Virus record (IMG/VR): IMGVR_UViG_3300043446_004515
Span: 1-52,248 of that record
DNA: 52,248 nt
From: a virus
Reading direction: 5' to 3' (one strand)
Within the stretch, counting starts at the first letter, position 1. Every line of letters begins with the position of its first letter. Below the pieces are notes generated by a model that saw only the letters and a program-made list of their open reading frames with translations, had not been told where the DNA came from and did not search any database. A program made the translations under genes and the position numbers. Positions 1 through 52,248 of this stretch are shown here, one piece after another.

Positions 1-43
1 TTGTGTATTTGTATTTTGAATTTATCAACTTAGGAATATTCTA

Positions 44-412
44 ATGATTGGCATTCCTAACGCAATTATTAAAATCCCAGTCTTCCCCACTTCCCCGGTT
101 AATTTTGACCCCTACACCGGTGAGCCGATATTTGCCGCCCCTACAATCAACACTATCAGGGCCTGTCTGGAAGAAAAAACACCGCCTAGGGAACAATCAC
201 TACCGGGACAGGATACGGCGATCGCCTATTTAGCCGGGAGAATCCAAGGTAAAGCACCACAGTTTCTAACAGTCCGAAACTTTTATAACATCACCATCAC
301 GTTACAGAATCAAACAGTTGACGGGCGATTCTATTTGACCACAACGCCTAAAAGCCGACTAGGACTCGATTCTGTGTTTGGGGTAGCCATTTACGGTTGG
401 CTGGTTTTGTAA
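44..412 (+). CDS. hypothetical protein, possibly virion-associated
   Basis: This 122-residue protein has no domain I can name. It is proline-rich near the N-terminus, lacks a signal peptide or membrane segment, and has the mixed beta/loop composition common in small phage head-tail joining or tail proteins. The start is supported by TAGGAA about 8 bases upstream of the ATG. Its upstream neighbours lie outside the window, so it could be the last gene of a structural operon. It ends 17 bases before the promoter of the next gene. The virion assignment is inference only. Confidence 0.6.
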   Translation: MIGIPNAIIKIPVFPTSPVNFDPYTGEPIFAAPTINTIRACLEEKTPPREQSLPGQDTAIAYLAGRIQGKAPQFLTVRNFYNITITLQNQTVDGRFYLTTTPKSRLGLDSVFGVAIYGWLVL

Positions 413-428
413 ACCTTCAAGCAAACTA

Positions 429-458
429 CTGACAAAATACCGTTTGTGTGCTTATGAT
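429..458 (+). promoter_or_regulatory. phage-type promoter for the HTH gene
   Basis: CTGACA (429-434), an 18-bp spacer and TATGAT (453-458) form a promoter of the family seen throughout this window. The transcript would begin near 465 and carry the leader motif AGCAAAC and a strong AGGAGGG ribosome-binding site before a TTG start. Confidence 0.65.
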
Positions 459-488
459 GGGAGAAGCAAACTTTAGGAGGGTTTAAAA

Positions 489-1220
489 TTGAGCGTTTTA
501 CAATGGTCGGCAACTGAAATCCGCATTCACGAACTCGCTAAGCGGGTTTGTGAACTGTACAATAACGCTGAACTCAAAAAACTTACCAAGGTGAGTCCCC
601 AGACCATCCGTCGGTGGGCCCAGGGTTGGGAGGATAAGGGGAATAGACCTACTGAATCAACCGCGATGTGTTTACCGGCGATTCTGGCAGTCAGTGAGAA
701 TAATTATCAACGGTATTTAAATGGGGACATAACCCTAGATGAATTTTGGGATCTCAAGGGCAGTGCCAAAATAACAGCCGGCACTGAAATTACGGTAGAG
801 TCAGTCCTAAACGACGCCAAACGACTATCTACAAGTGACTTGCTCAAGTTAATGTCCAATCTGTTTTTAATCATCGTTCCCAAGGAATTAAACGAATTAC
901 AAGCCGAACCCCAAACTGAGTCCCCTAGATGGGTGGAGTTGAATGAAACGGCAAAAAAGCGTCTAAGCACCCTACTGAATCTGTCCAATCTTTACCTTGA
1001 GCAGACCTATCAATCCATCATTGAAGCGGGGGCAGACAAAGGGTTGGTAGAAGACATGACCAATGGAGGATTTAAAAACAATTACACCGAACCTATTTAC
1101 TATACTCTACTCCCTTTCCTATGCCACTGCTCAAAATGGCACGGGGTTGTACCCTCCGATGCTAACCCCGCTCAGTACTTTGATTCTGTCGAACAATTGG
1201 AAGCTTCACTTAATAGCTAA
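489..1220 (+). CDS. predicted HTH DNA-binding protein
   Basis: The protein has 243 residues and starts at a TTG preceded by AGGAGGG. Residues of about 30-50 (VSPQTIRRWAQGW) look like a helix-turn-helix recognition helix, so DNA binding is likely. The rest is mainly helical with no recognised enzyme motif. It has its own promoter and ends convergent with the sigma-like gene, overlapping its stop by 4 bases (1217-1220). A regulator of the phage transcription programme is a reasonable inference from HTH plus position, but the target is unknown. A replication-associated DNA-binding role is the main alternative. Confidence 0.7.
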   Translation: MSVLQWSATEIRIHELAKRVCELYNNAELKKLTKVSPQTIRRWAQGWEDKGNRPTESTAMCLPAILAVSENNYQRYLNGDITLDEFWDLKGSAKITAGTEITVESVLNDAKRLSTSDLLKLMSNLFLIIVPKELNELQAEPQTESPRWVELNETAKKRLSTLLNLSNLYLEQTYQSIIEAGADKGLVEDMTNGGFKNNYTEPIYYTLLPFLCHCSKWHGVVPSDANPAQYFDSVEQLEASLNS

Positions 1221-1915
1221 ATACTAGCTAACACTTTTTCCTTGCCTTGACGACAGATTTCATCTAACTTTTCCCAGTTCACGCCTAACGTTAGCATCGC
1301 CATTAACGGTTCTTCAGTGAGTGCCGTATATTCCCGGTCGTCTAACACATCGGCGCAACGGACGCTTAGTAGTTTTGGCTCATCGTTGTCCAACACGTCG
1401 AATACGTCTACTACGTCACCGTCGTTGGCTTTTAACTGGGTTACAAACCGATATTTGTAATCTCGTTCATTTGATGGCGGTTTAATTTGGCGATCGCCCT
1501 GAGCTTCCTCCTGAATTAGTGCTTTTATCCACCGATACGCATAGCTAGAAAATTTAATCTCCTTGCCGTCCACTACTGGCTCATACAGGTACAGAGCATA
1601 GATTAAGCCGATATGCCCCGCTTGAATTAAATCATCGGGGTTTAATTTGTTATTGCGGCGGTGTTTGCGGTGCGCCTCACTAATCACCATGGCGGTGTTA
1701 TGGGCAATGAGTTGATGCATGGCCTTTTCTGCCCTGAGTATCTCTGGGGTGTTTTTAATTCTTGCCCGCGCCGCCCGTAGTTTCAATTTTTTCCATCCCC
1801 CGCCAAAAGATTTTTTAACTTCCAGAGATAGTGCATCCTTCAACGGCTTAAAATCCTGCCACAATTGCCGCTGCTCAATTTTAGTTAACGAGCGTAGTTT
1901 GATGCGAGAAGCCAT
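1217..1915 (-). CDS. phage-encoded sigma-70-like protein (region 2)
   Basis: The central part matches sigma-70 region 2: a DLIQAGHIGLIYAL stretch followed by KFSSYAYRWIKALI corresponds to the core-binding and -10 recognition helices (DLIQEGNIGL...KFSTYATWWI in bacterial sigma factors). The C-terminal third shows no clear region 4, so it may recognise only -10 elements or depend on a partner at -35. An ATG at 1945 would add ten residues but lacks a ribosome-binding site; the ATG at 1915 has CAGGGA at good spacing and is preferred. One of the six 128-bp cassettes and a closer TTGAAA/17/CATAAT promoter lie upstream. It is an obvious candidate to read the phage promoter family. The sigma-fold call is fairly firm; activity is inferred. 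Confidence 0.75.
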   Translation of the reverse strand: MASRIKLRSLTKIEQRQLWQDFKPLKDALSLEVKKSFGGGWKKLKLRAARARIKNTPEILRAEKAMHQLIAHNTAMVISEAHRKHRRNNKLNPDDLIQAGHIGLIYALYLYEPVVDGKEIKFSSYAYRWIKALIQEEAQGDRQIKPPSNERDYKYRFVTQLKANDGDVVDVFDVLDNDEPKLLSVRCADVLDDREYTALTEEPLMAMLTLGVNWEKLDEICRQGKEKVLASI

Positions 1916-1989
1916 AATCCCTGTAACTCGTAATGTCTGAATCATAACACAGTTTGATAGTGTACACCGCTATTATGCCAAACCCACTC

Positions 1990-2018
1990 AATTATTTCAA
2001 TTATTTCCAATCATTTTA
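1990..2018 (-). promoter_or_regulatory. second, gene-proximal promoter of the sigma-like gene
   Basis: On the minus strand a TTGAAA box, a 17-bp AT-rich spacer and CATAAT lie between the 128-bp cassette and the sigma-like gene, giving a possible second start site about 50 bases upstream of the coding region. Coordinates are approximate and the call rests on sequence match only. Confidence 0.35.
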
Positions 2019-2050
2019 TTTATCACCAATTGCCGACAATCCTAATCCAC

Positions 2051-2178
2051 AATCTACACAATCAACCACCTTACTGTCAATATCCCAAAATACCTGAAAC
2101 CCCTAAAATCTTGAAACCCTTACCAGTCAAGGATTGTAAGGTGTTTCACCCTCTTAAGGAATTTATAGGGGGTGAAAC
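2051..2178 (-). promoter_or_regulatory. 128-bp regulatory cassette, copy 1 (type A)
   Basis: Read leftward, a 36-bp inverted repeat with GTTTCACC/GGTGAAAC arms (2178-2143) is followed by 62 bp, then TTGACA (2080-2075), an 18-bp conserved spacer and TAGATT (2056-2051). The cassette points at the sigma-like gene. The transcript leader lacks the AGCAAAC motif found in most other copies. Confidence 0.85.
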
Positions 2179-2192
2179 AGTGGGGTTTTAGC

Positions 2193-2216
2193 AAAAAAAA
2201 TACCCCTCTAGGGGGT
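2193..2216 (-). terminator. rho-independent terminator after the clamp gene pair
   Basis: On the minus strand ACCCCC TAGA GGGGT is followed by eight T residues. It lies just downstream of the small gene that follows the sliding clamp and just before cassette copy 1, separating the two transcription units. Confidence 0.8.
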
Positions 2217-2238
2217 GACAAATACATAAAGGGCATGG

Positions 2239-2385
2239 CTAGGATTCAGGAGGTTTCAGCCTACGTTGTAAATCCCCTTTCCATCGGCGGATGCGGGTAG
2301 TTAGAACTTTTTTGTTCTCCGTTGCATCCTGACGATGGCGGGCCATGATGCTATTGTAATCAGGGTCATTAGGTGAGATAGGCAT
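2239..2385 (-). CDS. small basic protein downstream of the sliding clamp
   Basis: A 48-codon frame starts 6 bases after the clamp gene stop and ends just before a clear terminator. The product begins MPISPNDPDYNSIMARHRQ and has a strongly basic second half (RIRRWKGDLQRRLK). It has no recognised domain. The fit between clamp gene and terminator supports it, but there is no convincing ribosome-binding site, so it would have to be translated by coupling. Confidence 0.5.
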   Translation of the reverse strand: MPISPNDPDYNSIMARHRQDATENKKVLTTRIRRWKGDLQRRLKPPES

Positions 2386-2391
2386 AATTAC

Positions 2392-3516
2392 TTATTTAAT
2401 GACTTGGACAGGCATTAATAGGAATAGGCTGTTATCGGAGCCGGTAAAAATGATGGGTTGGTTGGCTTGGTTGATTTTCAGCTTAATTTCCTTGCCCCCG
2501 ACAGCGTTAATGCCGTTAACAACGTATTTAAAATTCATGCCAATCTGAGTTGGGGAATCCTTGTCACCGTAGTGATTGCCAGTAGTCGTGCAGGGAATGG
2601 ATTCAGTTCCCTGTCCAATCTCACTGGAGGCGGTTTCAATGACCAGCTCTGGGGCTTCTGTCGTGTCATTAACGGTCATCGTGATCACATTGTTTTTAGG
2701 GTCGGCAAATGCCGTTAACCGGGAAATAGCGGATTTGAGTTTGCTAGCCTCGACCGTAACCACCCATTCAAATTGAACTGGGACTAACTGCGAAACTTTA
2801 GGAAATGCACCGTCTAGAATGCGAGAAATAATAGTTAGGTCGCCTGCAAAAAACTTAACCTGTTGTTCTCCCAATACCATCTCAATATCGCTATCTGTAC
2901 TTTTAGCGACCGATAGCAGCGCCTTCGTGGGGATTGTGACTGACAGGTCGTCTTGGCAACCGTCTGACCAGTAACGGGCTAATGTGTGCCCATTGGTGGC
3001 ATTAAAATACAGCGTTCCCTTGTCAGTAGCCAGATTAATCCCACACAAAATCTGCTTAGTCTCATCAGTGGAAGCCGACGATGCGACAGCGGCGATCGCC
3101 TCACGCAATGTATCCCCTGACAATTTAATTGCCTCCCCTTCCAATTGGGGTAATTCAGGATAATCATTAGAGGGTAAACAACTTAAATCATAGTGTCCCG
3201 TATCGGACTGAATACTAAGTTTTAGGCTATCATCGGACTCTGTAAAAGATAGCAAAATATCGCCATCTAACTTAGAGACAATGCTAGAAAATAACTGATA
3301 CGGCACACAAACATCCGTCGGCACCTCCCCTTGGTAATCAACCGCAAACCCTTTGTAGATAGCAGTTTTGAGGTCAAATCCACAGACCCGTCCGGTATCG
3401 CCATTGGCGTACAGTCTGACACAGGCAAGAATGGGATGGGTCGGTTTAATCGCAATGGCTTGCCCAACGATAACCAGAGCATTATTGAGCGTTTTAGCGT
3501 TAACGTAGAATTTCAT
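2392..3516 (-). CDS. dnaN: DNA polymerase III beta subunit (sliding clamp) homologue
   Basis: This 374-residue protein has the length and signatures of bacterial beta clamps: a KPTHPILACVRL segment near the N-terminus, the inter-domain NDYPELP motif near residue 118, TDETKQILCGI near 150, and a C-terminal LFLLMPVQV strand. The clamp encircles DNA and tethers polymerase and other clamp-binding proteins. Phage-encoded DnaN-type clamps are uncommon because most phage clamps are gp45-like. No DNA polymerase is visible in the window, so this clamp probably works with a host polymerase or with a phage replisome encoded elsewhere. It heads a two-gene leftward unit with the small basic protein. Confidence 0.9.
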   Translation of the reverse strand: MKFYVNAKTLNNALVIVGQAIAIKPTHPILACVRLYANGDTGRVCGFDLKTAIYKGFAVDYQGEVPTDVCVPYQLFSSIVSKLDGDILLSFTESDDSLKLSIQSDTGHYDLSCLPSNDYPELPQLEGEAIKLSGDTLREAIAAVASSASTDETKQILCGINLATDKGTLYFNATNGHTLARYWSDGCQDDLSVTIPTKALLSVAKSTDSDIEMVLGEQQVKFFAGDLTIISRILDGAFPKVSQLVPVQFEWVVTVEASKLKSAISRLTAFADPKNNVITMTVNDTTEAPELVIETASSEIGQGTESIPCTTTGNHYGDKDSPTQIGMNFKYVVNGINAVGGKEIKLKINQANQPIIFTGSDNSLFLLMPVQVIK

Positions 3517-3547
3517 TTGTTTTTAAAAATCGGCACGTCACTATACT

Positions 3548-3571
3548 AAAAAACCCGCCACTATGGACGGG
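3548..3571 (-). terminator. terminator after the frameshifted zinc-ribbon gene
   Basis: On the minus strand CCCGTCC atag TGGCGGG is followed by six T residues. It starts seven bases after the stop codon of the -1 frame, not that of the 0 frame 86 bases further upstream, which supports the shifted frame as the true gene end. Confidence 0.75.
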
Positions 3572-3577
3572 ATAAAT

Positions 3578-3688
3578 TTACTTTTTGCGATTAAATTGTT
3601 TACCACAGTCACGACATAACCATTGCTGACGGTTGTATGGCGTTATGCCGTTTTTGACGGTGTTTAGGCTGTCGCAGTTTGGACAGAC
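3578..3688 (-). CDS. zinc-ribbon extension reached by probable -1 frameshift
   Basis: This frame encodes 36 residues containing CPNC and CRDC, a four-cysteine zinc ribbon like those at the N-terminus of IS1-type InsA proteins. After the in-frame TGA upstream there is no ATG, GTG or TTG before the first cysteine pair, so it cannot be an ordinary independent gene. It abuts the slippery heptamer A AAA AAG (3694-3688) in the upstream gene. Slippage back by one base at AAG makes GTC TGT CCA AAC TGC the next codons. A terminator follows directly. Alternatives are a natural frameshift mutation or a base error. Confidence 0.65.
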   Translation of the reverse strand, partial: VCPNCDSLNTVKNGITPYNRQQWLCRDCGKQFNRKK

Positions 3689-3981
3689 TTTTTTGGGAAC
3701 TCAATAGGGTACATGACTTTTTCCCAAAACTCCATACGTGCTGGGCTTTGATCCTGGGATTCAATCAACATGAGTACGTTAAATAAGCCCGTGCAATCTG
3801 ACAGGGAGTTAAAAACAAAATCTTTACCTGCCCGAATCCAGTGGGCTTCCCCTTCGGTTAAGTATGTTGCCCACGATTTTAGGGCTAAGGATGCATGAGG
3901 GTGGCTGGTTTCTACAGTGAAATGAAAGTGTTCGATTTCATTGTTTATTTTTGCCATGATGCCAAATTTGATGATTCCCAT
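3664..3981 (-). CDS. hypothetical protein with slippery site, 0-frame product
   Basis: The 0-frame product has 105 residues, MGIIKFGIMAKINNEIEHF at the N-terminus and EFPKKSVQTATA at the C-terminus, and no recognised domain. An internal ATG at 3957 is possible. Codons CCA AAA AAG near the end contain A AAA AAG, the same heptamer as in E. coli dnaX; a -1 shift there would replace the last eight residues by a 36-residue zinc ribbon, giving a 134-residue protein. Its leader (AAACCAACCAC) is shared with the two small genes upstream in the same leftward cluster, which suggests tandem duplication. I infer a small DNA- or RNA-binding protein made in two forms. Confidence 0.65.
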   Translation of the reverse strand: MGIIKFGIMAKINNEIEHFHFTVETSHPHASLALKSWATYLTEGEAHWIRAGKDFVFNSLSDCTGLFNVLMLIESQDQSPARMEFWEKVMYPIEFPKKSVQTATA

Positions 3982-4044
3982 AGTTTTTTCTGTGGTTGGT
4001 TTGATTGTGCCCCTACTTAGCGAGAGAGGCGATCGCCAAATTAA

Positions 4045-4191
4045 TTATTCAAGATCATCTAAAAACTTCAAGACATTTTCAATTAGTGATGCCAATTTGT
4101 CGCTTTCATTGTGGTTAAGATTTTCAATTTTACCGGCATTAAGTTGGTCTTGAATGCCGTCTAACAATTCGTAAAGTTCGGATGCGGTCAT
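4045..4191 (-). CDS. small acidic helical protein
   Basis: This 48-codon gene (MTASELYELLDGIQDQLNAG at the N-terminus) has a good ribosome-binding site, AAAGGAT, and shares about 28 bp of leader with the next upstream gene at 4258-4458. The product is acidic and probably all helical. No family recognised. It belongs to a leftward cluster with the genes on either side, separated by spacers that each carry a HIP1 site. Confidence 0.6.
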   Translation of the reverse strand: MTASELYELLDGIQDQLNAGKIENLNHNESDKLASLIENVLKFLDDLE

Positions 4192-4257
4192 GGTAGTTAT
4201 CCTTTAGTGGTTGGTTTACGTTACCCATGCTTAGCGAGAGGGGCGATCGCCGGTTGA

Positions 4258-4458
4258 TTATTCAATGTTAGATTCTACATACTGAGTAATCAGCTCAGCT
4301 AAATTGTCGGGAGCTGGAGTGCCGTTATCATCCGACTCCCACCATTTTTCAGTCATTAATTGATTGACTGCTTTTTCTACGTCACCATCAAACGGCTTTA
4401 CAAATTCAGCGGTGGTGATTTGTCCAACAAATAGCTCGTATGCAGTGAAAGCGTCCAT
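4258..4458 (-). CDS. small acidic protein, hypothetical
   Basis: The 66-residue product is acidic, with a double tryptophan (EKWWES) near the middle and no recognised domain. The start has the same AAAGGATAACTACC leader as the gene at 4045-4191, and the N-terminal segments of the two (ELYELLDGI and AYELFVGQI) are similar, which suggests an old duplication. First gene of the leftward small-gene cluster. Confidence 0.65.
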   Translation of the reverse strand: MDAFTAYELFVGQITTAEFVKPFDGDVEKAVNQLMTEKWWESDDNGTPAPDNLAELITQYVESNIE

Positions 4459-4604
4459 GGTAGTTATCCTTTAGTGGTTGGTTTGCTTAGCGGGCTTGGC
4501 GTGTTTCGCTTGCCTCCATGTAATTACTATCTCACCCCTCCCCATGCCTATCATGTTGTATTGTGACACTTTCCAAACTGTCACATCCCGACCCTGTCAA
4601 TTAG

Positions 4605-4634
4605 TTGCCATTGTTTCAAGTGAGTCGCTATAAT
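4605..4634 (+). promoter_or_regulatory. promoter of a short leader or small RNA
   Basis: TTGCCA, an 18-bp spacer and a perfect TATAAT predict a start near 4641. A terminator only about 75 bases downstream would end most transcripts before the replication gene. Confidence 0.65.
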
Positions 4635-4640
4635 GGGAAG

Positions 4641-4714
4641 GATTAGTTTCATTTGATATGGTTTGGTACGACTTCTATTTCCACCGTCCCCACCGCAGCG
4701 AGGGGATTTTTTTT
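4641..4714 (+). ncRNA. putative 75-nt small RNA or attenuated leader
   Basis: The segment is bounded by the promoter at 4605-4634 and the terminator at 4687-4714 and contains no plausible coding frame. It lies directly upstream of the replication gene and in the same direction, so it could be an attenuator controlling replicase expression or an independent small RNA. Prediction from promoter and terminator only. Confidence 0.4.
4687..4714 (+). terminator. rho-independent terminator before the replication gene
   Basis: TCCCC, a 10-base loop, GGGGA and eight T residues form a compact terminator in the same direction as the downstream replication gene. Confidence 0.75.
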
Positions 4715-4783
4715 GCCTGTAGTGTTGCAATCAACTAGAGTTGTCTATAATATTTGATAGAAGTCTCCCCCCCCCTGCATCAA

Positions 4784-7700
4784 ATGCAATTAATCAAAAC
4801 AAGCAAAACTAATCCTTGCCCTGTATGCGAGACGACTAAGGGAAAATGCCGGACTAGGGATGACGGGCATGTCCAGTGTATGAATTTCCCTGATGGTGGG
4901 GGAAATCCGCTGTATAAATACGTTGGGCTAACCTCTAACGGACTGTGGGGAATGTATTTTCCCCTAGGGAATGACGATTTTGACCGTAGTGAATGGCAGC
5001 GTAAGAAACTTGAGAGGGAAGAAAGAGAGGCGGAACGGGAGAGACAGCGCCGGGAAAAATGCTTAGACGCCCAGAGTCGAGATACTGAGATTCGTAAGGT
5101 GTTAGAGCAGTTGGCATTGAATGATGGCGATCGCCGTTATTTGTTGGGTCGGGGCGTACCGCTAGCCATCATTGAGCGATGCCGGTCTGTGGTGCAGTGG
5201 CAGAATTTATCTGAGGCTGTCCACGTTAGTTTGCCGGGGGTGAGCAAATACGGGAATCGGTTGAACACGCCTAATGATGGGATTTTAGTGGCAGTGCCCG
5301 ACGGGAACGGCTATTTGGCAACGTTGCGACTGCATGACCGTTATACACCTGATAGAAAATATACCTGGCTAAGCAGCAAATCGAGAGGGATTGATCCGCG
5401 CTTACCCAATAAAGAATATCCAATCGGGTATTACGAACCGGCAAAAATCACAGATCATACTCGCATTGGATTGTGTGAGGGCATGGAGTGGAAAGCCGCT
5501 GTCGCCGCCAATCGGTTAGGGTTTCCGGTGATCGGCTTTAGCGGTTGCGTGTTTTCCGGCTCAATGTCCCAGGCTAAAGCGCTGATTGGCGACAAAACCC
5601 CCGTGTTGATTGCCGATGCCGGAGCGGTTAAAAATCCCCACGTACTCCATGCTTACACTACAACTGTCGAGATTTTTGACTTCCATAATTTGTCAATGGA
5701 AGTGGCGTGGTGGGGACAGGTTAAAAAATCTGATGGTGACATCGATGAGATACCAGGCGATCGCCCTATTGAATTTATCTCCGTCCAAGAATTTAATAAT
5801 ATTGCCAATCAGAAACCAGCTAAAAATACATTTTACCAAGCTTGTATTAATCTGACTAACAAGCTAATGGGGACAGCGACCGGGGCGAAAAAACTAGCCC
5901 AACGGCTAAAAACGGGTTTAATCCGCTCAGAAGTTGATCAATATTACAAGCCGGGGGAAGGGAGTAAACTGTACGGAAAATTAGTCAGAAGCGGGCATAA
6001 ATATATTTTGGACAATAGCCCAACCGGGACAGGTAAAACCCATACAGTGAGCCAGCTTAAACAGGGTGAGTGTTTCCTACAACCGGACAATGGGGATGAG
6101 GTGAGAACTCGCATTGTGTACTGCCCCCCTAGCCATCGTAATCCTACCAATGCTCAAATTGAGGAAGACTGGTTTGAGACGGCGGCCCGTAATAATGGTT
6201 ATTATTTGAACTATTGCAAAACAACAGACCTAGGCAGTCCCTATCGTGAATCGTTGCAGGGATTAGGGAAAGTGGACGATCACGAACGAACTGAGAGTAA
6301 TTGTCATTTAGCTGACAAATTTATGCAGTATTACGCCGCCGGTCGGGATACTAAGGGGATATGTGGTGGGTGCGAGTACCGAGAGAAATGTGCAGTTAAA
6401 AAAGGGGATGGGTTTGGGTATATTTCAGAGTCGAAAAAGTGGATTGCAGAACCATTAATCAGAACTTCTACCCAGTGGGTGGATAAGGAGAAAGTAGAAG
6501 CCGCCGCAACGGGTTTAATATTAGATGAGGCGGGACAGGTACAGTGGACGGTTGAAAGAACTGTAACCATGAAGCAACTGGTAAAACTGTTAGGTTTGAT
6601 TCGTGATAAGGATGAAAAATTACATGATAAATTGGAACCATTAAAAAATGGTTTACGAAATTTATCTGATTATAACGTTCCTAACTGGGGATACAATACA
6701 CGCCAAATAATTGATGCACTATTTTTAGATGATAGGCTATTGTATGAGCTAGGAACTATCGCCGCGATTGAGGCTGAAAATATTGACAAAAAACAAGTAC
6801 AGCCAGTCTTTTTGGTGGATTTACTTGAGATTCTTTTTGGTAAAAAACAGGGGTCTTTGTTGTTAACCGAAGACGCCTTGACCATTAAGATTCAGAATCA
6901 TCGCTTAGTACAAGCTTGCCACGCGGCTAAGTGGGTAATATGTCAGGATGCAACATGGTCGAAACAACACATGGCGATCGCCCTGGGTATTCCTGAGTCT
7001 GAGATTTACGTTATTTCCCAAGAGCCGCAAACTATCACGAACCTAACTATTGAACAGTGGAAGGGGGCGGGAATTTTAGGTAATAGTCGTACTGACAATC
7101 AATTAGAACGGTGTGGGATAATTCGCAAAGATTACGAAACCCAGTATGGCTCGAAGGTTGGGTTTATTGATTGGAAACGTTATGGGAGTCCGAGTGACTT
7201 AGTCCACTGTGGCGATAGTCGGGGTAGTAATGCGTACAAAGAAAAGGAGTTAGTGGTATCGTTTGGATTGTCCCGTCCTAATATGAGCGCGGTTCGTTTG
7301 GAGTATGAAACCCTAACCGGTAACGTGATTGAAGGCATAGAAGATAAGCAGTTTAGTGAATTTTATAACCATGTTGTGGCGGCTAATTTGGTACAGGAAA
7401 TTGGACGATTACGGGCTAACAGACGACAGGATCAGAAGTTAACCTTTGTGTTGATTGGGGATGGGGATGTAGGTTTTTTGGAGGAGTTGGGTTTTGATTT
7501 AGTGATTGGTGACATTGCCGAAAAATATCCTGATATTGACTGGGGATGGAAGGGATTTAGTAAGCGCTATTTAAATCTAGCCATGCGGATTTGTCGGGCG
7601 GTGGGGCGTGAGAAATGGCTAGGTTTATCGTTACGGAAATGTGCAGAACTGTTAGACCGTAGTGCGGGATCTGTCTCGAAGTGGGTGAGACGTTGGTTTG

Positions 7701-8011
7701 GGGTGGAGGGCGATACCGGCGGCGTGGCGTTTGAACGGTTTCGAGAATTAGTCTACGCCGCAATCTACGGCACCAATGGCAATGTCAAGCCGTTGTCAGA
7801 AGAAGAAGAAATATATGTTAACGCCATATCTGAGCTTTTACCTCAAATCAAGACAACCGGACTAAATTTAGGAAGTGAACTCAAATGGCTGATTGATGTA
7901 TGTGGATGGACTGTATTTTTAGAAACAGTAAAACGGCTAGAAAAAGACTACTCTATTAAGCTGATAGCCCGTATTTTTGACGTTGCCCTGAGTACGGAAA
8001 CGGTTGCTTAA
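4784..8011 (+). CDS. CyRepA-like primase-helicase replication protein
   Basis: The product has 1,075 residues from the ATG at 4784; a TTG at 4754 is rejected because the -10 TATAAT at 4746-4751 would place the transcript start after it. In order it shows a CPVC...C...C zinc cluster at the N-terminus, a charged coiled coil, a Toprim/DUF3854-like region (GLCEGMEWKAAVAANRLG, then LIADAG), a Walker A GTGKT near residue 415, a four-cysteine cluster (CGGCEYREKC), Walker B LILDEAG near 580, an arginine-rich GRLRANRR motif, and a C-terminal HTH (LRKCAELLDRSAGSVSKWV). This is the plan of cyanobacterial plasmid replication proteins and suggests primase plus helicase activity in initiation. The family name is my inference from architecture. 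Confidence 0.8.
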   Translation: MQLIKTSKTNPCPVCETTKGKCRTRDDGHVQCMNFPDGGGNPLYKYVGLTSNGLWGMYFPLGNDDFDRSEWQRKKLEREEREAERERQRREKCLDAQSRDTEIRKVLEQLALNDGDRRYLLGRGVPLAIIERCRSVVQWQNLSEAVHVSLPGVSKYGNRLNTPNDGILVAVPDGNGYLATLRLHDRYTPDRKYTWLSSKSRGIDPRLPNKEYPIGYYEPAKITDHTRIGLCEGMEWKAAVAANRLGFPVIGFSGCVFSGSMSQAKALIGDKTPVLIADAGAVKNPHVLHAYTTTVEIFDFHNLSMEVAWWGQVKKSDGDIDEIPGDRPIEFISVQEFNNIANQKPAKNTFYQACINLTNKLMGTATGAKKLAQRLKTGLIRSEVDQYYKPGEGSKLYGKLVRSGHKYILDNSPTGTGKTHTVSQLKQGECFLQPDNGDEVRTRIVYCPPSHRNPTNAQIEEDWFETAARNNGYYLNYCKTTDLGSPYRESLQGLGKVDDHERTESNCHLADKFMQYYAAGRDTKGICGGCEYREKCAVKKGDGFGYISESKKWIAEPLIRTSTQWVDKEKVEAAATGLILDEAGQVQWTVERTVTMKQLVKLLGLIRDKDEKLHDKLEPLKNGLRNLSDYNVPNWGYNTRQIIDALFLDDRLLYELGTIAAIEAENIDKKQVQPVFLVDLLEILFGKKQGSLLLTEDALTIKIQNHRLVQACHAAKWVICQDATWSKQHMAIALGIPESEIYVISQEPQTITNLTIEQWKGAGILGNSRTDNQLERCGIIRKDYETQYGSKVGFIDWKRYGSPSDLVHCGDSRGSNAYKEKELVVSFGLSRPNMSAVRLEYETLTGNVIEGIEDKQFSEFYNHVVAANLVQEIGRLRANRRQDQKLTFVLIGDGDVGFLEELGFDLVIGDIAEKYPDIDWGWKGFSKRYLNLAMRICRAVGREKWLGLSLRKCAELLDRSAGSVSKWVRRWFGVEGDTGGVAFERFRELVYAAIYGTNGNVKPLSEEEEIYVNAISELLPQIKTTGLNLGSELKWLIDVCGWTVFLETVKRLEKDYSIKLIARIFDVALSTETVA

Positions 8012-8043
8012 TATAGCCACTGTAATCAATTAATCTATACGCG

Positions 8044-8463
8044 GTGAAAAACTTTTTAGGATTTGACTTTTTTTGCGAACAGACAGTAGACGGTTTATGG
8101 ACTGGCTACGGCACAAATGGCAGTGTCAAGCTCGAAACAGTGACAGAGCCAAGCTTAGATAGTTTGTATTCTGTTTTTGAGCGTCAAGCTGTAGTATATC
8201 AGTGTCAAGCTGATATGGGGGCATCGTGGGTAACGCTAAAAGACGATTCTGGGGCGGTTGTTTACGTTAACTTGCCCTGCCAAGCGTTATCAGCAGAAGT
8301 CTCCCAATTAGCGGTTGATATTAACCAAGAAAAGACTGCTATTTATGACGGGATTTTTGATAACAAAAAAGCACAGTATCGGGTTAACGTGCGCCCCTTT
8401 AAACACTATGCTTTATGTAAGTTAATTGGTATTTATACTGAGCCTAATTTGTTAAAGCTTTAG
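8044..8463 (+). CDS. hypothetical protein
   Basis: The gene starts at a GTG 33 bases after the replication gene and encodes 139 residues with alternating beta-prone segments and four cysteines. No family recognised. It may be cotranscribed with the replication protein and ends convergently, overlapping the next gene by 4 bases. Confidence 0.6.
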   Translation: MKNFLGFDFFCEQTVDGLWTGYGTNGSVKLETVTEPSLDSLYSVFERQAVVYQCQADMGASWVTLKDDSGAVVYVNLPCQALSAEVSQLAVDINQEKTAIYDGIFDNKKAQYRVNVRPFKHYALCKLIGIYTEPNLLKL

Positions 8464-8879
8464 AGGTCAAACTTTTTGCAAGCTTGCTGATAAAGTAAGT
8501 CGCCATGTTCTGAGTTTTGCTCATAACAATAAGCAAGTATTTTAGCGTGCCAACGGATATAGATTTTAACTTGCTCAGTGTCAATTTGAGCATGGCTTTT
8601 ATGATTCGTTGTAACTGCATTGGTTTGCGTTGGCTGGTTAACTGGGACAAATTCCCCATCTTCCATAATGTGGGTAATGCTGTAAAAATTGCCGTTTTTA
8701 GACACCATAATCATGTCCCCTTCTCTAAGGTCTAAAAATAGGCGATCGCCATCTTTACCGTAGAGAGTGATAGGGGTATTGTCCTCTAAATAGGCTTTTA
8801 CAATGAGTCCCGGTTCACCGTCTTTTTTTCTAATATATTGCTGGGCTGATTGGCTAATGATGGCGGTAATTTCTGACAT
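8460..8879 (-). CDS. hypothetical protein with OB-like N-terminal half
   Basis: The 139-residue product has an N-terminal half of regular short strands (LIVKAYLEDNTPITLYG, then GDMIMVSKNGNFYSITHI) that resembles a small beta barrel such as an OB fold, and a helical C-terminal half with aromatic residues. The fold call is a guess from the strand pattern. It runs divergent from the tail gene at 8885 and convergent with the preceding gene. Confidence 0.6.
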   Translation of the reverse strand: MSEITAIISQSAQQYIRKKDGEPGLIVKAYLEDNTPITLYGKDGDRLFLDLREGDMIMVSKNGNFYSITHIMEDGEFVPVNQPTQTNAVTTNHKSHAQIDTEQVKIYIRWHAKILAYCYEQNSEHGDLLYQQACKKFDL

Positions 8880-8884
8880 AATTA

Positions 8885-10270
8885 ATGTTTAGAATAGACA
8901 CAGCTATCTTAAAAATTATGTCTGAATTAAACATCTATCAAAACCAACCTTATCCTACAGAGCCGATGCTTAGCGTATCGGTAGAATGGGTTACACAAAT
9001 TAGTGAGAATCGGTCGGGTAAAGAGAATAGAATCCCTAAAATAACCGAGCCACAATATAGCATTGAAGGGTCTGATTTTGTTTTAAAAGATGAGGATTTC
9101 GCCGTATTTGTGCAAGCTTTTATTAACGCTGAGGGTAAAAATAATGCGTTTCCTTTTAAGTGTCCTTTGGATTACTATTGCACAAAAGATGGGGAGTTTT
9201 ATGATTCTGCTAGTTTTCAGCGGGGCATTTTAGTCCCAATTGATAGTCTGAATTATCAAATTGTTAAACAGTATCGGGTCGGGGCAGTTAATGCTTACAA
9301 AACAATTACATTGCCGGTAGACGGAACAATTCATGTTTATGCGGGCAACACAGAGGTATTTCCAACTGTCAATTTATCGACAGGTATAGTTACTTTTGCA
9401 TCGTCTCCAACCGGGGCATTGAGTGTGGAGTGTGAGTTTCGTTTACCGATGCGGTTTGATATAGACGATAACCAGCTAAACCAAATTAAACGAGCTGTCA
9501 ATTCTATTTATTCAGCCAACGATACCAGTCTATATTTAGCAGTTAATTTTAGACTATTAGAAGATATGAATTATGAGCGTAAAACACCTTTGATTTTTTA
9601 TGATTGGACTGGTAGCTTAGGGTATAATTTTGATGGGCATCCTTTGGCGGATATTGCCTATTCTGACCGCAGTTTAACCCGCATTCAATCGTCAGATAAT
9701 AAACGGGAATTGCGAGATGGATTAGGGGTATTTAGAAAAAAATATGCAATTGCCAATAACAACATGAACTGGAATGCTACCCAAAAGTATTTTAATCTGT
9801 TTATGGCGTGCAAAGGGCGTTTATTGCCGTTTACGTTTGAAGGGCAAACCGTTAGGTTGGATAGCGATGTTTTTAGCGTTTCAATGATTGGTTATAATAA
9901 TGTAACAAAAATAAATCCACCGCCAATAATCATTGAAAACGACACATCAAGCTTTAGCTTTGATCTTGGCAGTCCTCCCAATGGTCGATATCCAAGAACA
10001 GTAGTCGCTCCCGAAACTGTACAGAACTACGTCAGCCAAGGTTATACAGCAAAGGCATATTTAACCAGTGCAACATGGGATAACGGGTTTATTGCTGTTG
10101 AAGGTGGATACTCCGTTGGTCAACCCGGTGATTCGTGGCCTGACTTGGGTAGTTTTTCGGGGCAATATTTATACTTTGGAGAGGGGACGGAAATTGATGT
10201 TTTGATTGTACAAGAATCAGGCGGCCCATGTTATTTTTACGGGACGGTGACATGGGAATTGACACGATAA
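8885..10270 (+). CDS. distal tail protein, DUF2460 family
   Basis: The 461-residue protein (or 450 from the ATG at 8918, which looks more natural) matches DUF2460: ENRSGKENRIPKITEP near the N-terminus and KTITLPVDGTIHVYAG in the middle correspond to the conserved blocks of this family, known from gene-transfer agents and siphophages. Such proteins sit at the distal end of the tail tube and attach the tail tip. The C-terminal 100 or so residues beyond the domain are a beta-rich extension that may be exposed. The partner genes (DUF2163, J-like) are elsewhere in the window on the other strand, an unusual scatter for a tail-tip module. Confidence 0.8.
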   Translation: MFRIDTAILKIMSELNIYQNQPYPTEPMLSVSVEWVTQISENRSGKENRIPKITEPQYSIEGSDFVLKDEDFAVFVQAFINAEGKNNAFPFKCPLDYYCTKDGEFYDSASFQRGILVPIDSLNYQIVKQYRVGAVNAYKTITLPVDGTIHVYAGNTEVFPTVNLSTGIVTFASSPTGALSVECEFRLPMRFDIDDNQLNQIKRAVNSIYSANDTSLYLAVNFRLLEDMNYERKTPLIFYDWTGSLGYNFDGHPLADIAYSDRSLTRIQSSDNKRELRDGLGVFRKKYAIANNNMNWNATQKYFNLFMACKGRLLPFTFEGQTVRLDSDVFSVSMIGYNNVTKINPPPIIIENDTSSFSFDLGSPPNGRYPRTVVAPETVQNYVSQGYTAKAYLTSATWDNGFIAVEGGYSVGQPGDSWPDLGSFSGQYLYFGEGTEIDVLIVQESGGPCYFYGTVTWELTR

Positions 10271-10359
10271 TCAGCAGTCCAATCCCGTATATGTCAACAC
10301 CAGGGGCGGAAGGAATTTTAAGCCCACGGGGGATAATAACGGCAACTCCTATTAATTGA
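10252..10359 (+). CDS. possible small tail-associated peptide
   Basis: A 35-codon frame starts inside the last codons of the DUF2460 gene and ends just before the convergent adhesin gene. Its product (MGIDTIISSPIPYMSTPGAE at the start) is rich in isoleucine and proline. Weak call, based on overlap coupling and on filling the only gap between two tail genes. Confidence 0.35.
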   Translation: MGIDTIISSPIPYMSTPGAEGILSPRGIITATPIN

Positions 10360-10363
10360 TCAA

Positions 10364-11233
10364 CTAGACTAATGTTCTGCCATTGCCATTATTGTAAAGA
10401 TAATCAATCTCTTCTTGATTTAAAATACCTGCTATTATATAAAATTCGTCAATGTATCCATTCAATTGAGTTGTTGGAACAGACCCAGCATAGCCAGCTA
10501 ATCTAAAATTCGGGGCAGTCCCCCAAAAATCAGTACCACTAGGGAATGTGCTGCTGGTATTTTCTAAAACCCCATTAATATATAGCCTTAAAAATGTATC
10601 ATTTTTTTCATATACTAAGTGATACCAAGTGTTAATAGACAATAATTGAGTAGAGTTTGCGGTCACGATAATTCTTTGATTGTTTGCAAGTGCGTAATAT
10701 GTAGCAATAGATGGAGATAAACCTGTATTGTTTGCTCCACAACCAATACCATTGTCGGACACAAGTTGGGCTTGATATATTCCCCAAGGGCCCGCATAAT
10801 TAAAGCTATTCCAGCGACACCAGCAGGAAATCGTGTAAATGTTGGCGGTTCGTAAAGTTTCATTGATTCTAATACTTGCCGCTGAATTATTCCCCCCTGT
10901 ATAGGACAAAGCGTTCCCTATTTTTGAAACGGAGTTTTGAACTGTTCCAGCAACCGTAAAATTACTGTAGCCACTAGCTTTAATGTCTGAAGTAGTAGAA
11001 TTTCCAGACCATCCCCATAAAGTTTTAGATCGTAAAATATCTAAAATAGTTGGCGGCGGCGGCAATGAAATAACTTGATAGTTTATTGTTTTGTTTTGTC
11101 TGTCTGCCAATCCATTTCTAAGTTTTTGAGTGTGAATGATGCCGGTGCCAGGTGTTGCAATAATTTTGCTCCCAACACTTAACCCAGTCCTGATAATCTT
11201 GCCGCATTTATTGCCAACCTTATGAATAGTCAT
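10364..11233 (-). CDS. tail adhesin with LamG-like jelly-roll domain
   Basis: Residues of about 70-289 form a concanavalin/LamG-like domain: a GNALSYTGGNNSAASI strand, YTISCWCRWNS, NTWYHLVYEKND, LRLYINGVLENT and a closing LNGYIDEFYIIAGILN block are the usual order for Laminin_G_3-type domains. Phages use such domains for binding surface sugars, so this is probably a receptor-binding or decorative tail-fibre protein. The N-terminal 70 residues are glycine- and lysine-rich and may be the attachment segment. The start codon overlaps the stop of the upstream gene by 4 bases, giving a coupled three-gene tail-tip operon with 11230-14399. Confidence 0.75.
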   Translation of the reverse strand: MTIHKVGNKCGKIIRTGLSVGSKIIATPGTGIIHTQKLRNGLADRQNKTINYQVISLPPPPTILDILRSKTLWGWSGNSTTSDIKASGYSNFTVAGTVQNSVSKIGNALSYTGGNNSAASIRINETLRTANIYTISCWCRWNSFNYAGPWGIYQAQLVSDNGIGCGANNTGLSPSIATYYALANNQRIIVTANSTQLLSINTWYHLVYEKNDTFLRLYINGVLENTSSTFPSGTDFWGTAPNFRLAGYAGSVPTTQLNGYIDEFYIIAGILNQEEIDYLYNNGNGRTLV

Positions 11234-11577
11234 AGCGTAATCACAAAATAATCAATACTAATTTTTGCGTCCGTTGTAGTCGTTGCGCCGCCTCTTAATT
11301 CGTCCCCAGCCTCAAGGTAGAAAGTCATTAATTCAACCGGGGGAATGTTGCCAGATGTGGCGTTATTAGCGGCAATGGGGTAAGTATTTAAAAGTTCATA
11401 GGTAGCGTTTGCAGAGCTATCAAACCGGCTTAATGTTACTGTTCCTGCCGTTGCGCCATTACTAATAGTGATATGGTCAATCTTGATTCTAGTCCCCGCA
11501 GATGCGGTTAACAATGCCGTGGTTAACGTGCTATTCAAAACAGCCCCTTTAAATTGTGGATCGGAAATTGTAGACAT
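11230..11577 (-). CDS. small beta-rich tail-tip protein
   Basis: The 115-residue product is threonine- and alanine-rich, with repeated strand-like segments (KIDHITISNGATAGTVTL, AKISIDYFVITL). It lies between the J-like tip protein and the adhesin, overlapping each by 1 to 4 bases, so it is almost certainly a tail-tip or fibre component. No family recognised with confidence. Confidence 0.65.
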   Translation of the reverse strand: MSTISDPQFKGAVLNSTLTTALLTASAGTRIKIDHITISNGATAGTVTLSRFDSSANATYELLNTYPIAANNATSGNIPPVELMTFYLEAGDELRGGATTTTDAKISIDYFVITL

Positions 11578-14399
11578 TAGAAATAAACCTCGAAAAATTT
11601 AACAGATTCGTAATCGCGGTACAGGTAATCTTTATCATTAATCACAAAATCCGTTAATGATTCCCCTGTGCCGGTAGGATTGGTAACGGTGACTTTTCCC
11701 GTGGTAGTTCCAACGCCGATACTACCAGTGATAACGCTATCAGAAATAACGCTAAAACTTGTAAGCGAAACACCGTTAATTGCCGCTGTTGTAGCGCTGG
11801 TAAAACCCGACCCGTAGATTGTAATTGCATTGCCTACTTGTCCACTCCTCGGAGAAAAATCAATAACACTAGGGGCTGGGTCATAAAGAGTAGGAGTAAG
11901 AGAAATACTGTAACCATAGCCGCGCCCGACCTCACTGGATAACTGATATACTTTTATCGTAATTGTGGACTGGGTAACACTAAAATCTGTTATCTGTTCA
12001 CTAGCTAAATACCTAACTGTTGACTCACTACTGGTTAACGTTCTGGCAACTGTTACGCCATCATAAATATCAACCTCAAACGATTGAGGAATTAACGCAT
12101 TTAAGCCCGTATTGTTAGCCGTCCAATTAATGGTAATGTTACCCGCGCTGTCTTTTGTTGCCATAACACCCGACGGGGCATAAGGCTTGTAATAAGTGCC
12201 CTGTATGGTGTGATTGGTAACTGTTAGGATATCCACTAAGCCAACGTTGTTAAGCACGGCTTTAAGGTCAATTTGTGCCCCGATTAGCGTTTGATTAATA
12301 GGCAAACTAATTAGAGCGTTGGTAGTCCCCTTGGCAATGTAAACCGCCTCACCGTTACTATGGGCAGTGCGCGGTGTACCATTAACGCCCCGTTGTAAAT
12401 AGCTAATTTGATAGGTGTTCGGAGCGGTTAAAACAACATTTCTTGTTACTACCTGTTCACCACCAATCAGCAATATTATTTCCTGATTATCAAACTGTGA
12501 TTGACTTAGGGCTTCTAATTTCCCCTCACTCATTATCACCGTGGCAGTGTTTACCGTATCTAATCCACTGGTTAATGGTAATGACCCCGATAACGTCCCC
12601 TTAGCCGTGGGGAGTAGCGCTGTGGTGATTGCTTGGTAGGTTCCCCCGTTGAATCTTCCGTAAACCGTTGTAGCGCCAAAGTCATCCCCATCCCTGGCGA
12701 TCGCCGCATAGATACAAGGTAAATCTGTCGTCCTAATCCTGTTAGTTTCAACGACTGAAATTACCGGTTCCCCATAGTCAGGCTGTTCATTATTTGGATT
12801 ATTTGTAACAATCGTATAGTCAGGATTAGAGCCGTAGTAAACTGTAATTGAATCGCCATTTTGAATATCACTACTCGGTAAAATTGTTATCTGTCCCGTC
12901 GTGGTATTAACACTATAATCAACCCCTTCAATATACGTTATTGCCCCATTAGCGCTTACAATAGAAACGTCTGTGTTAATGTTTGGCGTTAGCTGAATTG
13001 CGCCCCCATTCCAGACAGTTGAGTTAACCCGACTAACGGTAGGTTGTGCGGTAAAGGCATTAGTATCAAAGCTATAAAGTTCAATCTCCCCAATCAGATT
13101 AGCACCGTAAACAATGGAGGCAATGTTAAAACTAACCGCCCCCTGTCCTTCAATTAATGGTAAAGCGACCCGAAACGATTCTGTTAGGTTTATGGCATCT
13201 TCTGGCAATAGATTAACGGTAAATCGTCTAGCCCATAGCCACGCAAATTGTAGATATTTCCACGTCCACCATTTAGCATCGTCAGGGGTTAAAAATAGAA
13301 TTGAATTGATAGATTTAGGATTGTAATGCGTTGCCAATGGATAATAGCGCGTCTCATTATCCCCATTAAAATCATCGTTTAAATTGGTGTAATTCAGCGT
13401 CACCGATGACGGCAATTCTGAGATATCCGGCATAATCTCCTCATACGGATCGCCGGGTTCTGAGCCGTAATCAATCGCGGCTAATTGATTAAAATTAAGG
13501 TTAGTCGTTGCGGTTGTATTCTCTGGTAATTGAAAGACAATTGCGCCGGTATTATCAAGGTAACTAAATAGAAAATGACGCTGTACAATCTCATTGATAA
13601 ACTCTGCGGCGGTCTGCCCATCTTGTCTAAAAATAGCATTGATTTTGAGATTAACCGCGCCGTTAGTGACTGAGTTTAAAAGTCCACTACATTTAACGTC
13701 AACATTCCGAACTAACCCCACACTTTCAGCAACTTCATAAATAACATTATCAATACGATTTTTATTATTATCTTCACGTCTAACAATAACGTCAATAGTA
13801 CTGGGCAGTTCACCATTAAATTCATCTAAGGGGAAGTCGTCAACGACACAATAGCAAATACCTTTCATATTGCGATCGCCGTTTTCATTCCCTTCAAAAC
13901 TTTGTATTGTGGGGTCAATTACTTGGTCAAATCCGCCAATGTGAATTGTTAGGTAATTCTCTAACTTGTAATCATTATCTGCCACCGTAGAAGGCAATTC
14001 TCCATCACGGTTATACCAAATCGTGTCGTTAAATTTAATCTGTCTAATGTCGTCAATTTGCCCTTCACAAACAGCAAAAGCAAACGTCCCAAAATATTTA
14101 TAGGTATTAGTCTGAGTGACAGTCCTTCGTCTCCCGCCCTTACCGCCGCCGCTGGCTTGGCTTTCCGTTGTGGTGACAACTTCTTGCCGCCTAGATGGTG
14201 CCCAAAATATCGGACAGCCTTTAATCTGTACTCTACCGTAAACTTTAGACAGTGACCATCCCGCGCCGGTTTTACGGGTAGAAACGTCTTCAATCTTGCC
14301 AACATTATTCTCATTAAAAATCGTCTTTGTAGGAGTTAACGCCCCCGACAAAGCCGATAAACCAACACTTACAGCAGTCCCAATCGCAGCAGTCGCCAT
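11577..14399 (-). CDS. J-like central tail-tip protein with Fn3- and TIG-like domains
   Basis: This 940-residue protein begins with a hydrophobic alanine/glycine segment and a region (GAGWSLSKVYGRVQIKGCPIFW) typical of phage tail-tip proteins of the Phage-tail_3 (PF13550) type. Residues of about 740-800 look like fibronectin type III (GVMATKDSAGNITINWTANN), and about 860-930 is an IPT/TIG domain (IDFSPRSGQVGNAITIYGSG). Such proteins form the tail tip and determine receptor choice. It heads the leftward tail-tip operon. A perfect 12-bp inverted repeat ending 6 bases upstream of the start contains the only ribosome-binding-site-like AGAGGG. Confidence 0.8.
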   Translation of the reverse strand: MATAAIGTAVSVGLSALSGALTPTKTIFNENNVGKIEDVSTRKTGAGWSLSKVYGRVQIKGCPIFWAPSRRQEVVTTTESQASGGGKGGRRRTVTQTNTYKYFGTFAFAVCEGQIDDIRQIKFNDTIWYNRDGELPSTVADNDYKLENYLTIHIGGFDQVIDPTIQSFEGNENGDRNMKGICYCVVDDFPLDEFNGELPSTIDVIVRREDNNKNRIDNVIYEVAESVGLVRNVDVKCSGLLNSVTNGAVNLKINAIFRQDGQTAAEFINEIVQRHFLFSYLDNTGAIVFQLPENTTATTNLNFNQLAAIDYGSEPGDPYEEIMPDISELPSSVTLNYTNLNDDFNGDNETRYYPLATHYNPKSINSILFLTPDDAKWWTWKYLQFAWLWARRFTVNLLPEDAINLTESFRVALPLIEGQGAVSFNIASIVYGANLIGEIELYSFDTNAFTAQPTVSRVNSTVWNGGAIQLTPNINTDVSIVSANGAITYIEGVDYSVNTTTGQITILPSSDIQNGDSITVYYGSNPDYTIVTNNPNNEQPDYGEPVISVVETNRIRTTDLPCIYAAIARDGDDFGATTVYGRFNGGTYQAITTALLPTAKGTLSGSLPLTSGLDTVNTATVIMSEGKLEALSQSQFDNQEIILLIGGEQVVTRNVVLTAPNTYQISYLQRGVNGTPRTAHSNGEAVYIAKGTTNALISLPINQTLIGAQIDLKAVLNNVGLVDILTVTNHTIQGTYYKPYAPSGVMATKDSAGNITINWTANNTGLNALIPQSFEVDIYDGVTVARTLTSSESTVRYLASEQITDFSVTQSTITIKVYQLSSEVGRGYGYSISLTPTLYDPAPSVIDFSPRSGQVGNAITIYGSGFTSATTAAINGVSLTSFSVISDSVITGSIGVGTTTGKVTVTNPTGTGESLTDFVINDKDYLYRDYESVKFFEVYF

Positions 14400-14405
14400 A
14401 ATAAA

Positions 14406-14441
14406 TTTAACCCTCTTAGGTCTATCTTAAAGAGGGTTAAA
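14406..14441. repeat. 36-bp inverted repeat upstream of the tail-tip operon (type C)
   Basis: TTTAACCCTCTT and AAGAGGGTTAAA form perfect 12-bp arms around 12 bp. The total length is the same 36 bp as the inverted repeats of the six 128-bp cassettes and the arms resemble type B (GTTAACCC), but no TTGACA promoter lies at the expected distance. On the minus strand it falls immediately before the start of the tail-tip gene, and its distal arm holds GAGGG, so an RNA hairpin would hide the ribosome-binding site. Confidence 0.7.
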
Positions 14442-14457
14442 ATGCCAAAATTATTGA

Positions 14458-14841
14458 TTAATTGGTGTAAACAGTTTTCACGGTCAATGGGTCTAACTCT
14501 ACGTTAATCCATTGCTGTTGATATTTTTTGATGTCATCATCATTTAATCCAAATTCAATAGCATCAGTGTATGGCGGAGAACCTGTTACGCTACGCAAAT
14601 AAGCAACTTCAAACATTGCCCATTCAGACGATAAAGCCTCAACATAACAAGCATCTTTCTTGAAGTTATCAGGCAAGCTTAGTTCGATGACGACTAGCTC
14701 AATCGGTTCTAAATTGCCAGCTAATTCAACTGCTTTCTCTACTAAGGGATGATAGCAATTGCTAATGCCAGTCATTGCTTTTACTGCCTTTGCATAGTCC
14801 TTTGCCGATTGTTTTTGAAGTATTGATTTATGGTCTAGCAT
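14458..14841 (-). CDS. hypothetical acidic protein
   Basis: The 127-residue product is acidic and mostly helical with no recognised motif. A hairpin (CCCGC tctatattg GGCGGG, about 14850-14873) lies directly upstream with GGGG next to the start; the same hairpin occurs as a terminator elsewhere in the window. It stands alone between the antirepressor-like gene and the tail-tip operon. Confidence 0.6.
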   Translation of the reverse strand: MLDHKSILQKQSAKDYAKAVKAMTGISNCYHPLVEKAVELAGNLEPIELVVIELSLPDNFKKDACYVEALSSEWAMFEVAYLRSVTGSPPYTDAIEFGLNDDDIKKYQQQWINVELDPLTVKTVYTN

Positions 14842-14894
14842 GATAATCCCCGCCCAATATAGAGCGGGTGATAGGTTGGCAGATGTTTGATTAA

Positions 14895-15623
14895 TTAGCG
14901 CGTGAAATAGCGATGGATAGCAGTATCTAGATGTTCGGTAATTTCATAGTGATTGACAGAATACCGCCCTACTTGCTCACTGAATGCCGGTTCAATTTGA
15001 GATTTTACAAACTTTCCTAACTGTTTACCGTCGCCAATTTGCGTGTCAGAATAACCCAACGCTTTAGCCCGTACTTTGACGATAGTATATTGCTTGGGCT
15101 TTTCTGCTACTGGCAAGTATTTTAGATTTTGCTCCAAGCTAATCTGATCGACTAACGCATCCTTGAGTAAATGCTTCAAGATGCCCTCACTGAGCGATTC
15201 AAGCTTGCTTGCCGCTTCGATGTAGTCAACAGCGTCACGGGTTGGCAAAATCCGTTCTACTGGCTGTTGTGCTTCGATGATTGCACTAGACGTAATCTCA
15301 AACCCTGCTAGCTTATGCATAAACACTCGGACTCCCAGCTTTAATAGTTGAGTTGCCATAGTGGGATTATCCTTAGGTAGCCATTCAGCAATCAAGTCTT
15401 CATCAATCAAGTTGACAGTCCGCAACCCTTGCGGTGTCTGGACTTCAGCCGTTTTAGTCTCGCCTTGGTTGACAGTTTGACTGTACCGTTTTGATATTGC
15501 CTGCTTAGTGAGTCCGCTCATCCGAGCATAGCCTGCTTGGGTTGCAAAACTTTCACCTGTCTGGGTATTGATAACTAATTCAATCCCATCTTTGTCAAAA
15601 CGTTCGTAACTTACAATATTCAC
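14895..15623 (-). CDS. antirepressor-like DNA-binding protein
   Basis: The 242-residue protein starts at a GTG with a strong TAGGAGAA site. The N-terminal 80 residues include ARMSGLTKQAISKRYSQ, an HTH-like segment; the C-terminal half (IVKVRAKALGYSDTQIGDGKQLGKFVKSQIEPAF) resembles the C-terminal DNA-binding halves of phage antirepressor-type proteins such as BRO/ORF6C. It could control the lytic/lysogenic decision. Transcription may come from a 128-bp cassette far upstream, past a terminator, and from a nearer TATAAT (15697-15692), with a leader hairpin at 15661-15682. The exact family is uncertain. Confidence 0.65.
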   Translation of the reverse strand: MNIVSYERFDKDGIELVINTQTGESFATQAGYARMSGLTKQAISKRYSQTVNQGETKTAEVQTPQGLRTVNLIDEDLIAEWLPKDNPTMATQLLKLGVRVFMHKLAGFEITSSAIIEAQQPVERILPTRDAVDYIEAASKLESLSEGILKHLLKDALVDQISLEQNLKYLPVAEKPKQYTIVKVRAKALGYSDTQIGDGKQLGKFVKSQIEPAFSEQVGRYSVNHYEITEHLDTAIHRYFTR

Positions 15624-15660
15624 AAGGTTTTCTCCTAACGATTCTAGGGGTTAACTAAAG

Positions 15661-15682
15661 CCCTCCAGTCTCACCTGGGGGC
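15661..15682 (-). promoter_or_regulatory. leader hairpin of the antirepressor-like gene
   Basis: CCCTCCAG and CTGGGGG arms around six bases lie in the 5' leader. A hairpin of the same form, with different paired bases, occurs in the leader of the other antirepressor-like gene at 31387-31408. Confidence 0.45.
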
Positions 15683-15707
15683 ATACAGTCTATTATAGCC
15701 GCCAAAC

Positions 15708-15745
15708 AAAAAGCCCCTAGTCAAATGGATGACCGGGAGCTTTTT
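15708..15745. terminator. bidirectional terminator upstream of the antirepressor-like gene
   Basis: AAAAAGCCCC and GGGAGCTTTTT arms with a 17-base loop can act on either strand. On the minus strand it would stop transcripts from cassette copy 2 before they reach the gene, leaving expression to the TATAAT at 15697-15692. Confidence 0.65.
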
Positions 15746-15773
15746 GTTGAGTAGGAATATTTACGCTTGTTAG

Positions 15774-15901
15774 TAAAAACACAATCAACCGTCTTACTGT
15801 CAACGCCCCTAAAATACCAAATTCCCTAAAATCCTGAAACCTAGACAGGATAAGGATTCCAGGGTGTTTCACCCTCTTAAGGAATTTATAGGGGGTGAAA
15901 C
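15774..15901 (-). promoter_or_regulatory. 128-bp regulatory cassette, copy 2 (type A, inverted core)
   Basis: The 36-bp inverted repeat (15901-15866), 62-bp spacer, TTGACA (15803-15798), 18-bp spacer and a degenerate -10 (TTTTTA, 15779-15774) point left. A 16-bp segment of the 62-bp spacer, CCTAGACAGGATAAGG on the plus strand, is inverted relative to the other copies. On the opposite side GTGAAAC is followed after 10 bp by TAGGAT and then GTG, a probable divergent promoter for the dCTP-deaminase/NblA operon. Confidence 0.8.
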
Positions 15902-15944
15902 AGTGGGGAATTAGGATAGTGGCAACTGATAACATGAGGTTCTG

Positions 15945-16517
15945 ATGACGGTTTTAGTTGATCACGAAATAGCGTCTCTGGCCAGAGGGGAGATACCGAT
16001 TCACATTTTGGTGGACTACTCACACAGAGGCCATAACCTAAGCCCGCGTATTTTGCCCCTGGTAAAGCCGTTTGACCCCGACCTAGTCAATCCCCATAGT
16101 CTCGACCTACGGATAGGGGAGACGGCTAAATTGCGGGTGATGGGGGGGTATAAGGAAATCGACCTATCTGGCTACTGTGCGGATAGACCCTACATGATGA
16201 TTCCAGGCGATCGCCTATTGGTGGCAAGCCTGGAAACATTCAACATCCCAATATTTCTCGAAGCGACCTTTTATCTGAAAAGCTCACGGGGGCGGGAATG
16301 GTATGGGCACCAATTAGCAGGCTACATTGACGCGGGGTGGCACGGGTCAAAACTGACCATGGAGATTACCAATGATGACATTGAGCCGTTGCCCCTATAC
16401 TTTGGGATGAAATTTGGGCAGTTAGCTTTCCGATTGCTGAATAGTATTTCCAGCAAATCTTACGCTAAAGTAGGTCGTTACAATAACGATGTATGTGTTA
16501 TGGAGAGTAAGGGTTGA
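15945..16517 (+). CDS. dcd: dCTP deaminase
   Basis: The 190-residue protein has the trimeric dCTP-deaminase/dUTPase fold signatures: NPHSLDLRIGE near residue 50, LKSSRGREWYGH near 110, GYIDAGWHG near 128 and GMKFGQLAF near 160. The usual RSS is KSS here. It converts dCTP to dUTP and so feeds dTMP synthesis, matching the ThyX encoded at 40797-41525. It is the first gene of a rightward operon; a GAGG site lies just upstream and the divergent TAGGAT promoter of cassette copy 2 is the likely start. Confidence 0.9.
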   Translation: MTVLVDHEIASLARGEIPIHILVDYSHRGHNLSPRILPLVKPFDPDLVNPHSLDLRIGETAKLRVMGGYKEIDLSGYCADRPYMMIPGDRLLVASLETFNIPIFLEATFYLKSSRGREWYGHQLAGYIDAGWHGSKLTMEITNDDIEPLPLYFGMKFGQLAFRLLNSISSKSYAKVGRYNNDVCVMESKG

Positions 16518-16651
16518 TGGCTAGTTTTATTTACTGTTTTTATATGTGGCTCACTCATTTATTGGCAACAGACTCTAACTCTTTTTGGTGGATATTAAAC
16601 GGGCATCTGTTTCAAATAAATCAACGAATAGAAACTTTTGAGAAAGACTAA
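16517..16651 (+). CDS. 44-residue aromatic-rich protein, coupled between dcd and Nmad1
   Basis: Its ATG overlaps the dcd stop (TGATG) and its stop overlaps the next start (TAATG), so it is locked into translational coupling. The product has an N-terminal hydrophobic/aromatic stretch (MASFIYCFYMWLTHLL) that could be a short membrane segment and a polar tail. No family recognised. The double overlap is good evidence that it is translated. Confidence 0.6.
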   Translation: MASFIYCFYMWLTHLLATDSNSFWWILNGHLFQINQRIETFEKD

Positions 16652-16992
16652 TGACTGGTATCTACAAAACCCGTGCTAATTATCAAAATAAAACTGTTGA
16701 CTATCAATCTTTGATTAGCGCTGAATGCGACAAGGTTAAGGATATGTTGCTAGAAAAAAACCGTAAATACGGCAATAGTGCTTTAGACCCTAAACGGATA
16801 TTTTCTAGCGCCGATCCTATTGAACAAATTAACGTCAGAATTGACGACAAACTAAGCCGCATCGCTTCTAATCAATCTGACGACACAGAAGACGCTGAGC
16901 TTGATTTGATTGGTTATCTAATTCTTAAACGGGTCGCTAAACAACGAAATAACGAATTGCAGAACTTGTTTGGAGCAAACCATGATACCTAA
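16651..16992 (+). CDS. DUF1599 / nucleotide modification associated domain 1 protein
   Basis: The 113-residue protein has KNRKYGNSALDPKRIF near residue 37 and RIDDKLSRI near 65, followed by an acidic helix EDAELDLIGYLILKR. These are the conserved blocks of DUF1599 (Nmad1), a small helical family related to MazG-like nucleotide enzymes and often found in phages with modified or tightly managed nucleotide pools. Coupled by overlapping codons to the genes on both sides. The biochemical reaction is not known; a nucleotide-pool role fits dcd and thyX. Confidence 0.75.
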   Translation: MTGIYKTRANYQNKTVDYQSLISAECDKVKDMLLEKNRKYGNSALDPKRIFSSADPIEQINVRIDDKLSRIASNQSDDTEDAELDLIGYLILKRVAKQRNNELQNLFGANHDT

Positions 16993-17185
16993 AGAATGCC
17001 AAGAATTAACATTAGAGCAAAGCTTAGAAATGCGTATGATTGCAGACAATGTAGCTAAAATGCCCGCTGATGAGCTACGCACTCATATTTTATGGTTGTC
17101 TAAAATGCTGATGATTAAAGGCAACATCTTAAAATATTTTATGAGCAAGGAATTAAAAGTTAATCTCAAAAGTGCTAAAAAATAA
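16982..17185 (+). CDS. nblA: NblA-like phycobilisome degradation protein
   Basis: The 67-residue product matches NblA in size and pattern: LTLEQSLEMRMIADNVAKM, then ELRTHILWLSKMLMIKGN and a final ILKYFMSKEL, compared with the family consensus LSLEQEFxLRxFxxQVxxMS...LxxLYxQMMVRExxYxxxLK. NblA is an adaptor that brings phycobilisomes to Clp protease; cyanophages Ma-LMM01 and PaV-LD carry it to dismantle the host antenna. The ATG at 16982 is preferred over a TTG at 16970 because GGAG lies 6 bases before it. It overlaps Nmad1 by 11 bases and couples to the next gene through TAATG. Divergence from host NblA is marked, but the length and helix pattern are convincing. Confidence 0.75.
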   Translation: MIPKECQELTLEQSLEMRMIADNVAKMPADELRTHILWLSKMLMIKGNILKYFMSKELKVNLKSAKK

Positions 17186-17844
17186 TGGCTTATAGTCTAT
17201 CGGATTTAGTTTACTCAGAACGTCAGCGGCGATACCTGTTTCCGTCCGGTAGGCTAGTGCCAGAATCGCAAGTTAATAAATACATCAAGTCGTTTCAGGC
17301 AGTCTATCTTAAGCGGGTTGTTGACGACACTAACGCTCTGGTTAACGGTAATTTAACCGCTAGGGAGTGGGAAGAAAAAACTGCGTTAAATATTAAAGAT
17401 GTCCACGTTGCTTTAATGCGGTTTGGTCGGGGTGGAAAAGACAAAGCCTACGCGATGCAATACCTAGACGTTGCTAACGAATTAAGAACGAATCAGTACC
17501 CTGCATTCAGATTGTTAGTGCAAGATTTAAGGGATGGTAAATTGTCCCGTAAAATGCTCGATTATCGCCTCTCACGGTTTATTCAAAGTAGTCGGGTATC
17601 GTATGAAATGGGGCGGCGTTCCTATGCAATTTATGATGATAAAAATACCCATGCTTTGCGTAAATTAGACGCCCAAGCCAAACACTGTGAAGACTGCGTT
17701 AGATACGCTGCAATGGGCATTAGACCGATTGGACAATTACCAGTACCGGGGCAAGCGTGTAAGTGTGCCCAGGCTTGTAAATGCTCGATTTACTATGGTA
17801 GTGAGATGAGTTTAATTGAGTTGAAAAATGGATGGCTAGCCTAA
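17185..17844 (+). CDS. putative minor head / MuF-like morphogenesis protein
   Basis: The 219-residue protein is basic and helical in its first two thirds and ends with a cysteine-rich motif, HCEDCVRYAAMG, LPVPGQACKC, ACKCS, resembling the metal-binding C-terminal motif of SPP1 gp7/Mu gpF-type minor head proteins (CxxC...P...CxC). Those are usually next to the portal; here it sits in the dcd-nblA operon, far from portal and capsid, so the assignment is moderate. Start overlaps the nblA stop. Confidence 0.5.
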   Translation: MAYSLSDLVYSERQRRYLFPSGRLVPESQVNKYIKSFQAVYLKRVVDDTNALVNGNLTAREWEEKTALNIKDVHVALMRFGRGGKDKAYAMQYLDVANELRTNQYPAFRLLVQDLRDGKLSRKMLDYRLSRFIQSSRVSYEMGRRSYAIYDDKNTHALRKLDAQAKHCEDCVRYAAMGIRPIGQLPVPGQACKCAQACKCSIYYGSEMSLIELKNGWLA

Positions 17845-18329
17845 TTGCTACAACAATCGACAAAGTTCAAACGATGACAGCAATTCCTGTCAATCATGAT
17901 TCTGACGTTCAACCTTCGGAGTTGTCATGGGAGGCGTTAGGCGCTATAGTTGGCTTGTTAGTTCCTGTCTTGACTGTATGCGTTTTATTTGGTAGTATTC
18001 AGGCTAATTTAAGCTTTGTTAAAGAGTCAATAGTAGAATTTAAAAATAGAGAAAAAGAAAAAGAAGAAAAGCATAGCAAGACCGTCAATGACTTAAAAAA
18101 TGAAATTCATTCTACAGAAAAATCCTTATTAGAAAAACTCGAAGAATACCAAGAAGAGACAGAAATTAATCAAAAAGAAAAACGTGAAGAGTTTAAAGAA
18201 TATTTATTAATGCATTTAAAAGAATTAATATTACCTCTGCATCGGGAAATTGATCAATTAAAAATCCTTCACCAGCGCCGGGACGAGACTTTAAACGACC
18301 TCAAGCGAAAAGTGAAGGACTTAGAGTAA
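17832..18329 (+). CDS. membrane-anchored coiled-coil protein
   Basis: Residues of about 34-56 (ALGAIVGLLVPVLTVCVLFG) form one clear membrane segment; the remaining 105 residues are a charged coiled coil rich in Glu and Lys. It overlaps the previous gene by 13 bases and is followed by a terminator, so it closes the operon. Candidates are a spanin- or holin-associated lysis protein or a membrane-bound assembly factor; no sequence motif decides between them. Confidence 0.65.
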   Translation: MASLIATTIDKVQTMTAIPVNHDSDVQPSELSWEALGAIVGLLVPVLTVCVLFGSIQANLSFVKESIVEFKNREKEKEEKHSKTVNDLKNEIHSTEKSLLEKLEEYQEETEINQKEKREEFKEYLLMHLKELILPLHREIDQLKILHQRRDETLNDLKRKVKDLE

Positions 18330-18363
18330 GATTAAAATATAGAGTATTGACCTCTATGTTTGC

Positions 18364-18710
18364 TTAGCTGCCGCCTTCGCTACGTTGGGCGGCTTTTTCT
18401 CGCTTGATAATCCCAATGACTTCATTGATTAGCTCAGAAGTAGGGTTTAAATCCATGTGGCGTATCGCCCGTTTAGCTGTTTCGGTTAAGCGCTGTTCTG
18501 CATAGAAGTCCCGGTGTTTTAGCGCGTCTTCAACGGTGTCCAAATGCCAGTTGCCCCAGCCATCGCCTTGCTGGTAGCCAGAATCACGGTAGAATTTTTT
18601 ACCATTAGCAACTAACGTAACTTTGTTAACTTTTCGACTGTAGCGATTGTAAAATCTTGACCAATAATCAACGCTACAGTATCGCCTTTTTGTAAATGTT
18701 CAAAGCTCAT
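18364..18710 (-). pseudogene. frameshifted paralogue of the small beta-barrel protein at 19966-20313
   Basis: The frame opens with MSFEHLQKGDTVALIIGQ and breaks after ATVEK at a run of four A residues (18634-18631); the -1 frame continues VNKVTLVANGKKFYRDSG and runs to a stop at 18364. One extra A would give a continuous 115-residue protein, the same length as the paralogue at 19966-20313, which shares the KVGDTVFWV...FATVTRI...FYKE plan. The heptamer is not a classic slippery site, so a true frameshift mutation or base-call error is more likely than programmed slippage. Confidence 0.65.
18370..18398 (+). terminator. rho-independent terminator of the dcd-nblA operon
   Basis: GCCGCC, a 12-base loop, GGCGGC and five T residues act rightward. 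The hairpin lies inside the last codons of the convergent frameshifted gene. Confidence 0.8.
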
Positions 18711-18727
18711 TGTAATTACCTCTATCG

Positions 18728-18976
18728 TTAAAATTCTAACTTGCTTAATTTGTGAATTTGCTTTTTTAGTGAAGCAACTTTTAGATCACGAATTTTGTTG
18801 GCTTGCTTCAATGCATCTTCTTTGTTAAAAAATGCCTGATTTCCAAAAAACAGCATCCATCCTTTAGGAAAACTGTCATCGTAACAGATAATGGCTTTGT
18901 CGCTATAAACCTTCCCAGGATATTCAAGGATTCCACGGGTTAATGCGTATTTTGTGACATAAACTTTTTGCATCAT
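18728..18976 (-). CDS. small phage protein, KVYVTKYAL type
   Basis: The 82-residue protein begins MMQKVYVTKYALTRGILEY and has an aromatic middle (WMLFFGNQAFF) and a basic helical C-terminus. Proteins with this KVYVTKYALTxGI opening occur in many phages, but I know no assigned function. It lies in the leftward SSB-helicase-methyltransferase operon with AAAGGCAAAC just before its start. Confidence 0.65.
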   Translation of the reverse strand: MMQKVYVTKYALTRGILEYPGKVYSDKAIICYDDSFPKGWMLFFGNQAFFNKEDALKQANKIRDLKVASLKKQIHKLSKLEF

Positions 18977-18994
18977 GTTTGCCTTTAGTTTTGA

Positions 18995-19966
18995 TTAATT
19001 TAAAACCGCTTCGATGATTTTTTGCATCATGAGCGGGGGAACGGCATTACCGATCATTTTGGTGTCTAATTTTAGATCGCCACTAAATTGATACCAATCA
19101 GGAATAGTTTGCCAACGGGCTAAGCATTGAGTATTAGCTTCGTAGGGTTGACCATCAATAACAATTGTGGCTTGTTTAGGAGATACCCTTACTTTGCCTG
19201 ACATCGCCTTGATCGTGAACATCGGCTGATGTGCAAAACGGATTGTGTTGTTTGGGATGCCGTCTTTTTTCCTGGATCCGCTTCGTTGATTGACAAAATC
19301 CCCCATCCATTTCAGAAGCGTTGTGTGAACGGCGCCAGCGCCCTTGTGGTAATTGATGATCGACTCTTTTTGCCAATTGGTTAATGTTGTTAGTTTGAGA
19401 GTGGGGATTAGATCGGCGATCGCCTCATACCAGTTAATAGGCTTTTGGTTTTTCCATTCAATATTATACAGTCCTTGTATTTTTCCCCAATGCTTTGAGG
19501 CGACTAAAAATAATCGTTTACGTGATTGTGGTACGCCATAATCAGAGCAGTCAAGCAAGGACTGTCCAACATAATAATCATTGTTTTTTAAGCAACGTTT
19601 AATGTTGGCAAGCGATTTGAAACTGGCATATCCTGCCACATTTTCCAGGCTAAAATAATCAGGTTTTAGCGTTTCAATCGCCCGACAAATAGCATTAGCC
19701 AATTCAATGTCTTCTGAGGTTTCTTTACCATTCTTAGCCCGTGATGCGTTGATACATGGCGGGGAAGCATGGAGCCAGTCGGGGCTATTAAGAGTTTGCC
19801 AATACAATGACTTAACATCAATCGTGTAAGTGTGATGTTCAAAATTATTGCAGGCAATCTCAGCAATATTATCGTCAATCTCAACGCCCCAGATGGGTGT
19901 TAACCCTGCTTGCATAGCGCCTATATCCGCGCCGCCCATGCCTGTAAAAAGACTAGCAAATTTCAT
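18995..19966 (-). CDS. DNA (cytosine-5) methyltransferase 1
   Basis: The 323-residue enzyme has the ordered C5-methyltransferase motifs: I, ASLFTGMGGADIG at residues 3-15; IV, ASPPCINAS with the catalytic cysteine near 70; VI, LENVAG near 101; VIII, QSRKRLFLVA near 150; X, MIGNAVPPLM near the C-terminus. It transfers methyl from S-adenosylmethionine to cytosine. No cognate endonuclease is next to it, so it is probably a protective orphan enzyme. Its start overlaps the upstream stop by one base (TAATG). The target sequence cannot be told from the protein. Confidence 0.9.
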   Translation of the reverse strand: MKFASLFTGMGGADIGAMQAGLTPIWGVEIDDNIAEIACNNFEHHTYTIDVKSLYWQTLNSPDWLHASPPCINASRAKNGKETSEDIELANAICRAIETLKPDYFSLENVAGYASFKSLANIKRCLKNNDYYVGQSLLDCSDYGVPQSRKRLFLVASKHWGKIQGLYNIEWKNQKPINWYEAIADLIPTLKLTTLTNWQKESIINYHKGAGAVHTTLLKWMGDFVNQRSGSRKKDGIPNNTIRFAHQPMFTIKAMSGKVRVSPKQATIVIDGQPYEANTQCLARWQTIPDWYQFSGDLKLDTKMIGNAVPPLMMQKIIEAVLN

Positions 19967-20313
19967 TAGTTAGATTCCTCAAATTGACTGATTAATTGTT
20001 TAATTTGTTTCAACTGTTCAAGGCTTAATTGACGAGAGCGAGAATGATAAAGGCTAAAATAGTCATCAAATTCATGAATTAGGTTAGTCCTTTGAAACTC
20101 ATCCAAGTATTCTTGCTGAGTTTTGTAAATCTTGATTAATGGGGTATAGTCCCCAGCATCTTCAAGCATTGTTTCTTTATAGAATCGAGCGCGAAAGACA
20201 TCTAAGTAAAAATACTTTCTGCCTATCCGTGTTACTGTGGCGAATCCTGTTTCTTTTTTATTCCATTTTTTTACCCAAAAAACAGTGTCGCCAACTTTCA
20301 AATCAAACATCAC
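19966..20313 (-). CDS. small beta-barrel-like protein, paralogue of 18364-18710
   Basis: The 115-residue product opens with LKVGDTVFWVKKW, ATVTRIGRKYFYLDV and RFYKETM, a strand pattern like an SH3- or Tudor-type small barrel, followed by a helical C-terminus ending in LSLEQLKQIKQLISQ. It overlaps the helicase stop by 4 bases and the methyltransferase start by 1 base. Function unknown; possibly a nucleic-acid-binding accessory. Confidence 0.65.
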   Translation of the reverse strand: MMFDLKVGDTVFWVKKWNKKETGFATVTRIGRKYFYLDVFRARFYKETMLEDAGDYTPLIKIYKTQQEYLDEFQRTNLIHEFDDYFSLYHSRSRQLSLEQLKQIKQLISQFEESN

Positions 20314-21851
20314 ATAACCTCTAGTATTTGTTGGGGTGGATAACAGCCAAATTCAGCTTTGAATTCTTTGTTTATCCAGCTATAATCTTTATCTTTTTTG
20401 ATGGCGATCGCCTCAAGATATGCTAAGTAAGCCAACATAGATTTTTCGTTGCGTTCACCATTGAATACCGCGCCTAATGACCATTGAGCGCTGGGCCATT
20501 GGTTAGGGTGAAGTTCTTTGAATTTAGCCATAGCATAACCGGGGGCGATCCCTTTTTTGAATGCTTCTTTTTTCCATTCCCGATACAGTTGACCGGACAA
20601 TGGGAAATCACATTCAACAGTTCGTAACTCAACTAAATTACTTTCCTGTTTAACTTTTTCTCTTAGTGGATATTCATGTCCACATTCAGGACAGGTCATA
20701 TCAAAAGTGCGGTGTAGGTGTCCACATTCAGGGCATTCTTTAACCGGCGGGTCGCCTTTTTCTCCCTGTTTAGCTTGAATTAAAGCAAAATCAGAGGGAG
20801 TTAAATCTTCAATAAAACCGTGGCGCTCAATGTTGCCAGCTTGGTCTAAAACTAAACACTCTGTTTTACCCTCAGATAACCGCAATCCCCGTCCTAATTG
20901 CTGAACGTAAATGGCTTTTGATTTGGTGGGACGGGCTAGGATGACACACTCAATATTAGGTACATCAAACCCTTCCGAGAGTGCATTACAACACGTTAGC
21001 ACTGTCAATTTCCCGCTCTTTAAATTAGCATATAACGGTTCACGAATCTTAACGGGGCACATATCCCCACTGACATAATTAGCCGCTACACCTGCATTTT
21101 CAAAGGCTTTTGCCATGTGCTTAGCATGGGCAACGTCAACGCAAAAGACGATAGTGGTTAACCCATTAGCTAATCGTTGCCATTCACTGACCGCCTTGTT
21201 AACAATGCCCTCGTCATTACAAAGTACCGAAAGGTCATCTAAAGCAAATTCACCTGCAACGGTTTTGACTCCGTTCAAATCAGCGCCGCTTAGCCCAAAA
21301 CATCGGGGTCTAACTAAAAACCCCATCTCTATTAATTGAGACGGTACAGGGGCTAAAACTAGAGCGTTAAATAAATCTCCCATTTCTTCACGTTTAGACA
21401 ATCGCCACGGGGTAGCAGTTAACCCAATGGTAATTTTATGATGGTTGTTTTGAATCATTGACCGTCCACTTTTACGCCATGCGGTCAGGTGTGCTTCATC
21501 ATAAACCGCAACATCATCAACCAATGTCAGGGCAGATTTACGACGCTCTAAAGTTTGCATCGAAACTACTTGGCAGGGGTTGTCAGAATCACAATCCATC
21601 CCGCCAGAAACTGCACTGGATTTGATGCCGTATTTCTCAAATCGGGCTATAGTCTGACGGACTAAATTATCTCGATGAACCATGAATGCAACACGGCGAT
21701 CGCGGCTAAGAATATCCGCAACCATTGACGCCGCAACTTCCGTTTTACCACTGCCCGTACTGGCGCAAAGTAGTATTTTATTTTGACCATCACGGATATG
21801 GTCGTAAACCTGACGCTTTACGTCTAATTGGTAATCTCTGAGTTTGAGCAT
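20310..21851 (-). CDS. SF2 DNA helicase with C-terminal zinc ribbon
   Basis: From the ATG at 21851, which has an excellent AAGGAGAAG site, the protein has 513 residues; a 19-residue upstream extension is rejected. It shows the Q-like LRDYQ, Walker A ASTGSGKT near residue 33, DEAH near 118, GLTATPWR near 150, and QQLGRGLRLSEGK (motif VI) near 320, then a CPECGH...CPECGH zinc ribbon near 370. This is the plan of phage SF2 helicases related to UvsW and type I/III restriction translocases, acting in fork remodelling or recombination-dependent replication. It lies downstream of the SSB-like gene. Confidence 0.85.
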   Translation of the reverse strand: MLKLRDYQLDVKRQVYDHIRDGQNKILLCASTGSGKTEVAASMVADILSRDRRVAFMVHRDNLVRQTIARFEKYGIKSSAVSGGMDCDSDNPCQVVSMQTLERRKSALTLVDDVAVYDEAHLTAWRKSGRSMIQNNHHKITIGLTATPWRLSKREEMGDLFNALVLAPVPSQLIEMGFLVRPRCFGLSGADLNGVKTVAGEFALDDLSVLCNDEGIVNKAVSEWQRLANGLTTIVFCVDVAHAKHMAKAFENAGVAANYVSGDMCPVKIREPLYANLKSGKLTVLTCCNALSEGFDVPNIECVILARPTKSKAIYVQQLGRGLRLSEGKTECLVLDQAGNIERHGFIEDLTPSDFALIQAKQGEKGDPPVKECPECGHLHRTFDMTCPECGHEYPLREKVKQESNLVELRTVECDFPLSGQLYREWKKEAFKKGIAPGYAMAKFKELHPNQWPSAQWSLGAVFNGERNEKSMLAYLAYLEAIAIKKDKDYSWINKEFKAEFGCYPPQQILEVM

Positions 21852-21936
21852 ACTTCTCCTTTTGGCGTTTGCCACTGCCACGACTAGCCATGATGGGGAC
21901 AGTAACAAACGCTTATTTAATTGCTAGATGTTTGAT

Positions 21937-22704
21937 TTAGAAGGGCACAGAATCAATCTCTGCGTCACTTAAAGCCGACTCAGCTTCGACTTTGGGTAAT
22001 TCAGTTTTTTGCAACGGCATTGCATCCATCGCACGTTCCCATGCCGTTTGTAATTCCGCGAGGTCGGTTGACGCTGGGATTTCTAATTCAATGCCGCGAT
22101 TAGTAGCTTCCTTTGTAGCACTATCGAGATTGTCGATTAGCCGCTGTAATGCTTTATCGTGCCATTCGGGGTCGTTTGGATATGCTCCGTAAACATTGGC
22201 ATCGAGATTAATTGAGGCACTAGAAAATGCTTCTTTGATAGATTTATCTAGCTTGGATTTGATAGCCATCACAGAATATTCTGTGTCTTGTCCATTACCA
22301 CTTTTCTTAATTTTGATGTCGCATTCACTAAGAGGACCGGCATCTGGATCAGCGTCATATGCAGCCAATGTTTTTTGAATAGTTGCCTGGGGGATTTCTA
22401 AAACCTTTAAATCCTGGTCAAGGTAAGACCACACCAAACAGAACCATACGTGTTTCCATTTTTCTTGCTTGCCAAATTTATCAAATTGACGACCACAAAA
22501 CGGTAAGCGTACAGGTTCTTGCTGTTTTCCGTCTACAACGGCACGATACAGAATCGGCTTATTATCTGCCCCCCATGTACGGTAAATCAAACGCAGTCCT
22601 AAAATTCGGAATTTGTTATCTCCATTTTGGAGCTTCATGAAAATTGACTGACCATTACTTGAACCAACTTGCTCAATATCGTATCCGGTAGGTAGTAACC
22701 CCAT
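21937..22704 (-). CDS. phage single-stranded DNA-binding protein
   Basis: From the ATG at 22704, with GGAGG just upstream, the protein has 255 residues; the frame upstream of it is not used because the promoter lies there. NGDNKFRILG and KWKHVWFCLVWSY near the N-terminus, IPQATIQKTL, and the acidic, phenylalanine-terminated tail SDAEIDSVPF are features of phage SSBs. The tail parallels DDDIPF of bacterial SSB, which recruits replication and repair proteins. It heads the leftward replication/modification operon under a TTGTCT/17/TAATAT promoter. Confidence 0.75.
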   Translation of the reverse strand: MGLLPTGYDIEQVGSSNGQSIFMKLQNGDNKFRILGLRLIYRTWGADNKPILYRAVVDGKQQEPVRLPFCGRQFDKFGKQEKWKHVWFCLVWSYLDQDLKVLEIPQATIQKTLAAYDADPDAGPLSECDIKIKKSGNGQDTEYSVMAIKSKLDKSIKEAFSSASINLDANVYGAYPNDPEWHDKALQRLIDNLDSATKEATNRGIELEIPASTDLAELQTAWERAMDAMPLQKTELPKVEAESALSDAEIDSVPF

Positions 22705-22738
22705 AAATGCCTCCACTAGGCTGATTAGGTATAAAGCT

Positions 22739-22767
22739 ATATTAGCAAGCACACAACTAAAAGACAA
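22739..22767 (-). promoter_or_regulatory. promoter of the SSB-helicase-methyltransferase operon
   Basis: On the minus strand TTGTCT, a 17-bp spacer containing GTTGTGTG, and TAATAT predict a start about 28 bases before the SSB ATG. The inverted repeat of cassette copy 3 begins 27 bp upstream of the -35 box. Confidence 0.6.
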
Positions 22768-22793
22768 GCATTTGATTGATGTGATTTCCGACT

Positions 22794-22921
22794 GTCAACC
22801 CTGTTATAAATATCTAAGAAGGGGTTAACACCATGTAACCTAATCAGGGTAAGGGTTTTAGAATTTTAGGGATTTTAGTCAAAATGGGGCATTGACAGTA
22901 AGATAGTTAGCGCTGTAATAT
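22794..22921 (+). promoter_or_regulatory. 128-bp regulatory cassette, copy 3 (type B)
   Basis: A 36-bp inverted repeat with GTCAACCC/GGGGTTAAC arms (22794-22829), a 62-bp spacer, TTGACA (22892-22897), an 18-bp spacer and TAATAT (22916-22921). The leader carries CTAAGCAAA. It drives the gene at 22939 and shares its control region with the leftward SSB operon. Confidence 0.85.
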
Positions 22922-22938
22922 GATTAACAGCTAAGCAA

Positions 22939-23409
22939 ATGTATGGAGTGTCTACCGTGTTAAGCACACAATTTGTAATCAAATCTAAGGTCAACGGCTT
23001 TCTATTAGCCGAGTTCTGGCTACAGTCTGAAACCCCCCTATCCGTCCAAGAGTGCCGCAATGCGGTTAAGTCTTTGGGATGGGAACCCAGTGATGTGCGA
23101 TGGGACTGCCCAAAATGCGTAGAGTTAGATGAAAGCCACCCCGGCACGATGACCCTGATTGATGCCTTTATCCCTTTATCCCAAAAAGTACGCCAGCTAG
23201 ATAATGGTGAGCGTCAATGGAACGCTACAGGATGGCATGAATATACATCCTTAGACGGTTGCATTACGGCGCTAAGCGCCCGTGCGATCGCCCTAGATTG
23301 GGCACTGTTTGACGGGTTTGATGAGGAATTCGCACGGCAAAACATCAAAGTTAACGTTCGATACGTTGACAAGATCGAGTATCCAGTTAGCGATAACGTG
23401 CCTTTTTAA
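22939..23409 (+). CDS. hypothetical protein with SSB-tail-like C-terminus
   Basis: The 156-residue product has a single CPKC motif near residue 58, a balanced helical and strand pattern, and ends YPVSDNVPF. That tip resembles the acidic VPF tail of the SSB-like protein encoded just across the divergent promoter (DSVPF). A GTG at 22957 preceded by GGAG is an alternative start, six residues shorter. Function unknown; binding to an SSB-tail pocket is inference. Confidence 0.65.
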   Translation: MYGVSTVLSTQFVIKSKVNGFLLAEFWLQSETPLSVQECRNAVKSLGWEPSDVRWDCPKCVELDESHPGTMTLIDAFIPLSQKVRQLDNGERQWNATGWHEYTSLDGCITALSARAIALDWALFDGFDEEFARQNIKVNVRYVDKIEYPVSDNVPF

Positions 23410-23449
23410 ATCAAACATTTATCGCCCTGGCAAGCGTCAGGGTAAAACT

Positions 23450-23581
23450 ATGTACCTGTCTAATCCCCATCCTGTCACCCGCATTAAACAGACCGCTAAA
23501 TCTAGTTACTACCGAGCTTCTGTCAGGCTCGGTTTTAAATTAGTGGCGATCGCCCTAGCAAAAACATTAATCAAAGGCTAA
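23450..23581 (+). CDS. small basic protein
   Basis: The 43-residue frame begins MYLSNPHPVTRIKQTAKSSY and is strongly basic. It starts 40 bases after the previous gene and ends 7 bases before the helicase-methyltransferase gene. A longer frame upstream overlaps the previous gene and is not favoured. CAGGG precedes the ATG. Moderate evidence only. Confidence 0.45.
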   Translation: MYLSNPHPVTRIKQTAKSSYYRASVRLGFKLVAIALAKTLIKG

Positions 23582-23588
23582 GCAAACC

Positions 23589-25901
23589 ATGAACTATCAA
23601 GATTTTTTGTCCAATAAGCTGTCTAAAGTTACGCCGTCTGGGTTTGATATTGCCCTTAATGACCTTCCTGATTGTCTTTTTGATTATCAAAAATTTGTAG
23701 TGCAGTTAGCATTGCAAAAGGGTAAGTTTGCCATATTTGCCGGGACAGGTTTAGGAAAGTCTCTCATGCAATTAGTTTGGGCGTTAGAAGTTAATCGTCA
23801 CACTAACCGCCCCGTTCTGATTCTTGCTCCCTTAGCAGTAGCTAAACAAACGGCAGGGGATGAGTGTACAAAGTGGGGGATTAACGCCCAATACTGCGAG
23901 TCTCAAGCCGACGTAATCAATGGCATCAACATCACCAATTATGAGAAGTTAGGCAAGTTTAGTCCTGATACTTTTGCTGGTATTGTATTGGATGAAAGTT
24001 CAATCCTTAAGGGATTTAACGGCAAAATGCGGAGTCAATTAATTGAGGCTTTTGAATATACTCCTTATAAGTTGGCTTGCACTGCTACCCCTAGCCCTAA
24101 TGACTACATTGAATTAGGGAACCATTGCGAGTTTTTAAACGTGATGAGCCGTGATGAGATGTTAGCGACGTTTTTTGTTCACGATGGCAAAGTGTCGTTA
24201 ACTGATGAGATTTGGAAACTCAAAAATCACGGCAAAATTAAATTTTGGGAATGGCTTGCATCATGGTCTGTTATGTTTCAGAAACCTAGTCATTTAGGTT
24301 TTAGTGATGATAATTACCAACTCCCTAAACTCATTGAGCATGAGCTAACAATTGAGTCTGGTATTGTACGGGAAGGTGAACTGTTCACCATGGAGGCACG
24401 GGGATTAATTGAGCAACGCCATGCTAAACGCTCAACTATTGACGACCGTGTTAAAGCTGCCGCCGATTTGATTAATGCTAGTGATGAACAGTGGCTTGTC
24501 TGGTGCGATCTTAACGATGAATCCGCCGCCCTAGCCGCCGCTATTAACGATTGTGTTGAGGTTAAAGGGTCTGATAAAGACTCCCATAAAGAGAACGCCG
24601 CCATTGACTTTGCACATGGCAAAATCAAAGTCTTAGTTTCAAAAGCTTCTATTTTTGGATTTGGGCTAAACTTTCAATCTTGCCACAATATGCTATTTGT
24701 CGGGCTTTCTAATTCTTTTGAGTTAACCTATCAAGCCGTCCGGCGGTGCTACAGGTTTGGGCAAACTCAAGATGTAAATGTCTATTATGTAGCCGTTGAC
24801 ATTGAGGGAGCCGTCCTTAAAAATATTCAGAAAAAACATCGTAAGTTTGAAGAAATGCAAGCTAACATTGCCAGTCATTTCTTATCTGCCTATCACGCCA
24901 TCACTGCTAAAAAAGACTACGATCCTACTAAAGCCATGACTAGCCCTATTCTCGAAGTTAAAGACGGTTTATGCCTTGACCAAAAACATGGGCAAAACTA
25001 TTCTAGTTTCCAAGGTGATTGTGTTGAATTGATTAAAGCCGTCCCTGATGACAGTATCGGTTACTCTATTTTTAGCCCACCTTTTGCGAATCTTTTTACT
25101 TATTCCGATTCTCTTCACGATATGGGGAATGTTACCAGTGACGACCAATTTACGGAGCATTACAAATTCCTTTTGAGTGAACTTTATCGCGTTATGATGC
25201 CCGGTCGGCTGGTATCCGTTCACTGCCAAGATTTAATTGCCACTAAGACTAAAGACGGCTTTATTGGCATTAAAGACTTCTCTGGTTTAATGATTCAGTT
25301 AATGCAAGAATTAGGGTTTGTTTATCACAGTCGCGTCACTATCTGGAAAGATCCGGTTTGTCAAATGCAACGACTCAAACCCATTGGTTTACTTCACAAA
25401 CAAGTAGAAAAAGACTCAAGTTTAAGCCGTCAAGGATTACCTGATTACCTGGTAACATTCCGCAAGCCAGGAGAAAATACAGAGCCAATCGAAGGGCGTT
25501 TAGTTGAGTTTTACGGGGAAGATTTGCCTCCTATCAGCAATGATCCTAAATGGCATTCTATTAACGTGTGGCAGCGGTACGCTAGCCCTGTATGGATGGA
25601 TATTGTCCAAAATGATACTTTAAACTTTCGTGAGGCTAAGGAAGATGATGATCATAAGCATATTTGTCCCTTACAATTGACGGTTATCCGTCGGGCTTTG
25701 CAGCTATGGTCTAACCATGGCGATGTTGTTTTGAGTCCCTTTGCTGGTATTGGTTCGGAGGGTTATGTCAGCTTAGATATGGATCGCAAGTTTGTAGGCT
25801 TTGAGCTTAAAAAATCTTACTGGGATTGCCAAGTTAAAAACCTAGAATATATCGAAAACAAACCTAAACAACTTGCATTGTCAGATTTGATTGCCGTCTA
25901 A
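23589..25901 (+). CDS. SNF2-type helicase fused to N6/N4 DNA methyltransferase
   Basis: The 770-residue protein has an N-terminal SF2/SNF2 ATPase: DYQ near residue 33, AGTGLGKS at 51-58, LDESS at 134-138, ATPSPND near 168, and YQAVRRCYRFGQTQDV near 395 (motif VI of the SNF2 group). The C-terminal part is a beta-class amino-methyltransferase with SPPF (motif IV, about 496) before LSPFAGIGSEGY (motif I, about 715). A translocating motor joined to a methyltransferase could methylate incoming or replicating DNA processively, or act against host restriction. No endonuclease domain is visible. The start has AAGG and an AAGCAAACC leader. Confidence 0.85.
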   Translation: MNYQDFLSNKLSKVTPSGFDIALNDLPDCLFDYQKFVVQLALQKGKFAIFAGTGLGKSLMQLVWALEVNRHTNRPVLILAPLAVAKQTAGDECTKWGINAQYCESQADVINGINITNYEKLGKFSPDTFAGIVLDESSILKGFNGKMRSQLIEAFEYTPYKLACTATPSPNDYIELGNHCEFLNVMSRDEMLATFFVHDGKVSLTDEIWKLKNHGKIKFWEWLASWSVMFQKPSHLGFSDDNYQLPKLIEHELTIESGIVREGELFTMEARGLIEQRHAKRSTIDDRVKAAADLINASDEQWLVWCDLNDESAALAAAINDCVEVKGSDKDSHKENAAIDFAHGKIKVLVSKASIFGFGLNFQSCHNMLFVGLSNSFELTYQAVRRCYRFGQTQDVNVYYVAVDIEGAVLKNIQKKHRKFEEMQANIASHFLSAYHAITAKKDYDPTKAMTSPILEVKDGLCLDQKHGQNYSSFQGDCVELIKAVPDDSIGYSIFSPPFANLFTYSDSLHDMGNVTSDDQFTEHYKFLLSELYRVMMPGRLVSVHCQDLIATKTKDGFIGIKDFSGLMIQLMQELGFVYHSRVTIWKDPVCQMQRLKPIGLLHKQVEKDSSLSRQGLPDYLVTFRKPGENTEPIEGRLVEFYGEDLPPISNDPKWHSINVWQRYASPVWMDIVQNDTLNFREAKEDDDHKHICPLQLTVIRRALQLWSNHGDVVLSPFAGIGSEGYVSLDMDRKFVGFELKKSYWDCQVKNLEYIENKPKQLALSDLIAV

Positions 25902-25927
25902 AATCAAACACCTGATAATTTTGCAGA

Positions 25928-25952
25928 TATCCCTCCAATTGGGGGGATTTTT
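25928..25952 (+). terminator. terminator after the helicase-methyltransferase gene
   Basis: TATCCCTCC AATT GGGGGGATTTTT, a short stem with one G-T pair followed by T residues. Confidence 0.65.
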
Positions 25953-25982
25953 AGTATAGTTGCGTCCAGTATTTTTATAAAA

Positions 25983-26174
25983 ATGTTTGTCCCTACAACA
26001 AAAGCCCTTAACGAATTAAATCTAAATATTAGTCGTCAACACCTATACCACCTAATTAAAAGTGGTGAGTTAGAAAATGGTAAACATTATATTGACGTTC
26101 GGAGTCCTAATAGTAAAAGACCCACCTATCGGGTCTGTGTATCGGAATTGCAAAACTATTTTGAGGTTCGATAA
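25983..26174 (+). CDS. excisionase/MerR-like small HTH protein
   Basis: The 63-residue protein (NISRQHLYHLIKSGELENGKHY, then YRVCVSELQNYF) has the winged-HTH pattern of excisionase-type DNA-binding proteins, which bend DNA during prophage excision. The integrase is 3 kb away, so it might instead be a local regulator. Its stop overlaps the next start (TAATG). Confidence 0.6.
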   Translation: MFVPTTKALNELNLNISRQHLYHLIKSGELENGKHYIDVRSPNSKRPTYRVCVSELQNYFEVR

Positions 26175-26431
26175 TGTTTTCAGTTTTAGAGCACAAAACT
26201 AACGGGGAGCGGTCTTTGGTGTTGTGGGATTGCCAATTTATTAGAGGCGAAACGGCACTACATTGTGGGTTAGTTTGGATTGATAAATCCTGTAATTATA
26301 GTCGCGTCCAATTAATACCCAGGATGGCGACTAGTCCGATTATTATCATTGACTTCCCCTCTGCATTAAGGGGGTTAGCCACAACTCAGGTCATCCCTGA
26401 CGTGATTTTTAGAATAGAATCGATAAATTAA
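26174..26431 (+). CDS. hypothetical protein coupled to the excisionase-like gene
   Basis: The 85-residue product is hydrophobic in its second half (PIIIIDFPSALRGLATTQVIP) with two cysteines and no recognised family. Translation is coupled to the upstream HTH gene through overlapping stop and start codons. Confidence 0.55.
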   Translation: MFSVLEHKTNGERSLVLWDCQFIRGETALHCGLVWIDKSCNYSRVQLIPRMATSPIIIIDFPSALRGLATTQVIPDVIFRIESIN

Positions 26432-26444
26432 TTAATGGTGATTT

Positions 26445-27164
26445 ATGACCGCTTGCACCCTACAGCCTGTAGAACAAATTGATAGCACGTTAATTAACTG
26501 GTTAAAAAGTCGGTTAGCTAACAAAAAAATTCCTTTTGCACTGTTTAACTTTAGTGATACCCCTGATTGGTCAGATTGTGAAACCGTTGAAGTGGCAGGA
26601 TTACAGATTCCTAAATTAGGAGAGTTAACCACTATTGAGCGGATTGTATTAGATAACGTAGCTGACAATCAGATTGAATCTTCCACGCGGTTACAATTAA
26701 CATTGCGACAATTAGCAAAAGCCCTGGCTACCTATTGGGATGTTATTTGCGAGCAAATCGACTTTAACACGCCGGAAGAAAAGAACGCGGTTAAAACACT
26801 AAAAGCACTTAAACCCGTGCAATTGTCTGGTTATATTTTCCCTGCGGATAGTGTCGAATATCGTTTAGTTAGTGCCACAGTTGCGTACCAAGAATTTCAG
26901 TCCGAGCATTTAGAAGAAATTACCCAAGCGCTCAATATTGCTATTGAGATGCAAGATGGCAGTTTTTCTAATCTAATGCGGATTGCATTTTTTCTTGCCA
27001 GTCGGTTAGGTTCTGCATGGTTAAATCCCGTCAAATTACAACGGCTTACTGAATCTAAAGCACAGGCATTACTTGATTTCGTTGCCCTTGAATCCAACAA
27101 CGGGGAAGACATTCCTGATATTAAAAAAGCGGATGGTGACGCCAAAGAAACCGAGGGAAAGTAA
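26445..27164 (+). CDS. tail assembly chaperone, 0-frame (G-like) product
   Basis: The 239-residue protein is acidic and helical and ends AKETEGK followed by TAA. The last codons GAG GGA AAG contain G GGA AAG (27155-27161), the same slippery heptamer as in lambda gene G. A long open frame without its own start continues in the -1 phase to 27550. This arrangement is the hallmark of tail-tube assembly chaperones of long-tailed phages, which coat the tape measure before tube polymerisation. The sequence itself is not one I recognise, so the call rests on the frameshift architecture. Confidence 0.8.
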   Translation: MTACTLQPVEQIDSTLINWLKSRLANKKIPFALFNFSDTPDWSDCETVEVAGLQIPKLGELTTIERIVLDNVADNQIESSTRLQLTLRQLAKALATYWDVICEQIDFNTPEEKNAVKTLKALKPVQLSGYIFPADSVEYRLVSATVAYQEFQSEHLEEITQALNIAIEMQDGSFSNLMRIAFFLASRLGSAWLNPVKLQRLTESKAQALLDFVALESNNGEDIPDIKKADGDAKETEGK

Positions 27165-27550
27165 ACCCATACCAGGGCTATTGTGAGGAGTATTGGGAGA
27201 TTGCCCAGGCGTTTTCTCAGGATCCTCGTTTTAGCCCTGGTAGGTATGGACACCAGCCGCGATGGTTAATCAGGCAAGCGCTAAACTCAATTTGCGATCG
27301 CCGCAATTTAGAGCAACAAAGTACAGTTAGATTAACCTATACTGTCATGGGGATGTTTGGGAAGCCTAAAATCGAAGTTGACGATCTATTCCCTCACCCC
27401 CTGCATTGGCGGATTAAGACTAGCGGTAAGCGCCTGCCCATTACCAAACGGACTGCCCAAATAGTATTGGCGACCCTCAACGATTACCCGGAAACCAAAC
27501 CGGCATTGTCAAAAATTATGATCGACCTACAAGCGGCAATTATCACTTAA
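27161..27550 (+). CDS. tail assembly chaperone -1 frameshift extension (GT-like)
   Basis: From the slippery site the -1 frame reads 129 codons, beginning VNPYQGYCEEYWEIAQAF, with no start codon until an ATG at 27347. With the upstream part it gives a 368-residue G-T fusion. The aromatic, acidic opening and a later basic segment (RIKTSGKRLPITKRTAQ) differ from the 0-frame protein, as the T domain does in lambda. An independent start at 27347 would leave 62 conserved-looking codons unexplained. No tape-measure gene follows, which is unusual. Confidence 0.75.
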   Translation, partial: VNPYQGYCEEYWEIAQAFSQDPRFSPGRYGHQPRWLIRQALNSICDRRNLEQQSTVRLTYTVMGMFGKPKIEVDDLFPHPLHWRIKTSGKRLPITKRTAQIVLATLNDYPETKPALSKIMIDLQAAIIT

Positions 27551-27555
27551 ACATC

Positions 27556-27780
27556 ATGCAAACAGACATTACTTTGTTAACCAAAGCATTAGGCAATCAA
27601 GTTCGATACACCAAAATTGTTATCAACGGTGTTGAGGTTGCTTGCGACAATGTAGACATTTACGATAAAGACGGGATCTTCAACGTTTCTGTTTCACTTT
27701 ATCCATCATCGTTAATCGTATTACCTGAATCAGAGGTGAACGCAGCTACGCATTTACTAAATCAAAAGGCTTCTAACTAA
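27556..27780 (+). CDS. hypothetical protein
   Basis: The 74-residue product is beta-rich (VRYTKIVINGVEVACDNVDIYD, FNVSVSLYP) with no recognised domain. It begins 6 bases after the chaperone extension and overlaps the convergent nuclease gene by 24 bases. Confidence 0.55.
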   Translation: MQTDITLLTKALGNQVRYTKIVINGVEVACDNVDIYDKDGIFNVSVSLYPSSLIVLPESEVNAATHLLNQKASN

Positions 27781-28095
27781 GGCGATCGCCTCATCACTCG
27801 AATAGCACACTTCTACTCTGTACCCTGCTTTCTTTAGGCGGGGTATTATTTTTTTCTGACTGTCCGATAGCGTACCCTTGCCATATTTCATTTCTATATA
27901 TAGTCGCAATTCTGGGATAAACAGGTCAGGCACGCCCGCCAATGCCCCCTCCGACTTTAATTTATTCCACTGTTTAATCCGTTGAGTTTGCGACCCTGCG
28001 AGGTTAGCACCGTTGGGGATGGAGTGGATTAGAAGGTCGGGGTAGTTGATTTTGATCCAGGTTACGAATTTTGTCTGCTCTAAATGTTCACTCAT
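27757..28095 (-). CDS. VRR-NUC domain nuclease
   Basis: The 112-residue protein (from ATG 28095) has the VRR-NUC pattern: SEHLEQTKFVTWIK, HSIPNGANLAG, GVPDLFIPELRLYIEMKYGKG with the catalytic D...ExK, then LSDSQKKIIPRLKKAGYRVEVC. These stand-alone phage nucleases act on Holliday junctions or other branched DNA. An ATG four codons upstream is also possible. The convergent overlap with the previous gene is short and normal for compact phage genomes. Confidence 0.85.
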   Translation of the reverse strand: MSEHLEQTKFVTWIKINYPDLLIHSIPNGANLAGSQTQRIKQWNKLKSEGALAGVPDLFIPELRLYIEMKYGKGTLSDSQKKIIPRLKKAGYRVEVCYSSDEAIALVRSLLI

Positions 28096-28148
28096 GCCTT
28101 GCACCATAAGGGTTTGAGGCTATTTTAAAAACTGGTTTGGCAAAAAAA

Positions 28149-28178
28149 TTGACAGTAAGATGGTTAACTGTGTTATAT
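28149..28178 (+). promoter_or_regulatory. phage-type promoter (short form)
   Basis: TTGACA, the conserved 18-bp spacer (gtaagatggttaactgtg) and TTATAT. TAAGGGTTT lies 42 bp upstream of the -35 box, as in the full cassettes, but there is no inverted repeat. The leader has AAGCAAGCAACCACAGAG. Confidence 0.8.
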
Positions 28179-28214
28179 TGATATTCAGTTAAGCAAGCAA
28201 CCACAGAGACAATT

Positions 28215-28616
28215 ATGAACACTACAGCCATCGCTCAACATCTTAATATTGCTTCCCAAGCAATCCTCGAGGTGCAAGAGTGGGCACAAGTTTATTGGGT
28301 GCGCTTCCAAGGTGGTTGCCGTTTCGTGTCCAAAAAACTTATCAAAATGGAGGAAATTGGCAACCGATGGAAAAAAGGCGAATATGATCGCATCTATTTT
28401 CAGCCATCGGTCATTGCAAAGTCCTTAAAACTGAGCAACAGCAAGGCCCGCCAAATCAACTCAAACAAATTTTACTACGACATCAAAACGGGGCGGTTCC
28501 AATGTGCTATCTCCGGTAGCGGAACACATGGAGTGACCGATACCCCTATTTCTGGCAACGGAACCAAAAACCCACCCTACTGGGTGGATGCCATCAAACA
28601 ACTAGCAGGAATCTAA
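28215..28616 (+). CDS. hypothetical protein
   Basis: The 133-residue product has a tryptophan-rich N-terminal half (VQEWAQVYWVRFQGG), a basic middle and a glycine/threonine-rich tail. A segment VIAKSLKLSNSKARQINSNKF could be HTH-like. No family recognised. It is the first gene after a strong phage-type promoter, so it may be made early. Confidence 0.6.
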   Translation: MNTTAIAQHLNIASQAILEVQEWAQVYWVRFQGGCRFVSKKLIKMEEIGNRWKKGEYDRIYFQPSVIAKSLKLSNSKARQINSNKFYYDIKTGRFQCAISGSGTHGVTDTPISGNGTKNPPYWVDAIKQLAGI

Positions 28617-28621
28617 TCAAA

Positions 28622-28948
28622 ATGAACACACCAACTACCAAAACAAATACCATGAACGCTAACAAGGAAATTGTCGAAAACGTAAAAATCGGAAACGGCT
28701 GTTGGGTTCGAGTAGACGACTACGATTGGGAAGCTGCATCTGTTGCCGACTATGACCCAGCAACAGGGAATATGATTTTTGATGGTGTACCGTTTACATT
28801 CAATAACTACACAGGAAAGTCATTTCTCTGGGGAAAAGAGATCAAATCCTTTGATATTGCCTATATGGTCGAAATGACAGGGCCCTATCAATGGAATAAA
28901 CCGGAAAAAGAATGGCGAAATCCGCAAACCAATTACAACTATGCCTAG
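28622..28948 (+). CDS. hypothetical acidic protein
   Basis: The 108-residue product is rich in Trp, Tyr and Asp (GCWVRVDDYDWEAASVADYD), with a strand-rich core, and no recognised motif. It is cotranscribed with the genes on either side; the next start overlaps its end by 8 bases. A second ATG ten codons in is possible. Confidence 0.6.
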   Translation: MNTPTTKTNTMNANKEIVENVKIGNGCWVRVDDYDWEAASVADYDPATGNMIFDGVPFTFNNYTGKSFLWGKEIKSFDIAYMVEMTGPYQWNKPEKEWRNPQTNYNYA

Positions 28949-29105
28949 TCGTTTTGTCTCTCCCCAGCAATGGCGACGATTCAAACTCTGGCTAGACTGT
29001 GATTGCAACGTTAAAGCCACAGCCAAAACCGACAAATCACAGCCTGAAATTATCCGCAAGGCGATCGCCGCTTGCCATCGTCAAATCGAAAAATCAAAAC
29101 CCTAA
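28941..29105 (+). CDS. small basic protein
   Basis: This 54-residue gene overlaps the end of the previous one and is closed by a strong terminator. The product (MPSRFVSPQQWRRFKLWLDC at the start) is basic, with two close cysteines and a helical C-terminus. Overlap and terminator position make it a likely real gene. Confidence 0.6.
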   Translation: MPSRFVSPQQWRRFKLWLDCDCNVKATAKTDKSQPEIIRKAIAACHRQIEKSKP

Positions 29106-29112
29106 TCAAAAT

Positions 29113-29148
29113 CCCCGCCAACCACACCAGGAAAGCGGGGTCTTTTTT
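29113..29148 (+). terminator. rho-independent terminator
   Basis: CCCCGC, a 16-base loop, GCGGGG, TC and six T residues close the 28.2-29.1 kb operon. Confidence 0.85.
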
Positions 29149-29153
29149 AGCAC

Positions 29154-29171
29154 TAAGCCAATTTTAAGCCA
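29154..29171 (+). repeat. 18-bp direct repeat, copy 1
   Basis: TAAGCCAATTTTAAGCCA, identical to copy 2 at 29385-29402; possible integrase arm-binding site. Confidence 0.85.
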
Positions 29172-29297
29172 GTGCTATTTTAAAAACACCCAAAACCCTT
29201 GCCCTGTCTAGCTTTGGTAAAAGTGCAGTGGTTCCTTGACAAATCCAAGTTATTACCTATCCCAAACAACCTGAAAGCCTTATACAGTAAGACTTTT

Positions 29298-29326
29298 AGA
29301 AGTTCTATATTTTTTAGAGAACTTCT
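29298..29326. repeat. perfect 9-bp inverted repeat in the integrase upstream region
   Basis: AGAAGTTCT and AGAACTTCT flank 11 bp (atattttttag). A candidate integrase core site or an operator for integrase expression. Confidence 0.8.
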
Positions 29327-29384
29327 CCCAACTGACTAAAGCCCCCATTTTTGGTAATGGTTTGCTATGGTTTTACATAGTTTT

Positions 29385-29402
29385 TAAGCCAATTTTAAGC
29401 CA
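29385..29402 (+). repeat. 18-bp direct repeat, copy 2
   Basis: Identical to copy 1 and directly adjacent to the integrase start codon, so integrase binding here would also block its own translation start region or promoter. Confidence 0.85.
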
Positions 29403-30506
29403 ATGGCGATAGACCTAAACGGAAGGCTAAACCACGCTAACGGGTTGCTCAAAGCCGGTAAAATCGGGGTCAGGATACAGGCTAGAGGCGATCGCCTCTA
29501 TTTGGTGGCGACGTTACCGCCTAAGCCAGAATCGCTCAAACCATACCCGCATCAGCAACGCATCTCGCTAGGTTATCGGTTTAACCAGATTGGATTGGAT
29601 AAAGCGGTTAAGGATGCCAGAGTGTTGTCTGCGAGACTAATTGAGGGAACGTTCTCATGGGGGGACTATGTTGAACAGCGCCCCATGGCGACATTTGGGG
29701 ATGTTATTGACCTATTTTCGGAGCGGTACGAGTCCGAACGATTGCAAAAGGGACACGACCCGATATTGATTGATCAGACGCTCAAAACCAATTATCTAAA
29801 GCACCTCAAGGATTTGGACAGAGATAAAGATTTCAGCGTGGCAGTGTTAGAATCGCGGCTAAAATCGATTGAGCATACTGCCACTAGACGGGGTAAAGCC
29901 ATTGCGTATGCGGCGCTGGCCGATGCGGTCGGGGTTGAACACAATTTGCGTAGTTTAGCGGGGGGATATAGTTATAAATCCATTAACCCTCGTGAGGTTC
30001 CTACTGATGATTTAATTGCCGAAACGTATTTAACAATTACTTCTAAACGATGGCGTACAGTCTATGCTTTATTAGCAATTTATGGACTTAGAAATCATGA
30101 AGCGTTTAGGTGTGATTTCCTAGACTTACCAGTACTATTTGTTAACCGGGGCAAGACAGGGGAGCGCTATATTTATCCGTTGTATCCTGAATGGGCTAAC
30201 GATTGGTTAACTGATTTAACTATGCCCAAGGTCAATTTAAACCGGACTAATTTGCAGTTGGGGCGGGATGTTACCACTTGGTTTTATCGTGTCAAGACAA
30301 TCCCCTTTGCTGCCTACAATTTACGCCACGCATGGGCTAGGCGGTCTATTGATTTTGGCTGGGATATAACGTTAGCAGCGAAACAAATGGGGCATTCTGT
30401 TAAAGTTCACTCTGAGGTTTATCATGCTTGGATTACTCAGGACACCTACGATAAAGCGTACCAACAGTTACTGGCTAACCCCAATCGTCCCAAGCCGCCG
30501 CAATAA
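29403..30506 (+). CDS. int: tyrosine recombinase integrase
   Basis: The 367-residue protein has an N-terminal arm-binding and SAM-like part (DVIDLFSERYES) and a C-terminal catalytic domain with Arg in YGLRNHEAF near residue 230, GKTGER, the H-x-x-R box as NLRHAWARR near 308, MGHS near 331 and the nucleophile in EVYHAW near 340. All catalytic positions are present, so it should be active. It would integrate the phage into and, with an excisionase, excise it from the host chromosome. The start lies directly after a direct-repeat copy with no normal ribosome-binding site, which suggests weak or autoregulated expression. Confidence 0.9.
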   Translation: MAIDLNGRLNHANGLLKAGKIGVRIQARGDRLYLVATLPPKPESLKPYPHQQRISLGYRFNQIGLDKAVKDARVLSARLIEGTFSWGDYVEQRPMATFGDVIDLFSERYESERLQKGHDPILIDQTLKTNYLKHLKDLDRDKDFSVAVLESRLKSIEHTATRRGKAIAYAALADAVGVEHNLRSLAGGYSYKSINPREVPTDDLIAETYLTITSKRWRTVYALLAIYGLRNHEAFRCDFLDLPVLFVNRGKTGERYIYPLYPEWANDWLTDLTMPKVNLNRTNLQLGRDVTTWFYRVKTIPFAAYNLRHAWARRSIDFGWDITLAAKQMGHSVKVHSEVYHAWITQDTYDKAYQQLLANPNRPKPPQ

Positions 30507-30507
30507 A

Positions 30508-30531
30508 CCCGCCCCAACATAGAGACGGGCG
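30508..30531 (-). terminator. hairpin between integrase and antirepressor-like gene
   Basis: On the minus strand CGCCCGTC tctatgttg GGGCGGG TTTATT. It probably ends the leftward antirepressor-like transcript and belongs to a recurrent hairpin family in this window. Confidence 0.55.
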
Positions 30532-30547
30532 ATAATTTAAAAGCTAA

Positions 30548-31354
30548 TTACTCACCTAACATCAACTGAGTGCCGTTAGTTTTGCGGGTTTGTGACCATA
30601 ACCGTTTGATGTCGGCAATATACTCAACGGGAATATAAGGGGCTTGAATAGCCCGCAAACCCTCGCAAATTTTGTCTTGATAACCGTGTTTGGTTAGCCA
30701 GCGTTCAAACTCTTTACCAGTTTTGAATCCTAATTCCCGCCCTAATTCAGCGGTGGATTTACCGGTAAAGGATACCTTGCGATCGCCCTGACAGATTACA
30801 GTCTCAGTGACTTTTTCAATTTTCTCCACAACAGCATCGGGGCGACCCTGGATAAGTGCCAGCATTTGTGGCCCGTGCAAGTCTAGGATTACCTGACTGC
30901 GTTCCATGATGAAACGTTGATCGCTCATCATAGAAGCGTTAGCCTTGGCGATGTCAGATTGTAATTTCATTAACTCAATTTGCTGAGCAAAAGCCGGATC
31001 GACCTTTTCGACTAGCTTCCATTTCTTTTCCGCCTCAATGAAATATTGACGGATTTGATAGCCCTCTTGAGTTTCTGCCATTAGTCCCATGTGTTTCATG
31101 GCATCGCACGTAAGAAAAAAGACTTCAGACTTTGCGCCGCCACCCTGGGGACGTTTCACCATCTCCACATCACGGTGGAAATCGGTTCCCTCATTGAGTT
31201 TCATCAATTTGCGCTTAGCTGAATCCTTGCGGGAATAACCAGCAATCTGCCACGCAATATCAAACGGAACTGAAAACTGTTCACCGTTCTGCTCTTGCTC
31301 CAACCATTGGTCAATTAATGACCGTACATCATAACTTACAATAGCTTCAGACAT
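30548..31354 (-). CDS. antirepressor-like protein (MSV199/AntA-type N-terminal domain)
   Basis: The N-terminal half of this 268-residue protein (IAWQIAGYSRKDSAKRKLMK, FLTCDAMKHMGLMAETQEGYQIRQYFIEAEKKW) matches the MSV199/AntA-AntB style in which a DNA-binding region ends in a G-x-x-x-R-x-Y-F-I-x-x-E-K motif. A coiled coil and a C-terminal KTGKEFERWLTKHGY region follow. Such proteins relieve prophage repression or block competing regulators. The start is preceded by AAGGAGG. A G/C-rich leader hairpin lies upstream, like that of the gene at 14895-15623. Confidence 0.75.
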   Translation of the reverse strand: MSEAIVSYDVRSLIDQWLEQEQNGEQFSVPFDIAWQIAGYSRKDSAKRKLMKLNEGTDFHRDVEMVKRPQGGGAKSEVFFLTCDAMKHMGLMAETQEGYQIRQYFIEAEKKWKLVEKVDPAFAQQIELMKLQSDIAKANASMMSDQRFIMERSQVILDLHGPQMLALIQGRPDAVVEKIEKVTETVICQGDRKVSFTGKSTAELGRELGFKTGKEFERWLTKHGYQDKICEGLRAIQAPYIPVEYIADIKRLWSQTRKTNGTQLMLGE

Positions 31355-31386
31355 TTACGCCTCCTTATTAGGCTAAGTGTTAAAGA

Positions 31387-31408
31387 CCTCCCGTTGATAC
31401 CGGGGGGC
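31387..31408 (-). promoter_or_regulatory. leader hairpin of the antirepressor-like gene
   Basis: CCTCCCG and CGGGGGG arms with a 7-base loop precede the gene by about 30 bases. It is followed on the minus strand by TCTTTAAC and could act as a weak terminator or attenuator. Confidence 0.45.
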
Positions 31409-31424
31409 ACTTTTATTTGTATCT

Positions 31425-31559
31425 CTATTGTAAAACATCTATCAAAATCTCAAATACTTGCATCACCTTGGGAATGTTCACCACCTCATCCGTAGGGTTA
31501 ATGTGGTCAATCACCGACGCTGTAACGGTTTGAAGGTTTTTCCTTGTTACCCTAAACAC
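31425..31559 (-). CDS. possible small protein
   Basis: A 44-codon GTG-started frame lies between the antirepressor-like gene and the promoter at 31588. The product (VFRVTRKNLQTVTASVIDHI at the start) looks protein-like, but no ribosome-binding site or promoter supports it. The rest of the 300-bp gap holds only the leader hairpin and the rightward promoter. Confidence 0.25.
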   Translation of the reverse strand: MFRVTRKNLQTVTASVIDHINPTDEVVNIPKVMQVFEILIDVLQ

Positions 31560-31587
31560 GCCATTTAAAAGATTTTTGGCAAAATGC

Positions 31588-31617
31588 TTGACAGTAAGAT
31601 GATTGAGTGTGTAATAT
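31588..31617 (+). promoter_or_regulatory. phage-type promoter (short form)
   Basis: TTGACA, an 18-bp spacer (gtaagatgattgagtgtg) and TAATAT. The leader has AAGCAAACAACCC and CGAGG before the ATG at 31658. No upstream inverted repeat. Confidence 0.85.
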
Positions 31618-31657
31618 AAAGACAGTTAAGCAAACAACCCAAACGAGGTAACACACC

Positions 31658-31897
31658 ATGATCGCAGTACGTTCTTTTGACTTTCTTGTTTCCATCAACC
31701 TAAACACTGCATGGAATTTAGCAAATGACTGCCATTACTACCAAAAAGAAGGCTCGTTGAACGATATTACAAAAATGCTTAAACGTCATGGAGTAAAAGC
31801 TATTAACAAAGGAGGATTTCGCGGAATGAATTTACAGAATGCTCGATGGCTGTTAGAAAATATACTAGAAAGATTAGACCAAGAAATCTGGAACTAA
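31658..31897 (+). CDS. hypothetical small protein
   Basis: The 79-residue product is helical, with LNTAWNLANDCHYYQ and a C-terminal amphipathic helix LQNARWLLENILERLD. No family recognised. It is a single-gene unit with a phage-type promoter and a following hairpin (CCCCC...GGGGG, 31907-31928). Confidence 0.6.
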   Translation: MIAVRSFDFLVSINLNTAWNLANDCHYYQKEGSLNDITKMLKRHGVKAINKGGFRGMNLQNARWLLENILERLDQEIWN

Positions 31898-31906
31898 AAC
31901 CAAAAG

Positions 31907-31930
31907 CCCCCAACCGAAAGGAAGGGGGTT
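31907..31930 (+). terminator. hairpin after the small gene
   Basis: CCCCC, a 12-base loop and GGGGG followed by TTAACTG. The U tract is weak, so termination strength is uncertain. Confidence 0.5.
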
Positions 31931-31977
31931 AACTGTTAATAATTTTTTGGGAACAAAACAGACCAAGCCTATTCTAA

Positions 31978-32754
31978 CTAGGCAGGCAAGGGCAAACCAG
32001 CCAGCTTACAGGATGCGGCGATCGCCGTCTTAACCGCAGCGGATTCAGCATCGTACAGGGTAGTTTTTAAGTACGGGGGCTGGAAGCTCAGGTTAACCGA
32101 CGGACGACGGATTTCGTTAACGGGGTTAGCGTCACCGTCAATTGTTACTAGTGCAGTCCCAAACGTGTACTCATAGGCGTCGTTAGTGGCGGGTACTGCC
32201 ATGGCAACATTTAACGTGCCGTTGTAGCCGATTTTATTGAGAGCGGCGGGTTGTGCATGATAAAAGAATCCGCGATCACCGGGCTCGATAATCAGGGGAA
32301 TAGAGGGCATAAATGCACGGCTCACCCGTTCCTCTGCGTTTTGTTCACCATAACGGTGGGTTTTCGCGTCCACTTTGCCGACTTCCTCGTTATTGGGTAG
32401 GTCGGTGGTGGGGAGGGTGATCAGACCATAGGTCTTTGCCGTGGCGGCGTCAGCAATTGCGGCTACTGCAGGCTGAATAGCTAGAGTAGTGGCGCCTGTA
32501 CTAATCGATTTCGACTCAGCCGCTACGATAAAATCAGCGCCAAAATACAGATAAGTGCCCTTCTCAATAAAACAAGCGGCGTTAGCTGTTAAAGACGCGG
32601 TAACATCATCTTTAGCAATTGCCGTTTCAACAGAAATCGTGTACTCAGTGGGAGTAGCCGTAGTATTAGCGTGGACTTTAACGAGTGTGCCAACGGTTGA
32701 TACACCTAAGCGCGTATCACCACCTTGGGCAACCAACGAATAATCAACTGGCAT
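31978..32754 (-). CDS. major tail (tube) protein
   Basis: The 258-residue protein is rich in Ala, Thr and Val with an N-terminal TRLGVSTVGTLVKVHANTT region, a central IPLIIEPGDRGFFYH block and a C-terminal acidic helix. Size, composition and position as the last gene of the leftward head-tail operon, after the tail terminator-like gene, point to the tail tube protein. No catalytic motif. Confidence is limited because tube proteins diverge strongly. Confidence 0.6.
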   Translation of the reverse strand: MPVDYSLVAQGGDTRLGVSTVGTLVKVHANTTATPTEYTISVETAIAKDDVTASLTANAACFIEKGTYLYFGADFIVAAESKSISTGATTLAIQPAVAAIADAATAKTYGLITLPTTDLPNNEEVGKVDAKTHRYGEQNAEERVSRAFMPSIPLIIEPGDRGFFYHAQPAALNKIGYNGTLNVAMAVPATNDAYEYTFGTALVTIDGDANPVNEIRRPSVNLSFQPPYLKTTLYDAESAAVKTAIAASCKLAGLPLPA

Positions 32755-32799
32755 AATATCTCCTATAGGTATTAATTAGCCTTTATTACCATTATAAAA

Positions 32800-33228
32800 T
32801 CACAACTTTTCTCGCAATTCGTAGATTTTAAAAGTTAGATTCCATTGGGGATAATTGCCAATCTCAGGGCTAGCGGGAATGTAAATATATTCTAGGCATT
32901 GAAACTGTGCAGACCGCTCTAATAGCATCACGGCGTTAATGCCTTCCTTGCCTGTATGTTGCACTAACGACAGTCGATAGATTTTTTCAGAATAAACATT
33001 ACCTGTTGATAACGGCTTAATTTGTCTGGCTTGGGGATAATTTAAAACACATTCTAACCCGGTAACACCGTTAACTTCGGGTACTTGTCCAATTGCAAAA
33101 GCAGTATTTGTAAAGCCGTTTTGGTATTGGTATTGTCCCATTAAGCCATAGTTAGTGACCCGTCCTTGATTATTACGGATAACGCCAAAAATAGACTCAA
33201 TAATCGCTTTTAGCTCAATGGGATTCAT
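32800..33228 (-). CDS. putative tail terminator / completion protein
   Basis: The 142-residue product has an initial helix (LKAIIESIFGVIR) and several strands (LECVLNYPQARQI, QWNLTFKIYELREKL), the usual plan of tail terminator proteins that cap the tube. It lies between the DUF2163 gene and the tube protein gene, ending one base from the former. Assignment by position and size. Confidence 0.55.
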   Translation of the reverse strand: MNPIELKAIIESIFGVIRNNQGRVTNYGLMGQYQYQNGFTNTAFAIGQVPEVNGVTGLECVLNYPQARQIKPLSTGNVYSEKIYRLSLVQHTGKEGINAVMLLERSAQFQCLEYIYIPASPEIGNYPQWNLTFKIYELREKL

Positions 33229-33229
33229 G

Positions 33230-34153
33230 CTACCTTCTCAACTGTTCTTTAGTGGGGAAATAATGAGCACCATCGGCAATACCGCCATATCTAGCAGCGT
33301 TATTAAACTTATAACGACAGAATACCATTGAGCCATCACAACCGGGAATTAACTCTAGTGTATCGCCTATATTTACGGCATAGGGCGGTATTTGTAAAAT
33401 ATTAATCCCCACACTTCCCCCACTAGAAAATACGTCCCTGATTGGTAATTTATAGCCTGCATTATTACCAGTTAAAAATCTGATATACCCCGCCCCCGCT
33501 TGCCAATTATAAATCTGTTCTTTACCACCAAAACCTGGAAAGTTGGTAGCAGCAATAACAAATTGATAAATTCCCGCCGTAAACCCTGTTACGCTAGTTA
33601 CAGTACCGTTAGTGGTAAAACTAGCGATATTAACACCACATCTGGGGTCTTGTAGTCGTTTTAGGTAACGACAATTACGGGACAAACCTTGGAATACGGA
33701 TTGATTCAAAATATCAGCGGTAGTCCTAATGGTAACTTCCCAGGTCTGATCAGTCTTTTTAACCTGTCCCCACCGCCCCACGGCTAACACTTTAACGACG
33801 CTACCAATTAAAAAGTTACCAATAAAAACGGTAACTTTGGCATCATTATATTTCCCGGCCCTAAGGTCAATGTCGCTTAACATCTCGCTATCAATTAACC
33901 CTTTAACATCAAAATTATTAGACTCAATCGCCGCTGATTTCTTAACGCTAGACGGACTAATGGCGGTGTTAGGATAATAAACAATCCCCTCAATAGCGAC
34001 GGCTCTATCTAGTGATGTAAAGCCAATTGTTTCGAGGTCGGTAGCGATTTTAATAAAATGAGCCCAGAGTTTAACTTCCGCTCCGGCGGTGTTTAAGACC
34101 TGAATAAAACTTAGCCCATTAACTTCAAATACAGGACGGGAATAGGTTGTCAT
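33230..34153 (-). CDS. DUF2163 tail hub protein
   Basis: The 307-residue protein has the DUF2163 N-terminal half (ELKLWAHF-like LWAHFIKIATD and SSVKKSAAIESNNFDVKGL) and the C-terminal block PGCDGSMVFCRYKFNNAARYGG typical of the BR0599 family. Four conserved cysteines, two in NCRYLKRLQDPRC and two in CDGSMVFC, correspond to the cluster that in lambda gpL and related hub proteins holds an iron-sulphur centre. It would sit in the baseplate with DUF2460 and the J-like protein. Its start overlaps the upstream connector gene by 4 bases. Confidence 0.8.
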   Translation of the reverse strand: MTTYSRPVFEVNGLSFIQVLNTAGAEVKLWAHFIKIATDLETIGFTSLDRAVAIEGIVYYPNTAISPSSVKKSAAIESNNFDVKGLIDSEMLSDIDLRAGKYNDAKVTVFIGNFLIGSVVKVLAVGRWGQVKKTDQTWEVTIRTTADILNQSVFQGLSRNCRYLKRLQDPRCGVNIASFTTNGTVTSVTGFTAGIYQFVIAATNFPGFGGKEQIYNWQAGAGYIRFLTGNNAGYKLPIRDVFSSGGSVGINILQIPPYAVNIGDTLELIPGCDGSMVFCRYKFNNAARYGGIADGAHYFPTKEQLRR

Positions 34154-34503
34154 ATTGTAAACCCTCCATAATAATTAGCAGTCAAAAATCGCTTTAATCT
34201 AACGCCATATTTATTGCCGCTATAATCCCCTGGCTCCGTAGCGGTGGTATTGTATTCAATAACATCCTCTAACGACTCAATGCGTTTAATATTGCCAGTC
34301 AGGTAGGCATTAGTTGGGACGTAGGATTCAATCTCAAACGCTACTCTAAGGGCGATCGCATGAGTTTGAATGTCAAAATTGTCCAAGCCACTATAACTAT
34401 TAGTTTCCAGTTCAATCTGTTGAATTAATGATTCTAAAACATCTTCATTAATCCGTCCCTCAAACTCAGGAAACTTAGTTAAAAATACGTCAACGGTTAA
34501 CAT
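34150..34503 (-). CDS. head-tail connector protein (DUF4054-like)
   Basis: The 117-residue helical protein begins LTVDVFLTKFPEFEGRINED, typical of head-tail connector (gp6/DUF4054-like) proteins, and lies between the capsid and DUF2163 genes. It would join the portal to the tail. Confidence 0.65.
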   Translation of the reverse strand: MLTVDVFLTKFPEFEGRINEDVLESLIQQIELETNSYSGLDNFDIQTHAIALRVAFEIESYVPTNAYLTGNIKRIESLEDVIEYNTTATEPGDYSGNKYGVRLKRFLTANYYGGFTI

Positions 34504-34541
34504 TTTATTGACTCATGACAATATAAACTATATTAAACAAT

Positions 34542-34562
34542 TAACCCCCAATTAAGGGGGTC
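34542..34562 (-). terminator. hairpin after the small head gene
   Basis: On the minus strand ACCCCC TTAATT GGGGGT followed by TAATTGTTT lies between the small gene and the connector gene. Probably a weak terminator adjusting capsid versus tail expression. Confidence 0.55.
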
Positions 34563-34578
34563 ATCAGCGCTGATGGGT

Positions 34579-34830
34579 TTACTTTTCCGGCATTTCTAAC
34601 AGAATAGGAGTTGTAGATTTCGGCTGTCGTTTCCGTTTAACAACTGGGTCGCTATCGCCGTCATCAAACATGCCTAATTCAATAAATTTATCAAACTCAG
34701 GATGAGATTTTAGCGCGTCAACTTGAGTCTCAGTTAAATCGTTAACGCCTGCTTTTAGCGTGACTTTTGCCATTCTAAAAACGTTAGATTTTGCCATGGG
34801 ATTTAGTTCGGGATTGTAGATTAATTTCAT
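34579..34830 (-). CDS. small head-operon protein
   Basis: The 83-residue product (72 from the Met at position 12) has TLKAGVNDLTETQVDALKSHPEFDKFIELGMF and a basic C-terminus. Small proteins of this TxxQvxxLkxxPxF type often lie just after the major capsid gene in siphophages; their role is unknown. Eleven bases from the capsid gene stop. Confidence 0.6.
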   Translation of the reverse strand: MKLIYNPELNPMAKSNVFRMAKVTLKAGVNDLTETQVDALKSHPEFDKFIELGMFDDGDSDPVVKRKRQPKSTTPILLEMPEK

Positions 34831-34840
34831 CTATTCCCCC

Positions 34841-35806
34841 CTAAATACCAACAGACAGTTTAGGTACATAGCGATACTCAAACTGATCAGGAAAATCGAT
34901 TCGGACTTGACCAATATCTTTCATGAATACCTGAGTATAAGTACCCATGTCATAACTCAACGGCAACCGTCGGGGATCGTTATAGGAACGGCTTGCCACC
35001 ATGTCGTTAACCGGGGCAATCATCACCAGGTCTTTGTTAGTGCCAGCGGATTGAAGTCCGTACGCCACCAACACTTCAGACTTGCATTCTTCGAGGGCGA
35101 CAAATCCGCGCAACGTACCACCGGAAGACGGGCCTAGATTTTGCAGAATTGAACTGATTACAGTAACACTGGTATTAGGCAGAAATTGAGTAGACCAGTA
35201 GTTAATTAGCCGACGAGGGGCAACAATTACCGACACCTGAGCAACGTTGTTAGTGCGGTCAGGTAGTCCCGTATAACAATCATTCAAAAAGGCAATAGAG
35301 TCTAAAGCGTCAGTGCCAGAGTTGCTTGGATCGTAGCTAGAGTTTTCGCTAGGAACGTCAGGATTGTTAAAAAATCCCGTAATACCATGATCAGCACTAC
35401 CAGCTAATACAAATTTCTGTTCTGCCTCAGCAAACACGCGAGGCACAAAACTAGAGCGACGGGTGACAATATCGCGGGGTGTAGAACGGTTTGCATTGGC
35501 ATAATTAGCCCGTTCCAACTCCACATGATTCCATTGAACGCCAGTGACCAAGGTCATTACTCGATAACCCTGTTCATCTTCCGTAAAAGAGATCAATGGA
35601 AGATCTTTGGAATCCCCAGAGTAAAACTTGGCTTCCCCAGCTTGCTCCATTAGCTCTTTAGATTCATATTGAACCCCAACCGGTAAATCAGCGGTAGCGG
35701 GAATTAATGCCCCATCAGCAATGGGCAGTTCGGGCATTGGACGGGTTAAAACGCCTGGTAATTTGCGCTCTAATTCCCGATTTAAAATATTACGAAAATC
35801 AGTCAT
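34841..35806 (-). CDS. major capsid protein (DUF2184-like)
   Basis: The 321-residue protein has the HK97-fold pattern of the DUF2184 family: a charged N-arm, a GAALIPATADLP-like loop, YRVMTLVTGVQWNHVEL, a GITGFFNNPDV block typical of these capsids, and a C-terminal YTQVFMKDIGQVRIDFPDQF. It lies directly after the cement and protease/scaffold genes. It would form the icosahedral shell. Confidence 0.8.
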   Translation of the reverse strand: MTDFRNILNRELERKLPGVLTRPMPELPIADGALIPATADLPVGVQYESKELMEQAGEAKFYSGDSKDLPLISFTEDEQGYRVMTLVTGVQWNHVELERANYANANRSTPRDIVTRRSSFVPRVFAEAEQKFVLAGSADHGITGFFNNPDVPSENSSYDPSNSGTDALDSIAFLNDCYTGLPDRTNNVAQVSVIVAPRRLINYWSTQFLPNTSVTVISSILQNLGPSSGGTLRGFVALEECKSEVLVAYGLQSAGTNKDLVMIAPVNDMVASRSYNDPRRLPLSYDMGTYTQVFMKDIGQVRIDFPDQFEYRYVPKLSVGI

Positions 35807-35820
35807 TTTTAAATTACCTC

Positions 35821-36336
35821 CTACAAATCTACTTCAACACGAACTAACTGACCGGCTACTGCGTCAGACAACAATTTTAAGCCAGTAATCAAATCAGCTT
35901 TACTAGTATCCGCATTAGCTCGAATCCGTCCTAGAGCCTCGTTAGCACCGGGGGTACTATTGGCAGTATGGCGGAAATAAATAGCCGCCCCTTTGGTGAT
36001 GTTGGTTTCTGGCAACATCCAAATGATAGCTTTTTTAGCTAGGGTCAGGGGATAGTCAGGCGGTGTACCAGCATTACCCGAAAACTGACTGTTAGCCCCA
36101 TAATGTGCCAAGGCGATAGAAACACCCGCGACAGTTTGGCTAGCAGCGGATGGCAATCCCTGACCGCCAGATTTATTAACTACAACCCGACCAAAAGGAA
36201 TTGGCGTAGAATCGGCATTAATAAACCCTTCTAAAGTGCCCCGTAAATCAAAATTGACGGTAGTAGCAGCGGGTGCGCCTTCATAGCCTTTAGGAGAAAA
36301 ATAGGAATAATTCTTGAGTGAAATGTCAGTAGCCAT
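35821..36336 (-). CDS. structural cement / decoration protein
   Basis: The 171-residue protein (SLKNYSYFSPKGYEGAPAAT at the N-terminus; PFGRVVVNKSGGQGLP; GVSIALAHYGANSQ) resembles gp24-type structural cement proteins with a small beta tulip/barrel. Located between protease/scaffold and major capsid, as is usual. Confidence 0.7.
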   Translation of the reverse strand: MATDISLKNYSYFSPKGYEGAPAATTVNFDLRGTLEGFINADSTPIPFGRVVVNKSGGQGLPSAASQTVAGVSIALAHYGANSQFSGNAGTPPDYPLTLAKKAIIWMLPETNITKGAAIYFRHTANSTPGANEALGRIRANADTSKADLITGLKLLSDAVAGQLVRVEVDL

Positions 36337-36338
36337 TG

Positions 36339-37538
36339 TTAGTTACTCCCAAAAATAGAGTAGGCATTTTTGGCGATGCGTTCATTGTGAGCAGCAAAAG
36401 CAGCCGCTAAACTATCGCCATTTGATTCTTGCTTAGTACTATCTAACAGTTGCTTAGCGGGCGATTCTTGTTTCGGCGCAAACTGTAACCCCGCGTAGAA
36501 AGCGTCGACGTAATCGTCAGATTTATCGGACAGGTCTAAGTTTTTTTGCGCTTTAACCGCCGCTCGTTTGAGGTCAGCAACGGACATCCCAAACACGTCA
36601 TCACCGCTGTCATTTAACATCGGTTTAACTTCGGAATAGGTCTGTAGCCAAGCCTTGCGATAATTAGCGTCAGCGTTAACGGTAGCCGCATCATTCAACT
36701 TAACTTTGGTGGCTTCGAGTTCACCTTTAGCAGCGTCAAGTTGTTTAGTCAGGCTAGCGGTTTGTGCTTCCAATTCAGATTGACGATCGCCGGCATCGGA
36801 CAGGGTTTTTAGCTTAGCCGTTAATTCTTGATTGTCTTTAGTTAACGATTCAAAAGTTTTGTAAATGTCACGGGCGTTATCCCCCGACAGGTCAACAGTA
36901 GAACCGTCAAACAGACTGATGGTAAATTTCTTTTCCATAGTAGTTTTTTTAGAGTGTTCACTATCTATAATAATACTTTCATTTTGGCTATCAAAAGTAG
37001 CTTTATCCCCTGCTCTGGCTTTATTAACTAGTGCAACGTGATTACCGTTTAAGTCTTTAACTACCAGGTCATAATTTTCTACCTTGCCTTTCTCTACCGT
37101 TCCCAGTTCATCTATCCATTGACCGGCATAATCTTCTAACTCAACTTGATTCGCCCCAACGCTTAGCTGATCGTAGCCATCAAAAAATGCTTTGATCGCC
37201 TTTTTGTGGGTTAGCAAAATTTTGCCTTTAGCCCATCCCGTCGCGTCATCGTACCAGGTGTCTGTAATCGTCCCAGCAAACTCCCTATCTGAGTTTTGAA
37301 TACTAACGCCGCCCTGGGGGTGATTGACCGTTACCGGCTTGTTTTTGAGCCGCTCAGCCGTAGCTCTAACCACGTCGGCACTACGGTATAGCCGATAGAT
37401 TTTGCTGGGGTCTTTACCCAGTTCCTTACCGCTATAGGGCATCACCCCAACACGGGCTAGATTGCCAGTCAATTCTAGGAAACCCTCATCAGTGATCTTT
37501 GCCGACGATGGTAACGTCCTGAAATCATCCAAAATCAT
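36339..37538 (-). CDS. prohead protease-scaffold fusion (DUF2213-like)
   Basis: The 399-residue protein has a DUF2213 N-terminal domain (GFLELTGNLARVGVMPY, then KPVTVNHPQGGVSIQN with a possible catalytic His-Pro, and GTITDTWYDDATGWAKGKI) followed by a coiled-coil scaffold (residues about 230-300) and a C-terminal tail ending in YSIFGSN. Self-cleaving protease-scaffold fusions assemble and mature HK97-type heads. An internal MEKKFTISLFDG near 202 could start a scaffold-only form. First gene of the leftward head-tail operon, next to cassette copy 6. Confidence 0.75.
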   Translation of the reverse strand: MILDDFRTLPSSAKITDEGFLELTGNLARVGVMPYSGKELGKDPSKIYRLYRSADVVRATAERLKNKPVTVNHPQGGVSIQNSDREFAGTITDTWYDDATGWAKGKILLTHKKAIKAFFDGYDQLSVGANQVELEDYAGQWIDELGTVEKGKVENYDLVVKDLNGNHVALVNKARAGDKATFDSQNESIIIDSEHSKKTTMEKKFTISLFDGSTVDLSGDNARDIYKTFESLTKDNQELTAKLKTLSDAGDRQSELEAQTASLTKQLDAAKGELEATKVKLNDAATVNADANYRKAWLQTYSEVKPMLNDSGDDVFGMSVADLKRAAVKAQKNLDLSDKSDDYVDAFYAGLQFAPKQESPAKQLLDSTKQESNGDSLAAAFAAHNERIAKNAYSIFGSN

Positions 37539-37585
37539 TTGATTACTCCTTAACTATCTACTCCCATATTAGATATTTGGGCAGT

Positions 37586-37713
37586 GTTAACCCTGTTATA
37601 AGTTTCTATAAGGGGGTTAACACCCTCAAAGCTATACAGGGTAAGGGTTCTAGGATTTTAGGGATTTTGGTTAAAATAGGGTGTTGTCAGTAAGACGGTT
37701 AGGTGTGTTATAG
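37586..37713 (+). promoter_or_regulatory. 128-bp regulatory cassette, copy 4 along the window (type B)
   Basis: Inverted repeat GTTAACCC/GGGTTAAC (37586-37621), 62 bp, TTGTCA (37684-37689), 18 bp and TTATAG (37708-37713). The leader has AAGCAAACAACAGAGG. It faces the gene at 37749 and shares the divergent region with the capsid operon, whose probable -10 is TAATAT at 37571-37566. Confidence 0.85.
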
Positions 37714-37748
37714 TGATGGAAGTTAAGCAAACAACAGAGGCGACTGCT

Positions 37749-38030
37749 ATGAAAACCTGTTTTAATTGCCGGTGGCTCACCTCTGAGTCCGAAATAGGTA
37801 CATTCTGTCAAAAAAACCTAGACCATCCTGTAAATGATGATTTAAGTCCCGGTAAAGCGGCGATCACTATTGCTGCTAATTGCCAGAGCTATGAGTTTGC
37901 AGACGACGACCCGACCGACCTCGACCCTAATCGTTATGACATTTATAGCGATGTTCTGAGACTCCAGGGCATGGGACTGTTAGATAAAAATGGGATGCCT
38001 ACCGATGCCTTTTTTGAGTGTTTAGTCTAA
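37749..38030 (+). CDS. small cysteine-motif protein
   Basis: The ATG at 37749 follows AGAGG; a longer frame starting at 37713 is rejected because it begins at the transcript start. The 93-residue product opens MKTCFNCRWLTSESEIGTFC, a three-cysteine possible metal site with a fourth in NCQSYEF, and ends in a helical GMGLLDKNGMPTDAFFE. Such short CxxC...C...C proteins are frequent in phages; function unknown. A terminator follows at 38059-38088. Confidence 0.6.
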   Translation: MKTCFNCRWLTSESEIGTFCQKNLDHPVNDDLSPGKAAITIAANCQSYEFADDDPTDLDPNRYDIYSDVLRLQGMGLLDKNGMPTDAFFECLV

Positions 38031-38058
38031 TCATTTGCCCATCAGAATAAAACATCTT

Positions 38059-38088
38059 AAGCCCTGTCATTCGTTTGGCGGGGCTTTT
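38059..38088 (+). terminator. terminator between the cysteine-motif gene and the KilA-N gene
   Basis: AAGCCC, a 16-base loop, GGGCTTTT. Its place inside a longer open frame argues that the KilA-N gene starts downstream, at 38158. Confidence 0.6.
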
Positions 38089-38157
38089 ACAATAGAAAGA
38101 CCGGTCGCGGAATTGGAGTTCCCACCGGCTGTAACTTTATCTCAGAGGAAAGTCACC

Positions 38158-38931
38158 TTGACTACTAATTTAGTTTCGTTCGACTATAACGGTCAATCCA
38201 TCCATAAGCGCGAAGACGGATACATCAACTTAACCCAGATGTGCCAAGTCAATGGCAAGCGGTTAGACAACTGGATTCGCCTTAAGTCCACTCAGTCCTA
38301 TTTGGCAACACTTTCAAACTCACTCAATTCTGAGGTAGTTTGCTCAGAGGAGGGCGCTAATGGGGGAACGTGGGGACATCCTAGCGTTGCGATTAATTTG
38401 GCCCGGTGGTTATCTGATGAGTTTGCGGTATGGTGTGATGCTCACATTTTTAACCTAATGGAGACTGGTAGCACTAGCCTATCTATTGACCCCATGGAGG
38501 AAATGCGACTCAAAATCGAGTTAACCCGATTGGAAAATCAAAAAGTACAGGCTGAATTGTCTTTAATCCAATTTCGCCATACCGTTGTCACTATTTGCCC
38601 TGAAGCTGTACAACAAAAAATCTTAGGTTACTCCACGGTCAAGGAAATTGAATACCGCGATCGCATCATTAAGGATGACGATGTGATTAACGATGGTGGC
38701 ACGGTGACTAAGGCTGAATTATGCAAGCGCTACGGCATTGTTAACCGCAAAGGTACCCCGGACTATAAACGGCTTAATTCTGTCATCGAAGATTCTGGGC
38801 TATTAGACAAGCCGGAAGCATGGCAGATGTCAATGTACATCCAAGAAAACCAACAGCTAAAACGGGATTATGTAGGGGAATTAGACCGCTACTTTGAACG
38901 GATGCCTCGCCCTCGCTACATTGTCGAATAA
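38158..38931 (+). CDS. KilA-N domain DNA-binding protein
   Basis: The N-terminal 100 residues match KilA-N: DGYINLTQMCQVNGKRLDNW, RLKSTQSYLATL, then GTWGHPSVAINLARWLSDEF. KilA-N proteins bind DNA and act as phage regulators or antirepressors. A TTG at 38158 with AGAGGAA seven bases before it is the best start; an upstream TTG-started frame would run through a terminator. The C-terminal half is helical with a KRYGIVNRKGTPDYKRLNSV segment. With the genes at 14895 and 30548 it makes three phage-type regulators of different families. Confidence 0.85.
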   Translation: MTTNLVSFDYNGQSIHKREDGYINLTQMCQVNGKRLDNWIRLKSTQSYLATLSNSLNSEVVCSEEGANGGTWGHPSVAINLARWLSDEFAVWCDAHIFNLMETGSTSLSIDPMEEMRLKIELTRLENQKVQAELSLIQFRHTVVTICPEAVQQKILGYSTVKEIEYRDRIIKDDDVINDGGTVTKAELCKRYGIVNRKGTPDYKRLNSVIEDSGLLDKPEAWQMSMYIQENQQLKRDYVGELDRYFERMPRPRYIVE

Positions 38932-38956
38932 ATCATCAAACATCCGTAAACCTATC

Positions 38957-38982
38957 ACCCGTTCTATATTGGGCGGGTTTTT
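38957..38982 (+). terminator. terminator after the KilA-N gene
   Basis: ACCCG ttctatattggg CGGGT with TTTTT. Twenty-five of 27 bases match the hairpin at about 14847-14873 on the other strand. Confidence 0.75.
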
Positions 38983-40027
38983 ATTGTAGCCATTGCTCAA
39001 TAACTGCCTTAGCTACCTCATAGGTCATCTTTGGAGGTACTGACATCCCTATCATGTACTTTCCTATTTTGTCAGTTTTTGCTTGGTAATCGTCAGGGAA
39101 TGAGCCAAGTCGTTTCCATTCTCTAAAAGTTAATTTTCGACACTCGTCCCAATGAGTAAAACTATCACCTGCTTTAAGCGTATTAGCAGGTGAGCAATCG
39201 TCTAATCGAATCTGATTAAACCCTGTACGTTTACCCGTTTCTTTTGTAGTAGCTGTTGCATAGCCTGACCCGTCTCCCTTTTTAGTTTTAGCCCACCACT
39301 TCAAATCTAAGTTATTAGGTTTTGTATCCCTAATTTCATCATCCGTCAAAACCTGTAAATCGCTAGTCGCCTCACCCGCGCTAATCCATCTATGCTTAGG
39401 AGCTAATACCAATTTAGGCTTATCAATATCATCTCTTAAAGCAATAAAAAATACCCGTTCTCTTTTTTGGGGAACCCCACAATCGGCGGCGTTAACCAAG
39501 AATAATTGACAACGATACCCAATCTCTTTAAATCGTGCCATAACCATCTTAACGTAGCCTTTAGCATTACCTTGTATCATGCCTTTAACGTTTTCAGCTA
39601 TGGCAACTTTAGGTTTTAAATGCTCAACTAAATCAAGGTAATCAAAGAATAGGTCATCTAAAACTTGCTTTGCTTGACCTTCCCTAAAATGTTTTTTCTT
39701 GCCCCATGCTTTCTCTCTACTCCCTGCCATTGAAAAAGTAGAGCATGGGGGACTGCCATCTAAAATATCAAGGTTAAACAATTCTTGCGGCAATTCTTTA
39801 GTTAACAAATCTTTAATAGGGCAAAGAAAATAATACTTAGGATTATGGTTCAGCTTGTAATGATAAGCCATTTCAGGGTCAATATCATTAGCACCAATGA
39901 CATCGCAACCAGCTAGTTTATAGCCCATCGTTGAGCCACCACCACAGGCAAATGTAGAAAATACTTTGAGTCCGTTTTTAGGAACAGACTTCAAGTCTTT
40001 TAAAAACCAAGCGTGAGGATTAGTCAT
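38981..40027 (-). CDS. DNA (cytosine-5) methyltransferase 2
   Basis: From the ATG at 40027 the protein has 348 residues. It contains VFSTFACGGGSTMGY (motif I), LDGSPPCSTFS (IV, catalytic Cys), AENVKGM (VI), QKRERVFFIA (VIII) and KYMIGMSVPPKM (X). It is not closely similar to the enzyme at 18995-19966, so the two were probably gained separately and may recognise different sites. It overlaps the ParB-like gene by 8 bases, so the two are translationally coupled and likely work together. Confidence 0.9.
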   Translation of the reverse strand: MTNPHAWFLKDLKSVPKNGLKVFSTFACGGGSTMGYKLAGCDVIGANDIDPEMAYHYKLNHNPKYYFLCPIKDLLTKELPQELFNLDILDGSPPCSTFSMAGSREKAWGKKKHFREGQAKQVLDDLFFDYLDLVEHLKPKVAIAENVKGMIQGNAKGYVKMVMARFKEIGYRCQLFLVNAADCGVPQKRERVFFIALRDDIDKPKLVLAPKHRWISAGEATSDLQVLTDDEIRDTKPNNLDLKWWAKTKKGDGSGYATATTKETGKRTGFNQIRLDDCSPANTLKAGDSFTHWDECRKLTFREWKRLGSFPDDYQAKTDKIGKYMIGMSVPPKMTYEVAKAVIEQWLQ

Positions 40028-40553
40028 TAAATTCAAAACCGCATTTAGGGCAAGTGTGATCAAACTCGTAACTGTCAGGGTCTATTTCTTGCGTGTTACC
40101 TTCATTCTCATCCCCATCCATATCATCTAATCCCCCCATATCATCCCCATCAATCGCCCCCATCAACCGCTCTAACTCACTATCATCAAACCCCAAATCA
40201 TCCAGGTCGTAGCCACCCATATCAAGGGCTTCTAATTCCTGAGCTAAAAGCACCATATCCCAGTCAGTCTCAGCCAGCTTATTATCAGCGATTCTAGCTG
40301 CTTTAACCTGTTGGGGGGTCAAGTCATCACGGACAATAACCGGCACAGTTTTAAGCCCCATTTGCAAAGCTGCTAACCGTCGCCCATGACCCTTAATAAT
40401 GACCATGTTTTTATCAACCACAATTGGCTGATCGAACCCCTCAGCTATTTGTTTAACCAGTAGGTCAATCTGCTTTTGGGGATGACTCTTGGCATTGTTA
40501 GCGTAAGGCTTAATGTCGTCAATCGGAACGGTCTTAATCTGGTGATAATCCAT
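40020..40553 (-). CDS. ParB/Srx-type protein with C-terminal zinc ribbon
   Basis: The 177-residue protein has the ParB N-terminal fold: IDDIKPYANNAKSHPQKQI, GFDQPIVVDKNMVIIKGHGRRLAALQMG, TVPVIVRDDLTPQQVKAARIADNK. GHGRR is the nucleotide-binding loop. A long acidic linker with repeated GDDMGG leads to CPKCGF. ParB-like proteins encoded next to phage methyltransferases are common and may help target the enzyme to DNA or act as nucleases. Coupled to the C5-methyltransferase. Confidence 0.8.
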   Translation of the reverse strand: MDYHQIKTVPIDDIKPYANNAKSHPQKQIDLLVKQIAEGFDQPIVVDKNMVIIKGHGRRLAALQMGLKTVPVIVRDDLTPQQVKAARIADNKLAETDWDMVLLAQELEALDMGGYDLDDLGFDDSELERLMGAIDGDDMGGLDDMDGDENEGNTQEIDPDSYEFDHTCPKCGFEFND

Positions 40554-40596
40554 TGATTACTATACCGATAATGTTGTTGCTTTTTCTATATTAATC

Positions 40597-40797
40597 ATGG
40601 CTAATTCATTGCAAAAGTGTCCGGTTTGTGGCGTGTTGATTGAGGACGATGCAAAGGTGATTTTTAGTTACGGGAAACCGGGAACCCGTTCGCGTCTTTA
40701 TGCCCGTGTCTGTCAGTTTGCCAAAGATAAAGCAAATTGCATTAATCAGGATGATTCTAAGATAGGTGACATCCTAGAAACTGACTATTACGACTAA
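40597..40797 (+). CDS. small zinc-finger-like protein upstream of thyX
   Basis: The 66-residue product has KCPVCGVLI at the N-terminus and further cysteines in RVCQFAKDKANC, a plausible treble or ribbon zinc site. Its stop overlaps the thyX start (TAATG), so it is translated with thyX. Function unknown; only 43 bp separate it from the divergent ParB-like gene. Confidence 0.65.
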   Translation: MANSLQKCPVCGVLIEDDAKVIFSYGKPGTRSRLYARVCQFAKDKANCINQDDSKIGDILETDYYD

Positions 40798-41525
40798 TGG
40801 ACAATCAAAATAAAGTGGTGTTGCTTGGGTTTTATGGTGGTGATAAAACCCATTGTTTATCGGCTTGGCAATCAACTAATCTTGATTTTGAATATACTCA
40901 AGACATTAATTCTCGCATTCAAGTATTATTTGCTAACACTACTAAAAATAAGAAGAAAAGCCCCGCTGATTTGCTTAAGATGTTAGCAGACTATAATCAT
41001 CATACACCTTTCGAGAAAAGCACTCTACACTTTCAAATTACAGGCGATATTGCTAGTCATATTCACTGCTTAAAACATCGCATTGGCGTTTCGATTAATG
41101 CCGAATCAGCACGGTATAAAGAGTTAATTGATAAATGGTATATTCCCAATGACTGGGATATACCAGTTGACGATGTAACACATTTTGCAAGAATGTCGAT
41201 TTTTGAAAATGCTGAGCGATGGGACTATGTACTGTCTCAGTATGTTGAGTTGGGGCATGAGCTTTACCATGAGGCAATTCAACAGTTAACGCCACATTTA
41301 GGGCGTAAACGTGCCAAAGAGTCAGCTCGGTATTTTCTGACCTACGCTAAACAAATTGACCATGACATGATGTTTAATTTTCGGAGCTTCGTTCACTTCC
41401 AACAGTTACGCAACAGTGACGACGCCCAAAAGGAAATACGGGAAATTGCACAGTTAATGCTCGATCAGGTTAAGGCGATCCCAGGCAATCCTTTTGAATA
41501 TTCACTAGCCGCATTCAACCTCTAG
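40797..41525 (+). CDS. thyX: flavin-dependent thymidylate synthase
   Basis: The 242-residue protein carries the ThyX signature as KHRIGVSINAESARY (consensus RHRxxSxNxxSxRY) near residue 93, with PFEKSTLHFQITGD before it and an R-N-F-R-S-F-V-like NFRSFVHFQQLRN near the C-terminus. It makes dTMP from dUMP with FAD and NADPH. Together with dCTP deaminase it gives the phage its own route to thymidine nucleotides. The first residue of the usual RHR motif is Lys, otherwise the active site looks intact. Confidence 0.9.
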   Translation: MDNQNKVVLLGFYGGDKTHCLSAWQSTNLDFEYTQDINSRIQVLFANTTKNKKKSPADLLKMLADYNHHTPFEKSTLHFQITGDIASHIHCLKHRIGVSINAESARYKELIDKWYIPNDWDIPVDDVTHFARMSIFENAERWDYVLSQYVELGHELYHEAIQQLTPHLGRKRAKESARYFLTYAKQIDHDMMFNFRSFVHFQQLRNSDDAQKEIREIAQLMLDQVKAIPGNPFEYSLAAFNL

Positions 41526-41762
41526 TCGCTTGCGGCGGTGTTCCCACAATGCCAACGGTGCCTTGATGCCGGGCCAACCATCACACGACCGAAACCGATT
41601 AATAACGCGACTCACAACGTCCTCCCTAGCCCGCCAGTCGAGTCGTTCATGCAATAGGTCATCCGCATAGGCATCTTCAATTAGACGGGCAAACTCGCTT
41701 AGGTTAACAGGCGATAATCTAACCCGTGGGTAATCGGTCAAAACTCGATAGGACTTGATCAT
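41505..41762 (-). CDS. hypothetical basic protein
   Basis: From the ATG at 41762, preceded by GGAGGG, the protein has 85 residues; a frame starting five codons earlier begins within that Shine-Dalgarno site. It is rich in Arg and Leu (DWRAREDVVSRVINRFRSC) with a single WPGIKAPLALWEHRR tail. No family recognised. The TAGGAT promoter divergent from the next cassette likely drives it; it overlaps thyX convergently by 21 bases. Confidence 0.6.
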   Translation of the reverse strand: MIKSYRVLTDYPRVRLSPVNLSEFARLIEDAYADDLLHERLDWRAREDVVSRVINRFRSCDGWPGIKAPLALWEHRRKRLEVECG

Positions 41763-41798
41763 GGCTTTTCCCTCCATACCACTATCCTAAAACTGACT

Positions 41799-41926
41799 GT
41801 TTCACCCTCTATAAATTCCTTAAGAGGGTGAAACACCCTGGAACCTAGACAGGGTAAGGGTTTCAGAGTTTTAGGGCGTTTGGTATTTTAGGGATGTTGA
41901 CAGTAAGGTGGTTGATTGTGTAGAAT
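41799..41926 (+). promoter_or_regulatory. 128-bp regulatory cassette (type A) at 41.8 kb
   Basis: Inverted repeat GTTTCACC/GGTGAAAC (41799-41834), 62 bp containing CCTAGACAGGGTAAGG and two TTTTAGGG blocks, TTGACA (41897-41902), 18 bp and TAGAAT (41921-41926). Leader AGCAAACAACAGAGG before the ATG at 41959. On the left side GTGAAAC is followed after 9 bp by TAGGATAGTGG, a divergent promoter for the gene at 41505-41762. Confidence 0.9.
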
Positions 41927-41958
41927 TGGGGTTATAGCAAACAACAGAGGTTTTTCAA

Positions 41959-42219
41959 ATGGCTTTATATGCTTTAGTCTCAGGCAATCAAGTTATGTAT
42001 TCCGACGGAACGAAAGTGACCGTCAAACCTAAAAAACAATCTCCACGCAAAAAAGCTATCAAGGTCGGATCAACTGTAATGGTTAATTTTGATTCCGAAT
42101 GTATTGCTGTTACTACTGCAAAACGTCCAGATGGCTGGTTTGAATTTGAAATTATTCAAGGAAAAGACAAAAACAAAAAAAGTGCGTGTCACAAAAAGCT
42201 TTTAACGTTAATTGACTAA
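41959..42219 (+). CDS. small basic protein
   Basis: The 86-residue protein is lysine-rich (TVKPKKQSPRKKAIKVG; GKDKNKKSACHKK) with a barrel-like strand pattern (STVMVNFDSECIAVTT). It could bind nucleic acid. Single gene after a complete cassette promoter, overlapping the convergent portal gene by 4 bases. Confidence 0.6.
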   Translation: MALYALVSGNQVMYSDGTKVTVKPKKQSPRKKAIKVGSTVMVNFDSECIAVTTAKRPDGWFEFEIIQGKDKNKKSACHKKLLTLID

Positions 42220-43745
42220 TTCTCTAAGTCTTCCCCCGCTTCAAGTAGCCGCAAAATCGACTCATAATCAGAGTCACTAAGGGGCAAGTCATAACTACTG
42301 CCAATTCGAGATAGTTTATCGGAGTCCTCTAACGTAGTGGACTCTGTTTCTGCCATATCCTGTCCATCTTGACTATTTTGAGCATCGTCCTCTGGCTCAT
42401 TAGTCTCACCCATAGCCGCTTCAATTTCTGCCATATCGTCCTCATCTAGTGTGATGTTTACCCCGAACTGACTACCACCGAACCGGGATTCTAGGATGGT
42501 TTCCGCCGGTAGTCCCAAAGCCGCGTACTTCTCATCAGCCTCAGCATAGATTTTATACTCATCCGCACGATCACGGTCAGATTTAACCAGGATAGATGGA
42601 TAGGCGATTTCATACGCTAGGCGATCGCCAGTAATGCTAGGCATAATCAAATCGGTTAACCGACATAGGTAGGGCGTAATGATATCGCTCTGGTAGTTAC
42701 CGACCATTTCTGCCCATTGCTCATGATCGGATTTCCCCGACTCACTCATTGCCCCCTGTTTAGTCGAACCTAACAACCGACTACGGGTAATGCGACTACA
42801 TGCCACAAACATATCAATTACTAAGTTAACTAGGCTATCAATACCACTGAAGGAACGGTTGATAAACCCCGCATCTTCCCTGGCGGCGTCCAAAACCATG
42901 AGATTAATTGACGACAAACCGACTTTAAAAAGCTCTAATCTGGTTTGGATATCTTTCTGTTTACCCTGTAGCACCATATCGGCTAGACCATCCATCTTGT
43001 ACCAGAAACCCGATGCTGATTGTAGATAATTAGACGCGGCTTTACTGGTTAACGTCATGTCGCTAAAACTGTCAATTAACACCTCAATGACAGACCGATC
43101 TTTAAAATCATTGCGGTATAGCATCTCCCCTGTCAGTTCAACACCATAGAATCGTAATACTCTATCAGGATGAATCTCAGGTACATAGCTAAAGTAGCCA
43201 GGTTTGAGGTCATCCATCATAGCGGTGTAGTGGGGGTCTTTGCCGTAGTAGCCGCGATTATAACTAATCCTATCCCGTCCAAAGATAGCGCCGCTTCTGA
43301 CCCCCTTGACGCTCTCTAAATCGACGGGCTCACTCAATTCTTTACCGTCGTCAATGTCTAAAACGATATGACAGTTCCCTTCAACATTGGCAATGATTAG
43401 CGCTTTTTTAATAGCATTTAGCCCATAGTGTTTAAAGCCGGCAATATCATAAAATACAATCTCATCTAATCGTTGCTTAATCTCCGTTCCCAGATCTGTA
43501 TCTTCTTCAAACTGCCATTCAGGGCATTGTCGCAAACTATCGACGGGGTAAGCCGTGCAAGCCGTGTTAATCAGGGGATTTATGAATAATTCGTAAGCCT
43601 CATCTAGGGTTAGTCTAGGTTGGTAATTGACTGCAATGTTATTGGCTAAGCCTAGTCCATTAACGGTGTTGCTAACAGCACTAATCGCCCTCCCAAATAC
43701 CCCATTGGCATCATTTAACCAGCTAACATGAAATGTATCAGTCAT
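42216..43745 (-). CDS. portal protein (DUF1073-like)
   Basis: The 509-residue protein matches the DUF1073 portal group: RLTLDEAYELFINPLINTACTAYPVD near the N-terminus, GNCHIVLDIDDG, HPDRVLRFYG and a helical SGIDSLVNLVIDMFVACSRITRSRLLG stem region. The C-terminal 80 residues are acidic and may contact the head interior or scaffold. The portal is the DNA entry vertex. It is encoded divergently from terminase and 5 kb from the capsid operon, an unusual arrangement. Confidence 0.8.
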   Translation of the reverse strand: MTDTFHVSWLNDANGVFGRAISAVSNTVNGLGLANNIAVNYQPRLTLDEAYELFINPLINTACTAYPVDSLRQCPEWQFEEDTDLGTEIKQRLDEIVFYDIAGFKHYGLNAIKKALIIANVEGNCHIVLDIDDGKELSEPVDLESVKGVRSGAIFGRDRISYNRGYYGKDPHYTAMMDDLKPGYFSYVPEIHPDRVLRFYGVELTGEMLYRNDFKDRSVIEVLIDSFSDMTLTSKAASNYLQSASGFWYKMDGLADMVLQGKQKDIQTRLELFKVGLSSINLMVLDAAREDAGFINRSFSGIDSLVNLVIDMFVACSRITRSRLLGSTKQGAMSESGKSDHEQWAEMVGNYQSDIITPYLCRLTDLIMPSITGDRLAYEIAYPSILVKSDRDRADEYKIYAEADEKYAALGLPAETILESRFGGSQFGVNITLDEDDMAEIEAAMGETNEPEDDAQNSQDGQDMAETESTTLEDSDKLSRIGSSYDLPLSDSDYESILRLLEAGEDLEN

Positions 43746-43779
43746 ACTATTAAAATAATCTTAATAGTATTATTTTAAA

Positions 43780-44133
43780 ATGTCTAAACACTCTACTAAT
43801 GATGACAATAAACATATTCAGTTAGAGATTGTCCCAACTGGTCAAACTGAGTTAGATTTTAACTTGGCTGAAATTACTCGCAAACACTACAAGATACAAT
43901 CGTCGATTGTCGGTAAACTTTACAAGCAAGTCGATAAACACGCCGCGTCTGATTTGACTGTAGCGGAAGCAAAGCAGGTAGCGGATACAATTAGAAATTT
44001 ATCTATATGGGCTTCCAACTTCCACGAAAAGTTAACAATTGTACAGCAGAATGAGGCTGAAAAGATTATTGCGTTAGGCGGTGCAATTGACTATGAAAAT
44101 TTAACCCAGGAGCAAAAAGAACAATGGTTGTAA
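43780..44133 (+). CDS. putative small terminase subunit
   Basis: The 117-residue acidic/helical protein lies directly before the large terminase gene, overlapping it by 10 bases. It shows TRKHYKIQSSIVGKLYKQVDKHAASDLTVAEAKQVADT but no confident HTH. Assignment as TerS is by position and size. Confidence 0.55.
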   Translation: MSKHSTNDDNKHIQLEIVPTGQTELDFNLAEITRKHYKIQSSIVGKLYKQVDKHAASDLTVAEAKQVADTIRNLSIWASNFHEKLTIVQQNEAEKIIALGGAIDYENLTQEQKEQWL

Positions 44134-45704
44134 AGTCAATAGAATCAAGGATGGAAGATAGAAGACGGGTTAGATGGTATGGACATAATGTATTGGATGC
44201 CAGAAAGTTGCAGTTGGATACAATGAAAAATGATACTGTCTGGTTTATTAATAATTATGGTTACACAATCGACCCTAGAGATGCTCACAATCCGTTAAAG
44301 CCTTTTCTTTTATTTCCTATCCAAGAAGACTTGGTAAGGTTTTTTGAAACTAATTACTACGATGGCAATTGGGCTATTTTAGAAAAATCTAGAGACGTTG
44401 GGGCGACTTGGATTTTATCGGCGGTACTGGTAAAACATTGGTTGTTTACCCCAAACTTTAAGGGCGCAGTAGGTAGCAGAAAATCAACGCTAGTCGATAA
44501 AGCAGGCGATCCTGACTGTATTTTTGAAAAGATTAGATTGTTTATTAAGAATTTACCGGACTGGTTACAACCTAATGGGTGGGAAAACAAACCATCAAAA
44601 ACAATGCTAATCTATAATCCTGACAACGGCGCAACTATAACCGGTGAGGGCGGATCGGAAATAGGGAGGGGCGGACGTACTGGTTTGTACTTCTTAGATG
44701 AAAGTGCATTTATTGAGCAGTCTCAAAAAGTGATGTCTGCCTTGTCAGCTAACACTAATTGTTTAATTCAAGTATCAACGCCTAACGGGTTAGACAATGC
44801 CTTTTACCGATATGTCAGTGAGGGGAAGATTCCTAAGTTTAGAATTCACTGGAAAGATGACCCCCGTAAAAATCATTGGATTACTCCCGGCGGTGTAACC
44901 GGTAAAGGCTGGGATGCCCCTAAAGATGCTATTTATCCTTGGTATGAGCAAAAGTGTAAAGAGATTGGCGATCCGGTTATTATCGCTCAAGAATTAGACC
45001 TTGATTATTCTGCTTCTGTTGAGGGGATCTATATCCCTGCTAAATGGGTGATGACCTGTATTAATGCTCATCTAAGATACCCTGGCATCATTGACGCTGA
45101 TCAGCCTATCTGTGCGGGTCTAGACGTTGCGGCGGGCGGTGCTAACCAGTCAGTTCTAATCATCCGTCAACAGGGATTGGTAGCGCCTAAAATCTACCGT
45201 TGGGACAACCTTGATCCAACTCAGGTATCTTTTGTCGTTGACGATCTATTGCGGCGTTTAGGGGTTGAATATCTATGTTTTGATGCCGATGGTGTGGGGG
45301 CGGGGGTCGGCAGCACGTTACGGTCAATTGCTGATAAATCCTACGTTATAACCCCATTCAATGGTGCGGGAAGTCCCGACGACTATACACTTTGGCAAGG
45401 GGAAAATAAAACTAGTAAGCAAAAGTTTGCTAACCGACGGGCGGAGGCTTGGGGGATACTACGGGAACGAATTAGAAAAACCTACGAAATGAGTGAGGGG
45501 ATTAACACCTATCCTGAAGATGAACTAATCTCAATTCCCAATGACCCTAACTTAATTATCGAGCTTAGTAAATTGACAATTCGGTACAATAGTAGTGGCA
45601 AAATTCTACTACAACCTAAGAATGAATTGAATCGGTCGCCTGATACTGCTGACGCTTTAGTTTATTCGTTTGTTAAGCCGAGGGGTTTGGCTTGGTGGAC
45701 ATGA
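44124..45704 (+). CDS. terL: terminase large subunit
   Basis: The 526-residue protein has the packaging ATPase motifs: a deviant Walker A in EKSRDVGATWILSA near residue 90, Walker B with catalytic Glu in LYFLDESAF near 193, the coupling motif in IQVSTPNG near 214, and the RNase H-like nuclease with Asp residues in CAGLDVAAGG near 330, CFDADGVGAG near 390 and SPDTADALVYSF near the C-terminus. It cuts and pumps DNA into the head through the portal. Complete in length. The packaging type (cos or pac) cannot be told from the protein alone. Confidence 0.9.
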   Translation: MVVKSIESRMEDRRRVRWYGHNVLDARKLQLDTMKNDTVWFINNYGYTIDPRDAHNPLKPFLLFPIQEDLVRFFETNYYDGNWAILEKSRDVGATWILSAVLVKHWLFTPNFKGAVGSRKSTLVDKAGDPDCIFEKIRLFIKNLPDWLQPNGWENKPSKTMLIYNPDNGATITGEGGSEIGRGGRTGLYFLDESAFIEQSQKVMSALSANTNCLIQVSTPNGLDNAFYRYVSEGKIPKFRIHWKDDPRKNHWITPGGVTGKGWDAPKDAIYPWYEQKCKEIGDPVIIAQELDLDYSASVEGIYIPAKWVMTCINAHLRYPGIIDADQPICAGLDVAAGGANQSVLIIRQQGLVAPKIYRWDNLDPTQVSFVVDDLLRRLGVEYLCFDADGVGAGVGSTLRSIADKSYVITPFNGAGSPDDYTLWQGENKTSKQKFANRRAEAWGILRERIRKTYEMSEGINTYPEDELISIPNDPNLIIELSKLTIRYNSSGKILLQPKNELNRSPDTADALVYSFVKPRGLAWWT

Positions 45705-45705
45705 G

Positions 45706-45735
45706 AATCCCCTCACTTTTTAGGGTGAAGGGATT
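45706..45735 (+). terminator. terminator after terL
   Basis: AATCCCCTCAC, a short loop, GGTGAAGGGATT and GGGTTTTG form a stable hairpin just past the terL stop, in front of the convergent cassette at 45.7-49.4 kb. Confidence 0.6.
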
Positions 45736-45750
45736 GGGTTTTGTCTGGTG

Positions 45751-46242
45751 TTAAGCAAAAAGTTGTGTCACTACTTGTTTTTTCGAGTAAAGATAAAATC
45801 CATTTTTAGATCCTCGCTTTAGATATTTTAGGTATGGATGACCAGACAGTTTAGGATTGCTTACAGCAGACGAATAAAATACGTTAACTAGCTGAGATTG
45901 AAAGTTGTGGGTCTTTGTCATCCACTCAATTTCGGGAATTCGCTTCATCCAATTGGTAAAGTCAATTGGACGAAATTCTTTGTTTCCGATAAATTCAAAG
46001 AACTTCCGAAAAAAGTCTTTTTCATCTAACTTTGAAACGATGTCAAGATAACTCATACTTTTTGCATCATCGTTATATGAATAGCTTTCCCAGCAATCTG
46101 TGATGTTGATTGGCGTTTCGGCAATGTTAGACTCCTTTGCTTTTAACTCATTGATAACATCTTGTAATGCTTCAATGTCTTTGTGGTTTACAGCATCAGC
46201 AGCAGCATTCCATAAAGCGTTGATTACGTAATTGTTAGCCAC
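45751..46242 (-). CDS. hypothetical protein, last gene of the HNH-helicase cassette
   Basis: The protein has 163 residues and a GTG start with AAAGGAAAC and a GCAAACAAC leader. It has a helical N-terminal half (LWNAAADAVNHKDIEALQDV) and a C-terminal region (NVFYSSAVSNPKLSGHPYLK, FYLYSKKQVV) that could be a winged-helix DNA-binding domain. I do not recognise a family. It follows the HTH gene by 27 bases and so belongs to the same leftward unit. Confidence 0.65.
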   Translation of the reverse strand: MANNYVINALWNAAADAVNHKDIEALQDVINELKAKESNIAETPINITDCWESYSYNDDAKSMSYLDIVSKLDEKDFFRKFFEFIGNKEFRPIDFTNWMKRIPEIEWMTKTHNFQSQLVNVFYSSAVSNPKLSGHPYLKYLKRGSKNGFYLYSKKQVVTQLFA

Positions 46243-46269
46243 GGTAGTTTCCTTTGTTGTTTGCGTTAA

Positions 46270-47148
46270 CTAAAATTCTTGAGCAAGGTAATCGCAAAGA
46301 TTCGTGTACAAATCCCGCAATTGTTTATCGCTTAAAGTCTGATAAAGCTTGGATGCTATATCGCCCCCCGTATTAACCGATGGCACAATATAACCCAGAC
46401 TTTCCGCCATCTCATTTAGATAATCAACATCACATTTTGACTTGAGGTTATTTGCTAAAACCTCAGGCTCCCCAGGTAATGCAATCATCGCCTTGTCTTT
46501 AATGATTCCTAACTCGATTGCAGCGGCGCGAGCTGATTTGTACTTCTTACCCTTACCGATGTTTAACTCTTCACCTGGAAAGTCACGCTTAATGCGTCCC
46601 AATAGGTAGCCTTGCGATGTCCCTTGAGTCTTGGACTTTTGAGCTTCCTTTGTATCCTTATCGGAAATTATTATATTATAATCTTTTCCGATACTGTGAA
46701 TTGTACTCTGTGCGACCCCAATCTCATTGGCAATTTGCTGTTGAGTCATGCCATCTAATCGCATTTGTTGGATTTTCATTTTGTCCTCTGGGGTTATTGT
46801 GGATGGTCGTCCTGGTTTGTTGATTGGTTCGATTGATTCTGGTACAGGGTTAAAGTTTTCTTGAGTGAATAGGTCTAGTAATTCTTTGGCGTATGGGTCA
46901 AACTTAGAGTTTTTGCTACAGGATTCAACGGTTAGGTAGATTGCCAAGGGATCGGTTTTTAGTCCGTCTTCGTGACCAATAAAATCTTTCAAGGAATCAA
47001 AATTGTAGGTTTCTCCTAGCCATTCATAATGTCGATGCCATCCTGACTGAATTAATTCACAGAATCCTTTAAACCATTCAACCGATAAATTAACACCGTC
47101 AGCATAAGCTCTGACATACATGAAAGTTTCATTGATTGAATTATCCAT
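46270..47148 (-). CDS. HTH DNA-binding protein of the HNH-helicase cassette
   Basis: From the ATG at 47148 (AGGAAAAC upstream) the protein has 292 residues and overlaps the helicase end by 8 bases. A Hin/resolvase-type HTH lies in the middle: KMKIQQMRLDGMTQQQIANE followed by GVAQSTIHSIGKDY. Downstream a second possible DNA-contact region GKGKKYKSARAAAIELGII is followed by an acidic helical C-terminus. The N-terminal 110 residues are acidic with WHRHYEWLGE. No recombinase catalytic serine is visible. It may be a specificity or regulatory factor for the helicase and nuclease. Confidence 0.75.
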   Translation of the reverse strand: MDNSINETFMYVRAYADGVNLSVEWFKGFCELIQSGWHRHYEWLGETYNFDSLKDFIGHEDGLKTDPLAIYLTVESCSKNSKFDPYAKELLDLFTQENFNPVPESIEPINKPGRPSTITPEDKMKIQQMRLDGMTQQQIANEIGVAQSTIHSIGKDYNIIISDKDTKEAQKSKTQGTSQGYLLGRIKRDFPGEELNIGKGKKYKSARAAAIELGIIKDKAMIALPGEPEVLANNLKSKCDVDYLNEMAESLGYIVPSVNTGGDIASKLYQTLSDKQLRDLYTNLCDYLAQEF

Positions 47149-49120
47149 TGATGTTTTCCTCATAATATTTTCGTGCGGATTCAATCCATTTGACTCGCGT
47201 TGCTAACGTAGCCTGAGATAGTGATTGGATGCCAATCTTGCGATTAATAACTTGACTTACCACTCGATAGCCTTCATCGTCTTTTAAGTCTCGGTAAGCG
47301 TCTCCTAGTGGCGATTTAATAGAAGACCATCGAATGAGATTTGTTAGTCGCTTAATTTCTGCTTTTGCTTCTGCAATTTGGGCATCATAATCGATATTGA
47401 TAGATGGTTCCTTGGGTGATTCATTACGACGTATTTCGCTAATTTCATCGGCATATTTATCTTTCAAGACACGGATTCGCTCAATTACTGCTTTTTGTTG
47501 TGATTCCGAATTAGAACCGAGTACAGCGTCAATCCACTGACGGAACGCTGTTTGACCGCAAAATTCGGCAATTACGGATGGGCAATCTTGTAAATATTTA
47601 ATAGCTTCCTGAACATCTGAAGGAATTAAACAGCTATTTACAACTTCAACGTATCCATCAGTTTCTGTCATGTAAGGCATAACGGGGCGATCCGTATCTA
47701 CCAATGGATTGTCTTTGATGTTGTCTATGTTGTCATTGCCGGATTCATTGACTACCATCTTGATTTGTTTTTTCAAGTTAGCAGAAAGGTAAACAAAAGT
47801 AGGCTCAGCCGGAGCTACAATGTACCCTGATTTTGTCATGGTAGGAAAACCATCGTCATAATAAGAAAAATCAATGCGCCGTCCTGATTGGTCATAAAGT
47901 TTGGGAATACGACGGGCGGCGCGAAAGATAACTTGAATGATATAAAGCATGGTAGATATTGCGCTTAAATATCCCACTACTTTGATGGCAGGAATATCTA
48001 CCCCTTCAGAAATCATACCAACAGAAACAATGGCATCTGGAACCTTTGGATTTGGCTTTTGCAATTCGTCTTGGATATGCTCAATTTTTTTGCTTGCTTT
48101 TGTGTCAATTTCATCAGTTCCAGAATGAATCACCTGCACAGTCCAAGCATATTTATCTCGTAGGTATTTGCCGATGTTATCAGCTTCGCGCTTGTTTCGG
48201 GCAACAACTAAGGCGATCACATGGGGACAATGCCATTGACGAGCTTGATCTAAGCGTTCTCGCACACGTTCCAATACCTTAATTGCAGTTTCATTTCGAT
48301 AAACGTTTTCACATCCTACATGCTTGCCTAGGTCATTATTTTGTTGTGGGATAACCCGACTGCATTCTTCCCAGTCTTCATCGGTTAATGGAGGATTATA
48401 TTCAGATACCACCTGTTTACTGTCTCCCATCCCCACATAGGCGCGGGAATGGATTAAGTCAAAATGCAATGGAACTGTCCCACGAGTAGGTGATTTTAAA
48501 TCACTTGCGTAATTGTAAGAATAATCAGGAACTACAATGCCATTTTGGTAGTAATTGTTATTTTGCAGTAAAGCAATATAACCATCAGTACGCCACGGAG
48601 TACCTGATAGCATCAAAATGTTGTAAGAAATACTGGCGATAGATTCTAACGCATTCCCCCATTCCTTATCCCGTTCTGCGTGATGATACTCATCACAGAT
48701 TAAAAGGATTCGAGAATTTGCAGGAATATTGTCTAATGAACGTTTTGCCCCAGCATAGGTGACAACACGAAAAACAACATCTTCTGTAAAGTTGTCAGAT
48801 TCACCTGTGACGACAAATCCCAGGCTTTTAGCGGTTTTTACCCATCCTTTTTTAATAGATACGCTAGGAACTAAGCAAATAACTACCGTATCAAGGTCAC
48901 TACCTGATGTGTATTGAGCGGCGGCAAACAAACAACCAAGCATAGTTTTGCCGCCACCTGGGCACACTTCCGCTACAAATACGCGAGAGTCTTTATCTTT
49001 TTGGCGCTTATCTCGCAGTGACTTTAAAACCTCTTTTTGCCAGATACGTAAATCAATATTAGATGCTCGCTTTTCCACTTCTCGCTTGAAGTGATTGTCA
49101 ATCATTGGGATCGAATACAT
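47141..49120 (-). CDS. SF2 DEAD/DEAH-type helicase of the HNH-helicase cassette
   Basis: The 659-residue protein has LRIWQKEVL (Q-like), EVCPGGGKTMLG (Walker A near residue 55), ICDEYHHAERD (DExH near 143), LSGTPWRTDG near 175, GMISEGVDIPAIKVV near 370 and QVIFRAARRIPK (motif VI near 393). The remaining 250 residues are a charged coiled-coil and helical extension without known domain. This layout is shared by restriction-type translocases and helicases of several anti-phage systems. AAGGAAA precedes the ATG. Flanked by an HNH nuclease upstream and an HTH protein downstream with overlapping codons. Confidence 0.85.
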   Translation of the reverse strand: MYSIPMIDNHFKREVEKRASNIDLRIWQKEVLKSLRDKRQKDKDSRVFVAEVCPGGGKTMLGCLFAAAQYTSGSDLDTVVICLVPSVSIKKGWVKTAKSLGFVVTGESDNFTEDVVFRVVTYAGAKRSLDNIPANSRILLICDEYHHAERDKEWGNALESIASISYNILMLSGTPWRTDGYIALLQNNNYYQNGIVVPDYSYNYASDLKSPTRGTVPLHFDLIHSRAYVGMGDSKQVVSEYNPPLTDEDWEECSRVIPQQNNDLGKHVGCENVYRNETAIKVLERVRERLDQARQWHCPHVIALVVARNKREADNIGKYLRDKYAWTVQVIHSGTDEIDTKASKKIEHIQDELQKPNPKVPDAIVSVGMISEGVDIPAIKVVGYLSAISTMLYIIQVIFRAARRIPKLYDQSGRRIDFSYYDDGFPTMTKSGYIVAPAEPTFVYLSANLKKQIKMVVNESGNDNIDNIKDNPLVDTDRPVMPYMTETDGYVEVVNSCLIPSDVQEAIKYLQDCPSVIAEFCGQTAFRQWIDAVLGSNSESQQKAVIERIRVLKDKYADEISEIRRNESPKEPSINIDYDAQIAEAKAEIKRLTNLIRWSSIKSPLGDAYRDLKDDEGYRVVSQVINRKIGIQSLSQATLATRVKWIESARKYYEENING

Positions 49121-49367
49121 AATTAGATTTCCTTAAATTACATTCGGGACAGCTTGGAACTCCATTGTGTAGCGTAGTAGTTCCGCCCTTTGAATAAGGA
49201 ATCACGTGGTCTATATGGCAAGTAGCGTCAACTTTTTTGCCGCAATAAGCACAGCGCCATTGGTGCTTGATTAACAGCATAGTTTTTTCAGACTTACTAA
49301 AACAACGTCTCAACCTAGAGAGCGGAAAAATTTCCGACTGACAAAGTGTCCTTCTGCATAAGCACAT
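49098..49367 (-). CDS. HNH endonuclease
   Basis: The core MLLIKHQWRCAYCGKKVDA, CHIDHVIPYSKGG, HNGVPSCPECNLRKSN carries the HNH nuclease motif with its two zinc CxxC pairs. The catalytic His is in HIDHV and the Asn in HNG. The first 29 residues (from 49367) look unlike a protein start domain, so translation may begin at the ATG at 49280; neither start has a strong ribosome-binding site. It overlaps the helicase start by 23 bases, so the two are coupled. Possible homing-type or defence nuclease guided by the helicase. Confidence 0.75.
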   Translation of the reverse strand: MCLCRRTLCQSEIFPLSRLRRCFSKSEKTMLLIKHQWRCAYCGKKVDATCHIDHVIPYSKGGTTTLHNGVPSCPECNLRKSNYVFDPND

Positions 49368-49445
49368 AAGCTATATTAACAACGCTCCAAATAAAATGAC
49401 AACCAATAATGTCAGATATTTGCAGCCAATTTCAGTAAGCTTCAA

Positions 49446-49664
49446 TCATTTGCCATCCCTGAGCCGCTGATAAAATTTGCCTTTGCGGTCATGGGAGAAA
49501 GTGGAGGGGAACCGTAGGTAAAGGGCGATCGCCTCCCTAATCAATTCCGACCGACTCATATCCTTTTGCCAACATCGCTCATTCAATGCTTGGATAATGC
49601 CATCGTCTAGGGACACTGAAACTGGTTTTTTGGGATGGTCGGGCGTTAGTTTGGCTCTAGGCAT
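49446..49664 (-). CDS. ribbon-helix-helix (CopG/MetJ-type) regulator
   Basis: The 72-residue protein has the RHH pattern: a strand KPVSVSLDDGIIQALNERC followed by helices SRSELIREAIALYLRF. Such small dimers bind operator DNA. It is a single leftward gene between the HNH cassette and the ASCH-like gene. No toxin or relaxase partner is adjacent, so an orphan repressor, possibly of the inverted-repeat operators, is one option. Confidence 0.8.
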   Translation of the reverse strand: MPRAKLTPDHPKKPVSVSLDDGIIQALNERCWQKDMSRSELIREAIALYLRFPSTFSHDRKGKFYQRLRDGK

Positions 49665-49713
49665 AGGACGGGTGATTGATTGGGCTACAGATATTTTATT
49701 AATCTATGCCAAC

Positions 49714-49734
49714 AAAAAAGACCCCGGAGGGTCT
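49714..49734 (-). terminator. terminator after the ASCH-like gene
   Basis: On the minus strand AGACCC TCCG GGGTCT followed by T residues, just past the stop of the gene at 49764. Confidence 0.8.
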
Positions 49735-49763
49735 AGTTTCGTGCTCACCATTATGCGTTACGG

Positions 49764-50402
49764 CTATTTTAACAACTTAAACTCAAGTACCCAAACCCAG
49801 GGGTTAGACGCCCAAGGATGTTTTTTGTTGTCACTGTCCCATAGATTTTGAAAAGCAGTACGCAATTCATGTCGGGGGTAGTCTAATCCTGGGCAAAAAC
49901 TTTCCAGCCCTTCGGCCATCGCATCCTTTTCACTAATATCATTCAACCGTTCAACCCATACATCAGTAATCTCTAAAGTTATGCGAGATGCTGCGCGGGG
50001 CATGTGGATTGAAGGTTTCCATTTAACGGGTTTTCCCGTCCGTCCATCAATGCCAGCAATATAAACGTTAGCTTCAGGATAGAAAGTTTCGGTTTTATAC
50101 TTAATATTGCCATCCGATAAGATAGCAAATGTTTCCCGCACCCATAATCGATCATCAACTTCTCCAAATGGGCATTTAATTTGTCGGCAATATTTCTTGT
50201 GAGGTTCACCTGGCACATGGGTTAGTGTTTCAAAATCCCGTGTTTCTGGATTGATTCGCTCAATTGTTTTAAAAACAACCGACTCACCTTTTTTGCTAAC
50301 CATATCCGGCTGTGGCTTAACAACCCGCCGTGACTGTGTTTTACGCCCGTCAAGGATGGCGCGCACCATCTCGCCGCTAAATAAAATTGGTTTTTCTTTC
50401 AT
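49764..50402 (-). CDS. phage ASCH-like protein
   Basis: From the ATG at 50402 (GAGGTAGG upstream) the protein has 212 residues; an upstream start at 50444 is excluded because it precedes the predicted transcript start. KPILFSGEMVRAILDGRKTQSRR, DDRLWVRETFA, KPSIHMPRAASRITLEI and NPWVWVLEFKL are the hallmark blocks of a phage family with an ASCH/PUA-like RNA-binding fold, common in prophages and of unknown role. It is driven by a complete 128-bp cassette. Confidence 0.8.
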   Translation of the reverse strand: MKEKPILFSGEMVRAILDGRKTQSRRVVKPQPDMVSKKGESVVFKTIERINPETRDFETLTHVPGEPHKKYCRQIKCPFGEVDDRLWVRETFAILSDGNIKYKTETFYPEANVYIAGIDGRTGKPVKWKPSIHMPRAASRITLEITDVWVERLNDISEKDAMAEGLESFCPGLDYPRHELRTAFQNLWDSDNKKHPWASNPWVWVLEFKLLK

Positions 50403-50433
50403 ACCTACCTCAAATGTTTGCTCGATTTCTTCC

Positions 50434-50561
50434 ATTCTACACAATCAACTGCCTTACTGTCAAAACGCCATTTTAGCCAGAATCCCTAAAACTCTGAAAG
50501 CCTTACCCTGTCTAGATTACAAGGTGTTTCACCCTCTTAAGGATATTATAGGGGGTGAAAC
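50434..50561 (-). promoter_or_regulatory. 128-bp regulatory cassette (type A) at 50.5 kb
   Basis: Inverted repeat GTTTCACC/GGTGAAAC (50561-50526), 62 bp, TTGACA (50463-50458), 18 bp and TAGAAT (50439-50434), pointing at the ASCH-like gene with a GAGCAAAC leader. On the right side GTGAAAC is followed after 9 bp by TAGGATGGTG (50571-50580), a probable divergent promoter for phoH. Confidence 0.9.
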
Positions 50562-50606
50562 AGTGGGATTTAGGATGGTGATATAGGACTCTTACGGGAA
50601 TAACTT

Positions 50607-51371
50607 ATGGGACGCCAACGCCAACGTCGAGTTGATACTGCTAGCTGGGATGACGTTGAGTCGTCCTATTTTTTTGACAACGTAGTGCCACTAGTCCCCA
50701 ACCGCAAAACTTTCAAGCCTCTAACCCCTAATCACCATCGGTTAATCCACCATATCCGCAATAGTCCGATCACGATAATCAATGGGCCCGCCGGTAGTCT
50801 CAAAACGTTTCTGAGCTTGCAGACCCTGATACAGCTAATCGACGATGGCACTTATGACAAAATTGTGTATATCCGTCAGCGTATTCAACGCCCCCATGAG
50901 CCAGAATTGGGCTCTTTACCGGGCGATAAGAGTGAGAAGCTACACAAACTACTTGCGCCGATTTTGGATAACCTGGAGGCGATTCTAAGTCCCTATGCAG
51001 TTGACGAATTCATCAAAACTAAAGTTGAATGTTCTGATATTGAATCGTTGCGGGGGCGATCACCGTTACGGTCTTGCCTATTCTGTGATGAGGCGCAAAA
51101 CTGTGATTTAACAGCGCTAGAGACTATCATGACCCGTCGCACTGAATGTTCTAAATTAGTACTGGCTGGGGATTTTAAAGGGCAACGGGATATTTTAGAC
51201 CGGGAATTTGATGCTTTTGAGTTGGTTTGTAATGAATTTGAAGGCAAGTTTCCAATCATCCATCTAACAAAAAATGACATCCTACGGTCTGAGACTAACA
51301 AGGATGTCATCACGGGTTTTGAACGAATTAAAGAACGATTACAACTTATTGGTGTTTGTCCCCCTGCATAA
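50607..51371 (+). CDS. phoH: PhoH-like ATPase
   Basis: The 254-residue protein has the PhoH pattern: PLTPNHHRLIHHIRN, INGPAGSLKTFLSL (Walker A variant GPAGSLKT near residue 60), VYIRQRIQRPHEPELGSLPGDKSEK near 90, RSCLFCDEAQN (Walker B near 161) and LAGDFKGQRDI near 190. PhoH-like P-loop proteins are widespread in cyanophages; they are helicase- or RNase-associated and sometimes phosphate-regulated. The Walker A has Ser-Leu in place of Thr-Gly before the Lys, a small deviation. Its 3' end overlaps the next leftward gene by 26 bases. Confidence 0.85.
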   Translation: MGRQRQRRVDTASWDDVESSYFFDNVVPLVPNRKTFKPLTPNHHRLIHHIRNSPITIINGPAGSLKTFLSLQTLIQLIDDGTYDKIVYIRQRIQRPHEPELGSLPGDKSEKLHKLLAPILDNLEAILSPYAVDEFIKTKVECSDIESLRGRSPLRSCLFCDEAQNCDLTALETIMTRRTECSKLVLAGDFKGQRDILDREFDAFELVCNEFEGKFPIIHLTKNDILRSETNKDVITGFERIKERLQLIGVCPPA

Positions 51372-51528
51372 TTTTGTGGATATTAGCTTTAACCCGATTG
51401 CCTAACAAATCATAGGCATCGTTAACAATATCCTCGGCAAACTCAGAACGGATAGACTGCAACTCATCTTTAGTTTGAGCGTCAATCATGCGTTCAGCCG
51501 CATCTAAAACATAAGTAGTTCTGTTCAT
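51346..51528 (-). CDS. hypothetical small helical protein
   Basis: The 60-residue product (YVLDAAERMIDAQTKDELQS) is acidic to neutral and helical with no known domain. It overlaps the end of phoH convergently by 26 bases and has its own phage-type promoter on the minus strand. Confidence 0.6.
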   Translation of the reverse strand: MNRTTYVLDAAERMIDAQTKDELQSIRSEFAEDIVNDAYDLLGNRVKANIHKIMQGDKHQ

Positions 51529-51559
51529 ATCAAATTAATTGTGCTTGCTTAGTGCCCAC

Positions 51560-51589
51560 ATTGTACACACTCAACCATTTTATCGTCAA
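51560..51589 (-). promoter_or_regulatory. phage-type promoter, leftward of a divergent pair
   Basis: TTGACG (51589-51584), an 18-bp spacer (ataaaatggttgagtgtg) and TACAAT (51565-51560); leader CTAAGCAAGCACAATT. No inverted repeat upstream. Confidence 0.75.
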
Positions 51590-51602
51590 GCGATGTCGTG
51601 GG

Positions 51603-51632
51603 GTCAAGGTAAAATAGTTGGGTATGTTATAA
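51603..51632 (+). promoter_or_regulatory. phage-type promoter, rightward of a divergent pair
   Basis: GTCAAG in the -35 position is poor, but the 18-bp spacer (gtaaaatagttgggtatg) and TTATAA match the family; the leader has GCAAACTAAC and AGAGGG before the ATG at 51670. Only 13 bp separate the two -35 regions of the pair. Confidence 0.65.
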
Positions 51633-51669
51633 TGGCGATCGCAAACTAACAAAATAGAGGGATAGTGTA

Positions 51670-51930
51670 ATGCCAAGACCGCCAAATCCTGACAATCCGC
51701 CTTGCGAGTCGTGCGGGTCTAACCGGGTTTCCGTTCACCGACATCTTGACAGCGGCAATACTCAGTACCGCTGTAACGAGTGCAAGAAAACTTGGACACC
51801 CAATAAAAAACCTCATGCCAGGGCGGGTAAGGGGAAATTAAAATACATGGATAGACCGTTGTCTAATGCCGAACATCAACGGCTATGGCGGCGGAAACAA
51901 AAGTTGTTAAAAAAGTTGAAGCCCGACTAA
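51670..51930 (+). CDS. zinc-ribbon protein
   Basis: The 86-residue protein has CESCGSNRVS...YRCNECKKTWTP, a four-cysteine zinc ribbon of the InsA/transposase-associated type, followed by a very basic tail. It is the first gene of a pair with the next zinc-ribbon gene, whose ATG is one base after this stop. Probably nucleic-acid binding; no transposase is present. Confidence 0.7.
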   Translation: MPRPPNPDNPPCESCGSNRVSVHRHLDSGNTQYRCNECKKTWTPNKKPHARAGKGKLKYMDRPLSNAEHQRLWRRKQKLLKKLKPD

Positions 51931-51931
51931 C

Positions 51932-52248
51932 ATGAATTGTCCCCACTGTGGAAGTCCTAACACACTCAAAAAAGGCTATGATCGTTACTTTAGACAACGG
52001 TATCGCTGTAAAGAGTGTCATAAGGGATTTGGCGGTGGGGATAAACTAAAGCCGATTAAAACACTGCATTATCATGCGTTAGTTGATTTATGCCCGCCTG
52101 CTAAGCAATCAAAGTCCCCAACGTTCACAACGCTGTCTGACAAGGTGACTTGTAGGATTTGCCGCAAGCATTTAGACAATCGAGTAAATCCTGACGATTT
52201 AACCACTAACAAAAGTTTTAGCTTAACTCGGAAAGCGATTAAATTATT
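51932..52248 (+). CDS. two-zinc-site protein, truncated by the window end
   Basis: The frame runs to the last base. It opens MNCPHCGSPNTLKKGYDRYF, then YRCKECHKGFGGG, the same zinc ribbon as the preceding gene, and has a second site with CPPAK, TCRICRKH further on. The close similarity of the first 35 residues to the -1 extension at 3578-3688 (CPNCDSLNTVKNG...WLCRDCGKQF) indicates a shared domain family. C-terminus unknown. Confidence 0.7.
   Translation, partial: MNCPHCGSPNTLKKGYDRYFRQRYRCKECHKGFGGGDKLKPIKTLHYHALVDLCPPAKQSKSPTFTTLSDKVTCRICRKHLDNRVNPDDLTTNKSFSLTRKAIKL

Follow-up and report, generated by a model that had tools for sequence, protein, structure and literature searches.

The locus described here raises two questions: does a slippery heptamer at the very end of a gene without recognisable sequence direct programmed -1 ribosomal frameshifting, and, if so, are the two products a tail assembly chaperone pair of the phage lambda G/GT type? 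The window, by which we mean the whole stretch of viral DNA analysed (52,248 nt, IMG/VR record IMGVR_UViG_3300043446_004515), contains a plus-strand gene (26445..27164) that starts with the ATG at 26445 and, after 239 codons, stops at the TAA at 27162-27164. The C-terminal end of its 239-aa protein is an acidic and lysine-rich linker, ESNNGEDIPDIKKADGDAKETEGK. The heptamer G_GGA_AAG (27155..27161, plus strand) is in the frame of the ATG and abuts the TAA. From here the -1 frame is open for 129 codons plus stop (27161..27550, plus strand), but the first ATG, GTG or TTG appears only after 62 codons, at 27347. Joining the two frames at the heptamer gives a predicted fusion of 368 aa. Apart from the linker, this had been pointed out in an initial annotation made from the sequence, and we could reproduce it, including the identity of GGGAAAG with the lambda G/T heptamer. 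As also foreseen there, a start-based ORF finder calls a spurious 67-aa ORF (27347..27550, plus strand) inside the -1 extension. The further claim that the heptamer identifies the tail assembly chaperone is not demonstrated; GGGAAAG by itself is not enough to tell what the protein is.

The gene belongs to a phage of which we have two pieces. The window and the contig IMGVR_UViG_3300046804_005087 (66,812 b) are linear parts of one circular genome of about 77.3 kb, the circle being deduced from these two contigs: contig positions 1-13189 correspond to window positions 39060-52248 and contig positions 38229-66812 to window positions 1-28584, and some 25 kb (contig 13190-38228) are present in the contig only. 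Since the phage encodes terminase, portal, protease, major capsid protein and tail proteins as well as a tape measure protein of 3761 aa (L008:6606-17891, minus strand, outside the window, with PHROG tape measure matches), it is tailed and probably long-tailed. At about 0.15 nm per residue, a tape measure of this size corresponds to a tail of roughly 560 nm. The window has 28 copies of GCGATCGC, where 0.4 would be expected, and because such an excess is a signature of cyanobacterial DNA, we regard the phage as a probable virus of cyanobacteria; a terminase profile search of genome contigs found no host genome. Other recognisable genes encode an RNA polymerase sigma factor (1217-1945, minus strand), a DNA polymerase processivity factor (2392-3516), the thymidylate synthase ThyX (40797-41525), a ribonucleotide reductase-like protein (L007:18608-19636) and a 770-aa fusion of a helicase and an N6/N4 DNA methyltransferase (23589-25901), which gene comparison did not find in the relative introduced below. 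Further methyltransferase and helicase genes lie at 18995-19966, 20310-21908 and 47141-49120.

Profile searches of viral contigs with the gene matched only the second contig of the same phage and one relative, IMGVR_UViG_3300047564_004575 (72,660 b), which has many genes in common with the window phage at 40–90% amino acid identity. Terminase and capsid led to a third relative (sample 3300048597), which is fragmentary and does not include the frameshift gene. No match to the fusion was obtained by tblastn against phages and plasmids, nor to an alignment of the -1 domain in a profile search of genome contigs. The initial annotation had proposed to look in relatives for the heptamer and for stops in the -1 frame. 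In the single relative available, the orthologue (L003:10001-11106) aligns gap-free with the same 239 and 129 codons; the heptamer directly before the TAA differs in its last base alone (GGGAAAC), and the -1 frame is open for exactly 129 codons. In both phages, the 0 frame thus carries a heptamer of the form X_XXY_YYZ ahead of its stop. The two sequences are 71% identical in nucleotides at the gene and 74% identical in amino acids over the fusion, with 75% over the 0-frame part (L003:10001-10720, dN/dS about 0.09) and 71–72% over the extension.

Protein-level constraint on the 62 start-less codons is strong. Between window and relative they show a dN of 0.16 and a dS of 2.4 (dN/dS about 0.07), and the other two frames have stops at 5 and 9 codon positions across this stretch. 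Together with the stops in the alternative frames, this makes it most likely that the stretch is translated in the -1 frame. Conservation of the -1 protein begins at the second codon past the slip (NPY), so that -1 coding appears to run unbroken from the slip site itself, and in both phages the slip is the only visible entry into it. Judged from the same conservation, the 67-aa ORF is a piece of the -1 extension and no separate gene, because conservation extends beyond its ATG, back to the slip site. Such a layout is not due to chance, since a comparison of 149 ORFs (all those of at least 100 aa in the window phage and the relative) singles out this gene and its orthologue. The -1 frame stays open for at least 100 codons beyond the stop in 28 of the 149, and 26 of these 28 have a start upstream in the -1 frame or within 32 codons, like ordinary overlapping genes. 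The two exceptions that lack a nearby start are the frameshift gene and its orthologue. No other slippery site with comparable properties was common to the two phages.

Downstream of the heptamer we noticed a putative stimulatory stem-loop (27170..27242, plus strand), a feature absent from the initial annotation. It has an outer stem (27170-27180 paired with 27232-27242) and an inner stem (27184-27200 paired with 27213-27228), and in the window its first paired base lies 8 nt past the heptamer, within the 5–9 nt at which stimulators are usually found downstream of the shift site (PMC5009743). The 101 nt after the heptamer fold with a minimum free energy of -46.5 kcal/mol (z -5.65, none of 200 shuffles as low), and the same region in the relative reaches -21.1 kcal/mol (z -2.86). 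With 80-nt windows, z is -6.7 at the site in the window phage and -4.7 in the relative, and no window elsewhere along the gene falls below -2.9. Genome-wide, the site ranks fifth of 2610 windows by z and has the lowest energy among the 40 top-ranked ones. Two other 80-nt stretches, 46641-46720 and 14401-14480 (plus strand), fold about as unusually (z -5.8 and -5.2).

The relative retains the inner stem: both bases differ in two pairs (27187/27225, GC to UA, and 27203/27210, GC to AU), and in several further pairs a single base differs. Most of the outer stem is not retained, and the stem there begins further from the heptamer. This covariation is thin because a single relative was found. When the region was recoded synonymously, 0–1 of 1000 recodings folded as well as the window sequence (101 and 80 nt), or 71 of 1000 for the inner stem alone; the corresponding values for the relative were 7–8 of 1000 (80 and 52 nt) and 82 of 1000 (full 101 nt). 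Rfam gave no match. From these two sequences, we read the stem-loop as a putative, yet real, stimulatory structure. Known g-t shift sites include both G_GGA_AAG and G_GGA_AAC, the two versions seen here (PMC5009743).

With a conserved site, coding constraint, a conserved stem-loop and a unique layout, a programmed -1 ribosomal frameshift of the tandem-slippage type is nearly certain for this gene. Two proteins would be made from one start, the occurrence and the rate of the shift both being part of what we infer. The majority of ribosomes would terminate at the TAA at 27162 and release the 239-aa protein. Pausing at the stem-loop 8 nt further on, a smaller share would slip from GGA-AAG to GGG-AAA and continue into a 368-aa protein with an extra domain of 129 aa, whose junction would read TEGK-VNPYQGY. 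We considered whether the two frames might instead be separate genes, the -1 frame having an atypical start codon of its own or being translated after re-initiation close to the TAA, with the heptamer a coincidence. An SD-like GAGGAG does precede an in-frame ATT (about 27184-27202). However, this stretch is altered in the relative (GATGAG), the -1 protein is conserved from the NPY onwards, and both phages keep the heptamer and the stem-loop together with 62 codons devoid of a standard start, which makes separate genes quite improbable. A frame break is also how a sequencing error or a recently broken gene would appear, as if a one-base error had cut an uninterrupted gene in two. Yet the identical structure is present in another assembly of this phage (99.98% identical), a phage that is 29% different in DNA has the break at the same codon, and purifying selection acts on both halves. 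We therefore rejected an error or a broken gene as refuted by the matching structure of the relative; its residual probability is negligible.

The identity of the product is a harder question, and the neighbourhood of the gene bears on it. Directly upstream lies an 85-aa gene (26174..26431, plus strand, 73% amino acid identity in the relative, no family), preceded by a 63-aa HTH_17/excisionase-like gene (25983..26174, plus strand, 64% identity in the relative), whose Pfam HTH_17 match (E 8e-4) is below the curated cut-off. Directly downstream is a 74-aa orphan gene (27556..27780, plus strand, 53% identity over 55 residues in the relative). Further neighbours in both phages are an integrase and a nuclease gene that, on inspection, looks like VRR-NUC. 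The operon that contains the frameshift gene is headed, at 22892, by a copy of a promoter-like element. This element consists of TTGACAGTAAG..GGTTGATTGTGT followed by a -10-like TAGAAT or TAATAT, and recurs at 22892, 28149, 31588, 37684 and 41897 on the plus strand and at 50463, 15803 and 2080 on the minus strand, plus once in the G001-only part. Six of the window copies and the G001-only copy sit within a repeat of about 140 nt, which also holds an upstream palindrome, TGTTTCACC...GGTGAAACA, or its variant TGTTAACCCC...GGGGTTAACA. The element looks like a phage-wide promoter/operator set; it was not found as such in the relative. The copy at 22892 is not obviously a late promoter, which counts against a chaperone.

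Chaperone genes normally lie between the genes for the major tail or tail tube protein and the tape measure protein, directly upstream of the latter. In the window phage, the tape measure gene is about 27 kb away and on the opposite strand, and the candidate tail tube gene (31978-32754) is not adjacent either. Searches of Pfam, PHROGs, NCBIfam and Phage_TAC_10 did not place the product in any chaperone family, and PDB sequences gave no significant match, in agreement with the earlier statement that the gene has no recognisable sequence. Profiles assembled for lambda G from 8 phages and for lambda T from 9 do not single the gene out (hhalign P 0.3 and 0.055). Because chaperone families are highly divergent, a missing family match is weak evidence. 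AlphaFold models from two-sequence input reached a pLDDT of 38 and 45, values too low for judging whether the protein has a chaperone fold. A match to the baseplate family phrog_2103 (E 0.024), one to 'gp85' (9zd7, E 0.15) and a weak one to a HECT E3 ligase were dismissed as chance. As for the lambda-type G/GT chaperone frameshift originally proposed, its frameshift part is thus borne out by site conservation, start-less coding constraint and the stem-loop, whereas family or profile similarity and a place between major tail protein and tape measure genes do not back up the chaperone part.

Nevertheless, we consider a lambda G/GT-type tail assembly chaperone the best single explanation, plausible and unproven, with a probability of about 0.6; once the frameshift is granted, a chaperone role becomes slightly more probable still. 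The gene has the G/GT layout, a short form and a -1 fusion carrying a second domain, it is the sole gene of that design in the phage, and the prior for phage frameshift genes is high: in SEA-PHAGES genomes, tail chaperones account for 2397 of 2476 joined frameshift genes (PMC10885494). The charged linker before the slip and a tape measure protein expected to need a chaperone point the same way, as does the Microcystis phage Mwe-JY26, whose conventional chaperone is organised alike. We infer a function as a G/GT-type pair, in which the 239-aa protein, as the abundant partner, would coat the tape measure protein over its great length of 3761 aa and the scarcer 368-aa protein would bring in the tail tube protein.

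A genuine -1 frameshift gene might also serve outside the tail, as a DNA-metabolism, early or lysogeny-cassette protein that carries the conserved 129-aa domain on a fraction of its molecules. In both phages the gene does sit in a co-directional cassette with the HTH gene, near the nuclease and the integrase and away from the capsid and tail genes. The promoter-like repeat that heads its operon precedes regulatory genes elsewhere, for example that of the sigma factor, and neither families nor profiles show a similarity to chaperones. However, gene order is scattered throughout the phage, so position is weak evidence; it weighs less than usual here because the genes for the sigma factor and the DNA polymerase processivity factor adjoin the tape measure gene. 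Moreover, no other chaperone candidate of such a design was found, and frameshifts of the extension type are rare in phages outside tail, capsid and transposase genes (see also PMC10885494). A non-tail function is therefore possible, and we rate it as rather unlikely.

The kind of gene is known, and what we describe would be a variant located outside the tail module and lacking recognisable sequence relatives among known families. With it, a phage group in which almost all proteins are of no known kind gains a well-supported frameshift gene, and the annotation can be set right, which from start codons would show an orphan of 239 aa plus a spurious gene of 67 aa. If the product is a tail chaperone, the gene need not adjoin the tape measure gene, and the frameshift signal can find a chaperone where sequence does not. 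If it is not, the gene would be one of the rare instances in which lambda-type recoding serves a purpose outside tail assembly.

Among known systems, gpG/gpGT of phage lambda is a close counterpart. It likewise has GGGAAAG near the end of the 0 frame, a -1 extension of about 130–145 codons, a charged linker ahead of the slip and a predicted stem 7–8 nt past the site. Short look-alikes occur in the first half of the proteins (ELTTIERI and ELSALQRI) and at nearly equal distance after the slip (LTYTVMGMF and LTYTVLSLF). These look-alikes (ELS.LQR, LTYTV) were noticed post hoc, and when tested as homology they were not significant, so that we do not count them as evidence. The lambda system differs in that the homology between the proteins is not significant (the P values given above), lambda has 140 aa before the slip compared with 239 aa in the window gene, the window gene sits elsewhere than in the interval from tail tube to tape measure gene, and its slip abuts the stop codon.

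Another counterpart is the chaperone pair of Mwe-JY26 (PP438418.1, 83396-84186; L026:10956-11746). In this cyanobacterial phage GGGAAAC precedes the stop by one codon, the -1 frame runs for 122 codons, and a stem is predicted 7 nt past the site. Unlike the window gene, to which no sequence similarity was found, the pair directly precedes the tape measure gene. Its frameshift is unannotated: only the last part of the -1 frame is annotated, as a 'pre-tape measure chaperone' from an internal GTG. The g-t genes of the haloviruses HCTV-1 and HCTV-5, with the shift sites G_GGA_AAC and G_GGA_AAG (PMC5009743), belong to archaeal viruses, but in the shift site, the only feature compared, they have the same two versions of the heptamer as the relative and the window phage.
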